From Lepiota brunneoincarnata (taxonomy: Eukaryota > Basidiomycota > Agaricomycetes > Agaricales > Agaricaceae): a stretch of 64,000 bases of DNA. The position numbers were made by a program, and so were the translations under genes. A model generated the notes under the pieces. That model did not search any database and was not told the origin of the DNA. It saw nothing but the letters and a program-made list of their open reading frames with translations. The stretch covers positions 272,693 to 336,692 of the forward strand of contig JAEBUN010000043.1 of assembly GCA_023014365.1 (NCBI GenBank), in the 5' to 3' direction. Below, piece after piece: positions 1-64,000 of this stretch. Position 1 is the stretch's first letter, and each line of letters begins with the position of its first letter.

Positions 1-1189
1 TTGAGATTCAGTTTCAACATACAGGGATGCTTAGTGACCTTGAGGAAGCAATCAAAATTCATCAGCAGGCCATACTACTTACTCCTGAGGACCACCCTGA
101 CAGACCAGCACATCTCAGCAACCTTGGAATGTCTTTCAGGTACTGGGTTTTGTGTACAGGAGTGCTTAGTGACCTCAGAATATCCTTCCTGGCTCAGTTT
201 CAGCATATGGGGGTTCTCAGCAACCTCAAGGAGGCAATCAAAAATGGACAGCAGGCAGTATTGCTCACTCCTGATGACCATCCTGACAAAGCAGCATGTC
301 TCACCAACCTTGGAGCAATCTTCAACATTCAGTTTCAGCATACAGGGGTGCTTGGTGACCTTGAGGAGCAATCAAAAATCATCAGCAAGCCATGCTGCTC
401 ACTCCCAATGACCACCCTGAGAAACCAGGACTTCTCAGCAACCTTGGATTATCCTTCATGAACTGGTTTCAGCATACAGGGGTGCTCAGTGACATCAAGG
501 AGGCAATCAAGAATGGGTAGCAGGCAGTATTGCTCACTCCTGATGACCATCCTGACAAAGCAGCACATCTCACCAACCTTGGAGCAATCTTCGAGAGTCA
601 GTTCCAGTGTACAGGGGTACCTAGTGACCTTGAAGAGGCAATCAAAAATCAGCAGTATGCAGTGCATGCTCACTCCAGATGGTCATGCTAACAAAACAGG
701 ATAGCTCAACAACCTTGCACTCTTCTTCCAGAATTGGTTTCACCATACTGGGTCATCCAATGACTTGGACAACACCATTTCATATTTTCAGTCAGCTGCA
801 ACCTCAACATTGGCTTACCTTCACTCAGATCCTGCGTATCCTGAGACTGGGCTCACTTAGAAGCTAGGCAGGATTCACTTTCCACCTTGCATGCTTACCA
901 TCAAGCCATTGATCTCATCCCACAGGTCACTTGGATTGGAGATCCCATTGCCACATGACATTCTCAACTCAACAACCTTGGTGATATTCCCAGAGAGGCC
1001 ACTGCATTTGCCCTCGATGTTGGTCAACCAGATCTTGCACTCAAGTGGCTTGAACAGGATTGTTCAGTTCGTCTGGAATCAGCTGTTCAACCTCCGATCT
1101 TTAGTACATGACCTTTGCCAAGCTTACCCAGATATTTGTGCTGAGTTTGCCCAAGTCTCAAATGAGCTCCAGAACGCAGCTACTCAAGA
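1..1189 (+). pseudogene. TPR-CHAT gene remnant, tetratricopeptide region
   Basis: Tandem units of about 42 residues (about 130 bp) run through roughly 1-720 in shifting frames. They show the typical fungal TPR signature: a D-L-E-E-A-I stretch, then an L-L-T-P-E-D-H-P-D stretch, then a stretch ending S-N-L-G. From about 870 to 1189 the linker known from TPR-CHAT proteins is readable, with A-Y-H-Q-A-I-D-L-I-P, L-K-W-L-E-Q and W-N-Q-L-F-N-L-R. Several frameshifts and stops make it a pseudogene. The 5' end lies outside the window. The gene continues at 1896 after a solo LTR and ends near 12515. In this family TPRs serve as sensor or scaffold and the CHAT domain is a caspase-like protease. The repeat units and the downstream CHAT half make the identification firm, while any past function is inference. 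Confidence 0.8.
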
Positions 1190-1895
1190 TGTTATGATCC
1201 AGTGCTCCTTCTGTATCCAAGGATAACTGGAGACAGGCCTTCAATCACTTTACAAGGTGTCCGAGACAGTTGGCCTTGCAGAGCTTAGTGGATCGCACTC
1301 AATGAGATAATGAGGGAACATGCCAAGTTAGGGCAGAGAGGGTTAATGACCTGCTGTTAACAAGATTAAAGCTTAAGGCTTTAATCTCTACTTGTACAGG
1401 CCTTATATACCTATGAGACACTATATACTCGTTATAGGTAGTTGGGCTGTTCTACTGGTCATCTGCAGTCTTGACCATGATGCGCATCCTAGCTGATGGC
1501 ATCCTACTGTTATTTATATTACAATGAGTCAGTGTCCTTGTTCTTACTGCTGTGCGATGTTCCATTGCTTTCCTCTGACTCATAATCTCCTTCTCCCTGA
1601 TTCTATCTCCATGGAGTCTCCTCCATTCTCACTCTCCACTCTTTCAGTACTTCCATCTACATCAGAGGTTGGATCGGTTGATCCATGGCTGTCCTCTTCA
1701 TCCTCAGGGTATTCCAGAATATCCTCCAGAGTTATCTCCATTCCCGCTTCTTTTGCCAGGTCCTGCATGGTGTTATAATATTCCCCTTCTTTGTCTTCAT
1801 ACTCCTGTGCTTGTAACTGGTCTGTGGTCTCCTGTACCCATCTTGTAAAGTCAAATAGTTGTTCCTGTTCCTCTCGATCTGGACTATTCATAACA
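1190..1895 (-). mobile_element. Solo LTR-A in the TPR-CHAT gene
   Basis: This is a 706-bp copy of the LTR of element A, starting TGTTATGATC and ending TTCATAACA (inverted ends). It is flanked by CAAGA (1185-1189) and CAAGG (1896-1900), a 5-bp target duplication with one transition. No internal element sequence is present, so it is a solo LTR left by LTR-LTR recombination. The acidic U3 reading frame of LTR-A is still open here (1580-1891, 103 codons, minus strand). CpG loss relative to the LTRs of element A marks it as old. Confidence 0.93.
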
Positions 1896-2943
1896 CAAGG
1901 ACGTGCTACAATGTCTGATGATGCAAGTATCTCACTGGAGGAAGGAACCCAGTGCCATCATCATCTTGCTGACAAGTGGTACTTGCTTATCAAGACAATC
2001 CAATTGCTTCCAGGATTTGGAGACTTTCTACTTCCAAAGAAGGTCACTGTTCTGAAGGACACTGCCGGTTCAGGTCCTGTGGCCATCATCAATGTTCATG
2101 AGTGCTGTTGCAGTGCCTTGGTTCTAGAATGAGATGGAGACCAGGTGCTCCATATTCCATTGGATAAGCTCCACTACAAGGACATGGACAAGATGTGGAA
2201 ATCTCTGAGACATAACCTTTCTGATCATGAATACCACCGTCGTGGCAGTAGATCAATGATGGGAAATCCACACCTAGTGGGGATTCTCTCAAAACTTTAT
2301 TTAAGCATTGTGGATCCAATCCCCAATGGCTTGGGCTTGAAGGTAATGCTCACTCATTGCCATGGAATGTTCTCACTGATATCAGTTCCAGACAGATGGA
2401 TCTGATCCTTTGACCCTTCTCCACATTTGGTGGTGTCCAACTGGCCCCCTCACCTTCCTTCCCCTTCATGCCACCTGTTGCCACTCAGGAGCTAAAATAG
2501 ATGGAACATTCAATTATGTGATCTTGTCATACATGCCAACAGTCAATGCTTTGTTGGAGGCACAAGCAATGAAACAACAGCCATTCAACCAACTTGGTGG
2601 TATCTCCATGAGTGATACCCTGCAACAAGGCTTGCTACCATGTGCAGAGACAGAAATGGCTAAGATAGGAGAGCTTTTCTCTGCAGATTCTAGGTGGAAA
2701 TTTCAAATACTTCAAAACAGGCAAGTGACAGGAAAGCAGGTGCTGGCTCACATGACAAACAGCAGCTGGATTCATCTTGCATGTCATGCTGTCCAGGATG
2801 AATGCAAGCCCACACAGAGTGGTTTCTACCTCCATGATGGCCATTTTGTTAGAATATTGAGTGCTCCACTGGCTCAGATACTCAGTTATTATTCTATTTC
2901 ATTCCTGTTTCCGATTACTTGTATTGTTTTACTTCATTTCTAG
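1896..2943 (+). pseudogene. TPR-CHAT gene remnant, CHAT domain N-terminal half
   Basis: The reading resumes directly after the solo LTR. Family landmarks appear in order: A-D-K-W, P-G-F-G-D-F-L-L-P, G-P-V-A-I-I-N-V, then L-P-W-N-V-L, W-W-C-P-T-G-P-L-T-F-L-P-L-H-A and W-I-H-L-A-C-H. The last contains the expected catalytic histidine of the caspase/separase-like CHAT fold (codon near 2785). In-frame stops near 2132 and 2405 and shifts between frames show decay. The recognisable coding stops near 2870 at A-P-L-A-Q-I-L, where an intron probably began. The catalytic cysteine lies in the distal part after the nested insertion (12235). Confidence 0.82.
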
Positions 2944-3171
2944 AGTCTTATTATAACCAGGTGTATATAATAGGTACAAACAGAGATGAACCCCTGCACA
3001 TTTGCAATGGGTCCCTGCTTTTCTTGCTGATTTCCTTAAATCCAACACATTTGGCAATCACAGATATCTGTTGGAATTGGTGATTCCAGCAAACTGATGG
3101 AATACTGACCACTGGAGTAGCTGACTGCCTCATGGTAGCCTCACTGTAGTTACACTTATATACCTGTTGTT
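2944..3171. other. Probable intron remnant of the TPR-CHAT gene
   Basis: No coding similarity is visible. The stretch lies between the two CHAT halves and is AT-rich. It ends with the target sequence TTGTT (3167-3171) of the LTR-B insertion. The downstream continuation is 12086 to about 12170. Confidence 0.4.
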
Positions 3172-3504
3172 TGTTAGAGCCAGTGTGGATCAGGACCAAA
3201 GTGGAGTGTCAGGGTGGTATCCTTGGTATAAGGTAACCAGGGGACAGGGCAAAGTCAGTATGTAGACTTTGGGACCAAGGCAGAGTATGTCGGGTGGGGA
3301 GTTGGACTTGCAGCCTCAGTGTATGTGCTGTGCCCTTCTACTGTCCTAGTCCATATTTCAGGAAGTTGGGGCTGAAGCAGAGCAAGGTAGAAGAGAGGAG
3401 AGGATAGGGAACAGGGAGCTGGTCTGCTGCTCAATTCGATTATCAGACTGAAGAGTACAAGCCAAGTACCTATGGTATATATACTACTGGCCTTATGAAC
3501 TATG

Positions 3505-4202
3505 TGTTATGATCCGTGCTCCTTCTGTATCTGAGGATAACTGGAGACGGCCTTCAATCACTCTACAAGGTGTCCGAGACAGTTGGCCTTATAGAGCTTA
3601 GTGGATCGCGCTCAATGAGATAACGAGGGAAGACGCCAAGTTAAGGCAGAGAGGTAAACGACCGCTGTTAACAAGATTAAAGCTTAAGGCTTTAATCTCT
3701 ACTTGTACAGGCCTTATATACCTATGAGGTGCTATATACTCGTTATAGGTTACTTGGCTGTTCTAGTGGTCGTGCGCAGTCCTGACCATGATGCACATCC
3801 TGGCTGATGGCATCCTAGTGTTATTTATATTACAATGAGTCAGTACTCTTGCTACTGCTGTGCGATGTTCCATCGCTTTCCTCTGACTCATAATCTTCTT
3901 CTCCCGATTGTATCTCCATGGAGTCCTCTCCGTTCTCGCTCTCCATTCTCTCAGTGCTTCCATCCGTATCGGAGGTTGGGTCGGTTGATCCATGGTTATC
4001 TTCCTCGTCCTCGGGGTATTCCAATATATCCTCCAAGGTTATCTCCATTCCTGCTTCTCTCGCCAGGTCCTGCATGGCGGTGTAATATTCCCCTTCCTCG
4101 TCTTCGTATTCTTGTGCCCGTAATTGGTCTGTAGTCTCCTGTACCCATCTTGTAAAGTCGAACAATAGTTCTTGTTCCTCCCAGTCTGGACTGTTCATAA
4201 CA
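3505..4202 (-). repeat. 3' LTR of element A
   Basis: This 698-bp LTR is near-identical to 11049-11746. Its U3 carries the C-terminal part of ORF4. The TATA-like box and the self-priming complement (3674-3685) lie further along it. Confidence 0.95.
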
Positions 4203-4837
4203 TTATCCCCTTCGTAAGGTCTGATGTCCTCATCAGACATATCCTCAGTATAATCCGACAGGCTCTCCTGTAATGTTTGATTCAGCGATGGGGTCCCAGT
4301 CGAAGTATGGGTCGGGTTCTGGGGAGTCGCTTCGGTAACTTGGTGGTCTGGGGATGGCGGGTCTTGGGTGAGGTCGATGACGATGGGTTCTCTGGAGTGA
4401 ATGGTGGCGGGTGTGCCGAAGGATCGATTCAGGAAGTCGGTGGCTTCCGCTAGCAGATGTGGTGGTGGCGTTGGTGGTCGGAATGACGACGGGGGCATTT
4501 TGAATTCGGGTGCGGAGGGGTCTGGCTGAAGCGGGGCGCTGCTCGGTGCTTGCAACAATGTGTCGAATATTGTTGTTCGTGGTTTCGCGTGTGAGGGATC
4601 GAGCTCTGCTTGGTATTCCTCATGGGCGGCGATACAGGCCAGGTACCATACTTGCGGGTTGATGCTGGTAAGGGTTTCTCTCGCAGTGCTTCTCGTAATG
4701 GCCTGGGGCAATCTTTCGACAATATCGACATTGGTAGCGCGGGCATCCTGCTTTGATATGGCCGAATCGACGGCAGCAATTGCAGCGAGTTTGGGTGGTG
4801 GATAGGTGAGTGGTGGTAGTCCCGATGGGGGCGTCAT
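3830..4837 (-). CDS. Element A ORF4, acidic protein running from the internal region into U3 of the 3' LTR
   Basis: The ATG at 4837 opens 335 codons and the stop lies in the LTR. It begins in the third internal reading frame and overlaps the end of ORF3. Visible parts are a proline-rich head and a segment with W-Y-L-A-C-I-A-A-H-E-E-Y. A match to a SUMO-interaction motif (I-V-I-D-L-T followed by acidic residues) comes next. The tail of about 120 residues is very acidic and encoded wholly by U3 (D-F-T-R-W-V-Q-E-T-T-D-Q-L, I-T-L-E-D-I-L-E-Y-P-E-D-E-E-D). There is no signal peptide or membrane segment, so it is not envelope-like. The tail frame stays open in the other LTR (11374-11742) and in the old solo LTR at 1580-1891. 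Function is unknown. ORF3 may be joined to ORF4 by frameshift rather than ORF4 being independent. Confidence 0.55.
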   Translation of the reverse strand: MTPPSGLPPLTYPPPKLAAIAAVDSAISKQDARATNVDIVERLPQAITRSTARETLTSINPQVWYLACIAAHEEYQAELDPSHAKPRTTIFDTLLQAPSSAPLQPDPSAPEFKMPPSSFRPPTPPPHLLAEATDFLNRSFGTPATIHSREPIVIDLTQDPPSPDHQVTEATPQNPTHTSTGTPSLNQTLQESLSDYTEDMSDEDIRPYEGDNVMNSPDWEEQELLFDFTRWVQETTDQLRAQEYEDEEGEYYTAMQDLAREAGMEITLEDILEYPEDEEDNHGSTDPTSDTDGSTERMESENGEDSMEIQSGEEDYESEESDGTSHSSSKSTDSL

Positions 4838-5459
4838 TAGAAGCAGATATAGCTTGTACAACACTTGATGGTTGGTTACTCATATCCACCATGGGAGGGT
4901 TGGAAGGTTGGGTGGTGGTCCCGATAGGTAGGATAGGGCAGTCCTGACTTCCGCTTCCATTGCTTGGGCTTGGGATCGGACTCTCGAACGGGAATTCGGT
5001 GAGAGCGGTTGATAGCATGGCAGAAATGGTATTGCGGTCCTGTTCCTCTGTTGCGCTAGAAAGAATAGTGGCGCATAGTTTTTCGAATTCTGTTGCTCGG
5101 TCGTGGACGAGGCGCTTGTGATACAGAAGAGCAGTAAATGTCTTCCAGCAGGTGTCGACCAGGGGTACCATCGCTGGACTGCGTTTAAGACGGGTTCCGG
5201 TAATATGAAAGGGAACTTCGTGTAAAAGGATGGATCGTATCTCGGGTTGGTTGGAGGGAAGGAAGGTATGCCAGATGATATAAGGACTGTTGGTCCTGTC
5301 TGGTTGGTCGTCAGCGGTATCGGTGGCAGGGTTAGGTTGGCTATTTCCTGTGACGCGGTTCGCCAGGGATATGATTCTTTCCCGGATGAGAAGGCGTCCA
5401 TCGTTGTCTGGCTCTGGGAGGTCTGGAGTGGTTGCTCGAGTGTTGGGTGGTTGGGTCAT
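4620..5459 (-). CDS. Element A ORF3, second zinc-knuckle protein downstream of pol
   Basis: The ORF has 279 codons from ATG 5459 and overlaps the last 119 bases of pol in another frame. It contains a basic region and a long low-complexity middle. Near residues 226-239 is a perfect CCHC knuckle (C-X2-C-X4-H-X4-C), followed at about 244-259 by a variant C-X2-C-X6-H-X4-C. CCHC knuckles are nucleic-acid-binding modules of Gag, but Gag of this element already has its own (about 9240). This is therefore an additional sense-strand ORF in the position that env occupies in retroviruses. ORF4 overlaps the knuckle region in another frame. I know of no named function for it. Confidence 0.6.
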   Translation of the reverse strand: MTQPPNTRATTPDLPEPDNDGRLLIRERIISLANRVTGNSQPNPATDTADDQPDRTNSPYIIWHTFLPSNQPEIRSILLHEVPFHITGTRLKRSPAMVPLVDTCWKTFTALLYHKRLVHDRATEFEKLCATILSSATEEQDRNTISAMLSTALTEFPFESPIPSPSNGSGSQDCPILPIGTTTQPSNPPMVDMSNQPSSVVQAISASNDAPIGTTTTHLSTTQTRCNCCRRFGHIKAGCPRYQCRYCRKIAPGHYEKHCERNPYQHQPASMVPGLYRRP

Positions 5460-8400
5460 TGGTGGGGTTGTCTAATTTGTGGGTCCTTTTATATTCTTCA
5501 ATGACTTCCTTGGCGTTCTCCAGGTTTGCTTCTGGCTCCCAGGAATCCTCAGTGGGAAGGTATCCTTTCCATCTGACTAGGAATTGATACTTGTTCCGGA
5601 ATTTTCTGTGGCGCAGTATTGACTTGACCTCGTATTCTTCTTCTCCATTTACAAGGTCGGGTGGTGGGGCTGTGTTGTATTCCCCATGTGTGTCGTTCTC
5701 TTCTGCAGGCATTAGGAGGCTCGCATGAAACTTGTTGTGGATCTTCCATTTGATGGGTAATTTTAGTTCATAGGTTACAGGTCCGAGTTTTCTTGTTATG
5801 GTGAAGGGACCTTCTCGGCGTTGGGCCAGTTTCTTTGAGGCGTACTGAATTGGGAGGTTGCGGTTGTCGAGCCAAACCTTCTGTCCAACTTTTAGATTGA
5901 TGTCTGGCCGGTTATATCTTGCAGCCATTTTTAGTCTGGCTTGTTCATGCGCAGCTTGGGCTTCTTGGCGTATCTTGGCGAGGTATTTAAACTTCTCTCC
6001 TATTGCTGGAATGTTCGTTGGCTCCTCGGAGGTCGGAAATCCTTTGGGGCTTGATCCATAGAGGAGTTCAAATGGGGTATGTTGGTGTTCGGCATGTGTT
6101 TTCGAGTTGTGGACATATTCCAGGAGTGGGAGTGCCTTTACCCATTTGTTCGGGTTCGATGAGCAATAGATGCCAAGGTAGAGTTCTATTTCTTGATTGA
6201 ATCGCTCTGTTTGTCCATCTGTCTGGGGGTGGTAGGCGGTAGAGAGTGCTTGTTCGATTCCGAGTTGTTTGTAGAATTCTTTCATGGATTTGGCAGCGAA
6301 TCTGGGGTCACGATCACTGAGAACTTTCTCGGGAAGGCCAAATCTAGAGAATAGCCGTTTGATAAGAATTTCGGCGATCTTGTCCGCGTTGGCGGTTTTC
6401 GCAGTAGGTTCTAGAATTATCCCCTTCGTAAGCTGGTCGACCACGACCAGTATAGAATCATGGGGTCCGTCCGGGGGTAGGTCTGTGATAAGATCCATCG
6501 AGATGTTCGAGAATGGATGGGTAGAACGGGGTCCAGGGATGGGTTGAAGCGGTGGTTTTAAGGGGTGGCGATTGATCTTGTATTGTTGGCAAGTACCACA
6601 TCCTTTGACATAGTTTTTGACAAATGATCGCATCCCGGGCCAGTAGGCGTATTCCTGGAGTTTTCTAGTTGTTTCTGCGATTCCAGGGTGTCCTGCGGTG
6701 GGTGAGTCGTGTACTCTTTGCAGTAAGCGGCGTCTGAGGTGTAAATCTTGTGGTATAAATAGTTTTCCTTGAACATGTGGGTGTCCTGAGTCATCTTCTT
6801 GGGCGATGTCGGTCTGTTTCTTTTTCTTCCACAGCTCTTTTATTTTCTGTTTAGTATCTTCGTCAATAATGTGGATATGCTGTGGCTGTTCTGGGGTGAA
6901 GAATTTGTCGGGGAGTGTGACGACCTGTTTGTTGTCTTTTGTCTTGGGTTCATGATTGGGTCGTCTGGAAAGGGCATCTGCTGGTCCATTTTTCTTTCCA
7001 GGGATATGTCGGATTTCGATGTCAAACCGTTGCATGTAGGCGATCCATCGGGCTTGTCTTCTGCTGAGGTCTTCAGGTTTTCTCCAGCGGCGAAGGTTGT
7101 CGTGATCTGACCATACGATGGTCTTGTGTGATGATCCTTCTATGTGGTGGCGCCATTCTTTGAGTGCTCGGATAATGGCGAAGAGTTCCTGTTCGGAGCA
7201 ATGATAGTTGCGTTCGGCTGGTGAGAATCCTTTCGAGAAGTATGCGACTGGGTGTTTAACTCCATTGTTGTCGCGTTGAAGTAGGACTGCTCCTGATGCA
7301 AATAGTGATGCGTCGCATTCGATTTCGAAGGGTTTGTCTCGGTCGGGGACCATTAATACCGGTTCGCTTTGGAATTTTCTCTTGAGAGTATCGAAGGCGT
7401 TCTGGCATTCTTCTGTCCATTCGAATTTCTTGGTTTTGGACATTAGGGCATTGAGAGGTTTTGCCCATGTGGTGTATTGGTGTATGAATTTTCGATAGAA
7501 GTTGCAGAATCCTATGAATTTTCGTACGTCGCGCGGGGTAGTTGGTGTTGGCCATTCAGCGATGCCTTTGAGCTTTGCTGGGTCCATCGAAACTGAGTCG
7601 GGAGTGATAATAACTCCTAGATATTCGAGTCGTTGTTGCTCGAATTCGCATTTCTCGGTTTTGAGATATAGATCGTTGTCTTTGAGTATCTTGAGTACTT
7701 CTCTTGTGAGGCGTCGAAGTTCTTGTTTTGTTTTTGCATGAATGAGGATGTCGTCCATGTAAACGATTACTCCTCCATTGTCGATGAGTTTTCGAAATAA
7801 TGAGTCCATCATGGTTTGGAATGTTGCTGGGGAGTTACACATTCCAAAGAACATGACCGTGGGTTCGAATAATCCTCGGGGTGTCCTGAAGGCTCCTTTC
7901 CATTCATCTCCTTTGCGTATGCGGATGTTGTTGTATCCTGCTCGTACGTCGAGTTTGGTAAAGTATTTTGATCCTCGGAGTTTGTCGAGAATATGAGAGA
8001 TGAGGGGGAGGTTGTATGCATTTTTGACGGTATGCTCGTTGAGGTATCTGTAGTCTTGGCAGGGGCGTAGTTTTCCGTCTTTCTTTCCTACGAAGAAGAA
8101 GGGTGATGCCATTGGCGATTCAGATGGTCGAATGTATCCCTTTTGAAGGTTTTCTTCTAGGAATGTGTCGAGTTCCTTTTCTTCATTAAGGGAGAGTCGG
8201 TAGGACTTCATGGCAATTGGTTTGAATGATTCCTTGAGTTCAATTTTGTGATCCCATGGTCGTTGTGGGGGGAATCGTTCGGCTTGTTTCTTGCTAAATA
8301 CTGGGAGGTATTCGTGGAATTTTGTGGGTACGACTTTTCTTGGGTTGTCGTTTTTCTTTTCTCCGTGTTGTACGGCGAGGAATTGTGATGCAGAGGCTTT

Positions 8401-9009
8401 GAAGTTGATTTCTTCGAAGCTTGTGGGCTCTAGTGTGGAGATGTGGTTGAGTTGGTCATTGTAGATCCAATCGGGTTCCATGGATTGGATGAGTTCTCGG
8501 AATATAGTGTTGTCCCAACGTTCGTTTCTCCAGCGTAGTTGTTTGGCATCCCAGTCGATGTCTGGGTTGTGTTCTGCAAGCCAAGGGAATCCAAGGATGA
8601 GTCTTGGGCTTCCGAGGGAGACTACTTTTGGTTTGATCTCCATATTCTTCCCGTTAACCGTTAGGTTGAGGGTCGTGTAGTGGGTGGCTGTTCCATTTTC
8701 GTTAATAGATCCATCGGCATTTCATACTTCGATGGGTCGATCGAGGGGTGTTGTTTTGAATGAATGTTGTTTGACCATTCCGGGGTCAATGAAGTTTCCT
8801 GCTGCTCCTGAGTCGAGTAGGGCGAGTAGTTCCACGCTTTCGGGTCCTTCCTTAGTGAACTTGTGTTTTTGGATTCGACAGGGTAGATGTATTACGCGTG
8901 CTGACGATTCCTGTAACTTTACAACATTAATATCATTTTGTGAATAGGAAAGGGAAGGAGGTCTTTGTGGAGGGCTAGACGTGGTGGCTAGTCTCCTTAG
9001 GCAAAATCC
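5341..9009 (-). pseudogene. pol: Element A pol: PR-RT-RNaseH-IN-chromodomain
   Basis: The frame is open from 9009, overlapping the gag stop, so it is reached by a -1 shift or reinitiation. The retropepsin motif D-S-G-A-A-G-N-F is at about 8776-8829. One in-frame TGA (8722-8724, an I-E-V-stop-N-A-D context, consistent with CGA to TGA) interrupts it. From ATG 8643 there are 1100 codons. RT has Y-M-D-D at about residues 295-298, RNase H has D-A-S near 444, integrase has an H-H-C-C finger (about 640-690) and a catalytic core with S-D-R-D-P-R-F and T-D-G-Q-T-E-R-F-N-Q, and a chromodomain sits near 1000-1055 (E-Y-E-V-K-S-I-L, V-R-W-K-G-Y). The chromodomain places it among the chromoviruses, whose integrases are steered to marked chromatin. 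Apart from the single stop it looks functional. Confidence 0.93.
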
Positions 9010-10121
9010 TTAACCAGAGGGGCATCTGGGTGGTTGGATTCATTTGCAAAATGTTCGTAGATGTCCTCGACTTCTTTGTCGGTTGCATCTTCTAGTATGT
9101 TGTATAGCGAGTTCTTTTTCCTGTAGCTTGCTTGTCTTCTTCTGGATATCGCATTTGACTGGTTTCTGGCATCCAAATTGCGGGGTAATTCGGATCGGCG
9201 ATATATTGTCTTCTTGGTGGGGCATTCGCGGGCGAAGTGTCCAGTCTTGCGGCAGTTGAAGCATCTCTTTTCCTTGAGATCCTTTCTTTGGGCGTCCGTG
9301 AGGATTGCATTGAGGGCTTCGCGGGTGCGTTCTTGTACCAACTGGTGGAGTCTGTCTTCTTCGGTCTCCTCGTCTTCATCAGCTTCCTCGGCGAGTAGAT
9401 CTGGCTTGTCCTCAAAGTCGAGGTTGTAGACTGCTTCGGCGAGTTGGTCAATATCCATTGCGTTAGGGTCTGTTGCTTGATAGGGCAGTGGGACACGGCG
9501 CGTAAAAGCATTTCTTTTCCCTTTAAATGGGCGAGTGCGCGAAGTCGTTGGAAACGAGGGAGTTCCTCGAGTTTGCATATAGTCGCGTTGAGTTTGTAGT
9601 ATTTGATATGCTGTTCGAGCTTGCTTGAACCAGTCGCTGAGTTTGTTTCCTGGATTGAGGCTAATTGTCTTGATTGCGAGGGGGCGATCCAGCCCGTTCT
9701 TGAAATAGTTGACCGCCGCCACTCCATCTCCAAGGTCAGCCTGATAGGCAAGTATCTGGAACTGGGATATGTAATCGTCGATATATCGTCCATTCTGTTT
9801 GAGGTGGCGGATTCTGTCCATTGCATCGGCGGGGACATTGTTTGGGGCGAAGGATGTATCGAGTCCTTCGAGAAATTTCTTCCATGTCGGAAGGGTCTGG
9901 CTTCCATCAAGTTCTTTGTTTGATTCCAAGAATGCTCCTCTCCATGTTGCGGCAGGGCCGGTGGACATGTATGAAAGGGCGAATTGTATCTTGGTCTTGT
10001 CATCGGGAAAGGCTCCTGGCTTTGCATCGATGTATAGTTGTACTGCATCCTTCCAGAGGCGGAAGTAGTCGGTCTCTCCATTAAAGGTTGGGGGTGTGTT
10101 GATTTTTGCGGAGGAGGCCAT
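8997..10121 (-). CDS. gag: Element A Gag
   Basis: The ORF has 374 codons from ATG 10121. It holds a Ty3-type capsid region (L-W-K-D-A-V-Q-L-Y, A-A-T-W-R-G-A-F, a Y-I-D-D-Y-I-S-Q-F region), an acidic stretch, and one CCHC knuckle (C-F-N-C-R-K-T-G-H-F-A-R-E-C) near residues 287-300. Gag would form the virus-like particle that packages element RNA. The pol frame overlaps the end by about 13 bases in the -1 direction, but no canonical slippery heptamer is visible in the overlap. The frame one step away is open across all of gag and upstream to 10858, though without an early ATG. Confidence 0.92.
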   Translation of the reverse strand: MASSAKINTPPTFNGETDYFRLWKDAVQLYIDAKPGAFPDDKTKIQFALSYMSTGPAATWRGAFLESNKELDGSQTLPTWKKFLEGLDTSFAPNNVPADAMDRIRHLKQNGRYIDDYISQFQILAYQADLGDGVAAVNYFKNGLDRPLAIKTISLNPGNKLSDWFKQARTAYQILQTQRDYMQTRGTPSFPTTSRTRPFKGKRNAFTRRVPLPYQATDPNAMDIDQLAEAVYNLDFEDKPDLLAEEADEDEETEEDRLHQLVQERTREALNAILTDAQRKDLKEKRCFNCRKTGHFARECPTKKTIYRRSELPRNLDARNQSNAISRRRQASYRKKNSLYNILEDATDKEVEDIYEHFANESNHPDAPLVKDFA

Positions 10122-10719
10122 ATTGTTAATGTCAGAGGTTGTGGATTCCTCGTCGGAAGTGTGAATAGACCCGGTAGTGGGGCTAACTTCGGATGGTTCG
10201 GATTGTACAGGGGAACTGGATCGAGGCGGTGAGTGTACCAGTGATCCAAGTGGTGATGTGAGGGGTGAGAATGTTCTTGGGGGTTTCTGTTGTGAAGTGT
10301 TGTCGCTAGTTCTTGTACTTGTTGAGGGTTGAGGACCGGAGGATGGGGTGGATGTTCTATGAATCGGCTCCCCGAGCTTTGAGCGGGTAGAGGTGGCAGT
10401 TCTTTCAGGTGGTGGTTGTTTAGGTAGGGATTGAAGAACTGATGCTGGGGGTGCTGGGTATCCTGGGTCTTCTGTTCGACGTTGAACTCTCTCGGTAGGT
10501 TGTGTAGGGTACGGTGCGGAACCAGAGGGTGAACGAGTGAGGGGTATAGGTTTTGTTTTCTTTTTAGGGTCCGTGGTGGAGGGGGTGTGAAGTCGGGTTC
10601 GGAGTCGGTTGTTGACCAGTCAGAACTGTTGGATTCTTCGTAGTCGGTGGCAAGGGGGTCGTTTCGGTTTGTAGACAGGGTGAAGAGGGAAGAAGTCGAA
10701 GGTGAAGGTGAGGGTGAAT

Positions 10720-11005
10720 AAACAACGCTTGCGGGTGCGTTATCCCAATCGACGCTTGAAGGTGCGGATGACCTGTATACAATGCTTACGGGTGCGTTAT
10801 CCCAATCAACACTTAAAGGTGTGGATGACCTATCAACGCTTTTGGTGCATCTGACCAAGGGTGCAGAGGGTATGGTGGCCTGCTCTACGGGGGTGTATCA
10901 CCGGACAGCGACAAGGCGTGTCGTCAGATACGGTTGGCACTCGGATAGCGATAAAGCGTATCGTCTGCCGGTGTGGAAGGGTAGCGACAAGGCGTACCGA
11001 TACCA
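10720..11005 (+). repeat. Tandem repeats in the element A leader
   Basis: Two imperfect copies of a unit of about 66 bp (around 10725-10845, sharing GGGTGCGTTATCCCAATC) are followed by three imperfect copies of AGCGACAAGGCGT-like units (about 10903-11005). They lie between the self-priming site and gag, where packaging or dimerisation signals are expected. Their role is unknown. Confidence 0.6.
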
Positions 11006-11034
11006 CGGGGTGTACGATGGAGGTTGTCCAAAGG

Positions 11035-11046
11035 AAGCTTTAATCT
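11035..11046 (-). promoter_or_regulatory. Self-priming site of element A
   Basis: Two bases after the 5' LTR the minus strand reads AGATTAAAGCTT. This is the perfect complement of AAGCTTTAATCT inside the LTR (11218-11229). No TGG-type tRNA site is present. Tf1/sushi-type chromoviruses prime from their own RNA 5' end. The complement starts 35 nt after the first T of the TATA-like box, where the RNA start is expected. Confidence 0.7.
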
Positions 11047-11048
11047 AA

Positions 11049-11746
11049 TGTTATGATCCGTGCTCCTTCTATATCTGAGGATAACTGGAGACGGCCTTCA
11101 ATCACTCTACAAGGTGTCCGAGACAGTTGGCCTTATAGAGCTTAGTGGATCGCGCTCAATGAGATAACGAGGGAAGACGCCAAGTTAAGGCAGAGAGGTA
11201 AACGACCACTGTTAACAAGATTAAAGCTTAAGGCTTTAATCTCTACTTGTACAGGCCTTATATACCTATGAGGTGCTATATACTCGTTATAGGTTACTTG
11301 GCTGTTCTAGTGGTCGTGCGCAGTCCTGACCATGATGCACATCCTGGCTGATGGCATCCTAGTGTTATTTATATTACAATGAGTCAGTACTCTTGCTACT
11401 GCTGTGCGGTGTTCCATCGCTTTCCTCTGACTCATAATCTTCTTCTCCCGATTGTATCTCCATGGAGTCCTCTCCGTTCTCGCTCTCCATTCTCTCAGTG
11501 CTTCCATCCGTATCGGAGGTTGGGTCGGTTGATCCATGGTTATCTTCCTCGTCCTCGGGGTATTCCAATATATCCTCCAAGGTTATCTCCATTCCTGCTT
11601 CTCTCGCCAGGTCCTGCATGGCGGTGTAATATTCCCCTTCCTCGTCTTCATATTCTTGTGCCCGTAATTGGTCTGTAGTCTCCTGTACCCATCTTGTAAA
11701 GTCAAACAATAGTTCTTGTTCCTCCCGGTCTGGACTGTTCATAACA
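11049..11746 (-). repeat. 5' LTR of element A
   Basis: This 698-bp LTR drives the minus-strand transcript. U3 carries the acidic reading frame (11374-11742), which starts with an ATG five bases inside the LTR end. Confidence 0.95.
11257..11264 (-). promoter_or_regulatory. TATA box in the 5' LTR of element A
   Basis: TATATAAG on the minus strand lies 35 nt upstream of the LTR segment complementary to the priming site. This spacing supports a transcript start at that segment. Confidence 0.6.
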
Positions 11747-12158
11747 CTATGACTTGTACTGACTACATGCAGAGCAAAGCAGAGACCAATATAGTTACAA
11801 ATGGATTACAAATGGATTACAAATGGAATGGAAACTGGTACGGGTATGGAGACTGATAATGTATCTTGACTACGGACAGGAAATGGAGACTGGGAACTAG
11901 AGATACTGAGGGTCAGGTGACCACAGCACATGTGGAGGTGGTTGTGTGATCAGAGCAGTGGGTTGCAGTCAGAGCAGGTCAGGGCTGAGTTGGAGGGCAG
12001 AGGGTTGTTGTGTGGAACACATGTGGAGTTGAGAAGCCAAAGTATAATGGTTAAGCTCTGGGTTTGGCATGGATATGACATTGTTCTCAAGTAGTTACAC
12101 TGTCTGTTTACCTCCCTTACCCCCACTGTTGTCTCCCCTTGAATATATGCCATCATTG

Positions 12159-12515
12159 CTATACATCTTGGGATGATTTCAACAATATCATTGCCAAACC
12201 ATTTGCCAATGCAGACTTTGCATTCTTGTTGGCTTGCAAAACAGCAACTGGAGATGAGAAGGCATCAGATGAAGCAGTGCCATTACTGGTGTGATGCTGG
12301 GAGCCAGATATTGAAGTGTCATTGGGACAATGTGGGCAATCCCTGATAAAGTGGCTCTTGCAATTGCTGAGAATGTTTACTTGTATCTTCTTTCCAAGGG
12401 AGAGCCCAACAGTGAATGGGCAGCACAAGCACTGCATGAAGCTGTCAAGAAGTTGCAAGACTTGAGTCATGAATTGTTTGATTCTTGGGTACCTTTTGTA
12501 CACTATAGTGTATGA
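12159..12515 (+). pseudogene. TPR-CHAT gene remnant, CHAT domain C-terminal half
   Basis: The text resumes with I-I-A-K-P-F-A-N-A-D-F-A-F-L and then L-A-C-K-T-A-T-G-D-E-K. The cysteine of the latter (codon 12235-12237) is the expected CHAT nucleophile. After a frameshift near 12270 comes a tail with M-W-A-I, A-L-H-E-A-V and W-V-P-F-V-H, which closes the family. It completes the gene begun at 1. Both catalytic residues survive although the frame is broken. Confidence 0.8.
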
Positions 12516-13208
12516 TGTATACAACGACCACATTGGCAAATTATTATCTTTATACCTTGTATGTAAGGGGACTGGCAGGTTTGCCCCCCCTTATGCAAGG
12601 TACATCTAGAGGTCTGCGGTAAAGCATCTGGGTTCAGCCACTCTAGCTGATGCCCGATGCCAAGCCCGGCCTCATCCTTTGGCCACCCCCATCCCTGAAC
12701 CTGACCATGCATACAATCTTATATGTTGTTGTATGTTGTTTGCACATATTAATTCTGGTAGTCTACATAGTGTTTGGTTACCTGGTCTGTGCACAGACCA
12801 TTGCTGTACTTAAGTAGTGTACATGCCGATTACAATCAGCACTTGAATATTAAATTGGTTCTGGCCTCTTACTCCCCTAACATTGTATGTCATCAGTATT
12901 ACAACCAAGTTCATGTATGTACAGTATCCCTCATTGTCTCTGTGTTGATCACTGAACACTCCCACTATCAATGACTCCTTTGAAGACTGGGATTGGGACA
13001 TTGATATCGCCAGTGTCTCAAGGATCAGCATATCAGGTTTGGAAAAGAGCAAAATTCATCCCAATCTCCATTCCACTCGATTGCATCACCTAATGCAACT
13101 CTTTAGAAAATCAATCCTGTGATTTCCAATAAGATGAGTAGTGTAGGGCACAGGCGTCCCTTGATCTGCACTTCTCATCAACATGGTTTTGGGATGTGGA
13201 TGTCAGCC
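12516..13208. other. Intergenic stretch without a recognised gene
   Basis: No supported ORF or repeat was seen. A short stretch around 12970-13060 reads like coding in one frame (D-W-D-W-D-I-D-I-A-S-V) but matches nothing I recognise. Confidence 0.4.
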
Positions 13209-13521
13209 TGTAATTGAAATGCAATCCTGGGCCCTATAGTAGCACTGTGAACTGTAGAATAACTAAGTCTAACATAGGCATAAGTATCATAGTGGAAAAA
13301 ACATGAGAAGACTCTACTCACCTCAGTAGCTTGTAACACAAGTACTGAGGTGTCTAACAGCAGGCTGGTAGGTATATACACTACTGACAAATATCCATAA
13401 ATGGGCGGAAACATGCCCAGTGTCAACAAACAATGTACAAATAAAAGAATCCCTAAACAGGATATGTCGCGGAAAGCTTGACATGAGCTTTCTGGCTTGA
13501 CATGAGCTTGCTAGCTCAACA
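13209..13521 (-). repeat. Probable 3' LTR of the copia element
   Basis: It starts with TGTTGAGCTAGC immediately after the polypurine tract. The end TTTCAATTACA at 13209 is tentative because no second LTR is available for comparison. It has a tandem AGCTCATGTCAAGC-like duplication just inside its start. Confidence 0.45.
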
Positions 13522-13536
13522 CTCCCCCTCAAGCCA

Positions 13537-15070
13537 TGATGAGTCCGAGGGCCTGAGCAAAATGCTTGACTTTAGGTGAAGGTAACGTCTTTGTAAACAC
13601 ATCAGCAATCATTTCATGTATGGGGCAGTATACAAGCCTCAGCTTGCCCTCCTCGATCACCCATCAAATGAAGTGGTATCGGACATCAATATGCTTCATC
13701 CGGGCGTGGTACTGGTGGTCCTTTGTGAGGGCAATGGCCAACTGGTTGTTGGAGTGAAGTGTTGTGGGGGTAAGGTCTTCTGCAAAGACCTGGGAGATGA
13801 GGGAGCGAAGCCATAGGGCTTCCTTGGCTGTGTGTGTTGCCACCACATATTCAGACTCTGTAGTGGACAGGGTAACTAGCTCTTGACGCTTTGCACTCCA
13901 GGAGACAGCACCGCCATTGATGAGAAATGCATACCCAGATGTGGCCCTTCTATCTTTGGCCATATTTCCATCTGCATCTGCATATCCCTCTAGACTCCCC
14001 CTAGAACCTCCATATGTGAGTTTTAGCCCTTGTGTGCCCTTGAGATAGCGAAAAATTCGCTTTATGGCCTCCCAGTGAGCAGGGCCTGGATTCCTGGAGA
14101 ATTTTGAGACAACCTGCACAGCATACACAATATCTGGCCTTGTGCCAATCGCTGCATACATTAGCATGCCCACAGCCTCCTGGTATGGGATTCTGGCCAT
14201 AAATGTGATCTCGGCAGTGTTTTTGGGCTATGTTCTGAGGTAAGTTGTGTGGAGGGGTCTATGGGGATTGTCACTGGTTTTTGGTCTTCAAAACCAAAAC
14301 AGCAGAGCAAGGACTCTATGTAGGAGTCCTGAGACATGCTGAGGGTGTTCTGCTTGCATACACAAGCTATCTGGATGCCCAGTAGCCAGTGGATTTTGCC
14401 CAAGTCAGTGATCTCCACATATTCGGAGATCCTTGTCTTCAGCCAGACAATGAGAGTGATATTGGTGGCTGTGAGAGTGCAGTCATCAACGTGAATGGCA
14501 AGGATGGTGAGGTCTGGCTCATTGTGTTTGAAGAAGACACACTGGTCAACTTCACAGTGCATGAAATCAAGGTTGCTGACCAGGATCTCACATAATCGTT
14601 GATACCATCGACGACCTGACTGTTTTAGGCTATAAAGGGTCTTCCTCAACTTGCACACTTTCCCAGGGTGTACAGGATCCTCAAATCCGGGTGGCTGGCG
14701 CATATATATGGTCTCGTCCTCGCTGAGGACACCATTCAGGTATGCTCCCTTTATGTCGATCTGGTGGATCTCCATGTCTCGATCTGCTGCAATTGCCAGG
14801 ATTGTTCTGATTGATGGGAGCTTAGCAACAGGTGCAAACATATCAAAATAGTCCACACCAGGGACTTGGGAGAAGCATTGTATTTGACCACATTCCCACT
14901 GGTGTCCTTCTTGGCCTTGAAGACCCACTTGGATCCAACCTCATTTATGCCCTCTGGGGCATCCACTAGCTCCCAGGTTCCTGCTTTCTGGAGTGTGTTG
15001 AGCTCCTCGCAAATTGCTTGCTCCCATAGGTGCCAGTCTGCTCGTTTTTGAGCTTCTTTTAGGTTTGAGG
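13537..15070 (-). pseudogene. pol: Copia reverse transcriptase and RNase H
   Basis: RT shows the copia landmarks F-A-P-V-A-K, I-D-I-K-G-A-Y-L-N-G, Y-S-L-K-Q-S-G-R-R-W and the catalytic H-V-D-D (about 14161-15070). RNase H shows Y-A-D-A-D, T-S-G-Y-A-F, S-T-T-E-S-E-Y and H-I-D-V-R-Y-H-F-I (about 13664-14200), then the closing A-D-V-F-T-K-T-L. A frameshift separates RT from RNase H near 14200 and more stops follow. Confidence 0.88.
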
Positions 15071-15599
15071 CTCTAGTGCCTCAGCCTCTGCCATCTCTGC
15101 AGCAAAAATGTGGACTTCCTCCCACTCGTTTGCCTCTACAGCTATGACTGCATGACCTTCTTGAAGGTCTCAAGCTTTCTGGCTTGGCATTCAAGTACGT
15201 TGGGGATGGGGTGTATGATAGGCATTTTTGGCAGTGTCTGGTTGCTCTATATGTTTTGTTGAGGAGTTCTCTGGGACTGGGGCTTGGGGTGTTGCTGTCA
15301 CATTCGTTGTTGCAGTAGGTATGTTTGCCTCTGCAGTCTCATTTGCTGGTGGTGATGTCACTCTCTCCCCCTCGAGACTAGCAGTGGTGACATGGCCCTT
15401 TATATATCGAATATTTCACTTGACGGACACTTTTCGCATGTCAGGCCACCAAATTTGTACACTGTTGCTGGTCTTGTCAAAACCCAGCCATTGTCCCTCC
15501 TTTGCCCTTGCTGACAGCTTGTTACAATCCTCTACTCACACCCACACCTTCTCTCCAAACTTGTGGACCTCTGACATGTCAGGTTTATGACCGTGAACC

Positions 15600-16300
15600 A
15601 TTTCATATGGTGTCTTTCCATCGAGGGCCCTTGTACTGGTTCAATTCATGAGCCAGATCATGTGTTTGGCTGCCTTGCCCCATAGATACTGGGGAAGCTT
15701 GCTTGCATGGAGGAGTGCTCAGACATGCTCAAGGATGGTCCAATTTTGCCGTTCTGCTACACCATTGTGTTGTGGAGTGTCATGGACAGTGAGCTTTTGC
15801 TTAGTCCCTTGTGATTTCAAATACTCTTTGAAATCCTTACTAGTGTACTTATTACCACAATCCGAATGAAGGCATTTGATCCAAGCTTTGTATTGAACTT
15901 CGCACCAGACATCAAATGCTTGGTAGGTTGCAAACACATTGGATTTGTTTGTTAGCAGCTTGAGATGGGTATATCATGACCAATCATTGGTGAAGGTGAC
16001 ATAGTAGCTCTTCCCCCTTCATGTCTGTACTGGTGCTGGCCCCCATACATTGCTGTGGATCTCTTGGCCAAATTCTGTTGCTCAATCACCTGTTTGCTCT
16101 TTTGAGGCTTCCTGGTGAGTTTTGCATAAGTGCATGACTCGCACTCAATGGGAGTATTTGCTGATAGTCTTTCAAGGTTTACACCAGTTATCATTTGTCC
16201 CTCAACAAGTTTTCGGGCAATCTGGGGTGAGATGTGTCCAAGGCGGCGGTGTAGCTGGTCTAGGGACATTGGTTCATTGATAGTATTTGCTTCTACACGT
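15600..16300 (-). pseudogene. Copia integrase
   Basis: The GAG-pre-integrase zinc finger (L-H-R-R-L-G-H-I, then C-E-S-C-T-Y-A-K) is at about 15950-16270. Part of the catalytic core (H-S-D-C-G, T-P-Q-H-N-G-V-A-E-R-Q-N) is at about 15720-15940. Stops and frameshifts between the pieces make it inactive. Confidence 0.85.
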
Positions 16301-16386
16301 TCTTCTGCTGTCTCAAATCTGTACAGCCCTCTCTCAGAATGTGGTACCTCAGCAATCTTCTTCCCTTTTGCATTGTGGATAGTGCA

Positions 16387-17655
16387 TCATCCCTTGGCAA
16401 ATTTTGTGGTTATGCCTTGTTCATCTAGCTTCCCCACTGATACGAGAGTATATCCTACTTTGGGTGCATATAGGACATCTGATAGACATATGCTTGTCAT
16501 TTCAGCACCATTCGGTAGGTCCACTATCATGCTTCCCTTGCCTGTAGCACTGAATTGCTGCTTGTTTGCAGCTTGTAGTGGCTTTGATTCAATTGTTTCG
16601 AAATCATGGAAGGCTCCACAGTATGGGGATATGTGCCTTGCGGCACCAGAGTCGATGATTATGATATGGGGTGGGTGTTCCTCTGACTGAGCTGCAATTG
16701 GCATCTCATTGCTTTTGTCTGCAAGGGCGCATTCATCATTTTGTTCCCCACAGGTTGGGAATATGTCTGGTGAGGTAAGGTCATCCTCATCACCCAGGGT
16801 CTCTGTTTCCATGAAAAAGGCTTCATCATCCATTGTGACTGCATTGGCCTCCTGCCCCTTTGGGGCACTAGCTGGTTGTTTCTTTTTCTTTGGTGGTTTC
16901 AGACAGTCCAATCTCCAGTGGCCTTTCTCATTGCAGTTAAAGCATTTTCCAGGTGGTTCCTTTGTCTCCCGTCTAGGCTTCTTGGGACCATGTTCTACTG
17001 CCATAGTGTCATCCCCCTCTGAATTCTTCGGTTTAGCCTTGGAGCTGGAATTTGACCCATGTGACTTCCATGAGCGTAGGCAATCCCATTCATCACACAA
17101 CATGGTGACTAACATATTGGGGTGTACCGTGCCTCCTATGATTTTTGCTGCAGATAGCTGTGATGATGCAAAGTTTGCAAGTTGGAAGGGAAGTGATTGA
17201 AGTATTGTGCTTCAGTAGTCATCATCATTGATTGTTATTCCCATCATGTACAGCTCTGCTCTCCTGGTCCTCAGGTCATTTAGGAACATCCTAATGTCAC
17301 CATCCTTGGGACATCTGGACTCCAAAAACTTTGCCCACATCTCCAGTTGGTTGAAAGCCCCTCAGTATGTGAATTCTTGTATGTAGTATGGCATCCCAGA
17401 CTTCCTTGACATAGTCAAAACTCTCCATCATTATCAGAATAGAGTCTGGTAAACATTGCAACAGCAGGGAATGCGCTATATCCTCATTTCTGTCCCATTC
17501 TCGGATGTCTGCATCCATTCCTACAGGGACTGTGGGGGTAGTGCTCTTTGCTTTGCCTTTGTCAATGGATGGGGTACCGGGAGGGGTGGTGGATGAAGTG
17601 GTAAGGGTGGGACGTGGCTTGCTTCCATCAAAGTGACCCCATAGTCCTTTTCCAC
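16387..17655 (-). pseudogene. gag: Copia gag and protease
   Basis: The copia Gag C-terminus has one CCHC knuckle (C-F-N-C-N-E-K-G-H-W-R-L-D-C, about 16910). The copia protease motif I-D-S-G-A-A-R-H is at about 16645. Gag N-terminal pieces (W-G-H-F-D-G, then W-D-R-N-E-D-I-A-H) occur up to 17640. The first Gag residues are lost at the junction with the hAT element. Confidence 0.85.
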
Positions 17656-17830
17656 TAGGGTTGCCGAAGTTTGGTTCAGTCCGGTTCTTTGAAGATTTTG
17701 CTGAACCTAGAACCAGACTTCAGGTTCGGTCTGGGCAATCTGCCGAACCTAGAACCGGACTATCGGTTCAGGTTCAGGATGGTCCAGTTCTAGTTTGGGA
17801 GGGGTCCAAACCCAGAACCAAACTTTTTTT
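17656..17830. repeat. Probable hAT terminus with subterminal repeats
   Basis: TAGGGTTGCCGAA looks like a hAT terminal inverted repeat. It is followed by several copies of a unit resembling GAACCTAGAACCGGACT and its inverse (GGTTCGG, GGTTCAGG). Arrays of this type are the usual subterminal transposase-binding sites of hAT elements. The other terminus was lost at 20083. Confidence 0.55.
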
Positions 17831-17869
17831 ACATGAAAATCTCTTCATTGCTATTTAAAACTACATCTA

Positions 17870-20075
17870 CTGCTCACTTGCCCGCCTTCGGGCTGCTGTC
17901 AATCAGAATCAGCCTCCGAACCATCAAAGAAAGAGTCAACATGTTTGGCAGCGTTGCTTGCAGCTGCAACATGTCCATTGTGGTAAGCACTTTTCAGGAG
18001 CTGCAATGCTTTGAAGGAGACTACCGAAAGACAGTTACGATTGGGGGTCCCCGTGATTCCACCTCCAGAAAATGCTCACTCAGAAGGCGTTGCGGACCCC
18101 TGAATAGCCAAGTAGTCCTGAGCGATCCGAGAAAGGGTTGAGTATTCCACAGCTTGATGCTGGTATTAAACACAGATCAGCACGTATCCAGCCTCTGGCC
18201 GTCAAAATTGACTTACCCCCCAGTGGCCAACAACATTTGTGACACCTTCTGTGAGAGGACTCTTGAGATATCTTCTCAACTCATCTCGAGGATTGGACCT
18301 CCCCCACTCCGTTTCCTGCCGAGAACAAACTGCATCACACATCCATGCATATCCATATTGGCCTTGAGATTTAACAGCATCTGTATTTCATTAGCTTGGT
18401 GTCTTCGAAAGCAGAAATGTCAGCTTACCCGATGAAGGACTCTGGGTGTTTGATTGCATAAGAGGTGTAATGACAGGAGCAACATAATACAAATCAAACT
18501 GGAATCAACGTAGTGAGCACAGCATCAAAACGAGCAGAGTCAGCTTACAACTTCTTCAAGGCGCCGGAGCCCAGCCTCATAGAACTCTGGCTGCCATTTT
18601 TCTTTGGCATAGGCAGTCTTGATATTTGGGTCCAAAGCTTGCAACAGCAGATATCAGAGTGGATGAGATCCCAAAGGAAAACCCAACATACCAAGGCAGA
18701 TGAAGTAAGCATCCATGTCATTCACTTTACAATACCACTTGTCAATACTCTGGAGACCCTTACATATTGCATGTTCAATATCAGAGAACTTTGGAAGATC
18801 AGCCATATTTTCCCATGACTGGAGGAGAAACTCGAGAACAGGGATTGTGCACCATACAGTAGGCTCACGAGAACTGGAGAATGTTTGTTTTGCTGTTGCG
18901 GGTTCCTGGAATGTAAATGATGAGTTGGGTGCTCTGTAATGGTGACACGTGGGAACATACCTTGAGGACTTCGTGCATAAGCTCCACCCTAGCCCAGTCC
19001 TGCTTTCGAAGCCGAAAGTCTGAGTACAATTTTCCCTTCAAGTTTGGCACCTCATCACTATCATCCACTAGCTGAACAAAGTGATTGACACCCTAATTAC
19101 ATCACATCAGACATGTAACCAACGAGGCGATTTAGAAAAACAATATAACCTTTATTAGGATTAAAAGTCTGTCAAGGAATGCATACAGAGAAGCCCAGCG
19201 TGTACGAATCCAAAGGAGAAGCTGCAGGATAGGTACTTCAACCTGTTTGCAAGACTTCTTAAAAAACGCCCAAGCTTGAGGAGAAGCGTGAATCTGAATG
19301 AATCATGCGAGAATGAAGTTGGTGAGATAGGGGAAAGCATGACAGACATACCTGCTTTACGAGGAGAAGAGCCTTTCCGATGGCGTCAGCAGCATCTACC
19401 TCGACATCCTCTCCATCATCATCTTCAGTTCCTTTGTCATCTTTGTCACCGAAATTGAAATCAGCAAGATGCACATCAAGGTCATCAAGGTCAAATGTTC
19501 CAGAATCATCATTAGCTGCAACTTGCAGAGCTTTCTTCATCTTGCGGATTTGTTGTGATGATGATGGTGAGATAGTCTGTATGAAAGTCTTAGCCAAGAG
19601 GTCCACAGAGTGTTCCATGCATCTACAAAAGGGATCAGAGGGCATTCCAGTTAGGAAGGTTTATATAGACATACCATATGTAATGCTCCTTGGCCTTAAA
19701 CAACGGATCGAGGAGTAATGTCTCAAACACTCACAGGGCAACACCATTGTTTGCTGCGTTGTCGGCAGTAAACCAACCAACCTTATCATGCAGCCCATAG
19801 CAATCAACTGTGCAGATAAGAACGTTTGCCATATTCACACCAGAGTGGTTACCCTCAAAATGCGTGAATGCTAGCTGCTCTGACTTAAGCTCCCACACTT
19901 GGGGTCAATCCTTGTGCGAAGAGATGTAGTGACCCGTGATGGAAAGATACGGATCTTGTGCATCAGAGGTCCAGGTATCAAAGGTAAATGAAACCTTCCC
20001 CTCGATGTTTGCCAAAGCTTCACACACTTTCGCCTCTGCCACACGCACCCGAAGGAGAATTTCTTGGCGAATCTT
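17870..20075 (-). pseudogene. hAT family transposase remnant
   Basis: The N-terminal catalytic part is readable at about 19740-20010: V-S-F-T-F-D-T-W-T-S, then S-I-T-G-H-Y-I, F-E-G-N-H-S-G and G-W-F-T-A-D-N-A-A-N-N. Middle pieces at 19259-19645 include an acidic D-D-D-G-E-D stretch, and another piece lies at 18865-19068. The C-terminal hAT dimerisation region at about 17930-18140 has F-S-G-G-G-I-T-G-T and L-K-S-A-Y-H-N-G-H. Many stops and introns or indels separate them. It is inactive. Confidence 0.8.
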
Positions 20076-20082
20076 TGTGCGG

Positions 20083-21383
20083 TGAAAAGGTAGAAACTTT
20101 CGTAGGTTTTAATATAGATAGGGGGCTCGTTTTCACTAAGCTTAGCCGCTATTCGATAAGCTTAAGCTAATACAAGTGGAATGAGATAGATAATGAACAG
20201 TTTCGTCTTTTAGGGTGTTCTGGGGGTGCGTTCTGACAGCGAAATTCAAGAGAGTAGTGTTTTTAGAGGTTAACGAACAGCCGTTGAAGTTATCTTAGCC
20301 GTACGGTGCAACAATGAAAGGACAATCCCTGTCAATTCAAAGCGCTGGGTCTCTGGTCTCTGGTCTCTGGTCTCTGAACTCTGGTCTCTGTCTCTGTCTC
20401 TGTCTCTAGCACTCTGGAACTCTAAACTCTGAACTCTGGTCTCTGTCTCTGTCCCTGGGTTGGTCGACGACCGAAGAAATCACACTTAACGACGCACACT
20501 AAATAGCCCTCTGAAACCGTTCTTGATCACGGCTCGCAGACTTGCGTGTGGAAGCGGGGGTGAGACCTCTTTCCTCTCCACGAACAAGTGCGACCGTATT
20601 TATATTGTTTAGATACATACAAGAGATAGTAAATATGAAATAGAAAACAATAAGCTTAATTGTTACAGGCACTGTAGAACATTTTGGAAGGTTCGGCAGC
20701 ATTTCTACCTCACCCTGGGTTATGGGTTTTTCTCTGATTAACGAATGGCAATCCAGCCAGACGTGCTCCGTGCTCGGCTGCATTATTCTGCGTCCACGCG
20801 AGCGTGTTAAGTTTCCGGATCAATTATGATCGGAATGTATAGCGGATGGACAATCCCTTGATCCGTTGTAATTAATCTCAGTTAAGCAGAATGCCGAAGT
20901 GCCGGGACCCACAAAGCACTCATTAATTAGGAGTCTTTGATGTTTCTAGGGTTTTGGGCATCGGGTATTGCCTCCCGAACGTTGGACGTTCCGTTCCGTG
21001 GTCCGGTCATCATTATTGAACTTGCTATAGACGTAATACGCCTGTGACAGCCGCTAGGTACATTCTTTTATGTTCAAACGCATTCGGGTTCATCAGAAAA
21101 CTGCTTGTAAGGTCCCTGGATGCGACCGGGGTATACTCGATAGGCTATGTAGAGTCCTGAATCCCTCCGGAGAGCGTTCTGATAGCTTGGTTCACTAAGC
21201 TTAGTGATAATGAGCTGGTTTGAACACTTCCGAGGCTCGAATATCCTCAGTTCGGTCGAACTGGCTACTACGGGATATAGTACCAATCCTCTATAGAGTT
21301 CTTTAATGATATAGCCAATGATTCTATGTAGAGAATCGTTCCGGAGTACGGAATTCATGTATAGGCGTGAAATCGGCATATCA
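20083..21383 (-). repeat. 3' LTR of element C1
   Basis: On the plus strand it starts TGAAAAGGTAGAAAC and ends GGCATATCA. It contains a GGTCTCTG/TCTCTG-rich minisatellite (about 20346-20460) and four TAAGCTTA palindromes (20137, 20157, 20651, 21196). The last is part of the 14-bp palindrome CACTAAGCTTAGTG. Confidence 0.95.
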
Positions 21384-21402
21384 TCTCCCCCTAACCAAAT
21401 TG
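21384..21402 (-). promoter_or_regulatory. Polypurine tract of element C1
   Basis: On the minus strand GGTTAGGGGGAGA runs directly into the 3' LTR start TGATATGCC, the position and composition of a plus-strand primer. The same site in C3 is 61678-61695. A near-identical sequence is repeated internally at 24133-24152. Confidence 0.7.
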
Positions 21403-21710
21403 CTGACTGTCCTCAGTCATTATCTCCTTCAAATTCACAGTATCTGAGTCTCTCTGACGCGCTCTATGGTCTAGAACGTTCACCAGCTTCGAGGGTAGCG
21501 CACTTTCGCTAAGCTTATTTCAGAATGATGTCATGTCACCGAGTTTAAATGTATAGATCAACTTCTTGTTGCTATAGCTTAAATTTTTATCTCTTTATTG
21601 GGTCTTTTAAATGTCCCAAGGTCTTGTTTCATCTCCTTCGTTCTCCCTCTCACTTCTTACTCGTCTATTGTGCTCGCATATTCACTTTTCAACGCTCACT
21701 TCTATCAACA

Positions 21711-23741
21711 ATGGACAGAAACACGCGCAGCAGCAAACGTGCTCGCTACGAGGAGGACTCGGACTCTTCTTCCAGTAAGTAGAGTTCGAGTTACAGTTTT
21801 GTCTGTTTTCTTAACACTGTTTTCAGGCTACCCTGGGCCGAGCAACGCCTCAACGGCTTCCCAAGGCGCGCCTTCATCATCGATCGCGCAACGTAAGTCG
21901 CGTTTTCCCCTGTTCTCGTTGTCTTTACTTATGTTTTCTCTACTTTTAGGTCTCACTATTCGCCTCCCGGCACGTTGCAACCTCCTACCTCAATGGGAAC
22001 CACCAGCACCGCGTACTAGGAGGGCTAGAGGAGGGCGAGGAGCTCGAGGAGCTTGCGGAAATCGTCAGGTGGGTGTGGCAAGGACCCCTCCTCCACCATA
22101 CTCTCCGCCCTGCGAACCAACTCCTCCGCCGGCCTCTCCTTTGTACGCTCCAGTGCCAAGACGCGTGATTTCCATCGCGTCGTTGTGCAATCCAACTGAC
22201 GAGCGCTCTGCCGGATTTTCCGCAGAACCCTCGTCAGGTATCCCCGTTGGCGGGCCCTCTGGTGGATTATCCACAGAGGCTTCGTCCAGTTCAATGTCGC
22301 TGCCCCCTCTCGCCGTCTCTCTGCGCACCCTGGACGAGGAAGACTCGCTGGTGCTCCCTCCCTTGGGTATTGCATCAGGTTCGGAGGTGCCGGGCCCTTC
22401 AACAAACCAGCCTTCTTCCCCTGTACTCTCTTCTGCTACTTCAATGCGTAAGCTTAGTCGTTTTTCACGATATATTTGTTCTTTCCGCTGACTTCTGCTT
22501 TAGCGCGTATACCAGCTGCCTTTAAAGGCAAACAGAGGGCGAAATCATCGACGCCGCCCCCTCTCCCCTTATTCCTGGCGGGTTCTAACTCGTCATCGCG
22601 TTCTCCAGTCCCTGAGATCTCTCAAGCCAACCTCTTCAAAATCTTTAGCTGGTCCTCTTCTCTGGATGGGCAACAGGTGCTGGCTTTGCCTAGGTGCCCA
22701 ACACCATCACCACCTCACTTAGCTGGCGCTCCAGTCGCGTCTCCCGCAAGCGCCGTGGAGATTTCTCCTTCTCCAGATTTGGAGCTCCTTCTGGAGCCTT
22801 CGCCTGCCCCTCAAGAACCGACTTTTGTTTTTCAAGACACGTTCTTAGCTTCTCTGACCCCCGTCCTTTCTCGTTTGCCTAGCCCGGTGGTTCCGGAGAT
22901 CCCTCAAGAGTCCCCTCATGCTGGCCCGTCATGTCAACAACACGTCCTTTCGTCCAAGAAGAGTTCCAACACGCGGACGAAGAAATACGTTCCCCGGGCT
23001 CGCGTTCGGCGCTCTGAGGCCGAAATTATTCGGGACCATGGATACCGGCACCCAGTCCCGCTCTTTTGTGAGGACTTTCCTAGGCTGCTGGCAGCTAGCC
23101 AGCTTTCGGTACGTTCTCCAAGTTTTCTTGTGGTTCCTTACTGATGGCTTTGACATCTGCTCCAGTACGTGCCACCTCGGTCTCAGTGTCCTTCTTGCGC
23201 TGCTCGTAAGTTGGAGTGCGAGCCTCTGGGCAAGGGTAAGAAGTGTCGCAGCTGCAACTTGTACAACTACCCTTGTACCTTCGTGGACCATCCCCGGGTT
23301 TCGGCCGGCGTTGCGAACGCCCTGGTCACATCCTCACTGACCAGTGAATACCGTAAGTTTCTCTGTTCACTATTTTTCCCTTTTCTTATTCTCTTTATTT
23401 TTCTAGATCTGGCCGCGTTCGCGCGTGTTGTGTCCTCTAGCTTGGTCAGCCTGGAGGCGAACCGCGTCGCTTACAAGGCTTCGGCGTTTCACCACCGCCA
23501 TGTAGTTTATCAATTCGTCCAGGAGATGCAAGCTACCAGGACTGCCTTGGACGGTAACGACGTGGCTTTTGTAGAGATGGGTATGGCCGACTCCCTTGAA
23601 GACGTTTGGGCGTTCTTTGAGTTCGCCAACAACTTTCCGGGGGTCCCAACATACGAGGAATTCGAGGAGCTCAAATCGCTTCTCTTCCTCGCTTTCCCGA
23701 TGACTCAGGATCCGGAGTCTGTTCTAGAAGACCTTGAGTGA
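21711..23741 (+). CDS. Cargo gene Z: proline/serine-rich protein with a Zn(II)2Cys6 pattern, antisense to gag-pol
   Basis: Six exons fit canonical GT-AG sites: 21711-21774, 21827-21892, 21950-22447, 22504-23108, 23166-23352 and 23407-23741. They join to 1755 nt, in frame throughout, giving 584 residues. The N-terminus is short and basic (M-D-R-N-T-R-S-S-K-R). Residues up to about 410 are proline- and serine-rich. Exon 5 gives C-X2-C-X6-C-X8-C-X2-C-X6-C (cysteines near 419, 422, 429, 438, 441, 448), the exact spacing of the fungal zinc-cluster DNA-binding domain. The basic residues usual between Cys2 and Cys3 are few. The C-terminal 110 residues are partly acidic and look helical. Introns can persist because the gene is antisense to the genomic RNA. 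A DNA-binding role is inference. C3 carries a truncated copy. Confidence 0.78.
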
Positions 23742-24132
23742 TCTCTGCGCCTAGTTTACTTCTTGGATGTAGTATATAATCTTGTCATGTATATACATCC
23801 CAATAGTCATCTTGTTGTTCCTTGTCTCCTACTGAGTTAAGCTAAACTGTTTTTGACTTTCTTGTCATCTCCTAAAGCTAAGCTAAAGACCTCCTGGGAG
23901 ACTCCTAAGCTAGTTTAGGTTGCCAGTCACTTATATACTCATTATATGCCTCTCTGATCTATCAGTGATGTTTATTGACATCTCAGCGCGCCGTGACCCG
24001 CAACGCGTAGTGACCCGGCTCATCCGCTCCGGTTTACTTACAAGCCCGAACCAGCCTGTCCACGCTGTTCGAAAAAGCTCCTCGCGAAAAAGCTCGCGTC
24101 AAACTGTCAAACTGAAGCGCCCCTTGGGACCC

Positions 24133-24152
24133 ATCTCCCCCTAGCCAAATTG
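24133..24152. promoter_or_regulatory. Internal copy of the polypurine-tract sequence
   Basis: ATCTCCCCCTAGCCAAATTG matches the sequence at the 3' LTR boundary (21383-21402) at 19 of 20 bases. It lies 294 bp upstream of the gene Y start, and the LTR-boundary copy lies 327 bp upstream of gene Z. It is conserved in C3 at 63421-63440. It may be a second (central) polypurine tract, a former element boundary, or a shared promoter motif of the two cargo genes. Confidence 0.6.
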
Positions 24153-24374
24153 AAATCGGTGCCCTCACCGTTCCATCAGAATCCCTGTGCACACTGATAA
24201 CCGCGAGACCCTGGCGACATGTTACCTAATAAGGCAACTGTGGTTCAGCAAGTCTGTCGAAGGCTGGCTACTCAAGATTACAGGTTTCCTAGGCCCCTCA
24301 GGTCATAAGCTTAGGGTGGAGGGTGCTCTTCATCCACTCGTTATGATTCGTCATCACTGCCTACGGCCTTTTCT

Positions 24375-24380
24375 TATAAA
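24375..24380 (+). promoter_or_regulatory. TATA box of cargo gene Y
   Basis: TATAAA lies 52 bp upstream of the gene Y ATG, in the context CTTATAAAAGCG. The same box and spacing occur in C3 (63663-63668). Confidence 0.6.
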
Positions 24381-24426
24381 AGCGAGGGAGCGACGTCTCA
24401 TTCTAGCAGACACCCTTCGCAAGAAA

Positions 24427-25773
24427 ATGGCTTCTTCTATCCCCCATCTCCAGGTTGAGCTCGACGATCTCATCAGCAACGCCAAAGGTTGTCTTCAGTG
24501 CCTGCAAAACGGCCAAGTCGCTTGTCCCCTCGTCGAGAAGGCTCTCCTTGCGTTTGACGCCCCTGGGGTATGTCTACTCTTTCCATGCTTCTCTCGCCGT
24601 TTCCAAATCATTTCTAGTCTGCTTATATTGAAGCGTTATCGGAGGATAATGAGGCTATCAAGCTTCATGTCAACCAGGACTACGTCTTCCGTATCCGCAA
24701 GCTCTACGAAATCTACCAAAACAACTACCATTCGTCTTATGAGATGCCCGTGATCTATAAGGCGCTCTCTGAATGCTGTAGCCGCATTAATCGCGTTCGT
24801 TCCGAAGAATCCCACAAATCCAGGACCGAAGAGGCTCAGAACCCATCGTCCACAACTGGCTCTACTTCCTCCAACGTTGCTGAAGGCTCTGCTGTCCCCA
24901 AACACGTAAGCTTAGCGTTCTTTTGGCTCCAATCGTCTCCTCATGTATAAGCTTAGCCTCGCAAAGGTCGCAAGGCCCCTGTCTCTGCTGCTGTTGTGGT
25001 AGACACCGATACCGAGCTTGCTGAGAGTATGCCCAGTGCTTCCAACTCCCGAGCAACTGGTGCTGACACGGTAATATAGCTGCTTCTCAACCTATTACAT
25101 TGGCTGAGATAATCGCTCGCCTCCAGGACATGATGGTCGATGAGGAGGTCTCTCAAGCTATCGTCGAAGAGGTTCGTGTAGTCTCGCCTTATTGCAAGCG
25201 TCGTTTGTCTACCTCCGACGTGGTGCACCAGCTCCACTCCCCCCAACCACTGATTCTGACTTCCTCCCTCTTTAGGAGACCGTCAAAAAGTCCTCATCGT
25301 CTAAAGGCACCATCCGTCTTCTTTCCTATTGTCAAGTTCCCAATATGAACACTAAACACTGCTGTTATGTCCGGGCTGAACAGGTTCTAGCCAAAGCCAG
25401 CGCCAATACTGCCAAGCGCGCCCGTACCGAGTCTGCTTCCGATGAGCGCACCTTTGCAGGCTTATCTGGTGGGCAATTTCTCACTTCTCTTTGCTAAGCT
25501 TAACGGTACTGACACTTCTCCCGGGCAGCTCGTTTGCTCCAGGAACTCCAAAACCTCCTGTCTCACTCTCGCGACGAGTACGAATCCGAATCTCGCGGTG
25601 ACGACGCTCGGTCAGTCAAATGCGACCTCAATTCGCTCAGCCGGGACTTCATCGATGCTATTCCCTTGCTCGAAGCCAACTTAAAAAGGTTCCAATTCCT
25701 CATTCAAGAGCGCATCCGTCTCAAAAGCCTTTTGCGCAACCTTTCCGACTTGGACAAGTCCTCCCCCGCTTAA
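24427..25773 (+). CDS. Cargo gene Y: unknown spliced protein, antisense to gag-pol
   Basis: ATG 24427 follows a TATA box. The first three exons are clear and in frame: 24427-24567, 24618-24905 and 24957-25070. Beyond them the splicing is uncertain. The last exon starts near 25531 and ends at 25773. The start reads S-I-P-H-L-Q-V-E-L-D-D-L-I-S-N-A-K. The middle is charged and serine-rich with a basic K-H-P-R-K-G-R-K, and the C-terminus looks helical or coiled-coil (L-L-Q-E-L-Q-N-L-L). No cysteine or histidine cluster and no known family is recognised. The stop codon lies inside a TAAGCTTA palindrome, 77 bp from the convergent pol stop. C3 repeats the start of the gene (63715), so the gene is a regular part of the element. 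Confidence 0.65.
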
Positions 25774-25849
25774 GCTTAACGCTTTTACAGTCCCCAGGAT
25801 AGTTTTCCTTCGATAAGTAGATAGTTCTGTCCACAATATCAGGTTTTTT

Positions 25850-28800
25850 CTATCCCTCCAACTCTTCTGGCTCCCATCTGTCACTAGGCTCATCCTCAGT
25901 AGTCTCCTCCAGGGTCTTCAGTCCCTCTGGCGACAGATCTAACAACTCTTGTAACTCCAGCGGCAACGGCATATGTTTTCTGGCTAAGTAGGGAATTACT
26001 CTGAATGCCGCCACTTTATTCTGCCATACAGAGCCATCCAACTCTGCCAGGATATATGATCCTCCCTTTGATCTAGATATGACCACCATGGGTCCTAGAT
26101 ACCTGGGTTTCATCTTCCTGTCTGCTGAGCTCTCTATAGCTGTGTTTCTCACTAATACTAAATCTCCCGGGCCGAAGCGATAATCTTTTATCTTATGCGC
26201 TGCTTGTCGTTCCATCTCCCAAGCCTTGCTAAGCTTAGTGTCTGAAACACGCTGACGCACCTCCTCAACATGCCGAACATGTTTTGCCAAAGCCTGAGCT
26301 TGGTATCCTATCAACTCGGCCGTGGTTAAGTACTTATTTGGTAGTTGTACTAGCCAAGTGGCCTCTTTGACATCCAGAGGTAGCGTCGGGTGCGCTCCGG
26401 TTACCAGAAAGTACGGGGAACACCCCATTCCTTTTCTAATGGTTATCCGATCTGCCCACATAACGTGCGGTAGGTGCCAATACCACTTTTTGACATCTCC
26501 ATCTGTAGCTTTGTACAACATTTGCCGCACATCCCAGTGGGCTCTTTCAATAATCCCGTTCGCTTTGGAATTGTAAGGAGATATCGTTACTCCTTTTATC
26601 CCATATTTTTCTTCCAGCCATCGAACAGCTTTCTTAAATGGAGAACCGTTGTCCATGACAATCTTCACTATACAGCCCCATCTGCAAATGATATCTTCAA
26701 ATAACCACTGCGCAATCGAACTAGCATTCTCTTTTCTCAAAGCTTTTGCCTCCATCCAGGACGACAGTCCACACCTTCCATGCACAATATAACTACACCC
26801 ATTAGAACTTGGCGTCATATGTAGTGTGTCCACATGTAGCACTTGGAATATCGACGGCGTGGGCGTTACTATTGGCGGCGTCTCAATGATCGCCTTTTGT
26901 TGTTGCTGGCATAGATGGCATGATTGCACATACCAAGTTACGTCTCCTTCAACTTCCGGCCACCAGAACCTCTGCGTTATAAGCTTAGTGGTTGCGTATA
27001 TTCCCCTGTGTCCTAGGAAGTCGTGGCTGGCTCGCAACATATACATACGTTGCTCCTTATCCACTACTAGCTGATGCTGACCGCTAGGGCTCATCCTATA
27101 CAGTCTCCCCTCTTCGTCCAAGAAGAAATGCTCCACCATATGCTTAAGCTTACGCAGATCCGGCTCATCCAAGCCTTCAGCTGCGCTACTGCCCCCTGTT
27201 TTCAGGTATTCCCTGACTTTGGGTATTCTTCCGTCTTGTATTCGCGCTGTATCTGTCCTATGCGATTCATCATACGCTTCCTCTATCTCGGTCAACTTTT
27301 CCTCTTCGAAATCTGGCACTAGCCTGACATCCGTCATTAAGCTTAGTACTTGTCGGTGGTTTTCTGGGCACGCTGGGTCTTCTATAACCCTAAGCTTAGC
27401 CTGTTGTTCATCCAAGTACTCTTCCCGAGCTTGATCCAGCTCATACTCAAAATCATACACATCACGCGCCAGACCCTGGTAGAAGCCAGAGCGACTGTCG
27501 ATCTCATCACAGAAGGCTTCCAAGGGTAACGGATCTGCAGCCCCCAGATCTCCTTTGATCAACTCGAACTCCTCTCCCTCGTCCTTGGATCCGTCGTCGA
27601 AACGACGGGCTGTCTCATCACCGGGATAGTAACGTCGTCTGGACAGTCCATCTGGCCCAAATGTCTTTCCTTCTTTGTGTACTAGCGTGAAGTGGAACGA
27701 TCTAATGAAGTCTACCCAACGGTTTACAGTAGCGTTCGGGAGTTTTCCTGGGTTGTTTAACATCCCAAAGAGAAACTTCGCGTCTGTTTCCACTACTAGA
27801 TTTCTCGATCCCCACAACAAATATTTCTCCTGTTCCAGCACCATTCTTAAGCCGCATAGCTCTCGCTTGGGCTGAGAATACCTCTGCTGTCTCTCGTCCA
27901 ACAATATTGACCCAAACTTCGCATAATGTATAAGCTTAGCGTCTTCTCCATCTCGCTGATATATGTAGTATCCCACCGCCCTCCATGAGGTATCCACGGC
28001 TACTACTATGGGTTGTTTACTCGGGAATTTGGGGTTCCTGGTCAGGAAACAGCGTTGAATTGCATCTTTCAGCTCCTGCTGTGCTTTCCGTTCATTTTCT
28101 CCCCATTCAAACTCTTGCCCTTTCTTAAGCTTTTCGTATAGGGGTGCAGCAATGGCTATGAACTTCGGGATATGATTCCTGCAGCGCGTAGCTGTTCCTA
28201 GAAAACCCCTTAGCTCGGAGACATTCTCGCAATCCCCCCATCTTAATATCTTCCCAATGGTGTCTGTGGCAGGCAACTGTCCTTTATAAGAGCATTCAAA
28301 ACCCACTACGGTGATTTCATCAGCGCAGATAGTCGTCTTGGGCCCAGAGAAGGTTCCTCCTACGTATTTCATCCTCTGTAGAATCCTATTGACCGTCTGC
28401 ATGTGTTCCCATACAAATTGTCGGATCCCTGGGTTTTCTTTCAGCGTCTCTTCCGTGCCATCTGGCAACTCATATCTAGTTTTGGGTCCTCTGATAGGTA
28501 CATCATCTATGTACGGCATCGTGTATTCTGGTATCTCACTGGTTAGGATCGCTGTTACATCCTCATGAAATATAGGCACTGAATTGGTCCATCCCATGGG
28601 TAACGTCACTAAGCGTAGCGCTCCAAAAGGCGTCTGGAACGTTGTTAAGTCCCGAGATGACTCAGCTAACAGTCGTTCGTCATAGCCAACATATAGATCC
28701 AGAATGCCTCTGCAGGCTCTGCCTGCGAAGTGCATTGCCAAATCTTCCGTTGCTGGCGGCAGTCCTGAATGCGCTATCGTCACTTTGTTCAGCGGTTCCA

Positions 28801-29620
28801 AGCTGTGTACCAGTCTCAAACTTTTCCCATCTTTCTTCACCACACAGAACCATCTGGATCTATAGGATGAGTTCGACGGCTCGTATACACCAGCACTAAT
28901 CTTTCTCTTTATAATGGCACAAACTTCATCATAGATCGCTGGTGGAATCGGAATGGGTTTCTCAACCCACGGAGTATGTTCTACCGTCGGTATCTTGATC
29001 GGCGGGAAGAAATCTTCCCTAAAACATCCCTTTTCCTCATCTGTCCAGGCGAATGCCTTTTCTTGAAGCATCATGATGTGGTGCATCAGCTTTCTTTCCT
29101 CTGGCCACAAGAAATCCCCTGCATGGGCTTCGTCCAGCTTAAGCTTACGCTCCTCCGTATATCTGCCTGTCGGGACAAACTCTGGAGGATGCACGCTAAG
29201 CTCAGGCATTTCTGCCAGTGGGTCCCCTTTTATTTCTCGTTTTATCCTGAATCTCTCCGGTAGATCACCCAACACTGGCCTCACTTTTAAGGCTACTGGT
29301 TTATATTTCTTCCCAGCCAGGCATTGTACCGTATCTTTGTCATCTTCTTCTGTTTCGAAGACAGTTATTCCCTGGTCCTCTGTGCCCTGCGCGTTGGCTA
29401 TGCATCCTAGGCACAATAACGCCGTTGCTTTATCTTCCTGTGGGCAGTCCTCATCGCGTATGACTCGGTCAATGAACATTAGCTGTAGCTCGGCCTCTGA
29501 GAAGCTTCCTTTTGCTAAGCTTAGTGTTTGTGCGACGACAGGGCCCTTCTCATCATCATAGTCTATTATATAAGCCACCTCTCCTTGTCCCTCAGTCAAC
29601 TCATCGAGGTTTCTTGAAAA
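25850..29620 (-). CDS. pol: Element C1 pol: RT-RNaseH-integrase
   Basis: About 1256 codons are open, entered by a -1 shift at the slippery site 29617-29623, because the frame has no early ATG (first possible start TTG 29599). Counting from 29599, the RT first catalytic aspartate is near residue 301 (I-L-D-L-Y-V-G-Y) and Y-I-D-D is at 363-366. RNase H D-T-S-W is near 536. The integrase H-H-C-C finger ([13 protein letters not shown]) lies near 890-940, followed by a DDE core with M-D-N-G-S-P-F and N-G-I-I-E-R-A-H. The C-terminus has a GPY-like P-R-Y-L-G-P and no chromodomain. Unlike A, B and D, this lineage is therefore not a chromovirus by that criterion. There is no internal stop, so it looks functional. 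Confidence 0.93.
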
Positions 29621-29623
29621 TTT
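29617..29623 (-). promoter_or_regulatory. -1 frameshift heptamer A AAT TTT (protease to pol)
   Basis: In the protease frame the codons are CAA AAT TTT CAA. The heptamer fits the X XXY YYZ rule and precedes the protease stop by six codons. The -1 frame is open into pol. It is conserved in C2 (58750-58756). Confidence 0.72.
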
Positions 29624-29699
29624 TGACTGTTTTCCCTAAGCTTAGGAGGATTACACTCTCCTCGAGCATAAGTTGGTAACACAGCCCTTTCTCTGGTAT

Positions 29700-30360
29700 T
29701 GTTAGAGCCGGTGCGGGTCGGAACCGAAGCGGAGGGTCGGAGTGGTATCCTTGGTATAAGGTAACCGGGGGACGGGACGACATCAGTACGTAGACGGCGG
29801 GACCGAGGCGGAGTACTTCGGGCGGAGAGTGGACTTGCGGCCTCAGCTTATGTGCTGTGCCCTCCTACTGTCCGAGTCCGTATTTCAGGAAGTCGGGGCC
29901 GAAGCGGAGCGAGGCAGAGAGAGAGGAGGATAGGGAACAGGGGACTGGTCCGCTGCTCGATTCGATTATCAGACTGAGGAGTACAAGCCAAGTGCCTACG
30001 GTATATATACTACTAGCTCGACGAATGATGACTCGTACTGACTACGTGCGGAGCGAAGCGGAGACCCATATGGTTACAAGCGGATTACAAATAATTTCGA
30101 ATGGAATGGAGACCGGTACGGGTATGGAGACTGGTAACGTATTCTGATTACGGACGGAGAATGGAGAACTGGACAATGGGAGCACCGAGGGTCGGGTGGT
30201 CGTGGCACGTGTAGAGGTAGGTCGCGTGATCAGGGCGAAGGGTTGCGGTCGGAGCCAGTCGGGGCCGAGTCGGAGGGCATAGGGTTGTCGTGTGGAGCAC
30301 ACGTGGAGTCAAGAAGCCGAAGCCTAATGGTTAAGCTCTAGGTTTGGTGTGGATATGACA
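29700..30360 (+). mobile_element. Solo LTR-B in the C1 protease
   Basis: A 661-bp LTR-B with perfect GGTAT target duplication (29695-29699 and 30361-30365). The uninterrupted site is seen in C2, where the same pol sequence reads straight through. The plus orientation is opposite only by convention: it starts TGTTAGAGCC on the plus strand, as in the other copies of this window. Confidence 0.96.
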
Positions 30361-31370
30361 GGTATTTGGGTCCGTAATAACCAAGGTTTGCTCGCCACTG
30401 GCGCTATTCCTGACTTCGCTAGCCGTCATTACATCAAAGGGTCATCCCAGGAGTACTCGATATGCGGGGCTACGAACGATGTGAACTTGCAAATAGATTG
30501 TGACTCCCCCGCAGGTAAAGCCTACGTTCTTTGCCAATCCACAAGTCTTTTCAACCTGCCCATTCGCACTCTGCAAATTTATCGTAGTATCTGGGTCCCA
30601 AGAAACTTGACATGCAATCGCCGCTTCCTGACTCATGGAGACGATCTGTGACCCGCTATCTAGCAAGGCCTCTTCCTGCCGAATCCCATTTATCAGAGTT
30701 GGCACTACTCTCAACGACTCGCATTCTTTCGCAATAAACACTTGCCGTCCCCTGTCTCTTCGGGGCAGTGACTCCAAGTACTGCATGATTGGATCCTGAG
30801 CTACCCAGGCTTGGGTTGCCGAGCCTTCTCGGAGCACCGTATCATACTTCCAAGAGCCATCTGCCAACTCCGTTATCATGACTTGTACTGGCCCACTATT
30901 AATCTCTATATCTTCTGTATCATCGTCCCCGGGCCCTACTCCTGCTATTAAGCTTTGACTCGTGGGTACCCGTTTTCTCATAATGCGCTCTCTATAAGCA
31001 TTCCTGTATATCGGTGACAAGGCCAAGAGTTCTCCATGCGATACTGAGGCTTCTCGCTTCAATACCCTGCTGAGTACTTCCTCAACATCGACATTCCTCT
31101 CTATAGGGGCCTGGTGCTTATACACAGGCTCCTTCTTGGATGGTTCCATCCTTCTGACAGGTAGTGGTGGTACCTCAACGACCGGGCGCAGTGGTTTCAC
31201 ATTTCTATATGGTAATTCTCCTGCTGTGGCACGCATTGGTTTCTCCGTTGTCTGCCCTATTTCCTCATTTTCTGATTCTTCTGATCGCTCGGAATCCGAC
31301 GCGTCCTCAGGAGTCTGTCCTCTGGCGAAGGCGACCTTCTTCTTCAGAGCCGGCTCCTTCCTTGAACCCT

Positions 31371-33287
31371 TTAGAAACCCAACTCCGAGTTCCAAGTCTT
31401 CGCGCCACTCCTGGTGTCCAAATACTGGCTTGCCGAGGGCGTACCATCTGTCAAACCACTAAGCTTAGCCTGTATCTGGGCCAATTGCTCGGCCAAAGAC
31501 TGTATCTCGACATTATCATCCTTTCTGGTCATAAGCTTAACCTTTGGGGCACTCCCGGTGTGGATGGCAACTGTCTCTAACATTTCCATGCGCTGCTTCA
31601 GATGGCGGACTTCTTCTTCCGCTGGTGACCTTTGGTTTTCTGACCTCGGGAACGCTCTCTGTGCAAACACCGCTGACGTTGGCACTTGCGGTAACTCAGG
31701 CTCAACCTCCGGCAGTTCTGGTATCTGAACAAAGAGTTGTCCCTTTGTCGCATAGTACTTTGCCACTTTCTCTTTAATAGGCCCTTCTCCTCGAGGGATA
31801 CTCGAGCCATCTCCCATATATATTTTGTTCCCTTCGACTCTAATTCGGCCAGCTTGTTTATCCGCCTCCATGTCCGGGCAGAATAACCAACTATGCCCTA
31901 ATAACCAGCAGTAGAAACACTTGCGATTGGAAAGCGACCCTGCCGACCCACTTCCGGTATTCCTCTGAGCGTGATTATAACCGGCATGATTATGTCCTTC
32001 TTTCGCCAAACTCTCTAAGTATGATTTTAAGGTATGCCCCTGGATATTCATGAGGTCCTTAAGCTCAGCGAGACCGCCTGCCATCTGCGAGACTTCATCC
32101 TGAAACTTCTGTTTTAAGCTTTGCAGCTCTTGCTTTACTACAGGGTCATAAGTCCCTGTTCTGGACGTCGCAGGTGGATGGCTCATTGATGCCGAGTTCA
32201 CCGGCCTTGAATCCTGATGAAGGGATCGCATAAGTGTTTTGCCAATCGAAATTTCGACGGCTTTATCCATGACGATCCTCCAATCATAGGGGTCCTCTTC
32301 GCGTAAATCCTTCGCAGTTAGTGCCGACCCATCGCTCGCGGTTCTACGTGCCCCGGTGATCGCTAATCTCGCATTGAGTACGTCCTGGAACACGGAGTCC
32401 AGTGCGCTCGTAAATAACTCGACTAGCTCTCGGTTCGAGACTACCGCCGGCGACTTCAGGCACTTCTCTGCTTCTAGGATGAATCGCCTTTTGAAGTCTA
32501 AGACTCTATGCTCCTCATTCATTGCAATGCCTCTACTCTCTGTGCAGAGTTCCCTCAATCGTCGCACTGAGCCCTGCTCGGCTGCCACAGTCTCGGGATA
32601 CTCTTTCTTCAATCTCTCTACGAAGCCTGTCCAGCTTCCTGCTGGGAACTCCGCAAAACTCATCCACTCTTCATGGATATCCTGGTCCACATATGACACT
32701 GCCCAATTTATCCTTTCTGCATCGTCCGTCGTCTTCGTTATCGTGAAGAGCCGTTCAAGCGTCCAGAGATAATTTCTCAATGTCTGTGGTTTTGATGCAT
32801 CCCATCTGGGAGCATTATTGCTAAAGGGAATTGGCATACGCTCGTGTCCCATTTTTCTAGCTGTAGTCGTCGTAGACGGCGTAGTTTGGTTTGTCTGTAC
32901 AGTCGGAGTTGACTGTGATATCTGTGGTACCGTAGAGGCACCAGGAGGGTTCGTATGAAACGAGTTTTGGTTTGTAACCGCTAAGCTTAGCGTAGGAACG
33001 GTCTGGCCATCCTGGCTTTCGGTGCGCAGAATATGCGCTATGTTGCGAGCTGAGGCTGGAAGCCTTAGTGTAATTCTGGGAGCAGTAGAGGTCGGCGGTG
33101 CGACTTCTCTCGATACTGCAACTGCTGAACCACTCGCTGTGTTCGCAGCTAGAGAGTTAACAGGATCTTTTCGCTTTCGAGAGGTACTAGCGGCAATGAG
33201 GCCTTCAGAACCTTCTGGACGATTGGAATTCCGAGTAGTTCTCTGTTTTGGGGGGTCGACCTTCCTGAGACTGTTCTCGAAGGACAT
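31371..33287 (-). CDS. gag: Element C1 Gag
   Basis: The frame is open from inside the LTR, but the first plausible ATG is 33287 (M-S-F-E-N-S-L), giving 638 codons. The order is a basic, serine/threonine-rich head, a Ty3-type capsid segment (W-T-L-E-R-L-F-T-I-T, W-A-V-S-Y-V-D-Q-D-I, L-D-F-K-R-R-F-I-L-E-A-E), then a linker. A single knuckle-like C-F-Y-C-W-L-L-G-H-S-W-L-F-C fits C-X2-C-X4-H-X4-C. The helical tail has several leucine heptads. It ends L-G-F-stop at a slippery site. In C2 the homologous ATG has become ACG. Confidence 0.9.
   Translation of the reverse strand: MSFENSLRKVDPPKQRTTRNSNRPEGSEGLIAASTSRKRKDPVNSLAANTASGSAVAVSREVAPPTSTAPRITLRLPASARNIAHILRTESQDGQTVPTLSLAVTNQNSFHTNPPGASTVPQISQSTPTVQTNQTTPSTTTTARKMGHERMPIPFSNNAPRWDASKPQTLRNYLWTLERLFTITKTTDDAERINWAVSYVDQDIHEEWMSFAEFPAGSWTGFVERLKKEYPETVAAEQGSVRRLRELCTESRGIAMNEEHRVLDFKRRFILEAEKCLKSPAVVSNRELVELFTSALDSVFQDVLNARLAITGARRTASDGSALTAKDLREEDPYDWRIVMDKAVEISIGKTLMRSLHQDSRPVNSASMSHPPATSRTGTYDPVVKQELQSLKQKFQDEVSQMAGGLAELKDLMNIQGHTLKSYLESLAKEGHNHAGYNHAQRNTGSGSAGSLSNRKCFYCWLLGHSWLFCPDMEADKQAGRIRVEGNKIYMGDGSSIPRGEGPIKEKVAKYYATKGQLFVQIPELPEVEPELPQVPTSAVFAQRAFPRSENQRSPAEEEVRHLKQRMEMLETVAIHTGSAPKVKLMTRKDDNVEIQSLAEQLAQIQAKLSGLTDGTPSASQYLDTRSGAKTWNSELGF
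31374..31380 (-). promoter_or_regulatory. -1 frameshift heptamer G GGT TTC (gag to protease)
   Basis: In the gag frame the codons are TTG GGT TTC TAA. G GGT TTC fits X XXY YYZ and sits directly before the gag stop. The -1 frame opens into the protease ORF. The same heptamer and stop are kept in C2 (57659-57665). Confidence 0.72.
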
Positions 33288-33403
33288 TTTGGGTGACTTT
33301 ACGGTCTTTGCTTGAACCTTTTTCTGCTTCGCAGGTGAAAGGCGGGCCAGTGTCCAAGTCTTTTTGGTGTTTGGCTCATGAAATTCAACTGAAAACCCCC
33401 CTT

Positions 33404-33416
33404 GCGGTGGGCTCCA
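33404..33416 (-). promoter_or_regulatory. Candidate tRNA primer-binding site of element C1
   Basis: Two bases after the 5' LTR the minus strand reads TGGAGCCCACCGC. It starts with the TGG expected to pair with a tRNA CCA end. I cannot name the tRNA. This contrasts with the self-priming sites of A and B. Confidence 0.55.
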
Positions 33417-33418
33417 GA

Positions 33419-34719
33419 TGAAAAGGTAGAAACTTTCGTAGGTTTTAATATAGATAGGGGGCTTGTTTTCACTAAGCTTAGCCACTATTCGATAAGCTTA
33501 AGCTAATACAAGTGGAATGAGATAGATAATGAACAGTTTCGTCTTTTAGGGTGTTCTGGGGGTGCGTTCTGACAGCGAAATTCAAGAGAGTAGTGTTTTT
33601 AGAGGTTAACGAACAGCCGTTGAAGTTATCTTAGCCGTACGGTGCAACAATGAAAGGACAATCCCTGTCAATTCAAAGCGCTGGGTCTCTGGTCTCTGGT
33701 CTCTGGTCTCTGAACTCTGGTCTCTGTCTCTGTCTCTGTCTCTAGCACTCTGGAACTCTAAACTCTGAACTCTGGTCTCTGTCTCTGTCCCTGGGTTGGT
33801 CGACGACCGAAGAAATCACACTTAACGACGCACACTAAATAGCCCTCTGAAACCGTTCTTGATCACGGCTCGCAGACTTGCGTGTGGAAGCGGGGGTGAG
33901 ACCTCTCTCCTCTCCACGAACAAGTGCGACCGTATTTATATTGTTTAGATACATACGAGAGATAGTAAATATGAAATAGAAAACAATAAGCTTAATTGTT
34001 ACAGGCACTGTAGAACATTTTGGAAGGTTCGGCAGCATTTCTACCTCACCCTGGGTTATGGGTTTTTCTCTGATTAACGAATGGCAATCCAGCCAGACGT
34101 GCTCCATGCTCGGCTGCATTATTCTGTGTCCACGCGAGCGCGTTAAGTTTCCGGATCAATTATGATCGGAATGTATAGCGGATGGACAATCCCTTGATCC
34201 GTTGTAATTAATCTCAGTTAAGCAGAATGCCGAAGTGCCGGGACCCACAAAGCACTCGTTAATTAGGAGTCTTTGATGTTTCTAGGGTTTTGGGCATCGG
34301 GTATTGCCTCCCGAACGTTGGACGTTCCGTTCCGTGGTCCGGTCATCATTATTGAACTCGCTATAGACGTAATACGCCTGTGACAGCCGCTAGGTACATT
34401 CTTTTATGTTCAAACGCATCCGGGTTCATCAGAAAACTGCTCGTAAGGTCCCTGGATGCGACCGGGGTATACTCGATAGGCTTTGTAGAGTCCTGAATCC
34501 CTCCGGAGAGCGTTCTGATAGCTTGGTTCACTAAGCTTAGTGATAATGAGCTGGTTTGAACACTTCCGAGGCTCGAATATCCTCAGTTCGGTCGAACTGG
34601 CTACTACAGGATATAGTACCAATCCTCTATAGAGTTCTTTAATGATATAGCCAATGATTCTATGTAGAGAATCGTTCCGGAGTACGGAATTCATGTATAG
34701 GCGTGAAATCGGCATATCA
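33419..34719 (-). repeat. 5' LTR of element C1
   Basis: 1301 bp, about 99% identical to 20083-21383. It has the same TCTCTG-rich minisatellite and four TAAGCTTA sites (33473, 33493, 33987, 34532). Confidence 0.95.
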
Positions 34720-34890
34720 ACGCACCGGTCAGACAGGTTTGTGGATAGAATCAGGTGCGTGATGGAGCAGCGATGGGGAAATGGCCACCTGCGAGATGAT
34801 GGTTCTGGGCCTGCCTATAGGAATGATACCGACAGTGAAGACGAGGGATTTGGTGGTGCTGCCGGAGCTGAGCCTGAAGCTTCCCAGCCT

Positions 34891-34967
34891 GAGGCCTGCG
34901 AGAGCGATGAAGCCTGTGAGAGCGATGAAGCCTGCAAGAGTGATGAAACCTGTGAGAACGATGAAGA
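34891..34967 (+). repeat. 18-bp coding minisatellite in the transposase head
   Basis: Four imperfect copies of an 18-bp unit near GAGAGCGATGAAGCCTGT encode a repeated A-C-E-S-D-E hexapeptide in the acidic N-terminal region. Confidence 0.8.
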
Positions 34968-37040
34968 CAGCAAGGTTGATGAAGATGATGGTTTGTTCGT
35001 GGGGTCTGAGGTAGCTGGCATTTCCTCTTGGGACATGCTTGGTGAAAAATTCAAGCATGAAGTGGCGTCTGCATCCACAGGTTTGTCCTTGCTTCATGAA
35101 TCACCTGCCTCGCTAACAATACTTCAGATGCAAATGCTTTGGGGGATTCAGACCTTAATCTGCTTTGTAGCTATACGCTCAAGGTGGAGGACCACATAAC
35201 TGAGCACACCTTTAGTCAACTCCATAAAGCTTTTCCAGGCAGCAATCAGGTCAGCCTGAAAATGACCAAGAAGCGCATTCGATCCCTGTCTGGATTTCAG
35301 CCCATATGATACAGCTGTTGTATAAACAGCTGTGTTTGCTTTGTCGGGCCATATGAAGACCTCACTGAATGCCCCAACTGCAAGGAATTGCGATACACAA
35401 CTAATGGAAAGCCACGCAAGACATTCGGGTACCTTCCCCTCATTCCTCACCTACGAGCTATGTCAGCAAACCCCACACACGCGAAAAAGATGCGTTATCA
35501 GGGTGAACACATTCACAAGTCCGGCATCATTAAGGACATATTTGATGGTTCCCATTATCAGTCCTTGCTCAATACTCTCATCCCTGACACAAGTCATCCC
35601 ATGTTCTTTTTCTCCAATGAGCGCGACATCGCCCTCGGTCTTTCAACGGACGGCTTCGCTCCATTCAAACAGCATGATAAGACATGCTGGCCCATCCTCC
35701 TCATCAATTACAATCTACCCCCCAAAATACGTTTTCAGAAACATTACCACATTCACGTTGGTACAGTCCCAGGTCCAAAAAAGCCTTGGGATTGGGATTT
35801 GTTCTGCTGGCCACTTGCTCAAGAACTCATTCAGCTCGAAATAGGCGTCAAACCTTTCGACGCCATCAGTCAATCATTATTCTCGCTTCATGCCTATCTC
35901 ATCATAGCATTTGGTGACATTCCGGCCATGGCTCTGATCACACGCATGAAAGGGCAGAATGGTATTAGTCCGTGCCGTATCTGCAACATCAAAGGGATAC
36001 GCTCACACTCTCACACTTACTATGTCCCTCTTCGACAAGATAAGCTTCCCAAAGCAAATCCCCTTCAATACAACCCGTCCGACCTCCCCATTCGCACTCA
36101 CAAGGGGTTTTTAGAGCAAGCCCACACTGTGGAAATGGCCCCCAGTAACACCGTACATGAGGAACTCGCCAAACGATATGGCATCAAAGGGATACCAATC
36201 CTCAGTACCATATCCTTGCTCTCATTCCCATCTTCATTCCAATTCGACTTCATGCACCTCATTTGGGAAAATTTGATCCCTAACCTCATTCTGTTCTGGA
36301 CTTGTGAGTTCAAGGACCTAGATCACCAGGGCAAAGGCTATGCTATTGCAACGCAAATCTGGAATGAAATCGGCGCAGCTATGGCAGCATGTGGCGCAAC
36401 AATTCCGGCAGCTTTTGGAGCTTCAGTACCCAACATTGCAACTAAACAGTCACAAATGACTGCCGAGATGTATGCCATTTGGACACTTTATATTGCTCCA
36501 GTTGTGCTTCATGGCAGGTTCACAAACATGAAGTACTATGACCACTTCATGCAGCTTGTCAAACTTTTGAAGCTCTGCTTGTTGTTTGAGCTCATGGAAG
36601 AGAACTTGAAACAGATTGATGAGGGTTTCAAGTCTTGGGTTCAGATGTATGAAAAGTGAGTATCTGCCTTCTACATTGTGCTCTTATACTTAAATCAATG
36701 TAGGCTATACTATCAAAATGACCCTGTTCGACTCTCCGCTTGTCCTCTGACCCTCCATGCCATTCTTCATATTGCATGGGGTATCCAGGTGGTGGGTCCT
36801 GTCTGGATGTATTGGGCATTTCCTATGGAGCATCATTGTAACACTCTGCTTCCATTGATCAGAAGTAGACGCTACCCTTACGAATCCATCAACACCTTTG
36901 TTGTGGCGACTGCACAACTAGATCAAATACGATTATTATATGATCTTTACAAAGTGCTATCTTTGGATCCTGACAAGAAGAAAGCGGACCAAATTGTTCA
37001 TGATTTATGTATGTTCAACCTGTCATCTTGTCGTTGTTGC

Positions 37041-37701
37041 TGTTAGAGCCGGTGCGGGTCGGGACCGAAGCGGAGGGTCGGGGTGGTACCCTTGGTATAA
37101 GGCAACCGGGGGACAGGGCGAAGTCAGTACGTAGACTTCGGGACCGAGGCGGAGTACGTCGGGCAGGGGTTTGGACTTGCGGCCTCAGCTTATGTGCTGT
37201 GCCCTCCTACTGTCCTAGTCCGTATTTCAGGAAGTCGGAGCCAAAGCGGAGCGAGGCAGAAGAGAGGAGAGGATAGGGAACAGGGAGCTGGTCCGCTGCT
37301 CGATTTGATTATCAGACTGAGGAGTACAAGCCAAGTACCTACGGTATATATACTACTGGCCTTACGAACTATGACTCGTACTGACTATGTGCGGAGCGAA
37401 GCGGAGACCGATCTAGTTACAAACGGATTACGAACGGATTACGAATGGAATGGAAACGGGTACAGGTATGGAGACTAATAACGTATCTTGACTATGGACA
37501 GGAAATGGAGACAGGGGTATGAGACACCGAGGGTCAGGCGACCACAGCACGTGTGGAGGTGGTCGCATGATCGGGGCAGGGGGTTGCGGTCGGAGCAGGT
37601 CGGGGCCGAGTCGGAGGGCAGAGGGTTGTTGTGTGGAACACACGTGGAGTCGAGAAGCTGAAGTTTAAATGATTAGACTCTGAGTTGGCATGGATATGAC
37701 A
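37041..37701 (+). mobile_element. Solo LTR-B in a Tnp2 intron
   Basis: A 661-bp LTR-B with perfect target duplication GTTGC (37036-37040 and 37702-37706). It lies between the intron donor GTATGT (about 37008) and the acceptor near 37729. The coding order on both sides is undisturbed. Confidence 0.95.
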
Positions 37702-38579
37702 GTTGCTTAATCACTTGCTTGCAAACAGACCCCCTCTACATGTTTTCCGCCCCACAACGGTGTGAGGCCCTACCCCCACCCATATATAACAAAGTTCTAG
37801 CTTCTTTAGTGACACGCTTTGATGTCACAAAGCAAGCTATTCAATCCATCATAAAACAAGATCAGCCTGTCGTCCAGTATGGCAGAGTAACTCGTCTTGA
37901 AGGAGGTGATCTCATGATTGCCCGTGACTTAGTTGGGAAGAGAGAGGACAGTCAGGATGCATCCTTTGTGCAAGTTGAGTGCTATGCCCCTTCCTGCATA
38001 TGGTATCTGAATGTTCTTCATTCCAGTATACTCAACTTGTGGATTGGCATGCTCACCGAAAGAGAAGAACACCAGAATTCAGGCCATGTGATTTCTTTGG
38101 CCAACTAAAGCATATCCTAGTTCTGGAACTCCCGTCCACACCACAACTCGACTTAGCCATGCCAACAACCGTTATTCTGGCACTTATTTGTGGTGTCAAG
38201 GCAACACAGAAGAGTGGCATTTATTATTACAGTAATAAGGATTGTGGTGTTGATGAAGTTGTCGATCTAAGTACAGTGCAGTGTGTTGTTGGAAGGATAT
38301 TAGACAGGGGTGTGTGGGCCATTGTAGATCGAAGCCCTGATATGGAGATCCAGGTGGATTAAGGCTCTGATCGTGTTGATTTGCAAACCATTCAAGTCCG
38401 CCATTACAGGCCAGTAGCTACGTACTTGGTGTCTCTCAGATATCTTGGATGAGTAATTTGAGTGGATGATTCGTGCAGCCGCTGCCTTGGCCTTGATCTC
38501 ATCCAAGGTGATGAAGGTGATAGGAGAGAGGAAACTGAGTGCATTAGCAGTGTTGTCAGTCCTGTGAAGGTGCTTCTTC

Positions 38580-39022
38580 CACAGTCCTCTCTGAGTTACA
38601 GGAACAGCTCACTTCCGTTGAATCTGCAAGGGCAGTTGATGCCGCCCATCTGGCCATGGATATGGAGGCAGAGCGGGCCAAAGCTGCAGAGCTGCAGGCC
38701 AACCATGTCACCCATTCTCATGACCTTGCTACTGCACGATTGCAAGAACTTAATCAACGCCGAGAGCTTGTTAATGCCTCTGACGAGATCGAGAACCTCA
38801 AAAAGCGGCATGCTTGTGAAATTATGGACATCGAAATGGACCTCAAGAAGCGAGAACAAGAACTATGTGATGCCAACGAAGATCTACAATTATGCAAAAG
38901 CAACCTTGAACATGAACGTGGAAATGTCTCCACCCTTAAAGCCATCCTATCGCAACAGTCGACCGCTCATATTACCCTCACTACACAAGTCCAGGCACTA
39001 CAAACCAAAAACATTCTGTGAT
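38580..39022 (+). pseudogene. Coiled-coil gene fragment resembling a kinesin-14 stalk
   Basis: After a plausible intron acceptor the plus strand reads V-L-S-E-L-Q-E-Q-L and then about 130 uninterrupted residues of charged heptad-rich coiled coil. It ends with S-T-L-K-A-I-L-S-Q-Q-S-T-A-H, a pattern I associate with the stalk of Kar3-type (kinesin-14) motors of basidiomycetes. No motor domain follows. It stops shortly after and lies directly behind the Tnp2 gene in the same orientation. It may be a host gene fragment captured by the CACTA element, or the start of a truncated host gene. The family assignment is from memory. Confidence 0.4.
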
Positions 39023-39921
39023 GAGGTGAGCGTGTTATGACCAGCATACAGCGAAAGTCACTATTTGCAGAGAAACGGGCAACAAAGGTGCCTATACGGT
39101 GAAGACCCGGTTGATGAGTTGTTCGATTCAACTGAAATCGCTTGTAGATCGTCCAAAAAATGCCAAAAAATACATCAAGATATAATGATACAATTTTATA
39201 GATTGCCCCGACAGTTCACCAGTCATAACATGCCACCTTGTCCAGACTCTTTCCCCCGACCCTCCATCTTCCTCCATTCACAAAAAGCTGCGCCCCTGGC
39301 GACGTGCCATTGTGTCCATAAAGATGGAATGTCGCGACGGCGTGCTCGTTGTCGAACGCCCGCACTGTCCAGAGGCGGTGGCTATCAGTATCCGAGCTAT
39401 GTTTTTCACCCCTAAACCTCCCTCTTTCGTCAGCTATCTAATTTATTTCATTGAATACTCACATCAGGACCCAATCCACATTCCTATCTCCAAGAACTTG
39501 CGAAAGTTCATCCCTGAAGTCCACCACCGCGCTTTCCAGTGCCTGTCTCGCTCGTTTCCTCTCCCCTCCACTCGGGTTCGCCTTTGTGCGTGGATTGCGT
39601 GAATAAATATAATAATACATGTTGTTGGGAGCTGTGATAGCGACTGAGGGCAGGTGTAATGATGGCAGTTGAGGGCGGGTGTGATGATGGCAGCTGAGGG
39701 TGGGTGTGATGATGGTGGTTGGGGGCAGGTGTGGTGATGGATGCGACGTTGATGCAAACACGCGCAACAGTGACAAGGTCGCGCTTTATTTTTCCTCACT
39801 CCATCCTAACTTGAAACTTGAGAACGATTATAATTTGGATATAAAGGTACAGCTCCAGTTTTTTTTTTACAACACGTCCACACCTCGTTCATCAAATGCT
39901 CCACTCCATTGTCAGGGTTGG
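39023..39921. other. Unassigned stretch between the CACTA region and LTR-F
   Basis: No recognised gene. On the minus strand around 39465-39600 a short run reads like coding (A-L-E-S-A-V-V-D-F-R-D-E-L-S-Q), and another run lies at about 39250-39400. Neither matches a family I know. Confidence 0.35.
39638..39741 (+). repeat. Minisatellite of about 25 bp
   Basis: Four imperfect tandem units near GAGGGCGGGTGTGATGATGG with 24-27 bp spacing. Confidence 0.75.
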
Positions 39922-40307
39922 TGTTACCCGGGTTAGGGGTTCGCTCTTGAGTAGCACGGCGTTCGTGGCAAGATGTCTATACAGACTTGGTCTTGTCCTA
40001 CTAAGCGTGACTTGGAGACGACGGAGCACTATAGTCCAGCCGGTTTAAGGGCAAAGAGATATAGGAGGCAAGAACTGTATAACACTAAGATAAGGATACA
40101 AGGTATTGTACTGTATCCTTATATACTCCTAAGTGTGGCTGTACTCCTACTATAATAGTTCGGACCGGGGTAACTATGAGTCAGAGATAAGAAAACATGA
40201 GGTGTATACTAAGAATAATCCTTCTGATGTACACTACTGATAGTTTCATAGTGACATGGGAATGTGAACTAAAAGTAACTGTCCTTCTGATGTGGCTTCT
40301 GATAACA
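39922..40307 (-). mobile_element. Solo LTR-F
   Basis: A 386-bp sequence, TGTTACCCGGG...CTTCTGATAACA, inverse and homologous to 56662-57077. Perfect target duplication GTTGG (39917-39921 and 40308-40312). No internal region of this element family occurs in the window. Confidence 0.9.
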
Positions 40308-40312
40308 GTTGG

Positions 40313-40781
40313 TATTCGTTGACAAATAATGACAATGATGATGACTATGGGCTGTGGCCAAACAGATGCCTGAATACTGCTAATATTTTGTCTAACCCAC
40401 CAGCTTGCCAAACAGGATGAGTGCTATAAGTAGATCCTTCTCTCCTGCTGACGACATAAAACCTCCAGTATCATATTCCAATACTTAACATCCATGTTTA
40501 CCAATGAAAAGCGATCTTACTAAAACTGTTGCGCTTTCCTAAGGCCTGAAAAACAATAATATGTATGGTATACCCTATTCCCCCCCTTTGAGGTGTTTTT
40601 ACCACTCCTTTGGACCACCATATATTACATCATTATACCCATGACATTATCTGGCGTAAATATCGAGACTTACCATTGAAAATGACCTTACCAAAAATGT
40701 CGTTTTTTCCTACATCTTGAGAAACAACACTATCTGTAACTATTTACACACTTCACTCTTTAACGTCATATTTTACAACCC
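40313..40781. repeat. AT-rich stretch with a diverged direct duplication
   Basis: No gene is seen. A segment near 40497-40560 (TTACCAATGAAAAGCGATCT...) recurs in diverged form near 40670-40735 (TTACCATTGAAAATGACCTT...), about 172 bp apart. It probably belongs to the 3' region of element D, whose 3' LTR I could not delimit. Confidence 0.4.
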
Positions 40782-41276
40782 CTAGGGTCTCACAGTGAGT
40801 GATTCTGCCCAGGTGTGTTGCATATTGTACACAGTAGCAAGAGCCTTAGTCTGTTGTATGTGGTGGGTATAGTCATACCAGAGTTGTCGGTCATATTCTG
40901 AAATTGGAGAGTGTTCCAATTTATTCATAAAGGCTCTGTTGGTTGCAGCCTCATGCAGATCTCCGTCAGAAGGGTGATCTGGTCCATGTGGTCGTATTCC
41001 AGCTGTATGGTATCTAAGGGAGGCAGCTGGGGTGATTGTTGGTTCTGGGGTGGCATTGGGGTCAGGGATCTCGTCTCTATCAGCAGTGTAGGCTGTGGCA
41101 AAGGTGTGAGAGGGGGTGTAGGGAGATGGGGCCAGTACGGGAGTTGTCTGAAGTGTTGTATGTTCGACCTTCTGGTTATTGATGATGATTATAGAGGAAG
41201 ATGAGGAAGATGGAGAGGGAGTGGTGGAGTAGGGGGGAGTGGTTTGGGGACAAGTGAGGTTAAGGTTCATGGGCAT
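40782..41276 (-). CDS. Element D ORF3, unknown protein downstream of pol
   Basis: 164 codons are intact from ATG 41276 although the rest of D is heavily decayed. The pol stop TAA (41280-41282), one AAG codon and this ATG follow each other in the same frame, so the two ORFs could be coupled by reinitiation or stop readthrough. The N-terminus is threonine/serine/proline-rich with a serine run. The C-terminus reads E-Y-D-R-Q-L-W-Y-D-Y. There is no zinc knuckle, signal peptide or membrane segment. Its position equals ORF3/ORF4 of element A, but I see no clear sequence kinship. Confidence 0.5.
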   Translation of the reverse strand: MPMNLNLTCPQTTPPYSTTPSPSSSSSSIIIINNQKVEHTTLQTTPVLAPSPYTPSHTFATAYTADRDEIPDPNATPEPTITPAASLRYHTAGIRPHGPDHPSDGDLHEAATNRAFMNKLEHSPISEYDRQLWYDYTHHIQQTKALATVYNMQHTWAESLTVRP

Positions 41277-41547
41277 CTTTTAAGTGTGTTTGGTGTGAGA
41301 ACGAAGTTGTCTTTGGTAGGTTCTGATGGGTTCCTGTTCTTTCTGGGGAATTCCATGAGCTTCTTTATACTCAGTTAGGTATTCTTTGGCATTTGTGCAG
41401 AGTGTTTCATCAGTGATCCACTTGTTCTCCATGTGGGAGTATCCTTTCCATTTGACGTAATATTGGAGTTTTCTGCAGTGTTGTTGATGGTTTAGAATAG
41501 CTTCTATTTCATATTCTTCTTCTTCATTGATGATGTCTGGTGGCAGT

Positions 41548-42071
41548 TGTTAGGGCAACCTGGGGGCCCAGGCAACTCAGGGGAACTGAGGGGAGCAGAG
41601 GCAAACCTGCAGGGGAATCCTAAGTGTCATTGGCCAGGTATGTACATATGGAGGGCTTACCTGCAGGGGAATCCTAAGAGAATAGGATGAAGAGACCCCT
41701 GCAGGTGAAAACTGTGTATATACATGACTTATATAAGCGATATTAATGAATAGGGGGGTGAAGCAAACTGTCCCAACACTGCTAATGCAGGAATAAGGAA
41801 GGATGAAAGGAGGGAGTGAATATGGTGACAAGGGAGTGTCAGGTAATAGGAGAATATAGGAGAGGTGTCAGGGGGAGTCTGGAGGGGGAGAGGGAGGGCT
41901 TGTGAGGACCTTCATGGGGTGCTTGGGTTGTTCTGGGTATCCTGGGGCTTCTGGCGTTTGAAGGGAGGAAGGTATAGTGTGCTGGAGGGTAAGGGGACAC
42001 TTTGAGGGGTTTTGGGGGTGTGGGACATGTTAGGAGTGTCTTTGAGGCCTCTGAGGTGTTCCCTTACAACA
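41548..42071 (-). mobile_element. Solo LTR-G in element D
   Basis: TGTTAGGGCAACC...CTTACAACA, 524 bp, splits the integrase C-terminus from the chromodomain. Its flanks are GCAGT (41543-41547) and GTGGT (42072-42076), a duplication with two transitions, which suits an old insertion. Inside is a direct repeat of CCTGCAGGGGAATCCTAAG. No other copy is in the window. Confidence 0.75.
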
Positions 42072-43353
42072 GTGGTGTTGGATGAGTTCCGTATGCTTCT
42101 GTTTTGTTGTATGGGGTTAAGAGGTTTCGGTGGAATACCGGATGTATCTTCCATTTAATCAGAAGTTTTAATTTGTATGTGAGTGGTGATAAGACTTCCA
42201 AGATAAGGAAAGGTCCTAGTCTTTTTGGGGATATTTTGTTGGATATGAAGGGGAGTTTGAGGTTCTTGACTTCTAGCCATACTTTTTGATGTGTTTCAAG
42301 GGGTTTGACAGTTCTTCTGGTTCTTTGTTTCATAATGTCAGCAGAGAGTTGGTGTGCTGCATGTGCTTCTTTTCTGGTGTCATCAAACAGTCTGATGCAT
42401 TTGTCTACTGATGGAAAGTTTGATGTTTCCATTACTGTGGGTATCGGTGGAGGATTGTATCCCATGATTAGTTTGAATGGGGATTTCTGCCTTGAGGCAT
42501 GTATTTTGGAGTTGTGTGCAAATTCAGTGATAGGGAGGGTTTCTGACCAGTCAAGGGGGTTCCTGGTACAGTATATAGTGAGGTAAGTCTCAATTTCTTG
42601 GTTATATCATTCAGTGGAACCATCTGTCTGGGGATGGTATGTGGTTGAGAATGCTTGTTGGATGTTGAGGTGTTTGGCTAGTTCTCAGAGTGAGTTGGTA
42701 GCAAATCTGGGGTCTTGATCTGATATGATTTTGTCAGGTAATCCAAACCTAGTGAAGACTTTTTCTATTAAGAGTCATCCGATGTCGTCGGTATTTGATT
42801 GATCTGAGGTTGGGATGAAAATTACCCCCTTTGTAAGGCTGTGGTCCACCACAGACAATATCACATTATGGCCAGCACTAGGCAGTAGACTGGTGATAAG
42901 ATCCCATGAGATCTGGGCAAATGGGTGTTTAGAGGATGGTGGAGGGATCGGTTGAGTCAGTGCGCGATCCAGTCTGCATATGATTTTGTGTTGCTGACAC
43001 TCAGAACAGCCTTTGATGTAGTTCTTTATGAACGTCAACATTCCTGGCCAATATACATCTTTCTTGGTGAGGCAGTATGTTTCCTGTTCTCCTGGGTGGC
43101 CATGTGTAGGGTGGTCATGGTATCTTGCGATGACATTGCATCTGAGTTGGAGGTCTTCTGGAATGATGACATGTTCTTGGAACATGAGGAGTGAACCATT
43201 TGGGGTTGGAACTGCTCCAAAGTCTTTATCAGCGGCGTTTGGGTGGGCTTCTTTTAGGAGTTTGAACATTTCAGTGGTTCTAGCGTCGTATTTGGGTGAT
43301 TCCGTGATTCTTTCTTGGAGTTCCATATTGATGGTGGCAATAAAGAGGTGTTC

Positions 43354-44063
43354 TGTTATGATCCGTGCTCCTTCTGTATCTGAGGATAACTGGAGATGGC
43401 CTTCAATCACTCTACAAGGTGTCCAAGATGGTTGGCCTTGCAGAGCTTAGTGGATCGTGCTCAATGAGATAACAAGGGAACATGCCAAGTTAAGGCAGAG
43501 AGGGTTAACAACCACTGTTAACAAGATTAAAGCTTGAGGCTTTAATCTCTACTTGTACAGGCCTTATATACCTATGAGACACTATATACTCATTATAGGT
43601 TATTGGGCTGTTCTACTTGTCCTGCACAGTCTTGACCATGATGCACATCCTAGCTGATGGCATCCTACTGTTATTTATATCTTACAATGAGTCAGTGTCC
43701 TCATTCTCCATTCCACTGCTGTGCGACATTCCATCGCTTTCCTCTGACTCATAGTTTCCTTCTCCCAATTCTATCTCCATGGAATCTCCTCCATTCTTGC
43801 TCTCCACTCTCTCAGTGCTTCCATCCATATCGGAGGTTGGATCAGTTGATCCATAGCTATCTTCTTCATCCTCGGGGTATTCCAGAATATCCTCCAGAGT
43901 TATCTCCATTCCTGCTTCTCTTGCCAAGTCCTGCATGGCGCTATAGTATTCCCCTTCTTCATCTTCATATTCCTGTGCTCACAACTGGTCTGTGGTTTCC
44001 TGTACCCATCTTGTAAAGTTGAATAGTTGTTCTTGTTCCTCTTGATCCAGACTATTCATAACA
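43354..44063 (-). mobile_element. Solo LTR-A in element D
   Basis: 710 bp, TGTTATGATC...TTCATAACA, with a perfect target duplication TGTTC (43349-43353 and 44064-44068). The acidic U3 frame is broken here by a CGA-to-TGA change near 43979. Confidence 0.95.
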
Positions 44064-44960
44064 TGTTCTGGGAGTACTGTGACTAAGTTTTGATCTTCTA
44101 TGTCGGCTGCGGTGACAAAGAGGTTGTTTGGAAGCATGGTGACATCTTTGTTATCATTATCCTCATCAGGGATATGGTCTGGATGTCTTGACAGAGCATC
44201 TGGTGTGAGGATCTTTGATCCTGGGATGTGTTCTAGTTTGAAGTTGTAGTCTGCGAGGGTCTGGACCCATTGTGCTTGTTGGTGGTTGATTTTATGGGGT
44301 TTACACCAGTATGTAAGGTTCTGGTGGTCCGTTCTGATGCGGATGGTATGGGGGCTGCCAAGAATGTAGTGGCGCCATTCTTCAAGGGCTCGGATAATAG
44401 CAGGGAGTTCCCTGTCATAGATGTCATAGTTGCATTCCACTGGTCCAAACATCTTTGAATAGAATGATATGGGTTTCCGTATTCCATTGATGTTGTGTTG
44501 GTACAAGACAGCTCCTGATGCAAATTTAGAAGCATCGGCTTCTATTTCAAAGGGTTTTGTGGAGTTGGGCATGAGGAGTACTGGTTCCTTTAAGAATTCA
44601 TTCTTAAGTGTTTCGAATGCTTTTTGTTGTTCTTCTTTCCATTCAAATTTGTTTGATTTGGATAGGAGTTGGTTAAGGGGTTTGGTGTGGTGGGAGTAGC
44701 TGCAGATGAACTTCCAGTAGAAGTTACAGAATCTGATGAATTTCCGAATGTGTCAGACTGTTTTTGGCACTGGCCAGTCTTCTATTCCCTTGAGTTTTCT
44801 GGGATCCATTTTGATTTTGTCTGGTGTGATGATCATGCCAAGGTATTCGAGTCATTGTTTGTTGAACTTGCATTTCTCCGTTTTGAGGTAGAGGTTGTTT
44901 TCCTGCAGGATCTGCAGTACTTTTTCCATAAGTTGGTTGGTTTCTTCTTGGGTTTTACCA

Positions 44961-45002
44961 TAGATTAGGATATCATCCATATAGATTAGGATATCATCCA
45001 TA
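44961..45002 (-). repeat. 21-bp tandem duplication of the RT catalytic motif
   Basis: Two identical 21-bp units encode Y-M-D-D-I-L-I twice in a row in element D. The duplication keeps the frame but doubles the polymerase active-site turn. Confidence 0.9.
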
Positions 45003-46203
45003 TAGATGATGATTCCTCCTTTCTCCATTATCTCAGAGAATAATGTGTCCATCATATGTTGGAATGTTGTGGGACTGTTGCAAAGTCCAAAAAACATGAC
45101 AGTTGGTTTGAAAAGACCCATGGGAGTCTTGAATGCTGCTTTCCATTGATCGCCATCTTTGATTCTGACGTTATTGTATCCTAGGCGGACGTTGAGCTTA
45201 GTGAAGTACTTAGCTCCTTTGAGTTTATCCATGATAGAGGAAATCATGGGGATTGGGTATGCATTTTTGATGGTGTGATTGTTAAGATAACAATAGTCTT
45301 GGCAGGGTCGGAGGTCTCCTCCTTTCTTGGCAACAAAGAAGAAGGGTGATGCCATAGGGGATTTTGAGGGGCAGATGTACCCTTTTCAGAGGTTTTCGTC
45401 TATAAATTCCTTGAGTGCTTTTTCTTTGGCAGGTGCCACTTGATAAGGTTTCATCGATTTCACTTTGAATGTCAGTTTTAGTTCAATTTCGTGATCAAAC
45501 GTTCTTGATGGTGGGAGTCATTCGGAGGCTTTCTTGTTGAATATTTTAGCCCATCAGGCAAATCTCCAAGGGATCTTGGGTGGTTCCTTGTTCGATTCCA
45601 GTTGTTTTCCTTTTTGGTTTGCTGATTTTGTTGGGTTGTGTTGCTCATTGTGGAGCATTGTGGTATGTGTAGCTTTGGCATTTACTTCTAATGGGGTTAG
45701 AAGCATTGGGTTCATTTCTCTTTCTAAAGAGAAGGTGTCAAGGTCAACATTTGACAGGTTGACATATTCTTCAGGGTTTTCCTTGGGTTGAGAGGTTTTT
45801 CCAGCCATTATGTCCATGGTGATGGAGTTGAGTTTGACAGGTCGTCATAGGGTTCTGAGGAGTTTTGAGAAGTCTTTGTGGTCAATTTGGGGTTTCCAAG
45901 AGAAGGTCTTGGTCTTCCAGTTGATGTCAGGGTTGTATTGTTCCAACCAGGGAAATCCAATGATGAGATCCTTCTCACCAGTGTTTGTGACATATGCTTC
46001 TAGCATGCAGTCTCTTCTATCGATGATGGTTCTAATTTTGATGTATTCATGGATCTTGCCATGTTGATTCTCAGTTCTGTCAATGTTGCTGAGAGGGATT
46101 GGTTGGTCCAGCCATTTGGTTTGATATCCATATCATTTAACAACTTTGTGGGAGATAAAATTCCCTTGGGCTCCTGAGTCTATCAGGGCAGTGATGGCCA
46201 CAG

Positions 46204-47454
46204 TGATATGCCAATTTCACGCCTATACATGAATTCTATACTCTGGAACAATTCTCTACATAGAATCATTGGCTATATCATTAAAGAACCCTATAGAGGA
46301 TTGGTACTATGTCCCATAGTAGCCAGTTCGACCAAACAGAGGATATTCGAGCCTCAGAAGTGTTCAAACCAGCTCATTATCACTAAGCTTAGTGAACCAA
46401 GCTATCAGAACGCTCTCCGGAGGGATTCTGGACTTTACATAGCCTATCAAGTATACTCCGGTCGCATCAAGGGACCTTATGAGCAGTTTTCTGATGAACT
46501 CGGATTTGTTGGAACCTAAAGAATGTACATAGTGGCTGTCGCAGGAGTATTACGCCCATAGCAAGCCCAATAATGATGACCGGACCACGGAACAGAACGT
46601 CCAATGTTTGGGAGGTGACACCCAATGCCCAAAACCCTAGACATATCAAAGACTCATAATTAACAAGTGCTTTGTGGGTCCTGGCACCTCGGCATACTGC
46701 TTGACTGAGATTAATTACAACAGATAAAGGGATTGTACATACGCCATACATTCCGATCATAATTGATCCAGAGGTTTAACATGCTTGTGTGGACACAGAA
46801 TAATGCAGACAAGCACGGAACATGTCTGGCTGGATTGCCATTTGTCAATCAGAGAAAAACCCATAACCCAGGGCAAGGTAGAAATGCTGCCAAACCTTCC
46901 AAAATATTCTGCAGTACCTGTAACAATTAAGCTTATTGTTTTCTATTTCATATTTACTATCTCTTGCATGTATCTAAACAATATAAATACAGTCACGCTT
47001 GTTCGTGGAGAAGCAAGAGGTCTCACCCCCGCTTCCACACACAAGTCTGTGAGCTGTGACCAAGAACGGTTTCAGAGGACTATTTAGTGTGCGTTGTTAA
47101 GTGTGATTTCTTCAGTCGTTGACCAACCCAGAGACAGAGACAGAGACAGAGAACAGAGTTCAGAGACCAGAGACCAGAGACTAGAGACCCCATGCTTTGA
47201 ATTGACAGGGATTGTCCTTTCACTGTTGCACCGTATGGCTAAGATAACTTCAACGGCTGTTTGTTAACCTCTAAAAACACTATTCTCTTGAATTTCACTG
47301 TCAGAACACACCCCCAGAACACCCTAAAAGACAAAACTGTTCATTATCTATCTAATACTACTTGTATTAACTTAAGCTTATTGAATTTTGACTAAGCTTA
47401 GTGAGAACAAGCCATTTATCTATATTAAAACCCATGAAAGTTTCCACCTTTTCA
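46204..47454 (+). repeat. 5' LTR of element C2
   Basis: 1251 bp, TGATATGCC...CACCTTTTCA, the inverse of the C1 LTRs and diverged. It keeps four TAAGCTTA sites (46384, 46928, 47373, 47393). Confidence 0.93.
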
Positions 47455-47481
47455 TCTGGAGCCCACCGCAAGGGGGGTTTT

Positions 47482-48123
47482 TGTTAGAGCCGGTGCGGGT
47501 CGGGGTGGTAACCTTGATATAAGGTAACTGGGGGACAGGGCGAAGTCAGTACGTAGACTTCGGGACCGAGGCGGAGTATGTCGGGCAGGGGGTTGGACTT
47601 GCGGCCTCAGCGTATGTGCTGTGCCCCCCTACTGTCCTAGTCCGTATTTCAGGAAGTCGGGGCCGAAGTGGAGCGAGGCAGAAGAGAGGAGAGGATAGAG
47701 AACAGGGAGCTGGTCCGCTGCTCGATTTGATTATCAGACTGAGGAGTACAAGCCAAGTACCTATGGTATATATACTACCGGCCTTACGAACTATGACTCA
47801 TACTGGCTACATGCGGAGTGAAGCGGAGACCGATCTAGTTACAAACGGATTACAAACGGATTACAAATGGAATGGAAACAGGTACAGGTATGGAGACTAA
47901 TAACGTATCTTGACTACAGACGGGAAATGGAGACGGGGGTATGAGACACCGAGGGTCAGGTGACCATGGCACGTGTGGAGGTGGTCGCGTGATCGGGGCA
48001 GTGGGTTGCGGTCGGAGCAGGTCGGGGCCGAGTCGGAGGGCAGAGGGTTGTTGTGTGGAACACACGTGGAGTCGAGAAGCCGAAGTTTAAATGATTAGAC
48101 TCTGAGTTGGCATGGATATGACA
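47482..48123 (-). repeat. 3' LTR of element B
   Basis: 642 bp. Compared with solo copies it lacks about 20 bp between two GGGTCGG repeats near its TGTTAGAGCC end. Confidence 0.94.
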
Positions 48124-48198
48124 GTGCCCCCCCTTTAGGGCCGAGCCTCGAGGCCCAAGGCAGTCTAGGCCGGGGCCCATCGGAAAGTTCCGGCAGGG

Positions 48199-48206
48199 TA
48201 TAAAAA
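48199..48206 (+). promoter_or_regulatory. TATA box of the element B cargo gene
   Basis: TATAAAAA lies 75 bp inside the 3' LTR boundary and 56 bp before the cargo ATG. The gene therefore seems to have its own promoter pointing away from the LTR. Confidence 0.6.
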
Positions 48207-48254
48207 CGGTGAACTGGTTCGATTCCAAAAAACACAACTTGACCTCTTACTCCC

Positions 48255-49328
48255 ATGAGCAGACAACCCTCCCGACAACCGACCGCTGCAGAGCACAAGG
48301 CGCAATTGTTGAGGGAGAAGGCGGAGCGAGAGGAGCGAGAGCGGCTGGAAATCGAGAGGCTGGAGGAGGAGGAGCAATGAGAGGAGGAGGAGTGGCAGCG
48401 GATGATAGTGCTGCGCCAGCGACAAGCGGAGGAGCGGGCAAGAGAGCGTATGGCGGAAGATATCAGGCGGCAACAAGATGAGGCTGCCAAGGCAGAGCGT
48501 CGGGCGATTCCGGCCCAACTCATTGCAACGACTATGGGGGCCTCGTCGAGCCGTCCATCGGAAGAACTGATGCAGGTAGATACAGAGGAGTCGGATTCCA
48601 AATACACGGATAGGGACGAGGCGAGAGATGAGGAGGAGGAGGAGGAGGAGGAGGCCTCCGGGGACTCAGGGGATAAGGGTAAGGGGAAGGCAAAGGCGAG
48701 GGCGGCCCCGCGACGGGGCCATGCGAACGTATTTGGGGGCAAGAACCCCTGCTGGAGGTGTCAGCGAGACGAGGTCCTGTGTGAGGTCACTGGCGGGTAA
48801 GTCATTTTGAGGGTTCCCAGGCTACATACTGATAGTTTTTTTTTTAGTAACACCAGGAGTTGCTGTCGGTGCAGCAAAATGAAAAAACGGTGCAGGGGTC
48901 AAGAGGAGACGGAGCCAAGCGGGGCCGGGGGGATGTCGGGCCAACAATTTGAAGGTGAGTGAGGAATTTCTGACTGCGAGGTTTGCTGACCAAATGGTCC
49001 CGTAGAGCTGAAGCGACTTATCAAGGAGGGGCACCAGAAGACCCTCAAGCAGGTCAATATCATGGAGGTGCGGCTTGCACAGGCCATCACTCGATTGGGG
49101 GAGAGGGTGGACAAGGTTGAGCTGACAGCTGGCTGCTATGAACAGTTGCGGCGTTGGGAGGCGCAGGTGGATGGTAACTGGTCGAGTAGGGGTATTACGG
49201 AGACGGAGGAGACGGAGGAGTCGGAGGAGTTGGAGAGCATTGGAGGTATTTCGGAAGAGGAGGTGCGAGGTATGATGGAGGATGCGGCGGCGCCGCCCCA
49301 CACCTCTGGGAATGATACGGACAGGTAG
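48255..49328 (+). pseudogene. Element B cargo gene: coiled-coil protein with a Zn(II)2Cys6 pattern, antisense to pol
   Basis: Three exons with GT-AG introns (48255-48796, 48848-48954, 49006-49328) join to 972 nt in one frame, 323 residues. The start is M-S-R-Q-P-S-R, followed by a highly charged E/R-rich coiled coil and an acidic run. The pattern C-X2-C-X6-C-X9-C-X2-C-X6-C follows, split by the first intron and ending K-M-K-K-R-C. A helical segment and an E-T-E-E tail close it. One in-frame TGA (48378-48380, in a CGA-like context) is present, so this copy may be dead. The layout, antisense orientation and cysteine spacing parallel gene Z of element C, but the flanking sequence does not look similar. 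A DNA-binding role is inferred. Confidence 0.72.
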
Positions 49329-49386
49329 TTGTACTTGTCCAATATATTTTTTTGTTTCTTGGTGTGGTGGGTGGTCAGCGGAAAAT

Positions 49387-52300
49387 TCAGAGTGAATGGA
49401 GGGGACCAGGCTTAGAGGGGTAAGAGGAATGGAAAGCCTCTACTAGATCGGTAGCATGTTCAAGCTCAGTAGCTGGTAACCACGAGGATTCTTCTTCAGT
49501 ATCTTCATAACCTAACCAGATGACTTTATAGAGGAGCTTGCATGCGCGGCGCCGATCGATCTTCAAGTCGACGATATGGGCAATCTTGTATTCTGGTTCA
49601 CTGTCAATAGAAACTGGCGTGGGTGGCGGGTCCGATCAGGCGGGTATGGTGTTAGGCATAGCTGGTTTGAGCATGGAAACATGGAAGACAGGGTGTACTC
49701 CACACATGGAGTCAGGAAGTCGGAGTGTAAAGGAATGGGTACCTGCTTGTGCAATGATCTCATAAGGCCCAAGGAACTTTTCGGAGAGTTTTTTGAAAGG
49801 ACGGGTGGTGCGGAAGAATTGGGCTTTTACGAATACCTTTTGTCCAACCTTGAAGTCCGGGGCGGGGAGTCGGCGGGCGTCAGCGGAGGTCTGGTAGCAT
49901 TGCTGGGCTAGCGCTATTTCAGATTTCAAGGTGGTGTGTAGGTTGTCAAGGTCAACAGCAAAATGGCGGGCCCAAGCGGAGGCGAGATCGCGTTCAGGAT
50001 GAACTGTGATGTTCGGATGGTATCCTTTATTAGCGAAGAACGGGGAGATACCAGTGGTGGCACTAGGAGCGTTGTTGTAAGCGAACTCGGCTAGTGGTAG
50101 TAATTTGGACCAATTGTCCTGTTGGTAGTTACAGTAGACCCAAAGATATTGTTCGAGGGTCTGGTTGGTGCGTTCCATCTGTCCATCGCCTTCTGGATGG
50201 TAGCCTGAAGTGAAATGTAACTTCATATTGAGGGCTTGTCCCAATGAGCAGAAGAAGTGGGAGATGAATTCGGAGCCGCGGTCGGAGGTAACATGTTCGG
50301 GTACGCCGTGCTTGGAGAAGACGTGGAGGACGAATAGGCGGGCAAGGTTGGAGGAGGTGACGGTATCATAAGTTGGGATGAAGAGGGATTGCTTGGTGAG
50401 TCTGTCAACGATTACTAGGATGGCGTCGTAGCCGGAGGAGGCGGGGAGTTTTTCGATGAAGTCCATGGAGATTGAATTCCAAGGGTGTTCGGGAATGGGG
50501 AGTTGTTTGAGGAGACCATAGGGACGGTGGCGCTGGGGTTTAGACCTCATACAGGTGACACAAGACTTACAGAAATCCTTGACGAAGGTGCGGACACTAG
50601 GCCAGGTGTACTCGCGCTGGATGAGCTCCAGCATTTTATTCTGACCGAAGTGGCTGGCTAGGACATGATCATGCTTGCACTGGAGGACCCGAAGTCGGAG
50701 ATTGTCGGCATCAGGGACGTAGATTCTGTCGTCTAAGAGGAGGAAACCTTTATCATTAACTGACCAACAGCCTTCTGGGCTGGCAAGATGGGTGGAAGCG
50801 GTCGGATCTGCTGGTAGGGCGGTGAGGATATCGCAGTGTAGCTGATCGAGGTCCATGACTACAGCTGCGTGAAGGGAAGGAGCGTAAAGAGTGGTGGCAC
50901 GGACGGAGGCCATGAGTTGTTCATGAGTGAACACAGGCTGGAAGTTGTGCGGGTTGACTGATGCATAGTCGCTATTCCCCCCTTTAGGGTAGATGTCCCA
51001 TCGTCTAGTTAGGGCATCAGGCTTGGTGCCGAGGTGGCCGGGTCGGAACTGGATGACGAGGTGGAATTGGGATAGGAACTCGGACCAACGAGCTTGGTGG
51101 CAAGTGAGGATTTTGGTGGTGCAGAAGTATTCGAGGTTTTTGTGGTCGATGACTACGTCAATAGTAAGAGGGGCACCCTCAAGATAGTGCCGCCAGATAC
51201 GAAAAGCCTCGAATATTGCCAAGAGTTCCTTGTCGTGGGTGTCATAATTAAGTTCGGCCGTGTTAAAGGTGCAGGAATGGAATGCAACGGGGTGAACCTC
51301 CCCATCATCAGTGATGATAGAGAGGATAGCCACAAGGGCATAGTCGGAGGCGTCGGTCTTGACAATGATCTGAGCGTCAGGGGCCCAAGGAGTGAGGACG
51401 GGAGCGGATATGAATGCTTCCTTCAGAGAGTTAAAGGCTTCACGACATTCGTCAGTGAAATTCCATTTCACGTCTTTGTGGGTGAGGCAAGTGAGTGGAA
51501 CGATGATGTCGGAGTAACCGTGAATGAAGCGACGGTAGAAGTTGGCGAAACCTAAGAAGGACTGGATGTCCTTGACTTTCTTGGGCTCCGGCCACTCCTG
51601 GATGGTCTTGACCTTAGATTGGTCCATTTGGAGACCGTCGGGGGAAAGAATGTAGCCAAGATATTCCACTGTGTCGGAGTGGAACTGGCATTTGTTGGGG
51701 CGGGCGTATAGACCGTGTTGGTGGAGCCGCTTGAGGACCTCCTTGACTTGGTCACGATGGATACTGTGATTGTTGGAGTATATCAGAATGTCGTCAAGGT
51801 AGATAGTAACGCAGACATTGAGCATGTCCTTGAATATATCGTTCATGAACCGCTGGAAGGTGGCGGGGGCGGTGGTGAGGCCGAAAGGCATAACCATCCA
51901 TTCGAAGGAGCCATAGCGGGTCTGAAAGGCGGTCTTCCATTCGTCGCCATCAGCAACGCGGACTAGATGGTAAGTGTGACGGAGGTCGATTTTGGTATAT
52001 ACGCGAGCTTTGCAAGGGGAGTCTAAGAGGTCGGAGATGAGCGGAAGGGGGTAGCGATCCTTCTTGGTAATACGGTTGAGACCTCTAAAATCAACACATA
52101 AGCGGAGGGAGCCATCCTTTTTCTTGACGAAGAGGACCGGGGCTCCATGAGGAGAAGTAGAAGGGCGAATGAAACCAATGGACAAATGTTCGTCAATAAA
52201 ATCACGTAGAGCTCCAAGCTCTGATTGTGAAAGGGAATAAATGGTACCGACCGGAGGTTGACCGCCGTCCTCTAGGTTAATCTGGAGGTCGTAAGGGTGG

Positions 52301-53220
52301 TGTGGAGCGAGTGTGTCAGCACGCGATTTACTGAAAACATCTGCGAACTCGTGGTATTCCTTGGGGATGGATGAGAGGTCAGCCGGGTCATCGGAGACAG
52401 AAGAAGACGCAGCCGATGCGGAGGCGGTGGAGAGGTTGATTCAGAATTGTTGGGAGCCAGGGAGCTTGGCAGCGCGGATAAAGGCAGGAGCGTTTATCAG
52501 GGAGATATGCGGTTTCGCAATGGGGACAGGTTGGGACGAGGTCCCGGACAGGGGTGGTGAACCTATGTCAGGAGAGTCAGGGGTGGCCATAGGCGGGGCT
52601 GATGTGGGTGCGACGCAGGTAGAGACGGAAGCAGGATTCTCGAGTAGGGATGGCCAGAAAGTGATACTGCCCAAAACCCAGTCAATCAACGGATTGTAGC
52701 GGGTGAGCCAGTTGTGTCCTAAGACCACAGAACAGGAAGAGTCGAGCCAGGTGACATAAGTGTCCAAAATGATAGATTCACTGGAGGGGAAAGATACAGG
52801 CAGTTGCGCAAGCTCCGTAATGTAGGCATTTGAGGTCCCATCAAATAACCGAAGTTCAATAGCCGGGATGGACGAGGTTGGAATACTATGAGAACGAACG
52901 AAAGAAGAGTCCACAAAACAGTGAGTAGAACCACTATCAACAAGAGCTTTGAAAGGAGAAAGAGAAGAGAAATCAGAACTAACTACATTGTCCGTTGTAG
53001 AAATCGGGTCCGAAGCGGAGAGTATGGAAGCGGAGACAGAAGATACAGAAGTAATTAAGGGAGAAGTTAATGTGATATGAAAGGAGTTCAGGTCAGAAAG
53101 AGCGGACGCATTGAGACGGAAACTCTCTGGGGCACAGCAGAGTTCAATGCAATCCTCAGTCTGTGCAGAGGCCTGAGGACCGCCAACTATTTTTCCGAGC
53201 TCGGGAGAGTCAGCGCGTCT
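49387..53220 (-). pseudogene. pol: Element B pol: PR-RT-RNaseH-IN-chromodomain
   Basis: The frame is open from the end of gag in the -1 direction. The protease A-L-V-D-S-G-S-T-H-C-F is near 52945. An in-frame TGA (52441-52443) falls between PR and RT. From ATG 52185 there are 849 codons: RT Y-L-D-D at about residues 129-132, RNase H, an integrase zinc finger (C-V-T-C-M-R-S) and a core with S-D-R-G-S-E-F and E-G-D-G-Q-M-E-R-T-N-Q. A second TGA (49636-49638) separates a chromodomain (E-Y-K-I-A-H-I-V-D, V-I-W-L-G-Y, ending at 49387). Both stops fit CGA to TGA. Otherwise it is intact. Confidence 0.92.
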
Positions 53221-54587
53221 GCCTCGGGGAGCTGAGCCTGTCGGCCTTTAGCCTTGGCATCAGGGAATTTTTTCTTGTCACAGTTAGCAGCCCTGTGATT
53301 GGGATCTGCGCAGACAAGGCAGAGGTTATTGTTGAAACGTCGTTGATGTTCCTCGGGGGTTAATTTACCGTCCTTACCAAGTTTACTAGTAAGGTCGGAT
53401 TTGGGTGGGGCCGATTTCTGACTGGCGGACGGGTTGGGCAGATTGCCCTTGAAGCTGGTGTTGGGCGTGCTGCCTCTGTTATTATTGGCAGGCTTGGCAG
53501 CAGGTTGCGGGTTGGTTGAGGTGGAAGGGGATGGGTTACCTCCAGGTTTCCTAGAGGTGGTCGGGTCCGAAGCGGATTTGGCGCAGGCCTTCTTGCGTTG
53601 GCGCTCCCAGTAGCGAGCGTCGATCTTCATCGCTGCTGCTCGCATTTCGATGAAGGTGTCGGGCTTGCCATCGGGCCGATTGGACAGAATGTCCTGGATG
53701 CGGTCAGGGAGGCCTTTGTAGTAGCGGTGACAAAATACTTCGTCACCCCAGCGGAGTTGGCCAGCTAGGCGGAGAAAGTCGATGTTGTAGACGGTGATCT
53801 TCTTGTCGTAGCGCATTCGGAGGGAGTCGAGCTGCTCAGCAGCTTCTCCGGTCGGATCCGCGGGACCGAAATTGGTCTGCAGCTCCAGGGTGAACTGGTC
53901 CCAGTCCTTGATCCAGTTGTGCATTATTCCATGGTTGTCGGCCTCGTCGAGGCCGATTTTGAAGTGTTGCTGTGCCACGCCTGTGAGGTATGTCAACATG
54001 AAGTTGACCTTGGTGGCGGGGATAGCAAACTGGGCTGGGTTGGTACGGAAATAGAGTCGGCATTGGAAGAGGAAGGGTTTGAGTTTGGCGGGGTTGGAAC
54101 CTGTAAAGATGTCAGGTTCGCAAGCTTTGGTACGGGGAGTTCGAGGAGGCTGTGGGGCTTGAGAGTTCCCACGGCTGTCCATTTGATCGGCTATGCGTTG
54201 GAAAACTCGGAGTATGAGTCTATCATGGTCGTCTCGGGTGTTGCCAGGTGGAATGTTGTTGTTGTTGTCACCATTGTCTGATGGTTCGTCGTTGCCCGGG
54301 GGCCCATCCCTGTTGTCAGGATAGTCATCGGGATCACCAGGGTCGCTGGGATCAGGATTGGGGTCGGGGCCGTCGTCGGGGCCGTCAGGAGTCCGGAATA
54401 CTGAAGGTTGTATATCTTCAGAGAACCGGTCTGGGGTCGAGGGCACAATAGATTGTCGGCGAGAGCGAGAAGCCCTTGGGGAGCCGGGTTGCAGTTCCTC
54501 GGAAGGAGGTTGTCGAGTGATGCGTTTGCTATGGCGAGTGGCTGGAGTTACCAGAGTGCGAGTATGGGTAACTGTTCGAGAGACCAT
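53187..54587 (-). CDS. gag: Element B Gag
   Basis: 466 codons from ATG 54587. The head is basic, then comes a long D/P/G/N-rich acidic stretch (P-D-G-P-D-D-G-P-D). The capsid region has F-L-F-Q-C-R-L-Y-F and a knuckle C-L-V-C-A-D-P-N-H-R-A-A-N-C near residue 430. The end G-A-A-A-A-A-T-A-G overlaps the open pol frame in -1. It contains an A-run but not a canonical slippery heptamer. Intact. Confidence 0.92.
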   Translation of the reverse strand: MVSRTVTHTRTLVTPATRHSKRITRQPPSEELQPGSPRASRSRRQSIVPSTPDRFSEDIQPSVFRTPDGPDDGPDPNPDPSDPGDPDDYPDNRDGPPGNDEPSDNGDNNNNIPPGNTRDDHDRLILRVFQRIADQMDSRGNSQAPQPPRTPRTKACEPDIFTGSNPAKLKPFLFQCRLYFRTNPAQFAIPATKVNFMLTYLTGVAQQHFKIGLDEADNHGIMHNWIKDWDQFTLELQTNFGPADPTGEAAEQLDSLRMRYDKKITVYNIDFLRLAGQLRWGDEVFCHRYYKGLPDRIQDILSNRPDGKPDTFIEMRAAAMKIDARYWERQRKKACAKSASDPTTSRKPGGNPSPSTSTNPQPAAKPANNNRGSTPNTSFKGNLPNPSASQKSAPPKSDLTSKLGKDGKLTPEEHQRRFNNNLCLVCADPNHRAANCDKKKFPDAKAKGRQAQLPEADALTLPSSEK

Positions 54588-54627
54588 GGTTAGAAAGATT
54601 CAGAGTGTGGTGGACAGGAGGAGTGTG

Positions 54628-54638
54628 AGTCTGATAAT
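54628..54638 (-). promoter_or_regulatory. Self-priming site of element B
   Basis: Two bases after the 5' LTR the minus strand reads ATTATCAGACT. This is the perfect complement of AGTCTGATAAT in the LTR (54831-54841), which starts about 34 nt after the first T of the TATATATA box. This is the same geometry as in element A. Confidence 0.68.
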
Positions 54639-54640
54639 AC

Positions 54641-55222
54641 TGTTAGAGCCGGTGCGGGTCGGGACCGAGGTGGAGTATGTCGGGCGGGGGGTTGGACTTG
54701 TGGCCTCAGCGTATGTGCTGTGCCCCCCTACTGTCCTAGTCCGTATTTCAGGAAGTCGGGGCCGAAGCGGAGCGAGGCAGAAGAGAGGAGAGGATAGAGA
54801 ACAGGGAGCTGGTCCGCTGCTTGATTTGATTATCAGACTGAGGAGTACAAGCCAAGTACCTATGGTATATATACTACTAGCCTTATGAACTATGACTCGT
54901 ACTGGCTACATGCGGAGCAAAGCGGAGACCGATCTAGTTACAAACGGATTACAAACGGATTACGAATGGAATGGAAACGGGTACAGGTATGGAGACTAAT
55001 AACGTATCTTGACTACGGACGGGAAATGGAGATGGGGGTATGAGACACCGAGGGTCAGGTGACCATGGCATGTGTGGAGGTGGTCGCGTGATCGGGGCAG
55101 TGGGTTGCGGTCGGAGCAGGTCGGGGCCGAGTCGGAGGGCAGAGGGTTGTTGTGTGGAACACACGTGGAGTCGAGAAGCCGAAGTTTAAATGATTAGACT
55201 CTGAGTTGGCATGGATATGACA
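54641..55222 (-). repeat. 5' LTR of element B
   Basis: 582 bp. It lacks roughly 80 bp present in solo copies, with the deletion ending in two CGGGACCGA repeats. Confidence 0.94.
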
Positions 55223-56661
55223 GTTTTCAGTTGAATTTCATGAGACAAACACCAAAAGACCCAGACACTGGCCTGCCTTTCACCTGCAAAGCAGAAAAAG
55301 GTTCAAGCAAAGACCGTAAAGTCACCCAAAACGTCCTTTGAGAGCAGTCTCAGGAAGGTCAACCCCCCAAAACAGAGAACTACTTGGAATTCTAATTGTC
55401 CAGAAGGTTCTGAAGGCCTCATTGCCGCTAGTACCTCTCAAAAGCAAAAAGATCCTACTAGTTCTATAACTGCGAGCACAGCGAGCGGTTTAGCAGTTGC
55501 AGTATCGAGAGAAGTTGCACCGCTGATCTCTACTGCTCCCAGAATTACTATAAGGCTTCCAGCCTCAGCTCGCAACATAGTGCATATTCTGCACACCGAA
55601 AGCCAGGACGGTCAGACTGTTCCTATGCTAAGCTTAGTGTTTACAAACCAAAACTCATTTCATACAAACCCTCCTGGTGCCTCTACAGTACCACAGATAT
55701 CACAGTCAACTCCGACTGTACAGACAAACCAAACTACGCCATCTACAACGACTACAGCTAGTAAAATGGGACACGAGTGTATGCCAATTCCCTTTAGCAA
55801 TAATGCTCCCAGATGGGATGCATCAAAACCACAGACATTGAGAAATTATCTCTGGATGCTTGAACAGCTCTTCACAATAACGAAGATGACGGACGATGCA
55901 GAAAGGATAAATTGGGCAGTGTCATATGTGGACCAGGATATCCGTGAAGAGTGGATGAGTTTTGTGGAGTTCCCAGCAGGAAGCTGGACAGGCTTTGTAG
56001 AGAGATTGAAGAAAGAGTATCCCAAGACTGTGGCAGCCGAGCAGGGCTCAGTGCGACGATTGAGGGAACTCTGCACAGAGAGTAGAGGCATTGCAATGAA
56101 TGAGGAGCATAGAGTCTTGGACTTCAAAAGGCGATTCATTCTAGAAACAGAAAAATGCCTGAAGTCGCCAGCAGTAGTCTCAAACCGAGAGCTAGTCAAG
56201 TTATTTACGAGCGCACTGGACTCCATGTTCCAGGATGTACTCAATGCGAGATTAGCGATCACCGGGGCACGTAGAACCATGAGCGATGGGTCGGCACTAA
56301 CTGCAAAGGATTTACACAAAGAAAACCCCTATGATTGGAGGATCGTTGTGGATAAAGCTGTCGAAATTTCAATTGGCAAAACACTTATGCAATCCCTTCA
56401 TCAGGATTCAAGGCTGGTGAACTCGGCATCGATGAGCCATCCACCTGCAACATCTGGAACAGGGACTTATGACCCTGTAGTAAAGCGAGAGCTGCAAAGC
56501 TTAAAACAGAAGTTTCAGGATGAAGTCTTGCAGATGACAGGTGGTCTTGCTGAGCTTAAGGACCTCATGAATATCCAGGGGCATACTTTAAAATCATACT
56601 TAGAGAGTTTGGCGAAGGACGGACATAATCATGCTAGCTATAATCATGCTCAGAGGAATAC

Positions 56662-57077
56662 TGTTATCAGAAGTTCCCCTAAACCCCTTATCAGAAGCCT
56701 CACCAGAAGGAACTCTTATCAGAAGCACCCAAAGTATATAAATAGATAGAAGACCTGTCATCCTGAAACCTTCAGAAGTACCATCAGAACAATCTATACT
56801 TAGATAGATAAGGATATGACTCACTTACCTGGGTCCAGATATATAGAGTAGGAGCACAGCCACACATAGTAGTATATAAGGATACTGTACCATACCCTTG
56901 TATCCTTATCTTAGTGTTATACAGTTCTTGCCTCCTATATCTCTTTGCCCTTAAACCGGCTGGACTATAGTGCTCTGTTGTCTCCAAGTCATGCCTAGTA
57001 GGACAGGACCAAGTCTGTATAGACATCCTGTGTCAAATGCCGTGCTACTCAAGAGCAAACCCCTAACCCAGGTAACA
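56662..57077 (+). mobile_element. Solo LTR-F in C2 gag
   Basis: 416 bp, TGTTATCAGAAG...CAGGTAACA, with a perfect AATAC duplication (56657-56661 and 57078-57082). C1 shows the empty site. Confidence 0.95.
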
Positions 57078-57658
57078 AATACCGGAAGTGGGCCGGCAGG
57101 GTCGCTTTCCGATTGCAAGTGTTTCTACTGTTGGTTATTGGGGCATAGTTGGTTATTCTGCCTGGACATGGAGGCGGATAAACAAGCCGGACAAATTAGA
57201 GTCGAAGGGAACAAAATATATATGGGAGATGGCTCAAGTATCCCTCGAGGGGAAGGGCCTATTAAAGAGAAAGTAGCGAAGTACTATGCAACAAAGGGAC
57301 AACTCTTCGTTCAGGTACCAGAACTGCCGGAGGTTGAGCCTGAGTTACCACAAGTGCCAGCGGCAGCAGTGTTTGCACAGAAAGTGTTCCCGAGGTCAGA
57401 AAACCAAAGGTCGCCAGTGGAAGAAGAAATCCGCTGTCTGAAGCAGCACATGGAGATGTTGGAAACAGCTGCCATCCATGCTGGCAGTGCCCCAAAGGTT
57501 AAGCTTATGACCAGAAAGGATGATAATGTTGAGATACAGTCTTTGGCTGAGCAATTGGCCCAGATACAGGCTAAGCTTAGTGGTTTGACAGATGGTACAC
57601 CCTCAGCAAGCCAGTATTTGGACACCAGGAGTGGCACAAAGACTTAGAACTTGGAGTC

Positions 57659-57665
57659 GGGTTTC
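57659..57665 (+). promoter_or_regulatory. Conserved -1 heptamer G GGT TTC in C2
   Basis: Same codons and same adjacent TAA as in C1, despite decay around it. Confidence 0.65.
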
Positions 57666-57668
57666 TAA

Positions 57669-58765
57669 AGGGTTTGAGGAAGGAGCCGGCTCTGAAGAAG
57701 AAGGTCACCTTTGCCAGAGGACAGACTCCTGAGGATGCGTCAGATTCCAAGCGATCAGAAAAATCAGAAAATGAGGAAATAGGGCAGACAACGGAGAAAC
57801 CACTGCATGCAGTAGCAGGGGAATTACCATATAGGAATGTGAAACCACTGCGCCCGGTCGTTGAGGTACCACCGCTGCCTGTCAGAAGGATGGAATCATC
57901 CAAGAAGGAGCCTGCATATAAGCACCAGGCCCCTATAGAGAGGAATGTCAATGTTGAGGAAGTACTCAGCAGGGTATTGAAGTGAGAAGCCTCAGTATTG
58001 CATGGAGAACTCTTGGCATTGTCACCTTTATACAGGAACGCTTATAGAGAGCGAATTATGAGAAAACGGGTACCCACAAATCAAAGCTTAATAGCAGGAG
58101 TTGGGTCCTTGGAAGATGATACAGAAGATATGGAAATTAATAGTGGGCCGGTACAGGTTATGATAATGGAGTTGGCAGATGGCTCTCAGAAGTATGATAC
58201 AGTGCTCCAAGAAGGCTCGGCAATGCAAGCCTGGGTAGCTCAGGATCCAATCATGCAGTACTTGGAGTCACTTCCCAGAAGAGACAGGGGACGGCAAGTG
58301 TTTATTGCTAAAGAATGCAAACCGTTGAGAGTAGTTCCGACTCTGATAAATGGGATTTGGCAGGAAGAGGCCTTGCTAGATAGTGGGTCACAGATCATAT
58401 CTATGAGTCAGGAAGTGGCAATTGCATGTCAAGTTTCTTGGGACCTAGACACTACGATTAATTTGCAGAGTGTGAATGGGCAGGTTGAAAAGACTTGTGG
58501 GTTGGCAAAGAATGTAGGCTTTACCTGCAGGGGAGTCACAATCTATTTGCAAGTTCACATAGTTTGCAACCCCGCGTATCGAGTACTGCTGGGACGACCA
58601 TTTGATGTAATGACTGCTAGCGAAGTCAGGAATAGCACCAGTGGCAAGCAAACCTTGGTTATTACAGACCCAAATACCAGAGAAAGGGCTGTGTTGCCAA
58701 CTTATGCTTGAGGAGAGTGTAATCCTCTTAAGCTTAGAGAAAACAGTCAAAATTTTCAAGAAACC
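57669..58765 (+). pseudogene. Element C2 protease ORF
   Basis: Homologous to 29596-31395 without the LTR-B insertion. Two CGA-to-TGA stops (57983-57985 and 58709-58711) break it. The motif L-L-D-S-G-S-Q-I-I-S-M is near 58380. Confidence 0.85.
58750..58756 (+). promoter_or_regulatory. Conserved -1 heptamer A AAT TTT in C2
   Basis: Identical in sequence and frame to the protease-pol site of C1. Confidence 0.65.
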
Positions 58766-60377
58766 TTGATGAGTTGACTAAGGGACAAGAAGAGGTGGCT
58801 TGTATAATAGACTATGATGATGAGAAGGGCCCTGTTGTCGCACAAACACTAAGCTTAGCGAAAGGAAGCTTCTCAGAGGCCGAGCTACAGCTAATGTTCA
58901 TTGACCAAGTCATACATGATGAGGACTGTCCACAAGGAGATAAAGCGACAGTGTTATTGTGCCTAGGACGCATAGCCAACGCGCAGGGCACAGAGGACCA
59001 GGGAATAACTGTCTTCGAAACAGAAGAAGATGACAAAGATATGGTACAATGCCTGGCTGGGAAGAAATATAAACCAGTAGCCTTAAAAGTGAGGCCAGTG
59101 TTGGGTGATCTACCGGAGAGATTCAGGATAAAATGAGAAATAAAAGGGGACCCGCTGGCAGAAATGCCTGAGCTTAGCATGCATCCTCCAGAGTTTGTCC
59201 CAACAGGCAGATATACTGAGGAGCGTAAGCTTAAGCTGGATGAAGCCCATGCAGGGGATTTCTTGTGGTCAGAGGAAAGAAAGCTGATGCACCACATCAT
59301 GATGCTTCAAGAAAAGGCATTCGCCTGGACAGATGAGGAAAAGGGATGTTTTAGGGAAGATTTCTTCCCACCGATCAAGATACTGATGGTAGAACATACT
59401 CTGTGGGTTGAAAAGCCCATTCTGATTCCACCAGCAATCTATGATGAAGTCTGTGCCATTATAAAAAGAAAGATTAGTGCTGGTATATATGAGCCGTCAA
59501 ACTCATCCTATAGATCCAGATGGTTCTGTGTGGTAAAGAAAGATGGAAAAAGTTTGAGACTGGTACACAGCTTGGAACCGCTGAACAGAGTAACAATAGC
59601 GCATTCAGGGCTGCCACCAGCAACGGAAGATTTGGTGATGCACTTTGCAGGCAGGGCTTGTGGAGGCATCCTGGATCTGTATGTTGGATATGACGAGTGA
59701 TTGTTAGCTGAGTCATCTTGGGACTTAACAACGTTCCAGATGCCTTTTGGAGCGCTACGCTTAGTGATGCTACCTATGGGATGGACCAATTCAGTGCCTA
59801 TATTTCATGAGGATGTAATAGCGATCCTAGCCAGTGAGATACCAGAATACACGATGCTGTACATAGATGATGTACCTATCAGGGGACCGAAAACCAGATA
59901 CGAGTTGCCAGATGGCACTGAAGAGACGTTGAAAAAGAACCCAGGGATCCAACAATTTGTATGGGAACACATGCAGATGGTCAATAGGATTCTACAGAGG
60001 ATGAAATACGTAGGGGGAACCTTCTCTGGGCCCAAAATGACTATCTGCACTGATGAAATCACCGTAGTGGGTTTTGAATGCTCCTATAAAGGACGGTTGC
60101 CCACCACAGACACCATCGGAAAAATTTTAAGATGGGGGGATTGCGAGAATGTCTCAGAGCTAAGGGGTTTTCTAGGAACAGCTATGCACTGCAGGGATCA
60201 TATCCCGAAGTTCATAGCCATTGCTGCATCTCTATACGAAAAGCTTAAGAAGGGACAAGAGTTTGAATGGGGAGAAAATGAACGGAAAGCACAGCAGGAG
60301 CTGAAAGATGCAATTCAGCGCTGTTTCCCGACCAGGAACCCCGAATTCCCGAGTAAACAACCCATAGTAGTAGCCGT
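58757..60377 (+). pseudogene. pol: Element C2 pol, RT part
   Basis: Homologous to the first 535 codons of C1 pol. It has TGA for CGA at 59134-59136 and 59698-59700. RT Y-I-D-D is kept (about 59860). It ends where C3 inserted, in I-V-V-A-V before the RNase H aspartate. Confidence 0.9.
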
Positions 60378-61677
60378 TGAAAAGGTAGAAACGTTTGTAG
60401 GTTTTAAATATAGATCATGGGCTTGTTTTCACTAAGCTTAGCCGAAGTTCGATAAGCTTAAGCTAATACAAGTGGAACGAGATAGATAATGAACAGTTTC
60501 GTCTTTTAGGGTGTTCTGGGGGTGCGTTCTGACAGCGAAATTCAAGAGAGTAGTGTTTTAGAGGTTAACGAACAGCCGTTGAAGTTATCTTAGCCGTACG
60601 GTGCAACAATGAAAGGACAATCCCTGTCAATTCAAAGCGCGGGGTCTCTGGTCTCTGGTCTCTGGTTTCTGAACTCTGGTCTCTGTCTCTGTCTCTGTCT
60701 CTAGCACTCTGGAACTCTAAACTCTGAACTCTGGTCTCTGTCTCTGTCTCTGGGTTGGTCGACGACCGAAGAAATCACACTTAACGACGCACACTAAATA
60801 GCCCTCTGAAACCGTTCTTGATCACGGCTCGCAGACTTGCGTGTGGAAGCGGGGGTGAGACCTCTTGCTTCTCCACAAACAAGTGCGACCGTATTTATAT
60901 TGTTTAGATACATACAAGAGATAGTAAATATGAAATAGAAAACAATAAGCTTAATTGTTACAGGCACTGTAGAACATTTTGGAAGGTTCAGCAGCATTTC
61001 TACCTTGCCCTGGGTTATGGGTTTTTCTCTGATTAACGAATGGCAATCCAGCCAGATGTGTTCCGTGCTCGCCTGCATTATTCTGTGTCCACACGAGCGC
61101 GTTAAGACTCCGGATCAATTATGATCGGAACGTATAGCGGATGGACAGTCCCTTGATCCGTTGTAATTAATCTCAGTTAAGCAATAGGCCAAGGTGCTGG
61201 GACCCACAAAGCACTCGTTAATTAGGAGTCTTTGATATTTCTAGGGTTTTGGGCATCGGGTGTCGCCTCCCGAACGTTGAACGTTCCGTTCCGTGGTCCG
61301 GTCATCATTATTGGGCTCGCTTTCGACGTAATACTCCTGTGACAGCCGCTAGGTACATTCTTTATATTCAAACGCATCCGGGTTCATCAGAAAACTGCTC
61401 GTAAGGTCCCTTGATGCGACCGGAGTATACTCGATAGACTATGTAGAGTCCTGAATCCCTCTGGAAAGCGTTCCGATAGTTTGGTTCACTAAGCTTAGTG
61501 ATAATGAACTGGTTTGAACACTTCCAAGGCTCGAATATCCTCAATTCGGTCGAACTGGCTACTACGGGACATAGTACCAATCCTCTATAGAGTTCTTTAA
61601 TGATATAGCCAATGATTCTATGTAGAGAATCGTTCCGGAGTACGGAATTCATGTATAGGCGTGAAATCGGCGTATCA
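60378..61677 (-). repeat. 3' LTR of element C3
   Basis: 1300 bp, same orientation as the C1 LTRs, with four TAAGCTTA sites (60433, 60453, 60946, 61490). Confidence 0.93.
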
Positions 61678-61695
61678 TCTCCCCCTAACCAATTG
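61678..61695 (-). promoter_or_regulatory. Polypurine tract of C3
   Basis: GGTTAGGGGGAGA on the minus strand abuts the LTR, as in C1. The internal copy is at 63421-63440. Confidence 0.65.
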
Positions 61696-62002
61696 CTGAC
61701 TGTCCTCAGTCATTATCTCCTTCAAATTCGCAGAATCTGAGTCTCTCTGACGCGCTCTATGGTCTAGAACGTTCACCAGCTTCGAGGGTAGCGCACTTTC
61801 GCTAAGCTTATTCCAAATGATGTCATGTCACCGAGTTTAAATGTATAGATCAACTTCTTGTTGCTATAGCTTAAATTTTTATCTCTTTATTGGGTCTTTT
61901 AAATGTCCCAAGGTCTCGTTTCCTCTCTTTCGTTCTCCCTCTCACTCTTTATTCGTTTTATCCTGCTCGCAGATCACTCCTTAACGCCCACTTCTATCAA
62001 CA

Positions 62003-63191
62003 ATGGACAGAAACACGCGCAGCAGCAAATGTGCCCGATACGAAGTAGACACGGACTCCTCCTCTGGTGAGTAGAGTTCGTGTTACAATCATCTTTGTTT
62101 TTCCTCACACTGTCCTCAGACTACGCTGGGCCTAGCACTGCCCCTCCGGCCCCTCAGGACGCGCCCTCTTCGTCGATTGCGCAACGTAAGTCTCTTTTCT
62201 CTCGCTCTCGTTGTTTTCCTCATGCTTTCTTTGTCCTTAGGTCTCACTATTCGCCTCCCGGCGCGTCGCAACCTCCTTCCTCAATGGGAACCACCAGCAC
62301 CACGTGTTAGGAGAGCTAGAGGAGGGCGAGTGGGACGAGGAGCTTGCGGAAATCGCCAGGGAGGTGTGGATAGGACCCCTCCCCCACCGTACTCACTGCC
62401 CCGCGAACCAACCCCTCGGCCGGCCACTCCCCTGTCCACTCCTGTGCCGCGACGCGTCATCTCGATCGCGTCACTGTGCAATCCAACTGACGAGAGTTCT
62501 GCCGGATTGTCCGCAGAACTTTCGTTAGGTATCCCTGTCGGCGGGCCCTCTGGTGGATTATCCACAGAGGCTCCGTCCAGTTCAATGTTGCTGCCCCCTC
62601 TCGCCATCTCTCTGCGCACCCTGGACGGTGAAGGCTCGCTGGTGCTCCCTCCCCTGGGTATTGCGTCAGGTTCAGAGGTGCCGGGCCCTTCAACAAACCG
62701 CCCCTCCTCTCCTGTAGCCTCTTCGGCTACTTCTACGCGTAAGCTTAAGCCTTTTTCTGCTTATTTCTCCGCTCCTGCTAATAGTGTGCCTCATAGCTCG
62801 TATCCCTGCCGCTCTCAAAGGCAAGCAACATGCACAGTCATCTGCGCCGCCCCCGTCGCCTCTGTTCCTGGCGAGTTCAAATTCGCCATCGCATTCTCCG
62901 GTCCCAGAGGTCTCCCAAGAAGACCTCTTCAAAATTTTTAACTGGTCCTCTACCCTGGTCGAGCGGAACGCATTGGCCTCTCCCAGGTGTCCTACGCCCT
63001 CGCTTCCTCACTTGGCTTCTGCTTCAGTCGAGTCTCTCCCAAGTCCCGCGGAGGCCTCGCCTTCTCCAGATTTGGAGCTCCTCTTGGAGCCTTCGCCTGT
63101 TCCCCTTTCCTCTCTTGAATGTAATATATCCTCTTGTCCTGTATATAGTTACATTTCGCTTAACGATTCTTGTCTCTTGGTATCTTTCTGA
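62003..63191 (+). pseudogene. Cargo gene Z copy in C3, lacking the zinc cluster
   Basis: Exons 62003-62066, 62120-62185 and 62241-62738, then about 62797 onward, match gene Z with conserved splice sites. At about 63100 (L-L-E-P-S-P-V-P) the sequence jumps to what is 3' flank in C1. This removes the rest of exon 4 and exons 5-6, including the Zn2Cys6 pattern. The frame then runs to a stop at 63189-63191. Confidence 0.75.
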
Positions 63192-63662
63192 GTTAAGCTT
63201 AAGGCCCTTCTGGAATATCCCAAGCTAAGCTAAGGCTTCCAGCCGCTTATACGCTCATCAGATATTTCTCTGATACTTCTGCGATGTTTATTGACATCTC
63301 AGCGCGCCACGATTCGCCATGTGTAGTGAACCGGTCATCCGTTCCGGCTTCATTTACAAGCCCGAACCCGAACCAGCCTGTACACGGGGTTTGACGCGCC
63401 ATTTGCGCCACTTGGGGCCCGTCTCCCCCTAGCCAAATTGAAATCGGTGCCCTCACCGTTCCATCCGAATCCCTGTGCACACTGATAACCGCGAGACCCT
63501 GGCGACCTGTTACCCAATAAGGCAACTGTGGTTCAGCTAGTCTGTCGAAGGCTGGCTACTCAAGATTACAGGTTTCCTAGGCCTCTCAGGTCATAAGCTT
63601 AGGGTGGAGGGTGCTCTTTATCCACTCGTCATGATTCGTCATCACTGCCAACAGCCTTTTCT

Positions 63663-63668
63663 TATAAA
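63663..63668 (+). promoter_or_regulatory. TATA box of gene Y copy in C3
   Basis: TATAAA, 52 bp before the ATG as in C1. Confidence 0.55.
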
Positions 63669-63714
63669 AGCGAGGGAGCGACATCTCATTCTAGCAGACA
63701 CTCTTCGTAAGAAA

Positions 63715-64000
63715 ATGGCTTCTTCAATCCCCAACCTTCAAGTCGAGCTCGACGATCTCATCAGCAACGCCAAAGGTCGTCTTCAGCGCCTGCAAAACGG
63801 TCAAGTCGCTCGTCCCCTTGTCGAGAAGGCTCTCCTCGCATTCGACGCCCCTGGGGTATGTCTATTCTTTTCATGCTTCTCTCGCTGTTCCTCAATCATT
63901 TCTAGTCTGCTTATATTGAAGCGTTATCGGAGGATAATGAAGCTATCAAGCTTCATGTCAACCAAGACTATGTCTTCCGTATCGCAAGCTCTACGAATTT
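63715..64000 (+). CDS. Cargo gene Y copy in C3, partial
   Basis: Exon 1 (63715-63855) and the start of exon 2 (from 63906) match gene Y with identical intron positions. Most codon differences from C1 in exon 1 are CpG transitions that change cysteine to arginine or the reverse. A one-base deletion is seen near 63983. The window ends inside exon 2. Confidence 0.65.
   Translation, partial: MASSIPNLQVELDDLISNAKGRLQRLQNGQVARPLVEKALLAFDAPGVCLFFSCFSRCSSIISSLLILKRYRRIMKLSSFMSTKTMSSVSQALRI

Follow-up and report, generated by a model that had tools for sequence, protein, structure and literature searches.

Architecture of the C family

The window (the whole 64-kb stretch of DNA that was analysed) contains C1, C2 and C3, which belong to C, a family of large Ty3/Gypsy LTR retrotransposons. 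C1 spans 20083-34719, as given correctly by the first-pass annotation, with LTRs at 20083-21383 and 33419-34719, and reading-frame analysis places gag, protease and pol in that order on the minus strand. The Ty3/Gypsy assignment rests on LTRs, a protease, RNase H and integrase domains, and the gag-pol order. Matches in the C1 pol were obtained for RT_RNaseH, RT_RNaseH_2 and Integrase_H2C2, and none in the domain search for the RT domain model itself; the listed relatives have the same precomputed domains. Two spliced genes, Z and Y, are encoded antisense to the element, and an 8-bp palindrome without CpG, TAAGCTTA (the motif), recurs in all three copies. The features are as follows.

20083..21383, minus strand, C1 3' LTR, 4 motif sites; the element reads on the minus strand
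21711..23741, plus strand, gene Z, hand-made model, 584 aa, Zn2Cys6-like cluster in exon 5
21711-21774, 21827-21892, 21950-22447, 22504-23108, 23166-23352, 23407-23741, plus strand, exons of gene Z
24427..25773, plus strand, gene Y, hand-made model, 342 aa, stop codon within motif site 25771
24427-24567, 24618-24905, 24957-25026, 25080-25171, 25276-25468, 25529-25773, plus strand, exons of gene Y
25850..29635, minus strand, C1 pol frame, 1261 aa, RT_RNaseH and Integrase_H2C2, 8 motif sites in codons
30442..31458, minus strand, C1 protease frame, gag-asp_proteas PF13975, E 1e-7
31371..33497, minus strand, C1 gag frame (stop to stop), sites 31460, 31532 and 32982, overlapping two LTR sites
33419..34719, minus strand, C1 5' LTR, 4 motif sites
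46204..47481, plus strand, C2 LTR, 4 motif sites (46384, 46928, 47373, 47393)
55254..60380, plus strand, C2 internal part, truncated in pol, 6 sites (55629, 57500, 57572, 58729, 58850, 59226)
60379..64000, minus strand, C3 3' LTR and part of the antisense genes, running beyond the window end
60433, 60453, 60946, 61490, 61803, 62740, 63194 and 63594, the 8 motif sites of C3

The spliced frames of Z and Y are open, and between C subfamilies both genes have dN/dS well below 1 and are under constraint. Among the closest copies of C1, Z has nearly the same dN as dS (e.g. 0.018/0.013); insertions that are mostly dead should show just this, and it does not argue for selection among those copies. The cysteines of Z are spaced C-x2-C-x6-C-x8-C-x2-C-x6-C at about residues 419-452, which fits a binuclear cluster, and all six are invariant in 8/8 aligned copies. 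However, the Pfam model Zn_clus (PF00172) scored under its cut-off of 21 bits both on exon 5 (E 0.01, 16.4 bits) and on the whole of Z (10.7 bits), and was outscored on exon 5 by zf-ChsH2, itself sub-threshold (E 0.0018 over 17 residues). Z is thus like fungal Zn2Cys6 (Gal4-type) transcription factors in its six-cysteine spacing and weak Zn_clus match, and unlike them in the position of the cluster within its 584 residues, the sub-cut-off score and the sites in question, as typical Zn2Cys6 proteins bind CGG half-sites and TAAGCTTA contains none. The AlphaFold2 model of the zinc exon had a pLDDT of 52 and was unusable. No homologue of Z residues 360-584 was found in a protein library search, nor any of the last third of Z and its zinc exon in PDB; haemoglobin, the sole PDB profile match of the zinc exon, was set aside as chance.

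Abundance and conservation of the palindrome

The window has 45 exact copies of TAAGCTTA, whereas 100 dinucleotide shuffles gave 0.64 on average and never more than 3. Exact counts agree with the first-pass annotation in assigning 27 to C1, 10 to C2 (4 in the LTR and 6 in the internal part) and 8 to C3, and in finding zero copies elsewhere in the window. The C1 sites, for which no strand is assigned, are the following.

20137..20144, LTR
20157..20164, LTR
20651..20658, LTR
21196..21203, LTR; intact in 99/100 of the best-kept genome copies listed
21510..21517, spacer 5' of gene Z
22449..22456, splice donor (GTAAGC) of Z intron 3 in the hand-made model
24306..24313, spacer between Z and Y
24907..24914, splice donor of Y intron 2 in the hand-made model
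24948..24955, splice acceptor (CTTAG) of Y intron 2 in the hand-made model
25495..25502, within Y intron 5
25771..25778, supplies the TAA stop codon of gene Y
26230..26237, pol, codes KL
26980..26987, pol, codes KL
27145..27152, pol, codes KL
27338..27345, pol, codes SL
27391..27398, pol, codes KL
27931..27938, pol, codes KL
29140..29147, pol, codes KL; altered in 3 copies
29516..29523, pol, codes SL
29637..29644, upstream end of the pol frame
31460..31467, gag frame
31532..31539, gag frame
32982..32989, gag frame
33473..33480, LTR
33493..33500, LTR
33987..33994, LTR
34532..34539, LTR

Because four of the 27 belong to the second LTR copy, 23 sites are independent. Their spacing shows no regularity and cannot be told from a random-uniform one (KS p 0.86), and the runner-up among palindromic 8-mers in C1, GCTTAAGC, occurs 5 times. 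Genome-wide, TAAGCTTA is present 5370 times, whereas the 24 words that differ from it by one mismatch average 564. The enrichment anticipated for relatives of C1 was recovered, with 21 to 28 sites in each of 10 fetched C copies (two stretches combined). Three further C copies with a diverged Z (L029-L031) have 22, 17 and 10 sites per 10 kb; they were rejected as a test of motif change, being of the same family and carrying the same motif, and were left out of the conservation count below.

The motif is also more frequent in coding sequence than codon usage would allow. Synonymous shuffles confirmed, for both pol and gag, the excess over codon-aware expectation on which the first-pass annotation had staked its claim; in pol, 8 sites are present where 0.064 were expected (maximum 2 in 5000 shuffles). 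Agreement with the 11 nearest relatives is 37% for residues encoded by the pol motifs, compared to 62% for all residues, and the KL or SL that the motif needs is found in only 13/88 site-protein cells of these relatives. KL is already present in 7/11 relatives at site 26980 and in 4/11 at 26230, and therefore no protein change was required at those sites. Gaps are few where the pol sites align to the 11 relatives (3/11 at 29516, 1/11 at 26230 and none at the other six). The pol sites substitute for residues that the relatives have in common, and the motif is mismatched with the residues of related polymerases.

Site conservation was high across copies. All 6/6 gag-protease-pol sites common to C1 and C2 are kept in C2, as first reported, and 260/263 site-by-copy cells are intact (324 in all, of which 61 were unalignable). 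Motif columns are changed in 3/2104 cells, against 827/18405 cells within ~40 bp, and all 3 are the same change at one site: 29140 was lost in 3 copies, and the same 3 gained a site at 29197, 57 bp away. CpG accounts for 1784/6527 of the changes in C copies, 93% of these being C>T or G>A. At non-CpG columns, 1/216 motif columns and 1317/11790 others are variable (Fisher p 4e-10). The expectation that sites diverge less than their neighbours was therefore borne out overall, although not significantly in pol alone (p 0.09) or gag-protease alone (p 0.25). The evidence from pol is also weakened at synonymous-transition, non-CpG positions, where 3/267 motif cells are changed (all at site 29140) against 464/11231. 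In the fast-evolving Z/Y part, 8/8 sites are kept between C1 and copy C60, compared to 53% of control 8-mers. A circular-shift control was uninformative (maximum 1.0), as eligible windows were very scarce after some of the shifts. Overall, selection acts on TAAGCTTA.

Candidate binders and alternative explanations

The behaviour of the motif points to a protein docking site, whose binder is perhaps element-encoded and serves escape from silencing. The reading favoured here, at somewhat less than an even chance, is that in the C family the palindrome is bound by the element's own protein Z and keeps the element open against host silencing. The ~23 independent copies of TAAGCTTA would act as double-stranded DNA, and a symmetric dimer would occupy sites all along the element. 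The likeliest binder would be the antisense-encoded Z, with its Zn2Cys6-like cluster and conserved C-terminal domain, possibly partnered by Y. Occupancy of the whole element may counter host silencing of the CpG-methylation type and so allow transcription, as VANC does on VANDAL elements, and private recognition through many sites would leave host genes untouched. In favour of this reading are the enrichment, conservation and turnover of the sites, the codon results, the constraint on Z and Y, the CpG decay, and the findings in family E and at locus F described below. We infer DNA binding by a protein at the sites, Z as the binder, methylation of the copies and the anti-silencing effect.

Selection on the motif leaves the identity of the binder unnamed, and the palindrome could instead be bound by a host protein (a transcription factor, remodeller, insulator or origin-binding protein) whose sites the element has gathered, with Z working elsewhere. 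In Magnaporthe, a fungal Isw2 protein reportedly recognises palindromic motifs in retrotransposon DNA (PMC11481914). However, C copies roughly account for the genome excess of TAAGCTTA (on a rough estimate, 593 LTR matches with 4 sites each, internal sites at no more than ~137 places and background come near 5370). Furthermore, sister family E, in the same genome and with diverged Z and Y, has not gained the motif (1 copy in each of five 10-kb stretches and 0 in two others). A host binder is considered rather unlikely.

A role at the RNA level appears distinctly improbable. The palindrome reads identically in RNA, where self-complementary UAAGCUUA could cause genomic RNA to dimerise or be packaged, or could control its splicing, and in the hand-made models three sites coincide with splice sites of Z and Y. 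Yet nearly all motif positions are fixed (the 3 changed cells noted above), although RNA pairing would tolerate G-U, and some two dozen dimer sites seem beyond need. Splice sites are a minority, and a splice signal was rejected as a general explanation, as it would apply to only 3/27 sites in those models.

It is very unlikely that the sites steer integration, target the element to itself or pair its copies, for instance through binding by integrase or Gag: C3 adjoins the truncated C2 in the window, so copies do cluster, but the motif is absent from the 22 and 26 bp flanking the C1 insertion, the only one considered. Finally, the chance that mutational bias, repeat-unit duplication or coincidence spread TAAGCTTA is negligible, for although a motif without CpG avoids the commonest mutation type per site, the flanks of the 23 sites appear unrelated to one another, controls at non-CpG columns and composition-matched 8-mers still vary, and pol sites align to relatives mostly gap-free while replacing shared residues; a neutral or mutational origin was accordingly rejected on the CpG-aware and composition-matched controls, the synonymous shuffles and the relatives' residues.

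Known systems and related elements

The first-pass annotation likened C to Arabidopsis VANDAL elements, an interpretation that is partly supported. The likeness holds in that a motif is repeated many times within a family, but extends neither to tandem noncoding arrays nor to the class of element, as C is not a Mutator-type DNA transposon. The Mutator-like VANDAL/VANC system shares with C many copies of a short family-specific motif and an accessory gene; related VANDAL families differ in motif, and the motifs (YAGTATTAY; AGTTGTCC or AGTTGTAC) are repeated in tandem within noncoding DNA (PMC5735166, PMC10398659). VANDALs are plant DNA transposons with a VANA transposase, whereas C is a fungal LTR retrotransposon with gag-protease-pol, and in contrast to the tandem, noncoding VANDAL motifs its sites are single and dispersed, some of them falling in codons, at splice sites or on a stop codon.

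The plant LTR retrotransposons Grande (gene23) of maize, RIRE2 of rice and Retand of Silene are described as carrying antisense ORFs downstream of pol and ahead of the 3' LTR, with no dispersed motif in the available parts of those descriptions. Boty of Botrytis, with brtn, is reportedly grouped with such elements. Unlike these, C carries a pair of spliced antisense genes, of which one encodes a zinc cluster. The Drosophila gypsy insulator resembles C in that Su(Hw) sites are repeated binding sites in a Gypsy element; however, these form a compact cluster in one noncoding region, are bound by a host protein, and are not spread over LTRs and codons.

In family E, the top wobble word is TAGKTAAC (12 and 13 occurrences against ~1, in the two E copies counted). 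It is a tentative candidate motif, because an unrelated element in the window scores similarly with CGGCSCCG in the same count, and because its cells are no better conserved than others (6/259 and 1/122 changed, versus 244/27825 and 250/24296). The E copy that was read lacks one of the six Z cysteines; together with the lack of better conservation of TAGKTAAC, this leaves co-evolution of Z with its motif a conjecture. A third locus, F, present as a single copy, combines a Z-like gene with repeats of a different imperfect palindrome, TGAACGTCCNGGACGTTCA, of which the 19-bp full palindrome has only 2 exact occurrences.

A broader proposal, which we consider rather unlikely, is that Z-like zinc-cluster proteins are, in this fungus, a family of element-encoded, site-specific activators or anti-silencers on LTR retrotransposons and one DNA transposon, acting at private sites that the elements have written themselves, and are a fungal counterpart of VANC. 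The private sites of such a self-marking family would be TAAGCTTA in C, TGAACGTCCNGGACGTTCA in F and perhaps TAGKTAAC in E. C would mark its whole body without tandem arrays, even at the cost of polymerase residues, and the VANC-like role would have arisen independently.

Searches of an open-access library, among the listings and passages covered, found no other LTR retrotransposon that maintains about two dozen copies of one 8-bp site and places them even in codons of its polymerase, at splice sites and on a stop codon. If Z binds TAAGCTTA, then C would represent a fungal, sequence-specific anti-silencing system in retrotransposons, independent of that in plants. Self-marking by a mobile element could then be tested directly, and the protein and its motif would be a pair with which mushroom chromatin might be opened. 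Even with a host binder, the density of sites and the strength of selection on them constitute a rare natural experiment on the number of sites that elements need.

Abundance and conservation of the palindrome

The palindrome TAAGCTTA had been described in the first-pass annotation as studding elements of family C (27 copies in C1, ten in C2 and eight in C3) and as absent from the rest of the window. Exact counting confirmed these numbers, and the evidence proved stronger than had been claimed: 45 copies are present against 0.64 in shuffles, all within these three elements. The features concerned are as follows.

C40:272693-336692: the window, in a genome of 55.6 Mb and 95 contigs
20083-34719, minus strand: C1, Ty3/Gypsy element with LTRs of 1301 bp, gag, protease and pol
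Between pol and the 3' LTR of C1, plus strand: gene Z, 584 residues, six exons (hand-made spliced model)
24427-25773, plus strand, in the same pol-to-LTR interval of C1: gene Y, 342 residues, six exons (hand-made spliced model)

C2 is split by an intervening element (about 47497-55228) and its pol is truncated; C3 extends past the window edge. A 660-bp LTR-like insertion (29700-30361), kin to LTR-like repeats at 37075 and 47497, separates protease from pol in C1 and is not at that place in any of 10 fetched 5' halves. The flanks of C1 (20061-20082 and 34720-34745) have no matching target-site duplication, so its ends may have recombined. Beside it, 35310-36659 holds an open frame of 449 aa containing CxxC motifs, which may be a further transposon gene. 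The top protein-library relatives of C1 pol, Agaricus bisporus among them, are 62-67% identical, which makes an agaric host probable. The window's remaining Gypsy pol sequences, about 24% identical to C, are located in parts without TAAGCTTA.

Genome-wide, TAAGCTTA occurs 5370 times, compared with a mean of 564 for each of its 24 one-mismatch neighbours (13532 together, taken as the difference between two genome counts). At LTR site 21196 (sites are named by their C1 start), a pattern of 33 places that includes free letters has 306+287 matches with at most 2 mismatches. Among 100 listed matches, all with perfect anchors and hence the best-kept copies, the motif was counted by eye as intact in 99 and reads TTAGCTTA in the other, whereas in the adjacent free control 8-mer a G/A difference is common and seven copies have a further change. 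Similarly, a pattern for internal site 24306 matches 67+70 places with at most 3 mismatches (reversed control, 7+4); in the seven places with letters the motif is intact in all and the control 8-mer changed in two. As a rough estimate rather than a copy-by-copy count, 593 LTR matches with four sites each, the internal sites (at no more than about 137 places) and background add up to approximately 5370. Along C1 the sites are scattered with random-uniform spacing.

Ten further copies, fetched as halves, were aligned to C1 together with C2 and C3. Of 324 site-copy combinations 263 were alignable, and 260 of these are intact. In the proposed comparison with neighbouring positions, the motif changes less than its surroundings: 3/2104 motif positions differ from C1, compared with 827/18405 in columns within about 40 bp, or 589/16726 when C1 CpG positions are removed. 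Among columns without CpG in any copy, 1/216 motif columns and 1317/11790 others are variable (Fisher p 4e-10), with 26/27 motif windows invariant versus 51% of other windows. Split by region, this CpG-free test reaches significance for the LTRs (p 5e-4) and for the Z/Y part (p 3e-5); pol alone (p 0.09) and gag-protease alone (p 0.25) do not reach it. Additionally, C60, a copy of the second subfamily (dS from C1: pol 0.21, Z 0.53), keeps 26/27 sites, whereas CpG-free control 8-mers with at most four G+C are retained in 70% of cases over all regions and in 53% within the Z/Y part. TAAGCTTA is almost certainly a selected functional DNA motif.

Sites in coding sequence and their turnover

The sites lie in LTRs, introns (by the hand-made models), spacers, and pol and gag codons, as first reported. 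Within the Z/Y models they occupy two 5' splice sites, one 3' splice site and one intronic position, and the coding exons contain none except for three bases of the Y stop codon. In pol, all eight sites fall in the two phases without a TAA stop and encode KL or SL. Both frames exceed the codon-aware expectation from synonymous shuffles of C1: pol has 8 sites versus 0.064 (at most 2 in 5000 shuffles) and gag has 4, one in the LTR overlap, versus 0.065 (at most 2 in 3000).

The 16 core residues encoded by the motif were compared with the best 120 of 1349 pol relatives. Agreement is 37% for the 11 nearest, against 62% for all residues and 61% for other K, L and S; for the remaining 109 it is 31%, against 54% and 51%, respectively. 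The required dipeptide is present in 7/11 nearest pols at 26980, in 4/11 at 26230 and in no more than 1/11 at any of the remaining six. Because residue match is low and the dipeptide is mostly absent from relatives, the DNA motif opposes the residues of related proteins at most pol sites. For instance, at 29140 C1 has leucine where 11/11 nearest and 97/109 other pols have an acidic residue.

All three changed combinations concern this one site, 29140, which reads TAAGCTTG in copies C60, C1x and C1y; among the examined copies, exactly these three carry a new site 57 bp away at 29197, where C1 reads TAAGCTCA. Two further copies in the genome place lists have site pairs 57 bp apart (C1:721438/721495 and C1:3271597/3271654), which we read, by spacing alone, as intermediates carrying both. 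An additional site at 23879, where C1 reads TAAGCTAA, is present in C3 and three other copies (L018, L020 and L029).

The antisense proteins and related loci

Z has the cysteine pattern C-x2-C-x6-C-x8-C-x2-C-x6-C, invariant in 8/8 aligned sequences (L029, L016 and L031, whose exon length is not divisible by three, and L020 and L026, equal to L018, were left out). Pfam Zn_clus (exon 5, E 0.01; whole protein, E 0.6) and zf-ChsH2 (exon 5, E 0.0018 over 17 residues) fall below the Pfam cut-off, and Y has no family above it. For residues 360-584 of Z, 2656 protein-library candidates yielded no match at E 0.001, in a search that reaches only relatives of similar length sharing exact words; the pieces of Z tried against the PDB had none, and its AlphaFold2 model was too poor for use. 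When C1 is compared with L018, a copy of the second subfamily, dN/dS for the whole of Z is 0.086/0.529 and for the part comprising its zinc cluster and C-terminus 0.041/0.529. Y, which is under constraint between subfamilies, has 0.027/0.177 (ratio about 0.15); pol gives 0.018/0.208 between C1 and C60. In copies closest to C1, Z has nearly equal dN and dS (L010 0.018/0.013, L014 0.026/0.025, L016 0.038/0.033), the pattern of insertions that are mostly dead.

The sister family E was located through a relative's pol; it shares the layout of C and 63-67% pol identity. Its antisense genes are diverged: Y at 29% (E 1e-6) and Z at 34% (E 3e-4), with E-values that refer to a single 10-kb stretch. In the copy that was read, the first of six Z cysteines is missing. 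TAAGCTTA occurs once in each of five E stretches (L032, L033, L036-L038) and is absent from L034 and the E-like L041; the four copies in L035 all come from a C-family LTR. The top word of E, TAGKTAAC, is enriched, with conservation not above background. A search with the Z of E returned two distant loci, one of them the C5 locus below, besides 10 at 73-100%.

C5:109641-116080 (L039, L042, L043): DNA-transposon-like, 79-bp terminal inverted repeats (109641-109719 and 116002-116080)
L040 3200-3830 (C6): Z-like locus

Both encode a zinc cluster C-x2-C-x6-C-x8-C-x2-C-x7-C, followed at the C5 locus by the same C-terminal domain as in Z. The C5 locus, for which no second close copy was found, adjoins repeats of a 56-bp unit (14 units, at least 60% identical, within 10 kb) containing the inverted repeat TGAACGTCCNGGACGTTCA. 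This imperfect 19-bp palindrome is exact only twice, and its 7-bp half-site occurs 26 times in 14 kb; GGACGTTCA occurs 13 times versus 0.11 expected, partly since the units repeat. The locus also has frames matching a fungal protein kinase. At L040 no own motif was seen, the top words coming from a neighbouring element.

A possible anti-silencing role

Per site, C copies differ most at CpG positions: these make up 11% of columns and hold 27% of the changes between C1 and C-family copies, 93% of them C>T or G>A. This pattern points to cytosine methylation of the elements and makes methylation-like silencing of C copies likely. The strictness of the palindrome in LTRs, spacers and codons alike, together with the new site that appears close to the lost one, is as would be expected if a dimeric DNA-binding protein needs many occupied sites. 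The main rival is that a host protein, rather than Z, binds the palindrome. C maintains its own zinc-cluster protein. Binding by Z, which would keep the element open, is the most economical reading; VANC is described as doing this for the Arabidopsis VANDAL elements (PMC5735166, PMC10398659). The likeness consists of an accessory protein and motif sites, and the role of Z is predicted by analogy; we hold binding by Z with anti-silencing tentatively, at somewhat less than even chances. If true, the finding would give the antisense genes of LTR retrotransposons a testable role.
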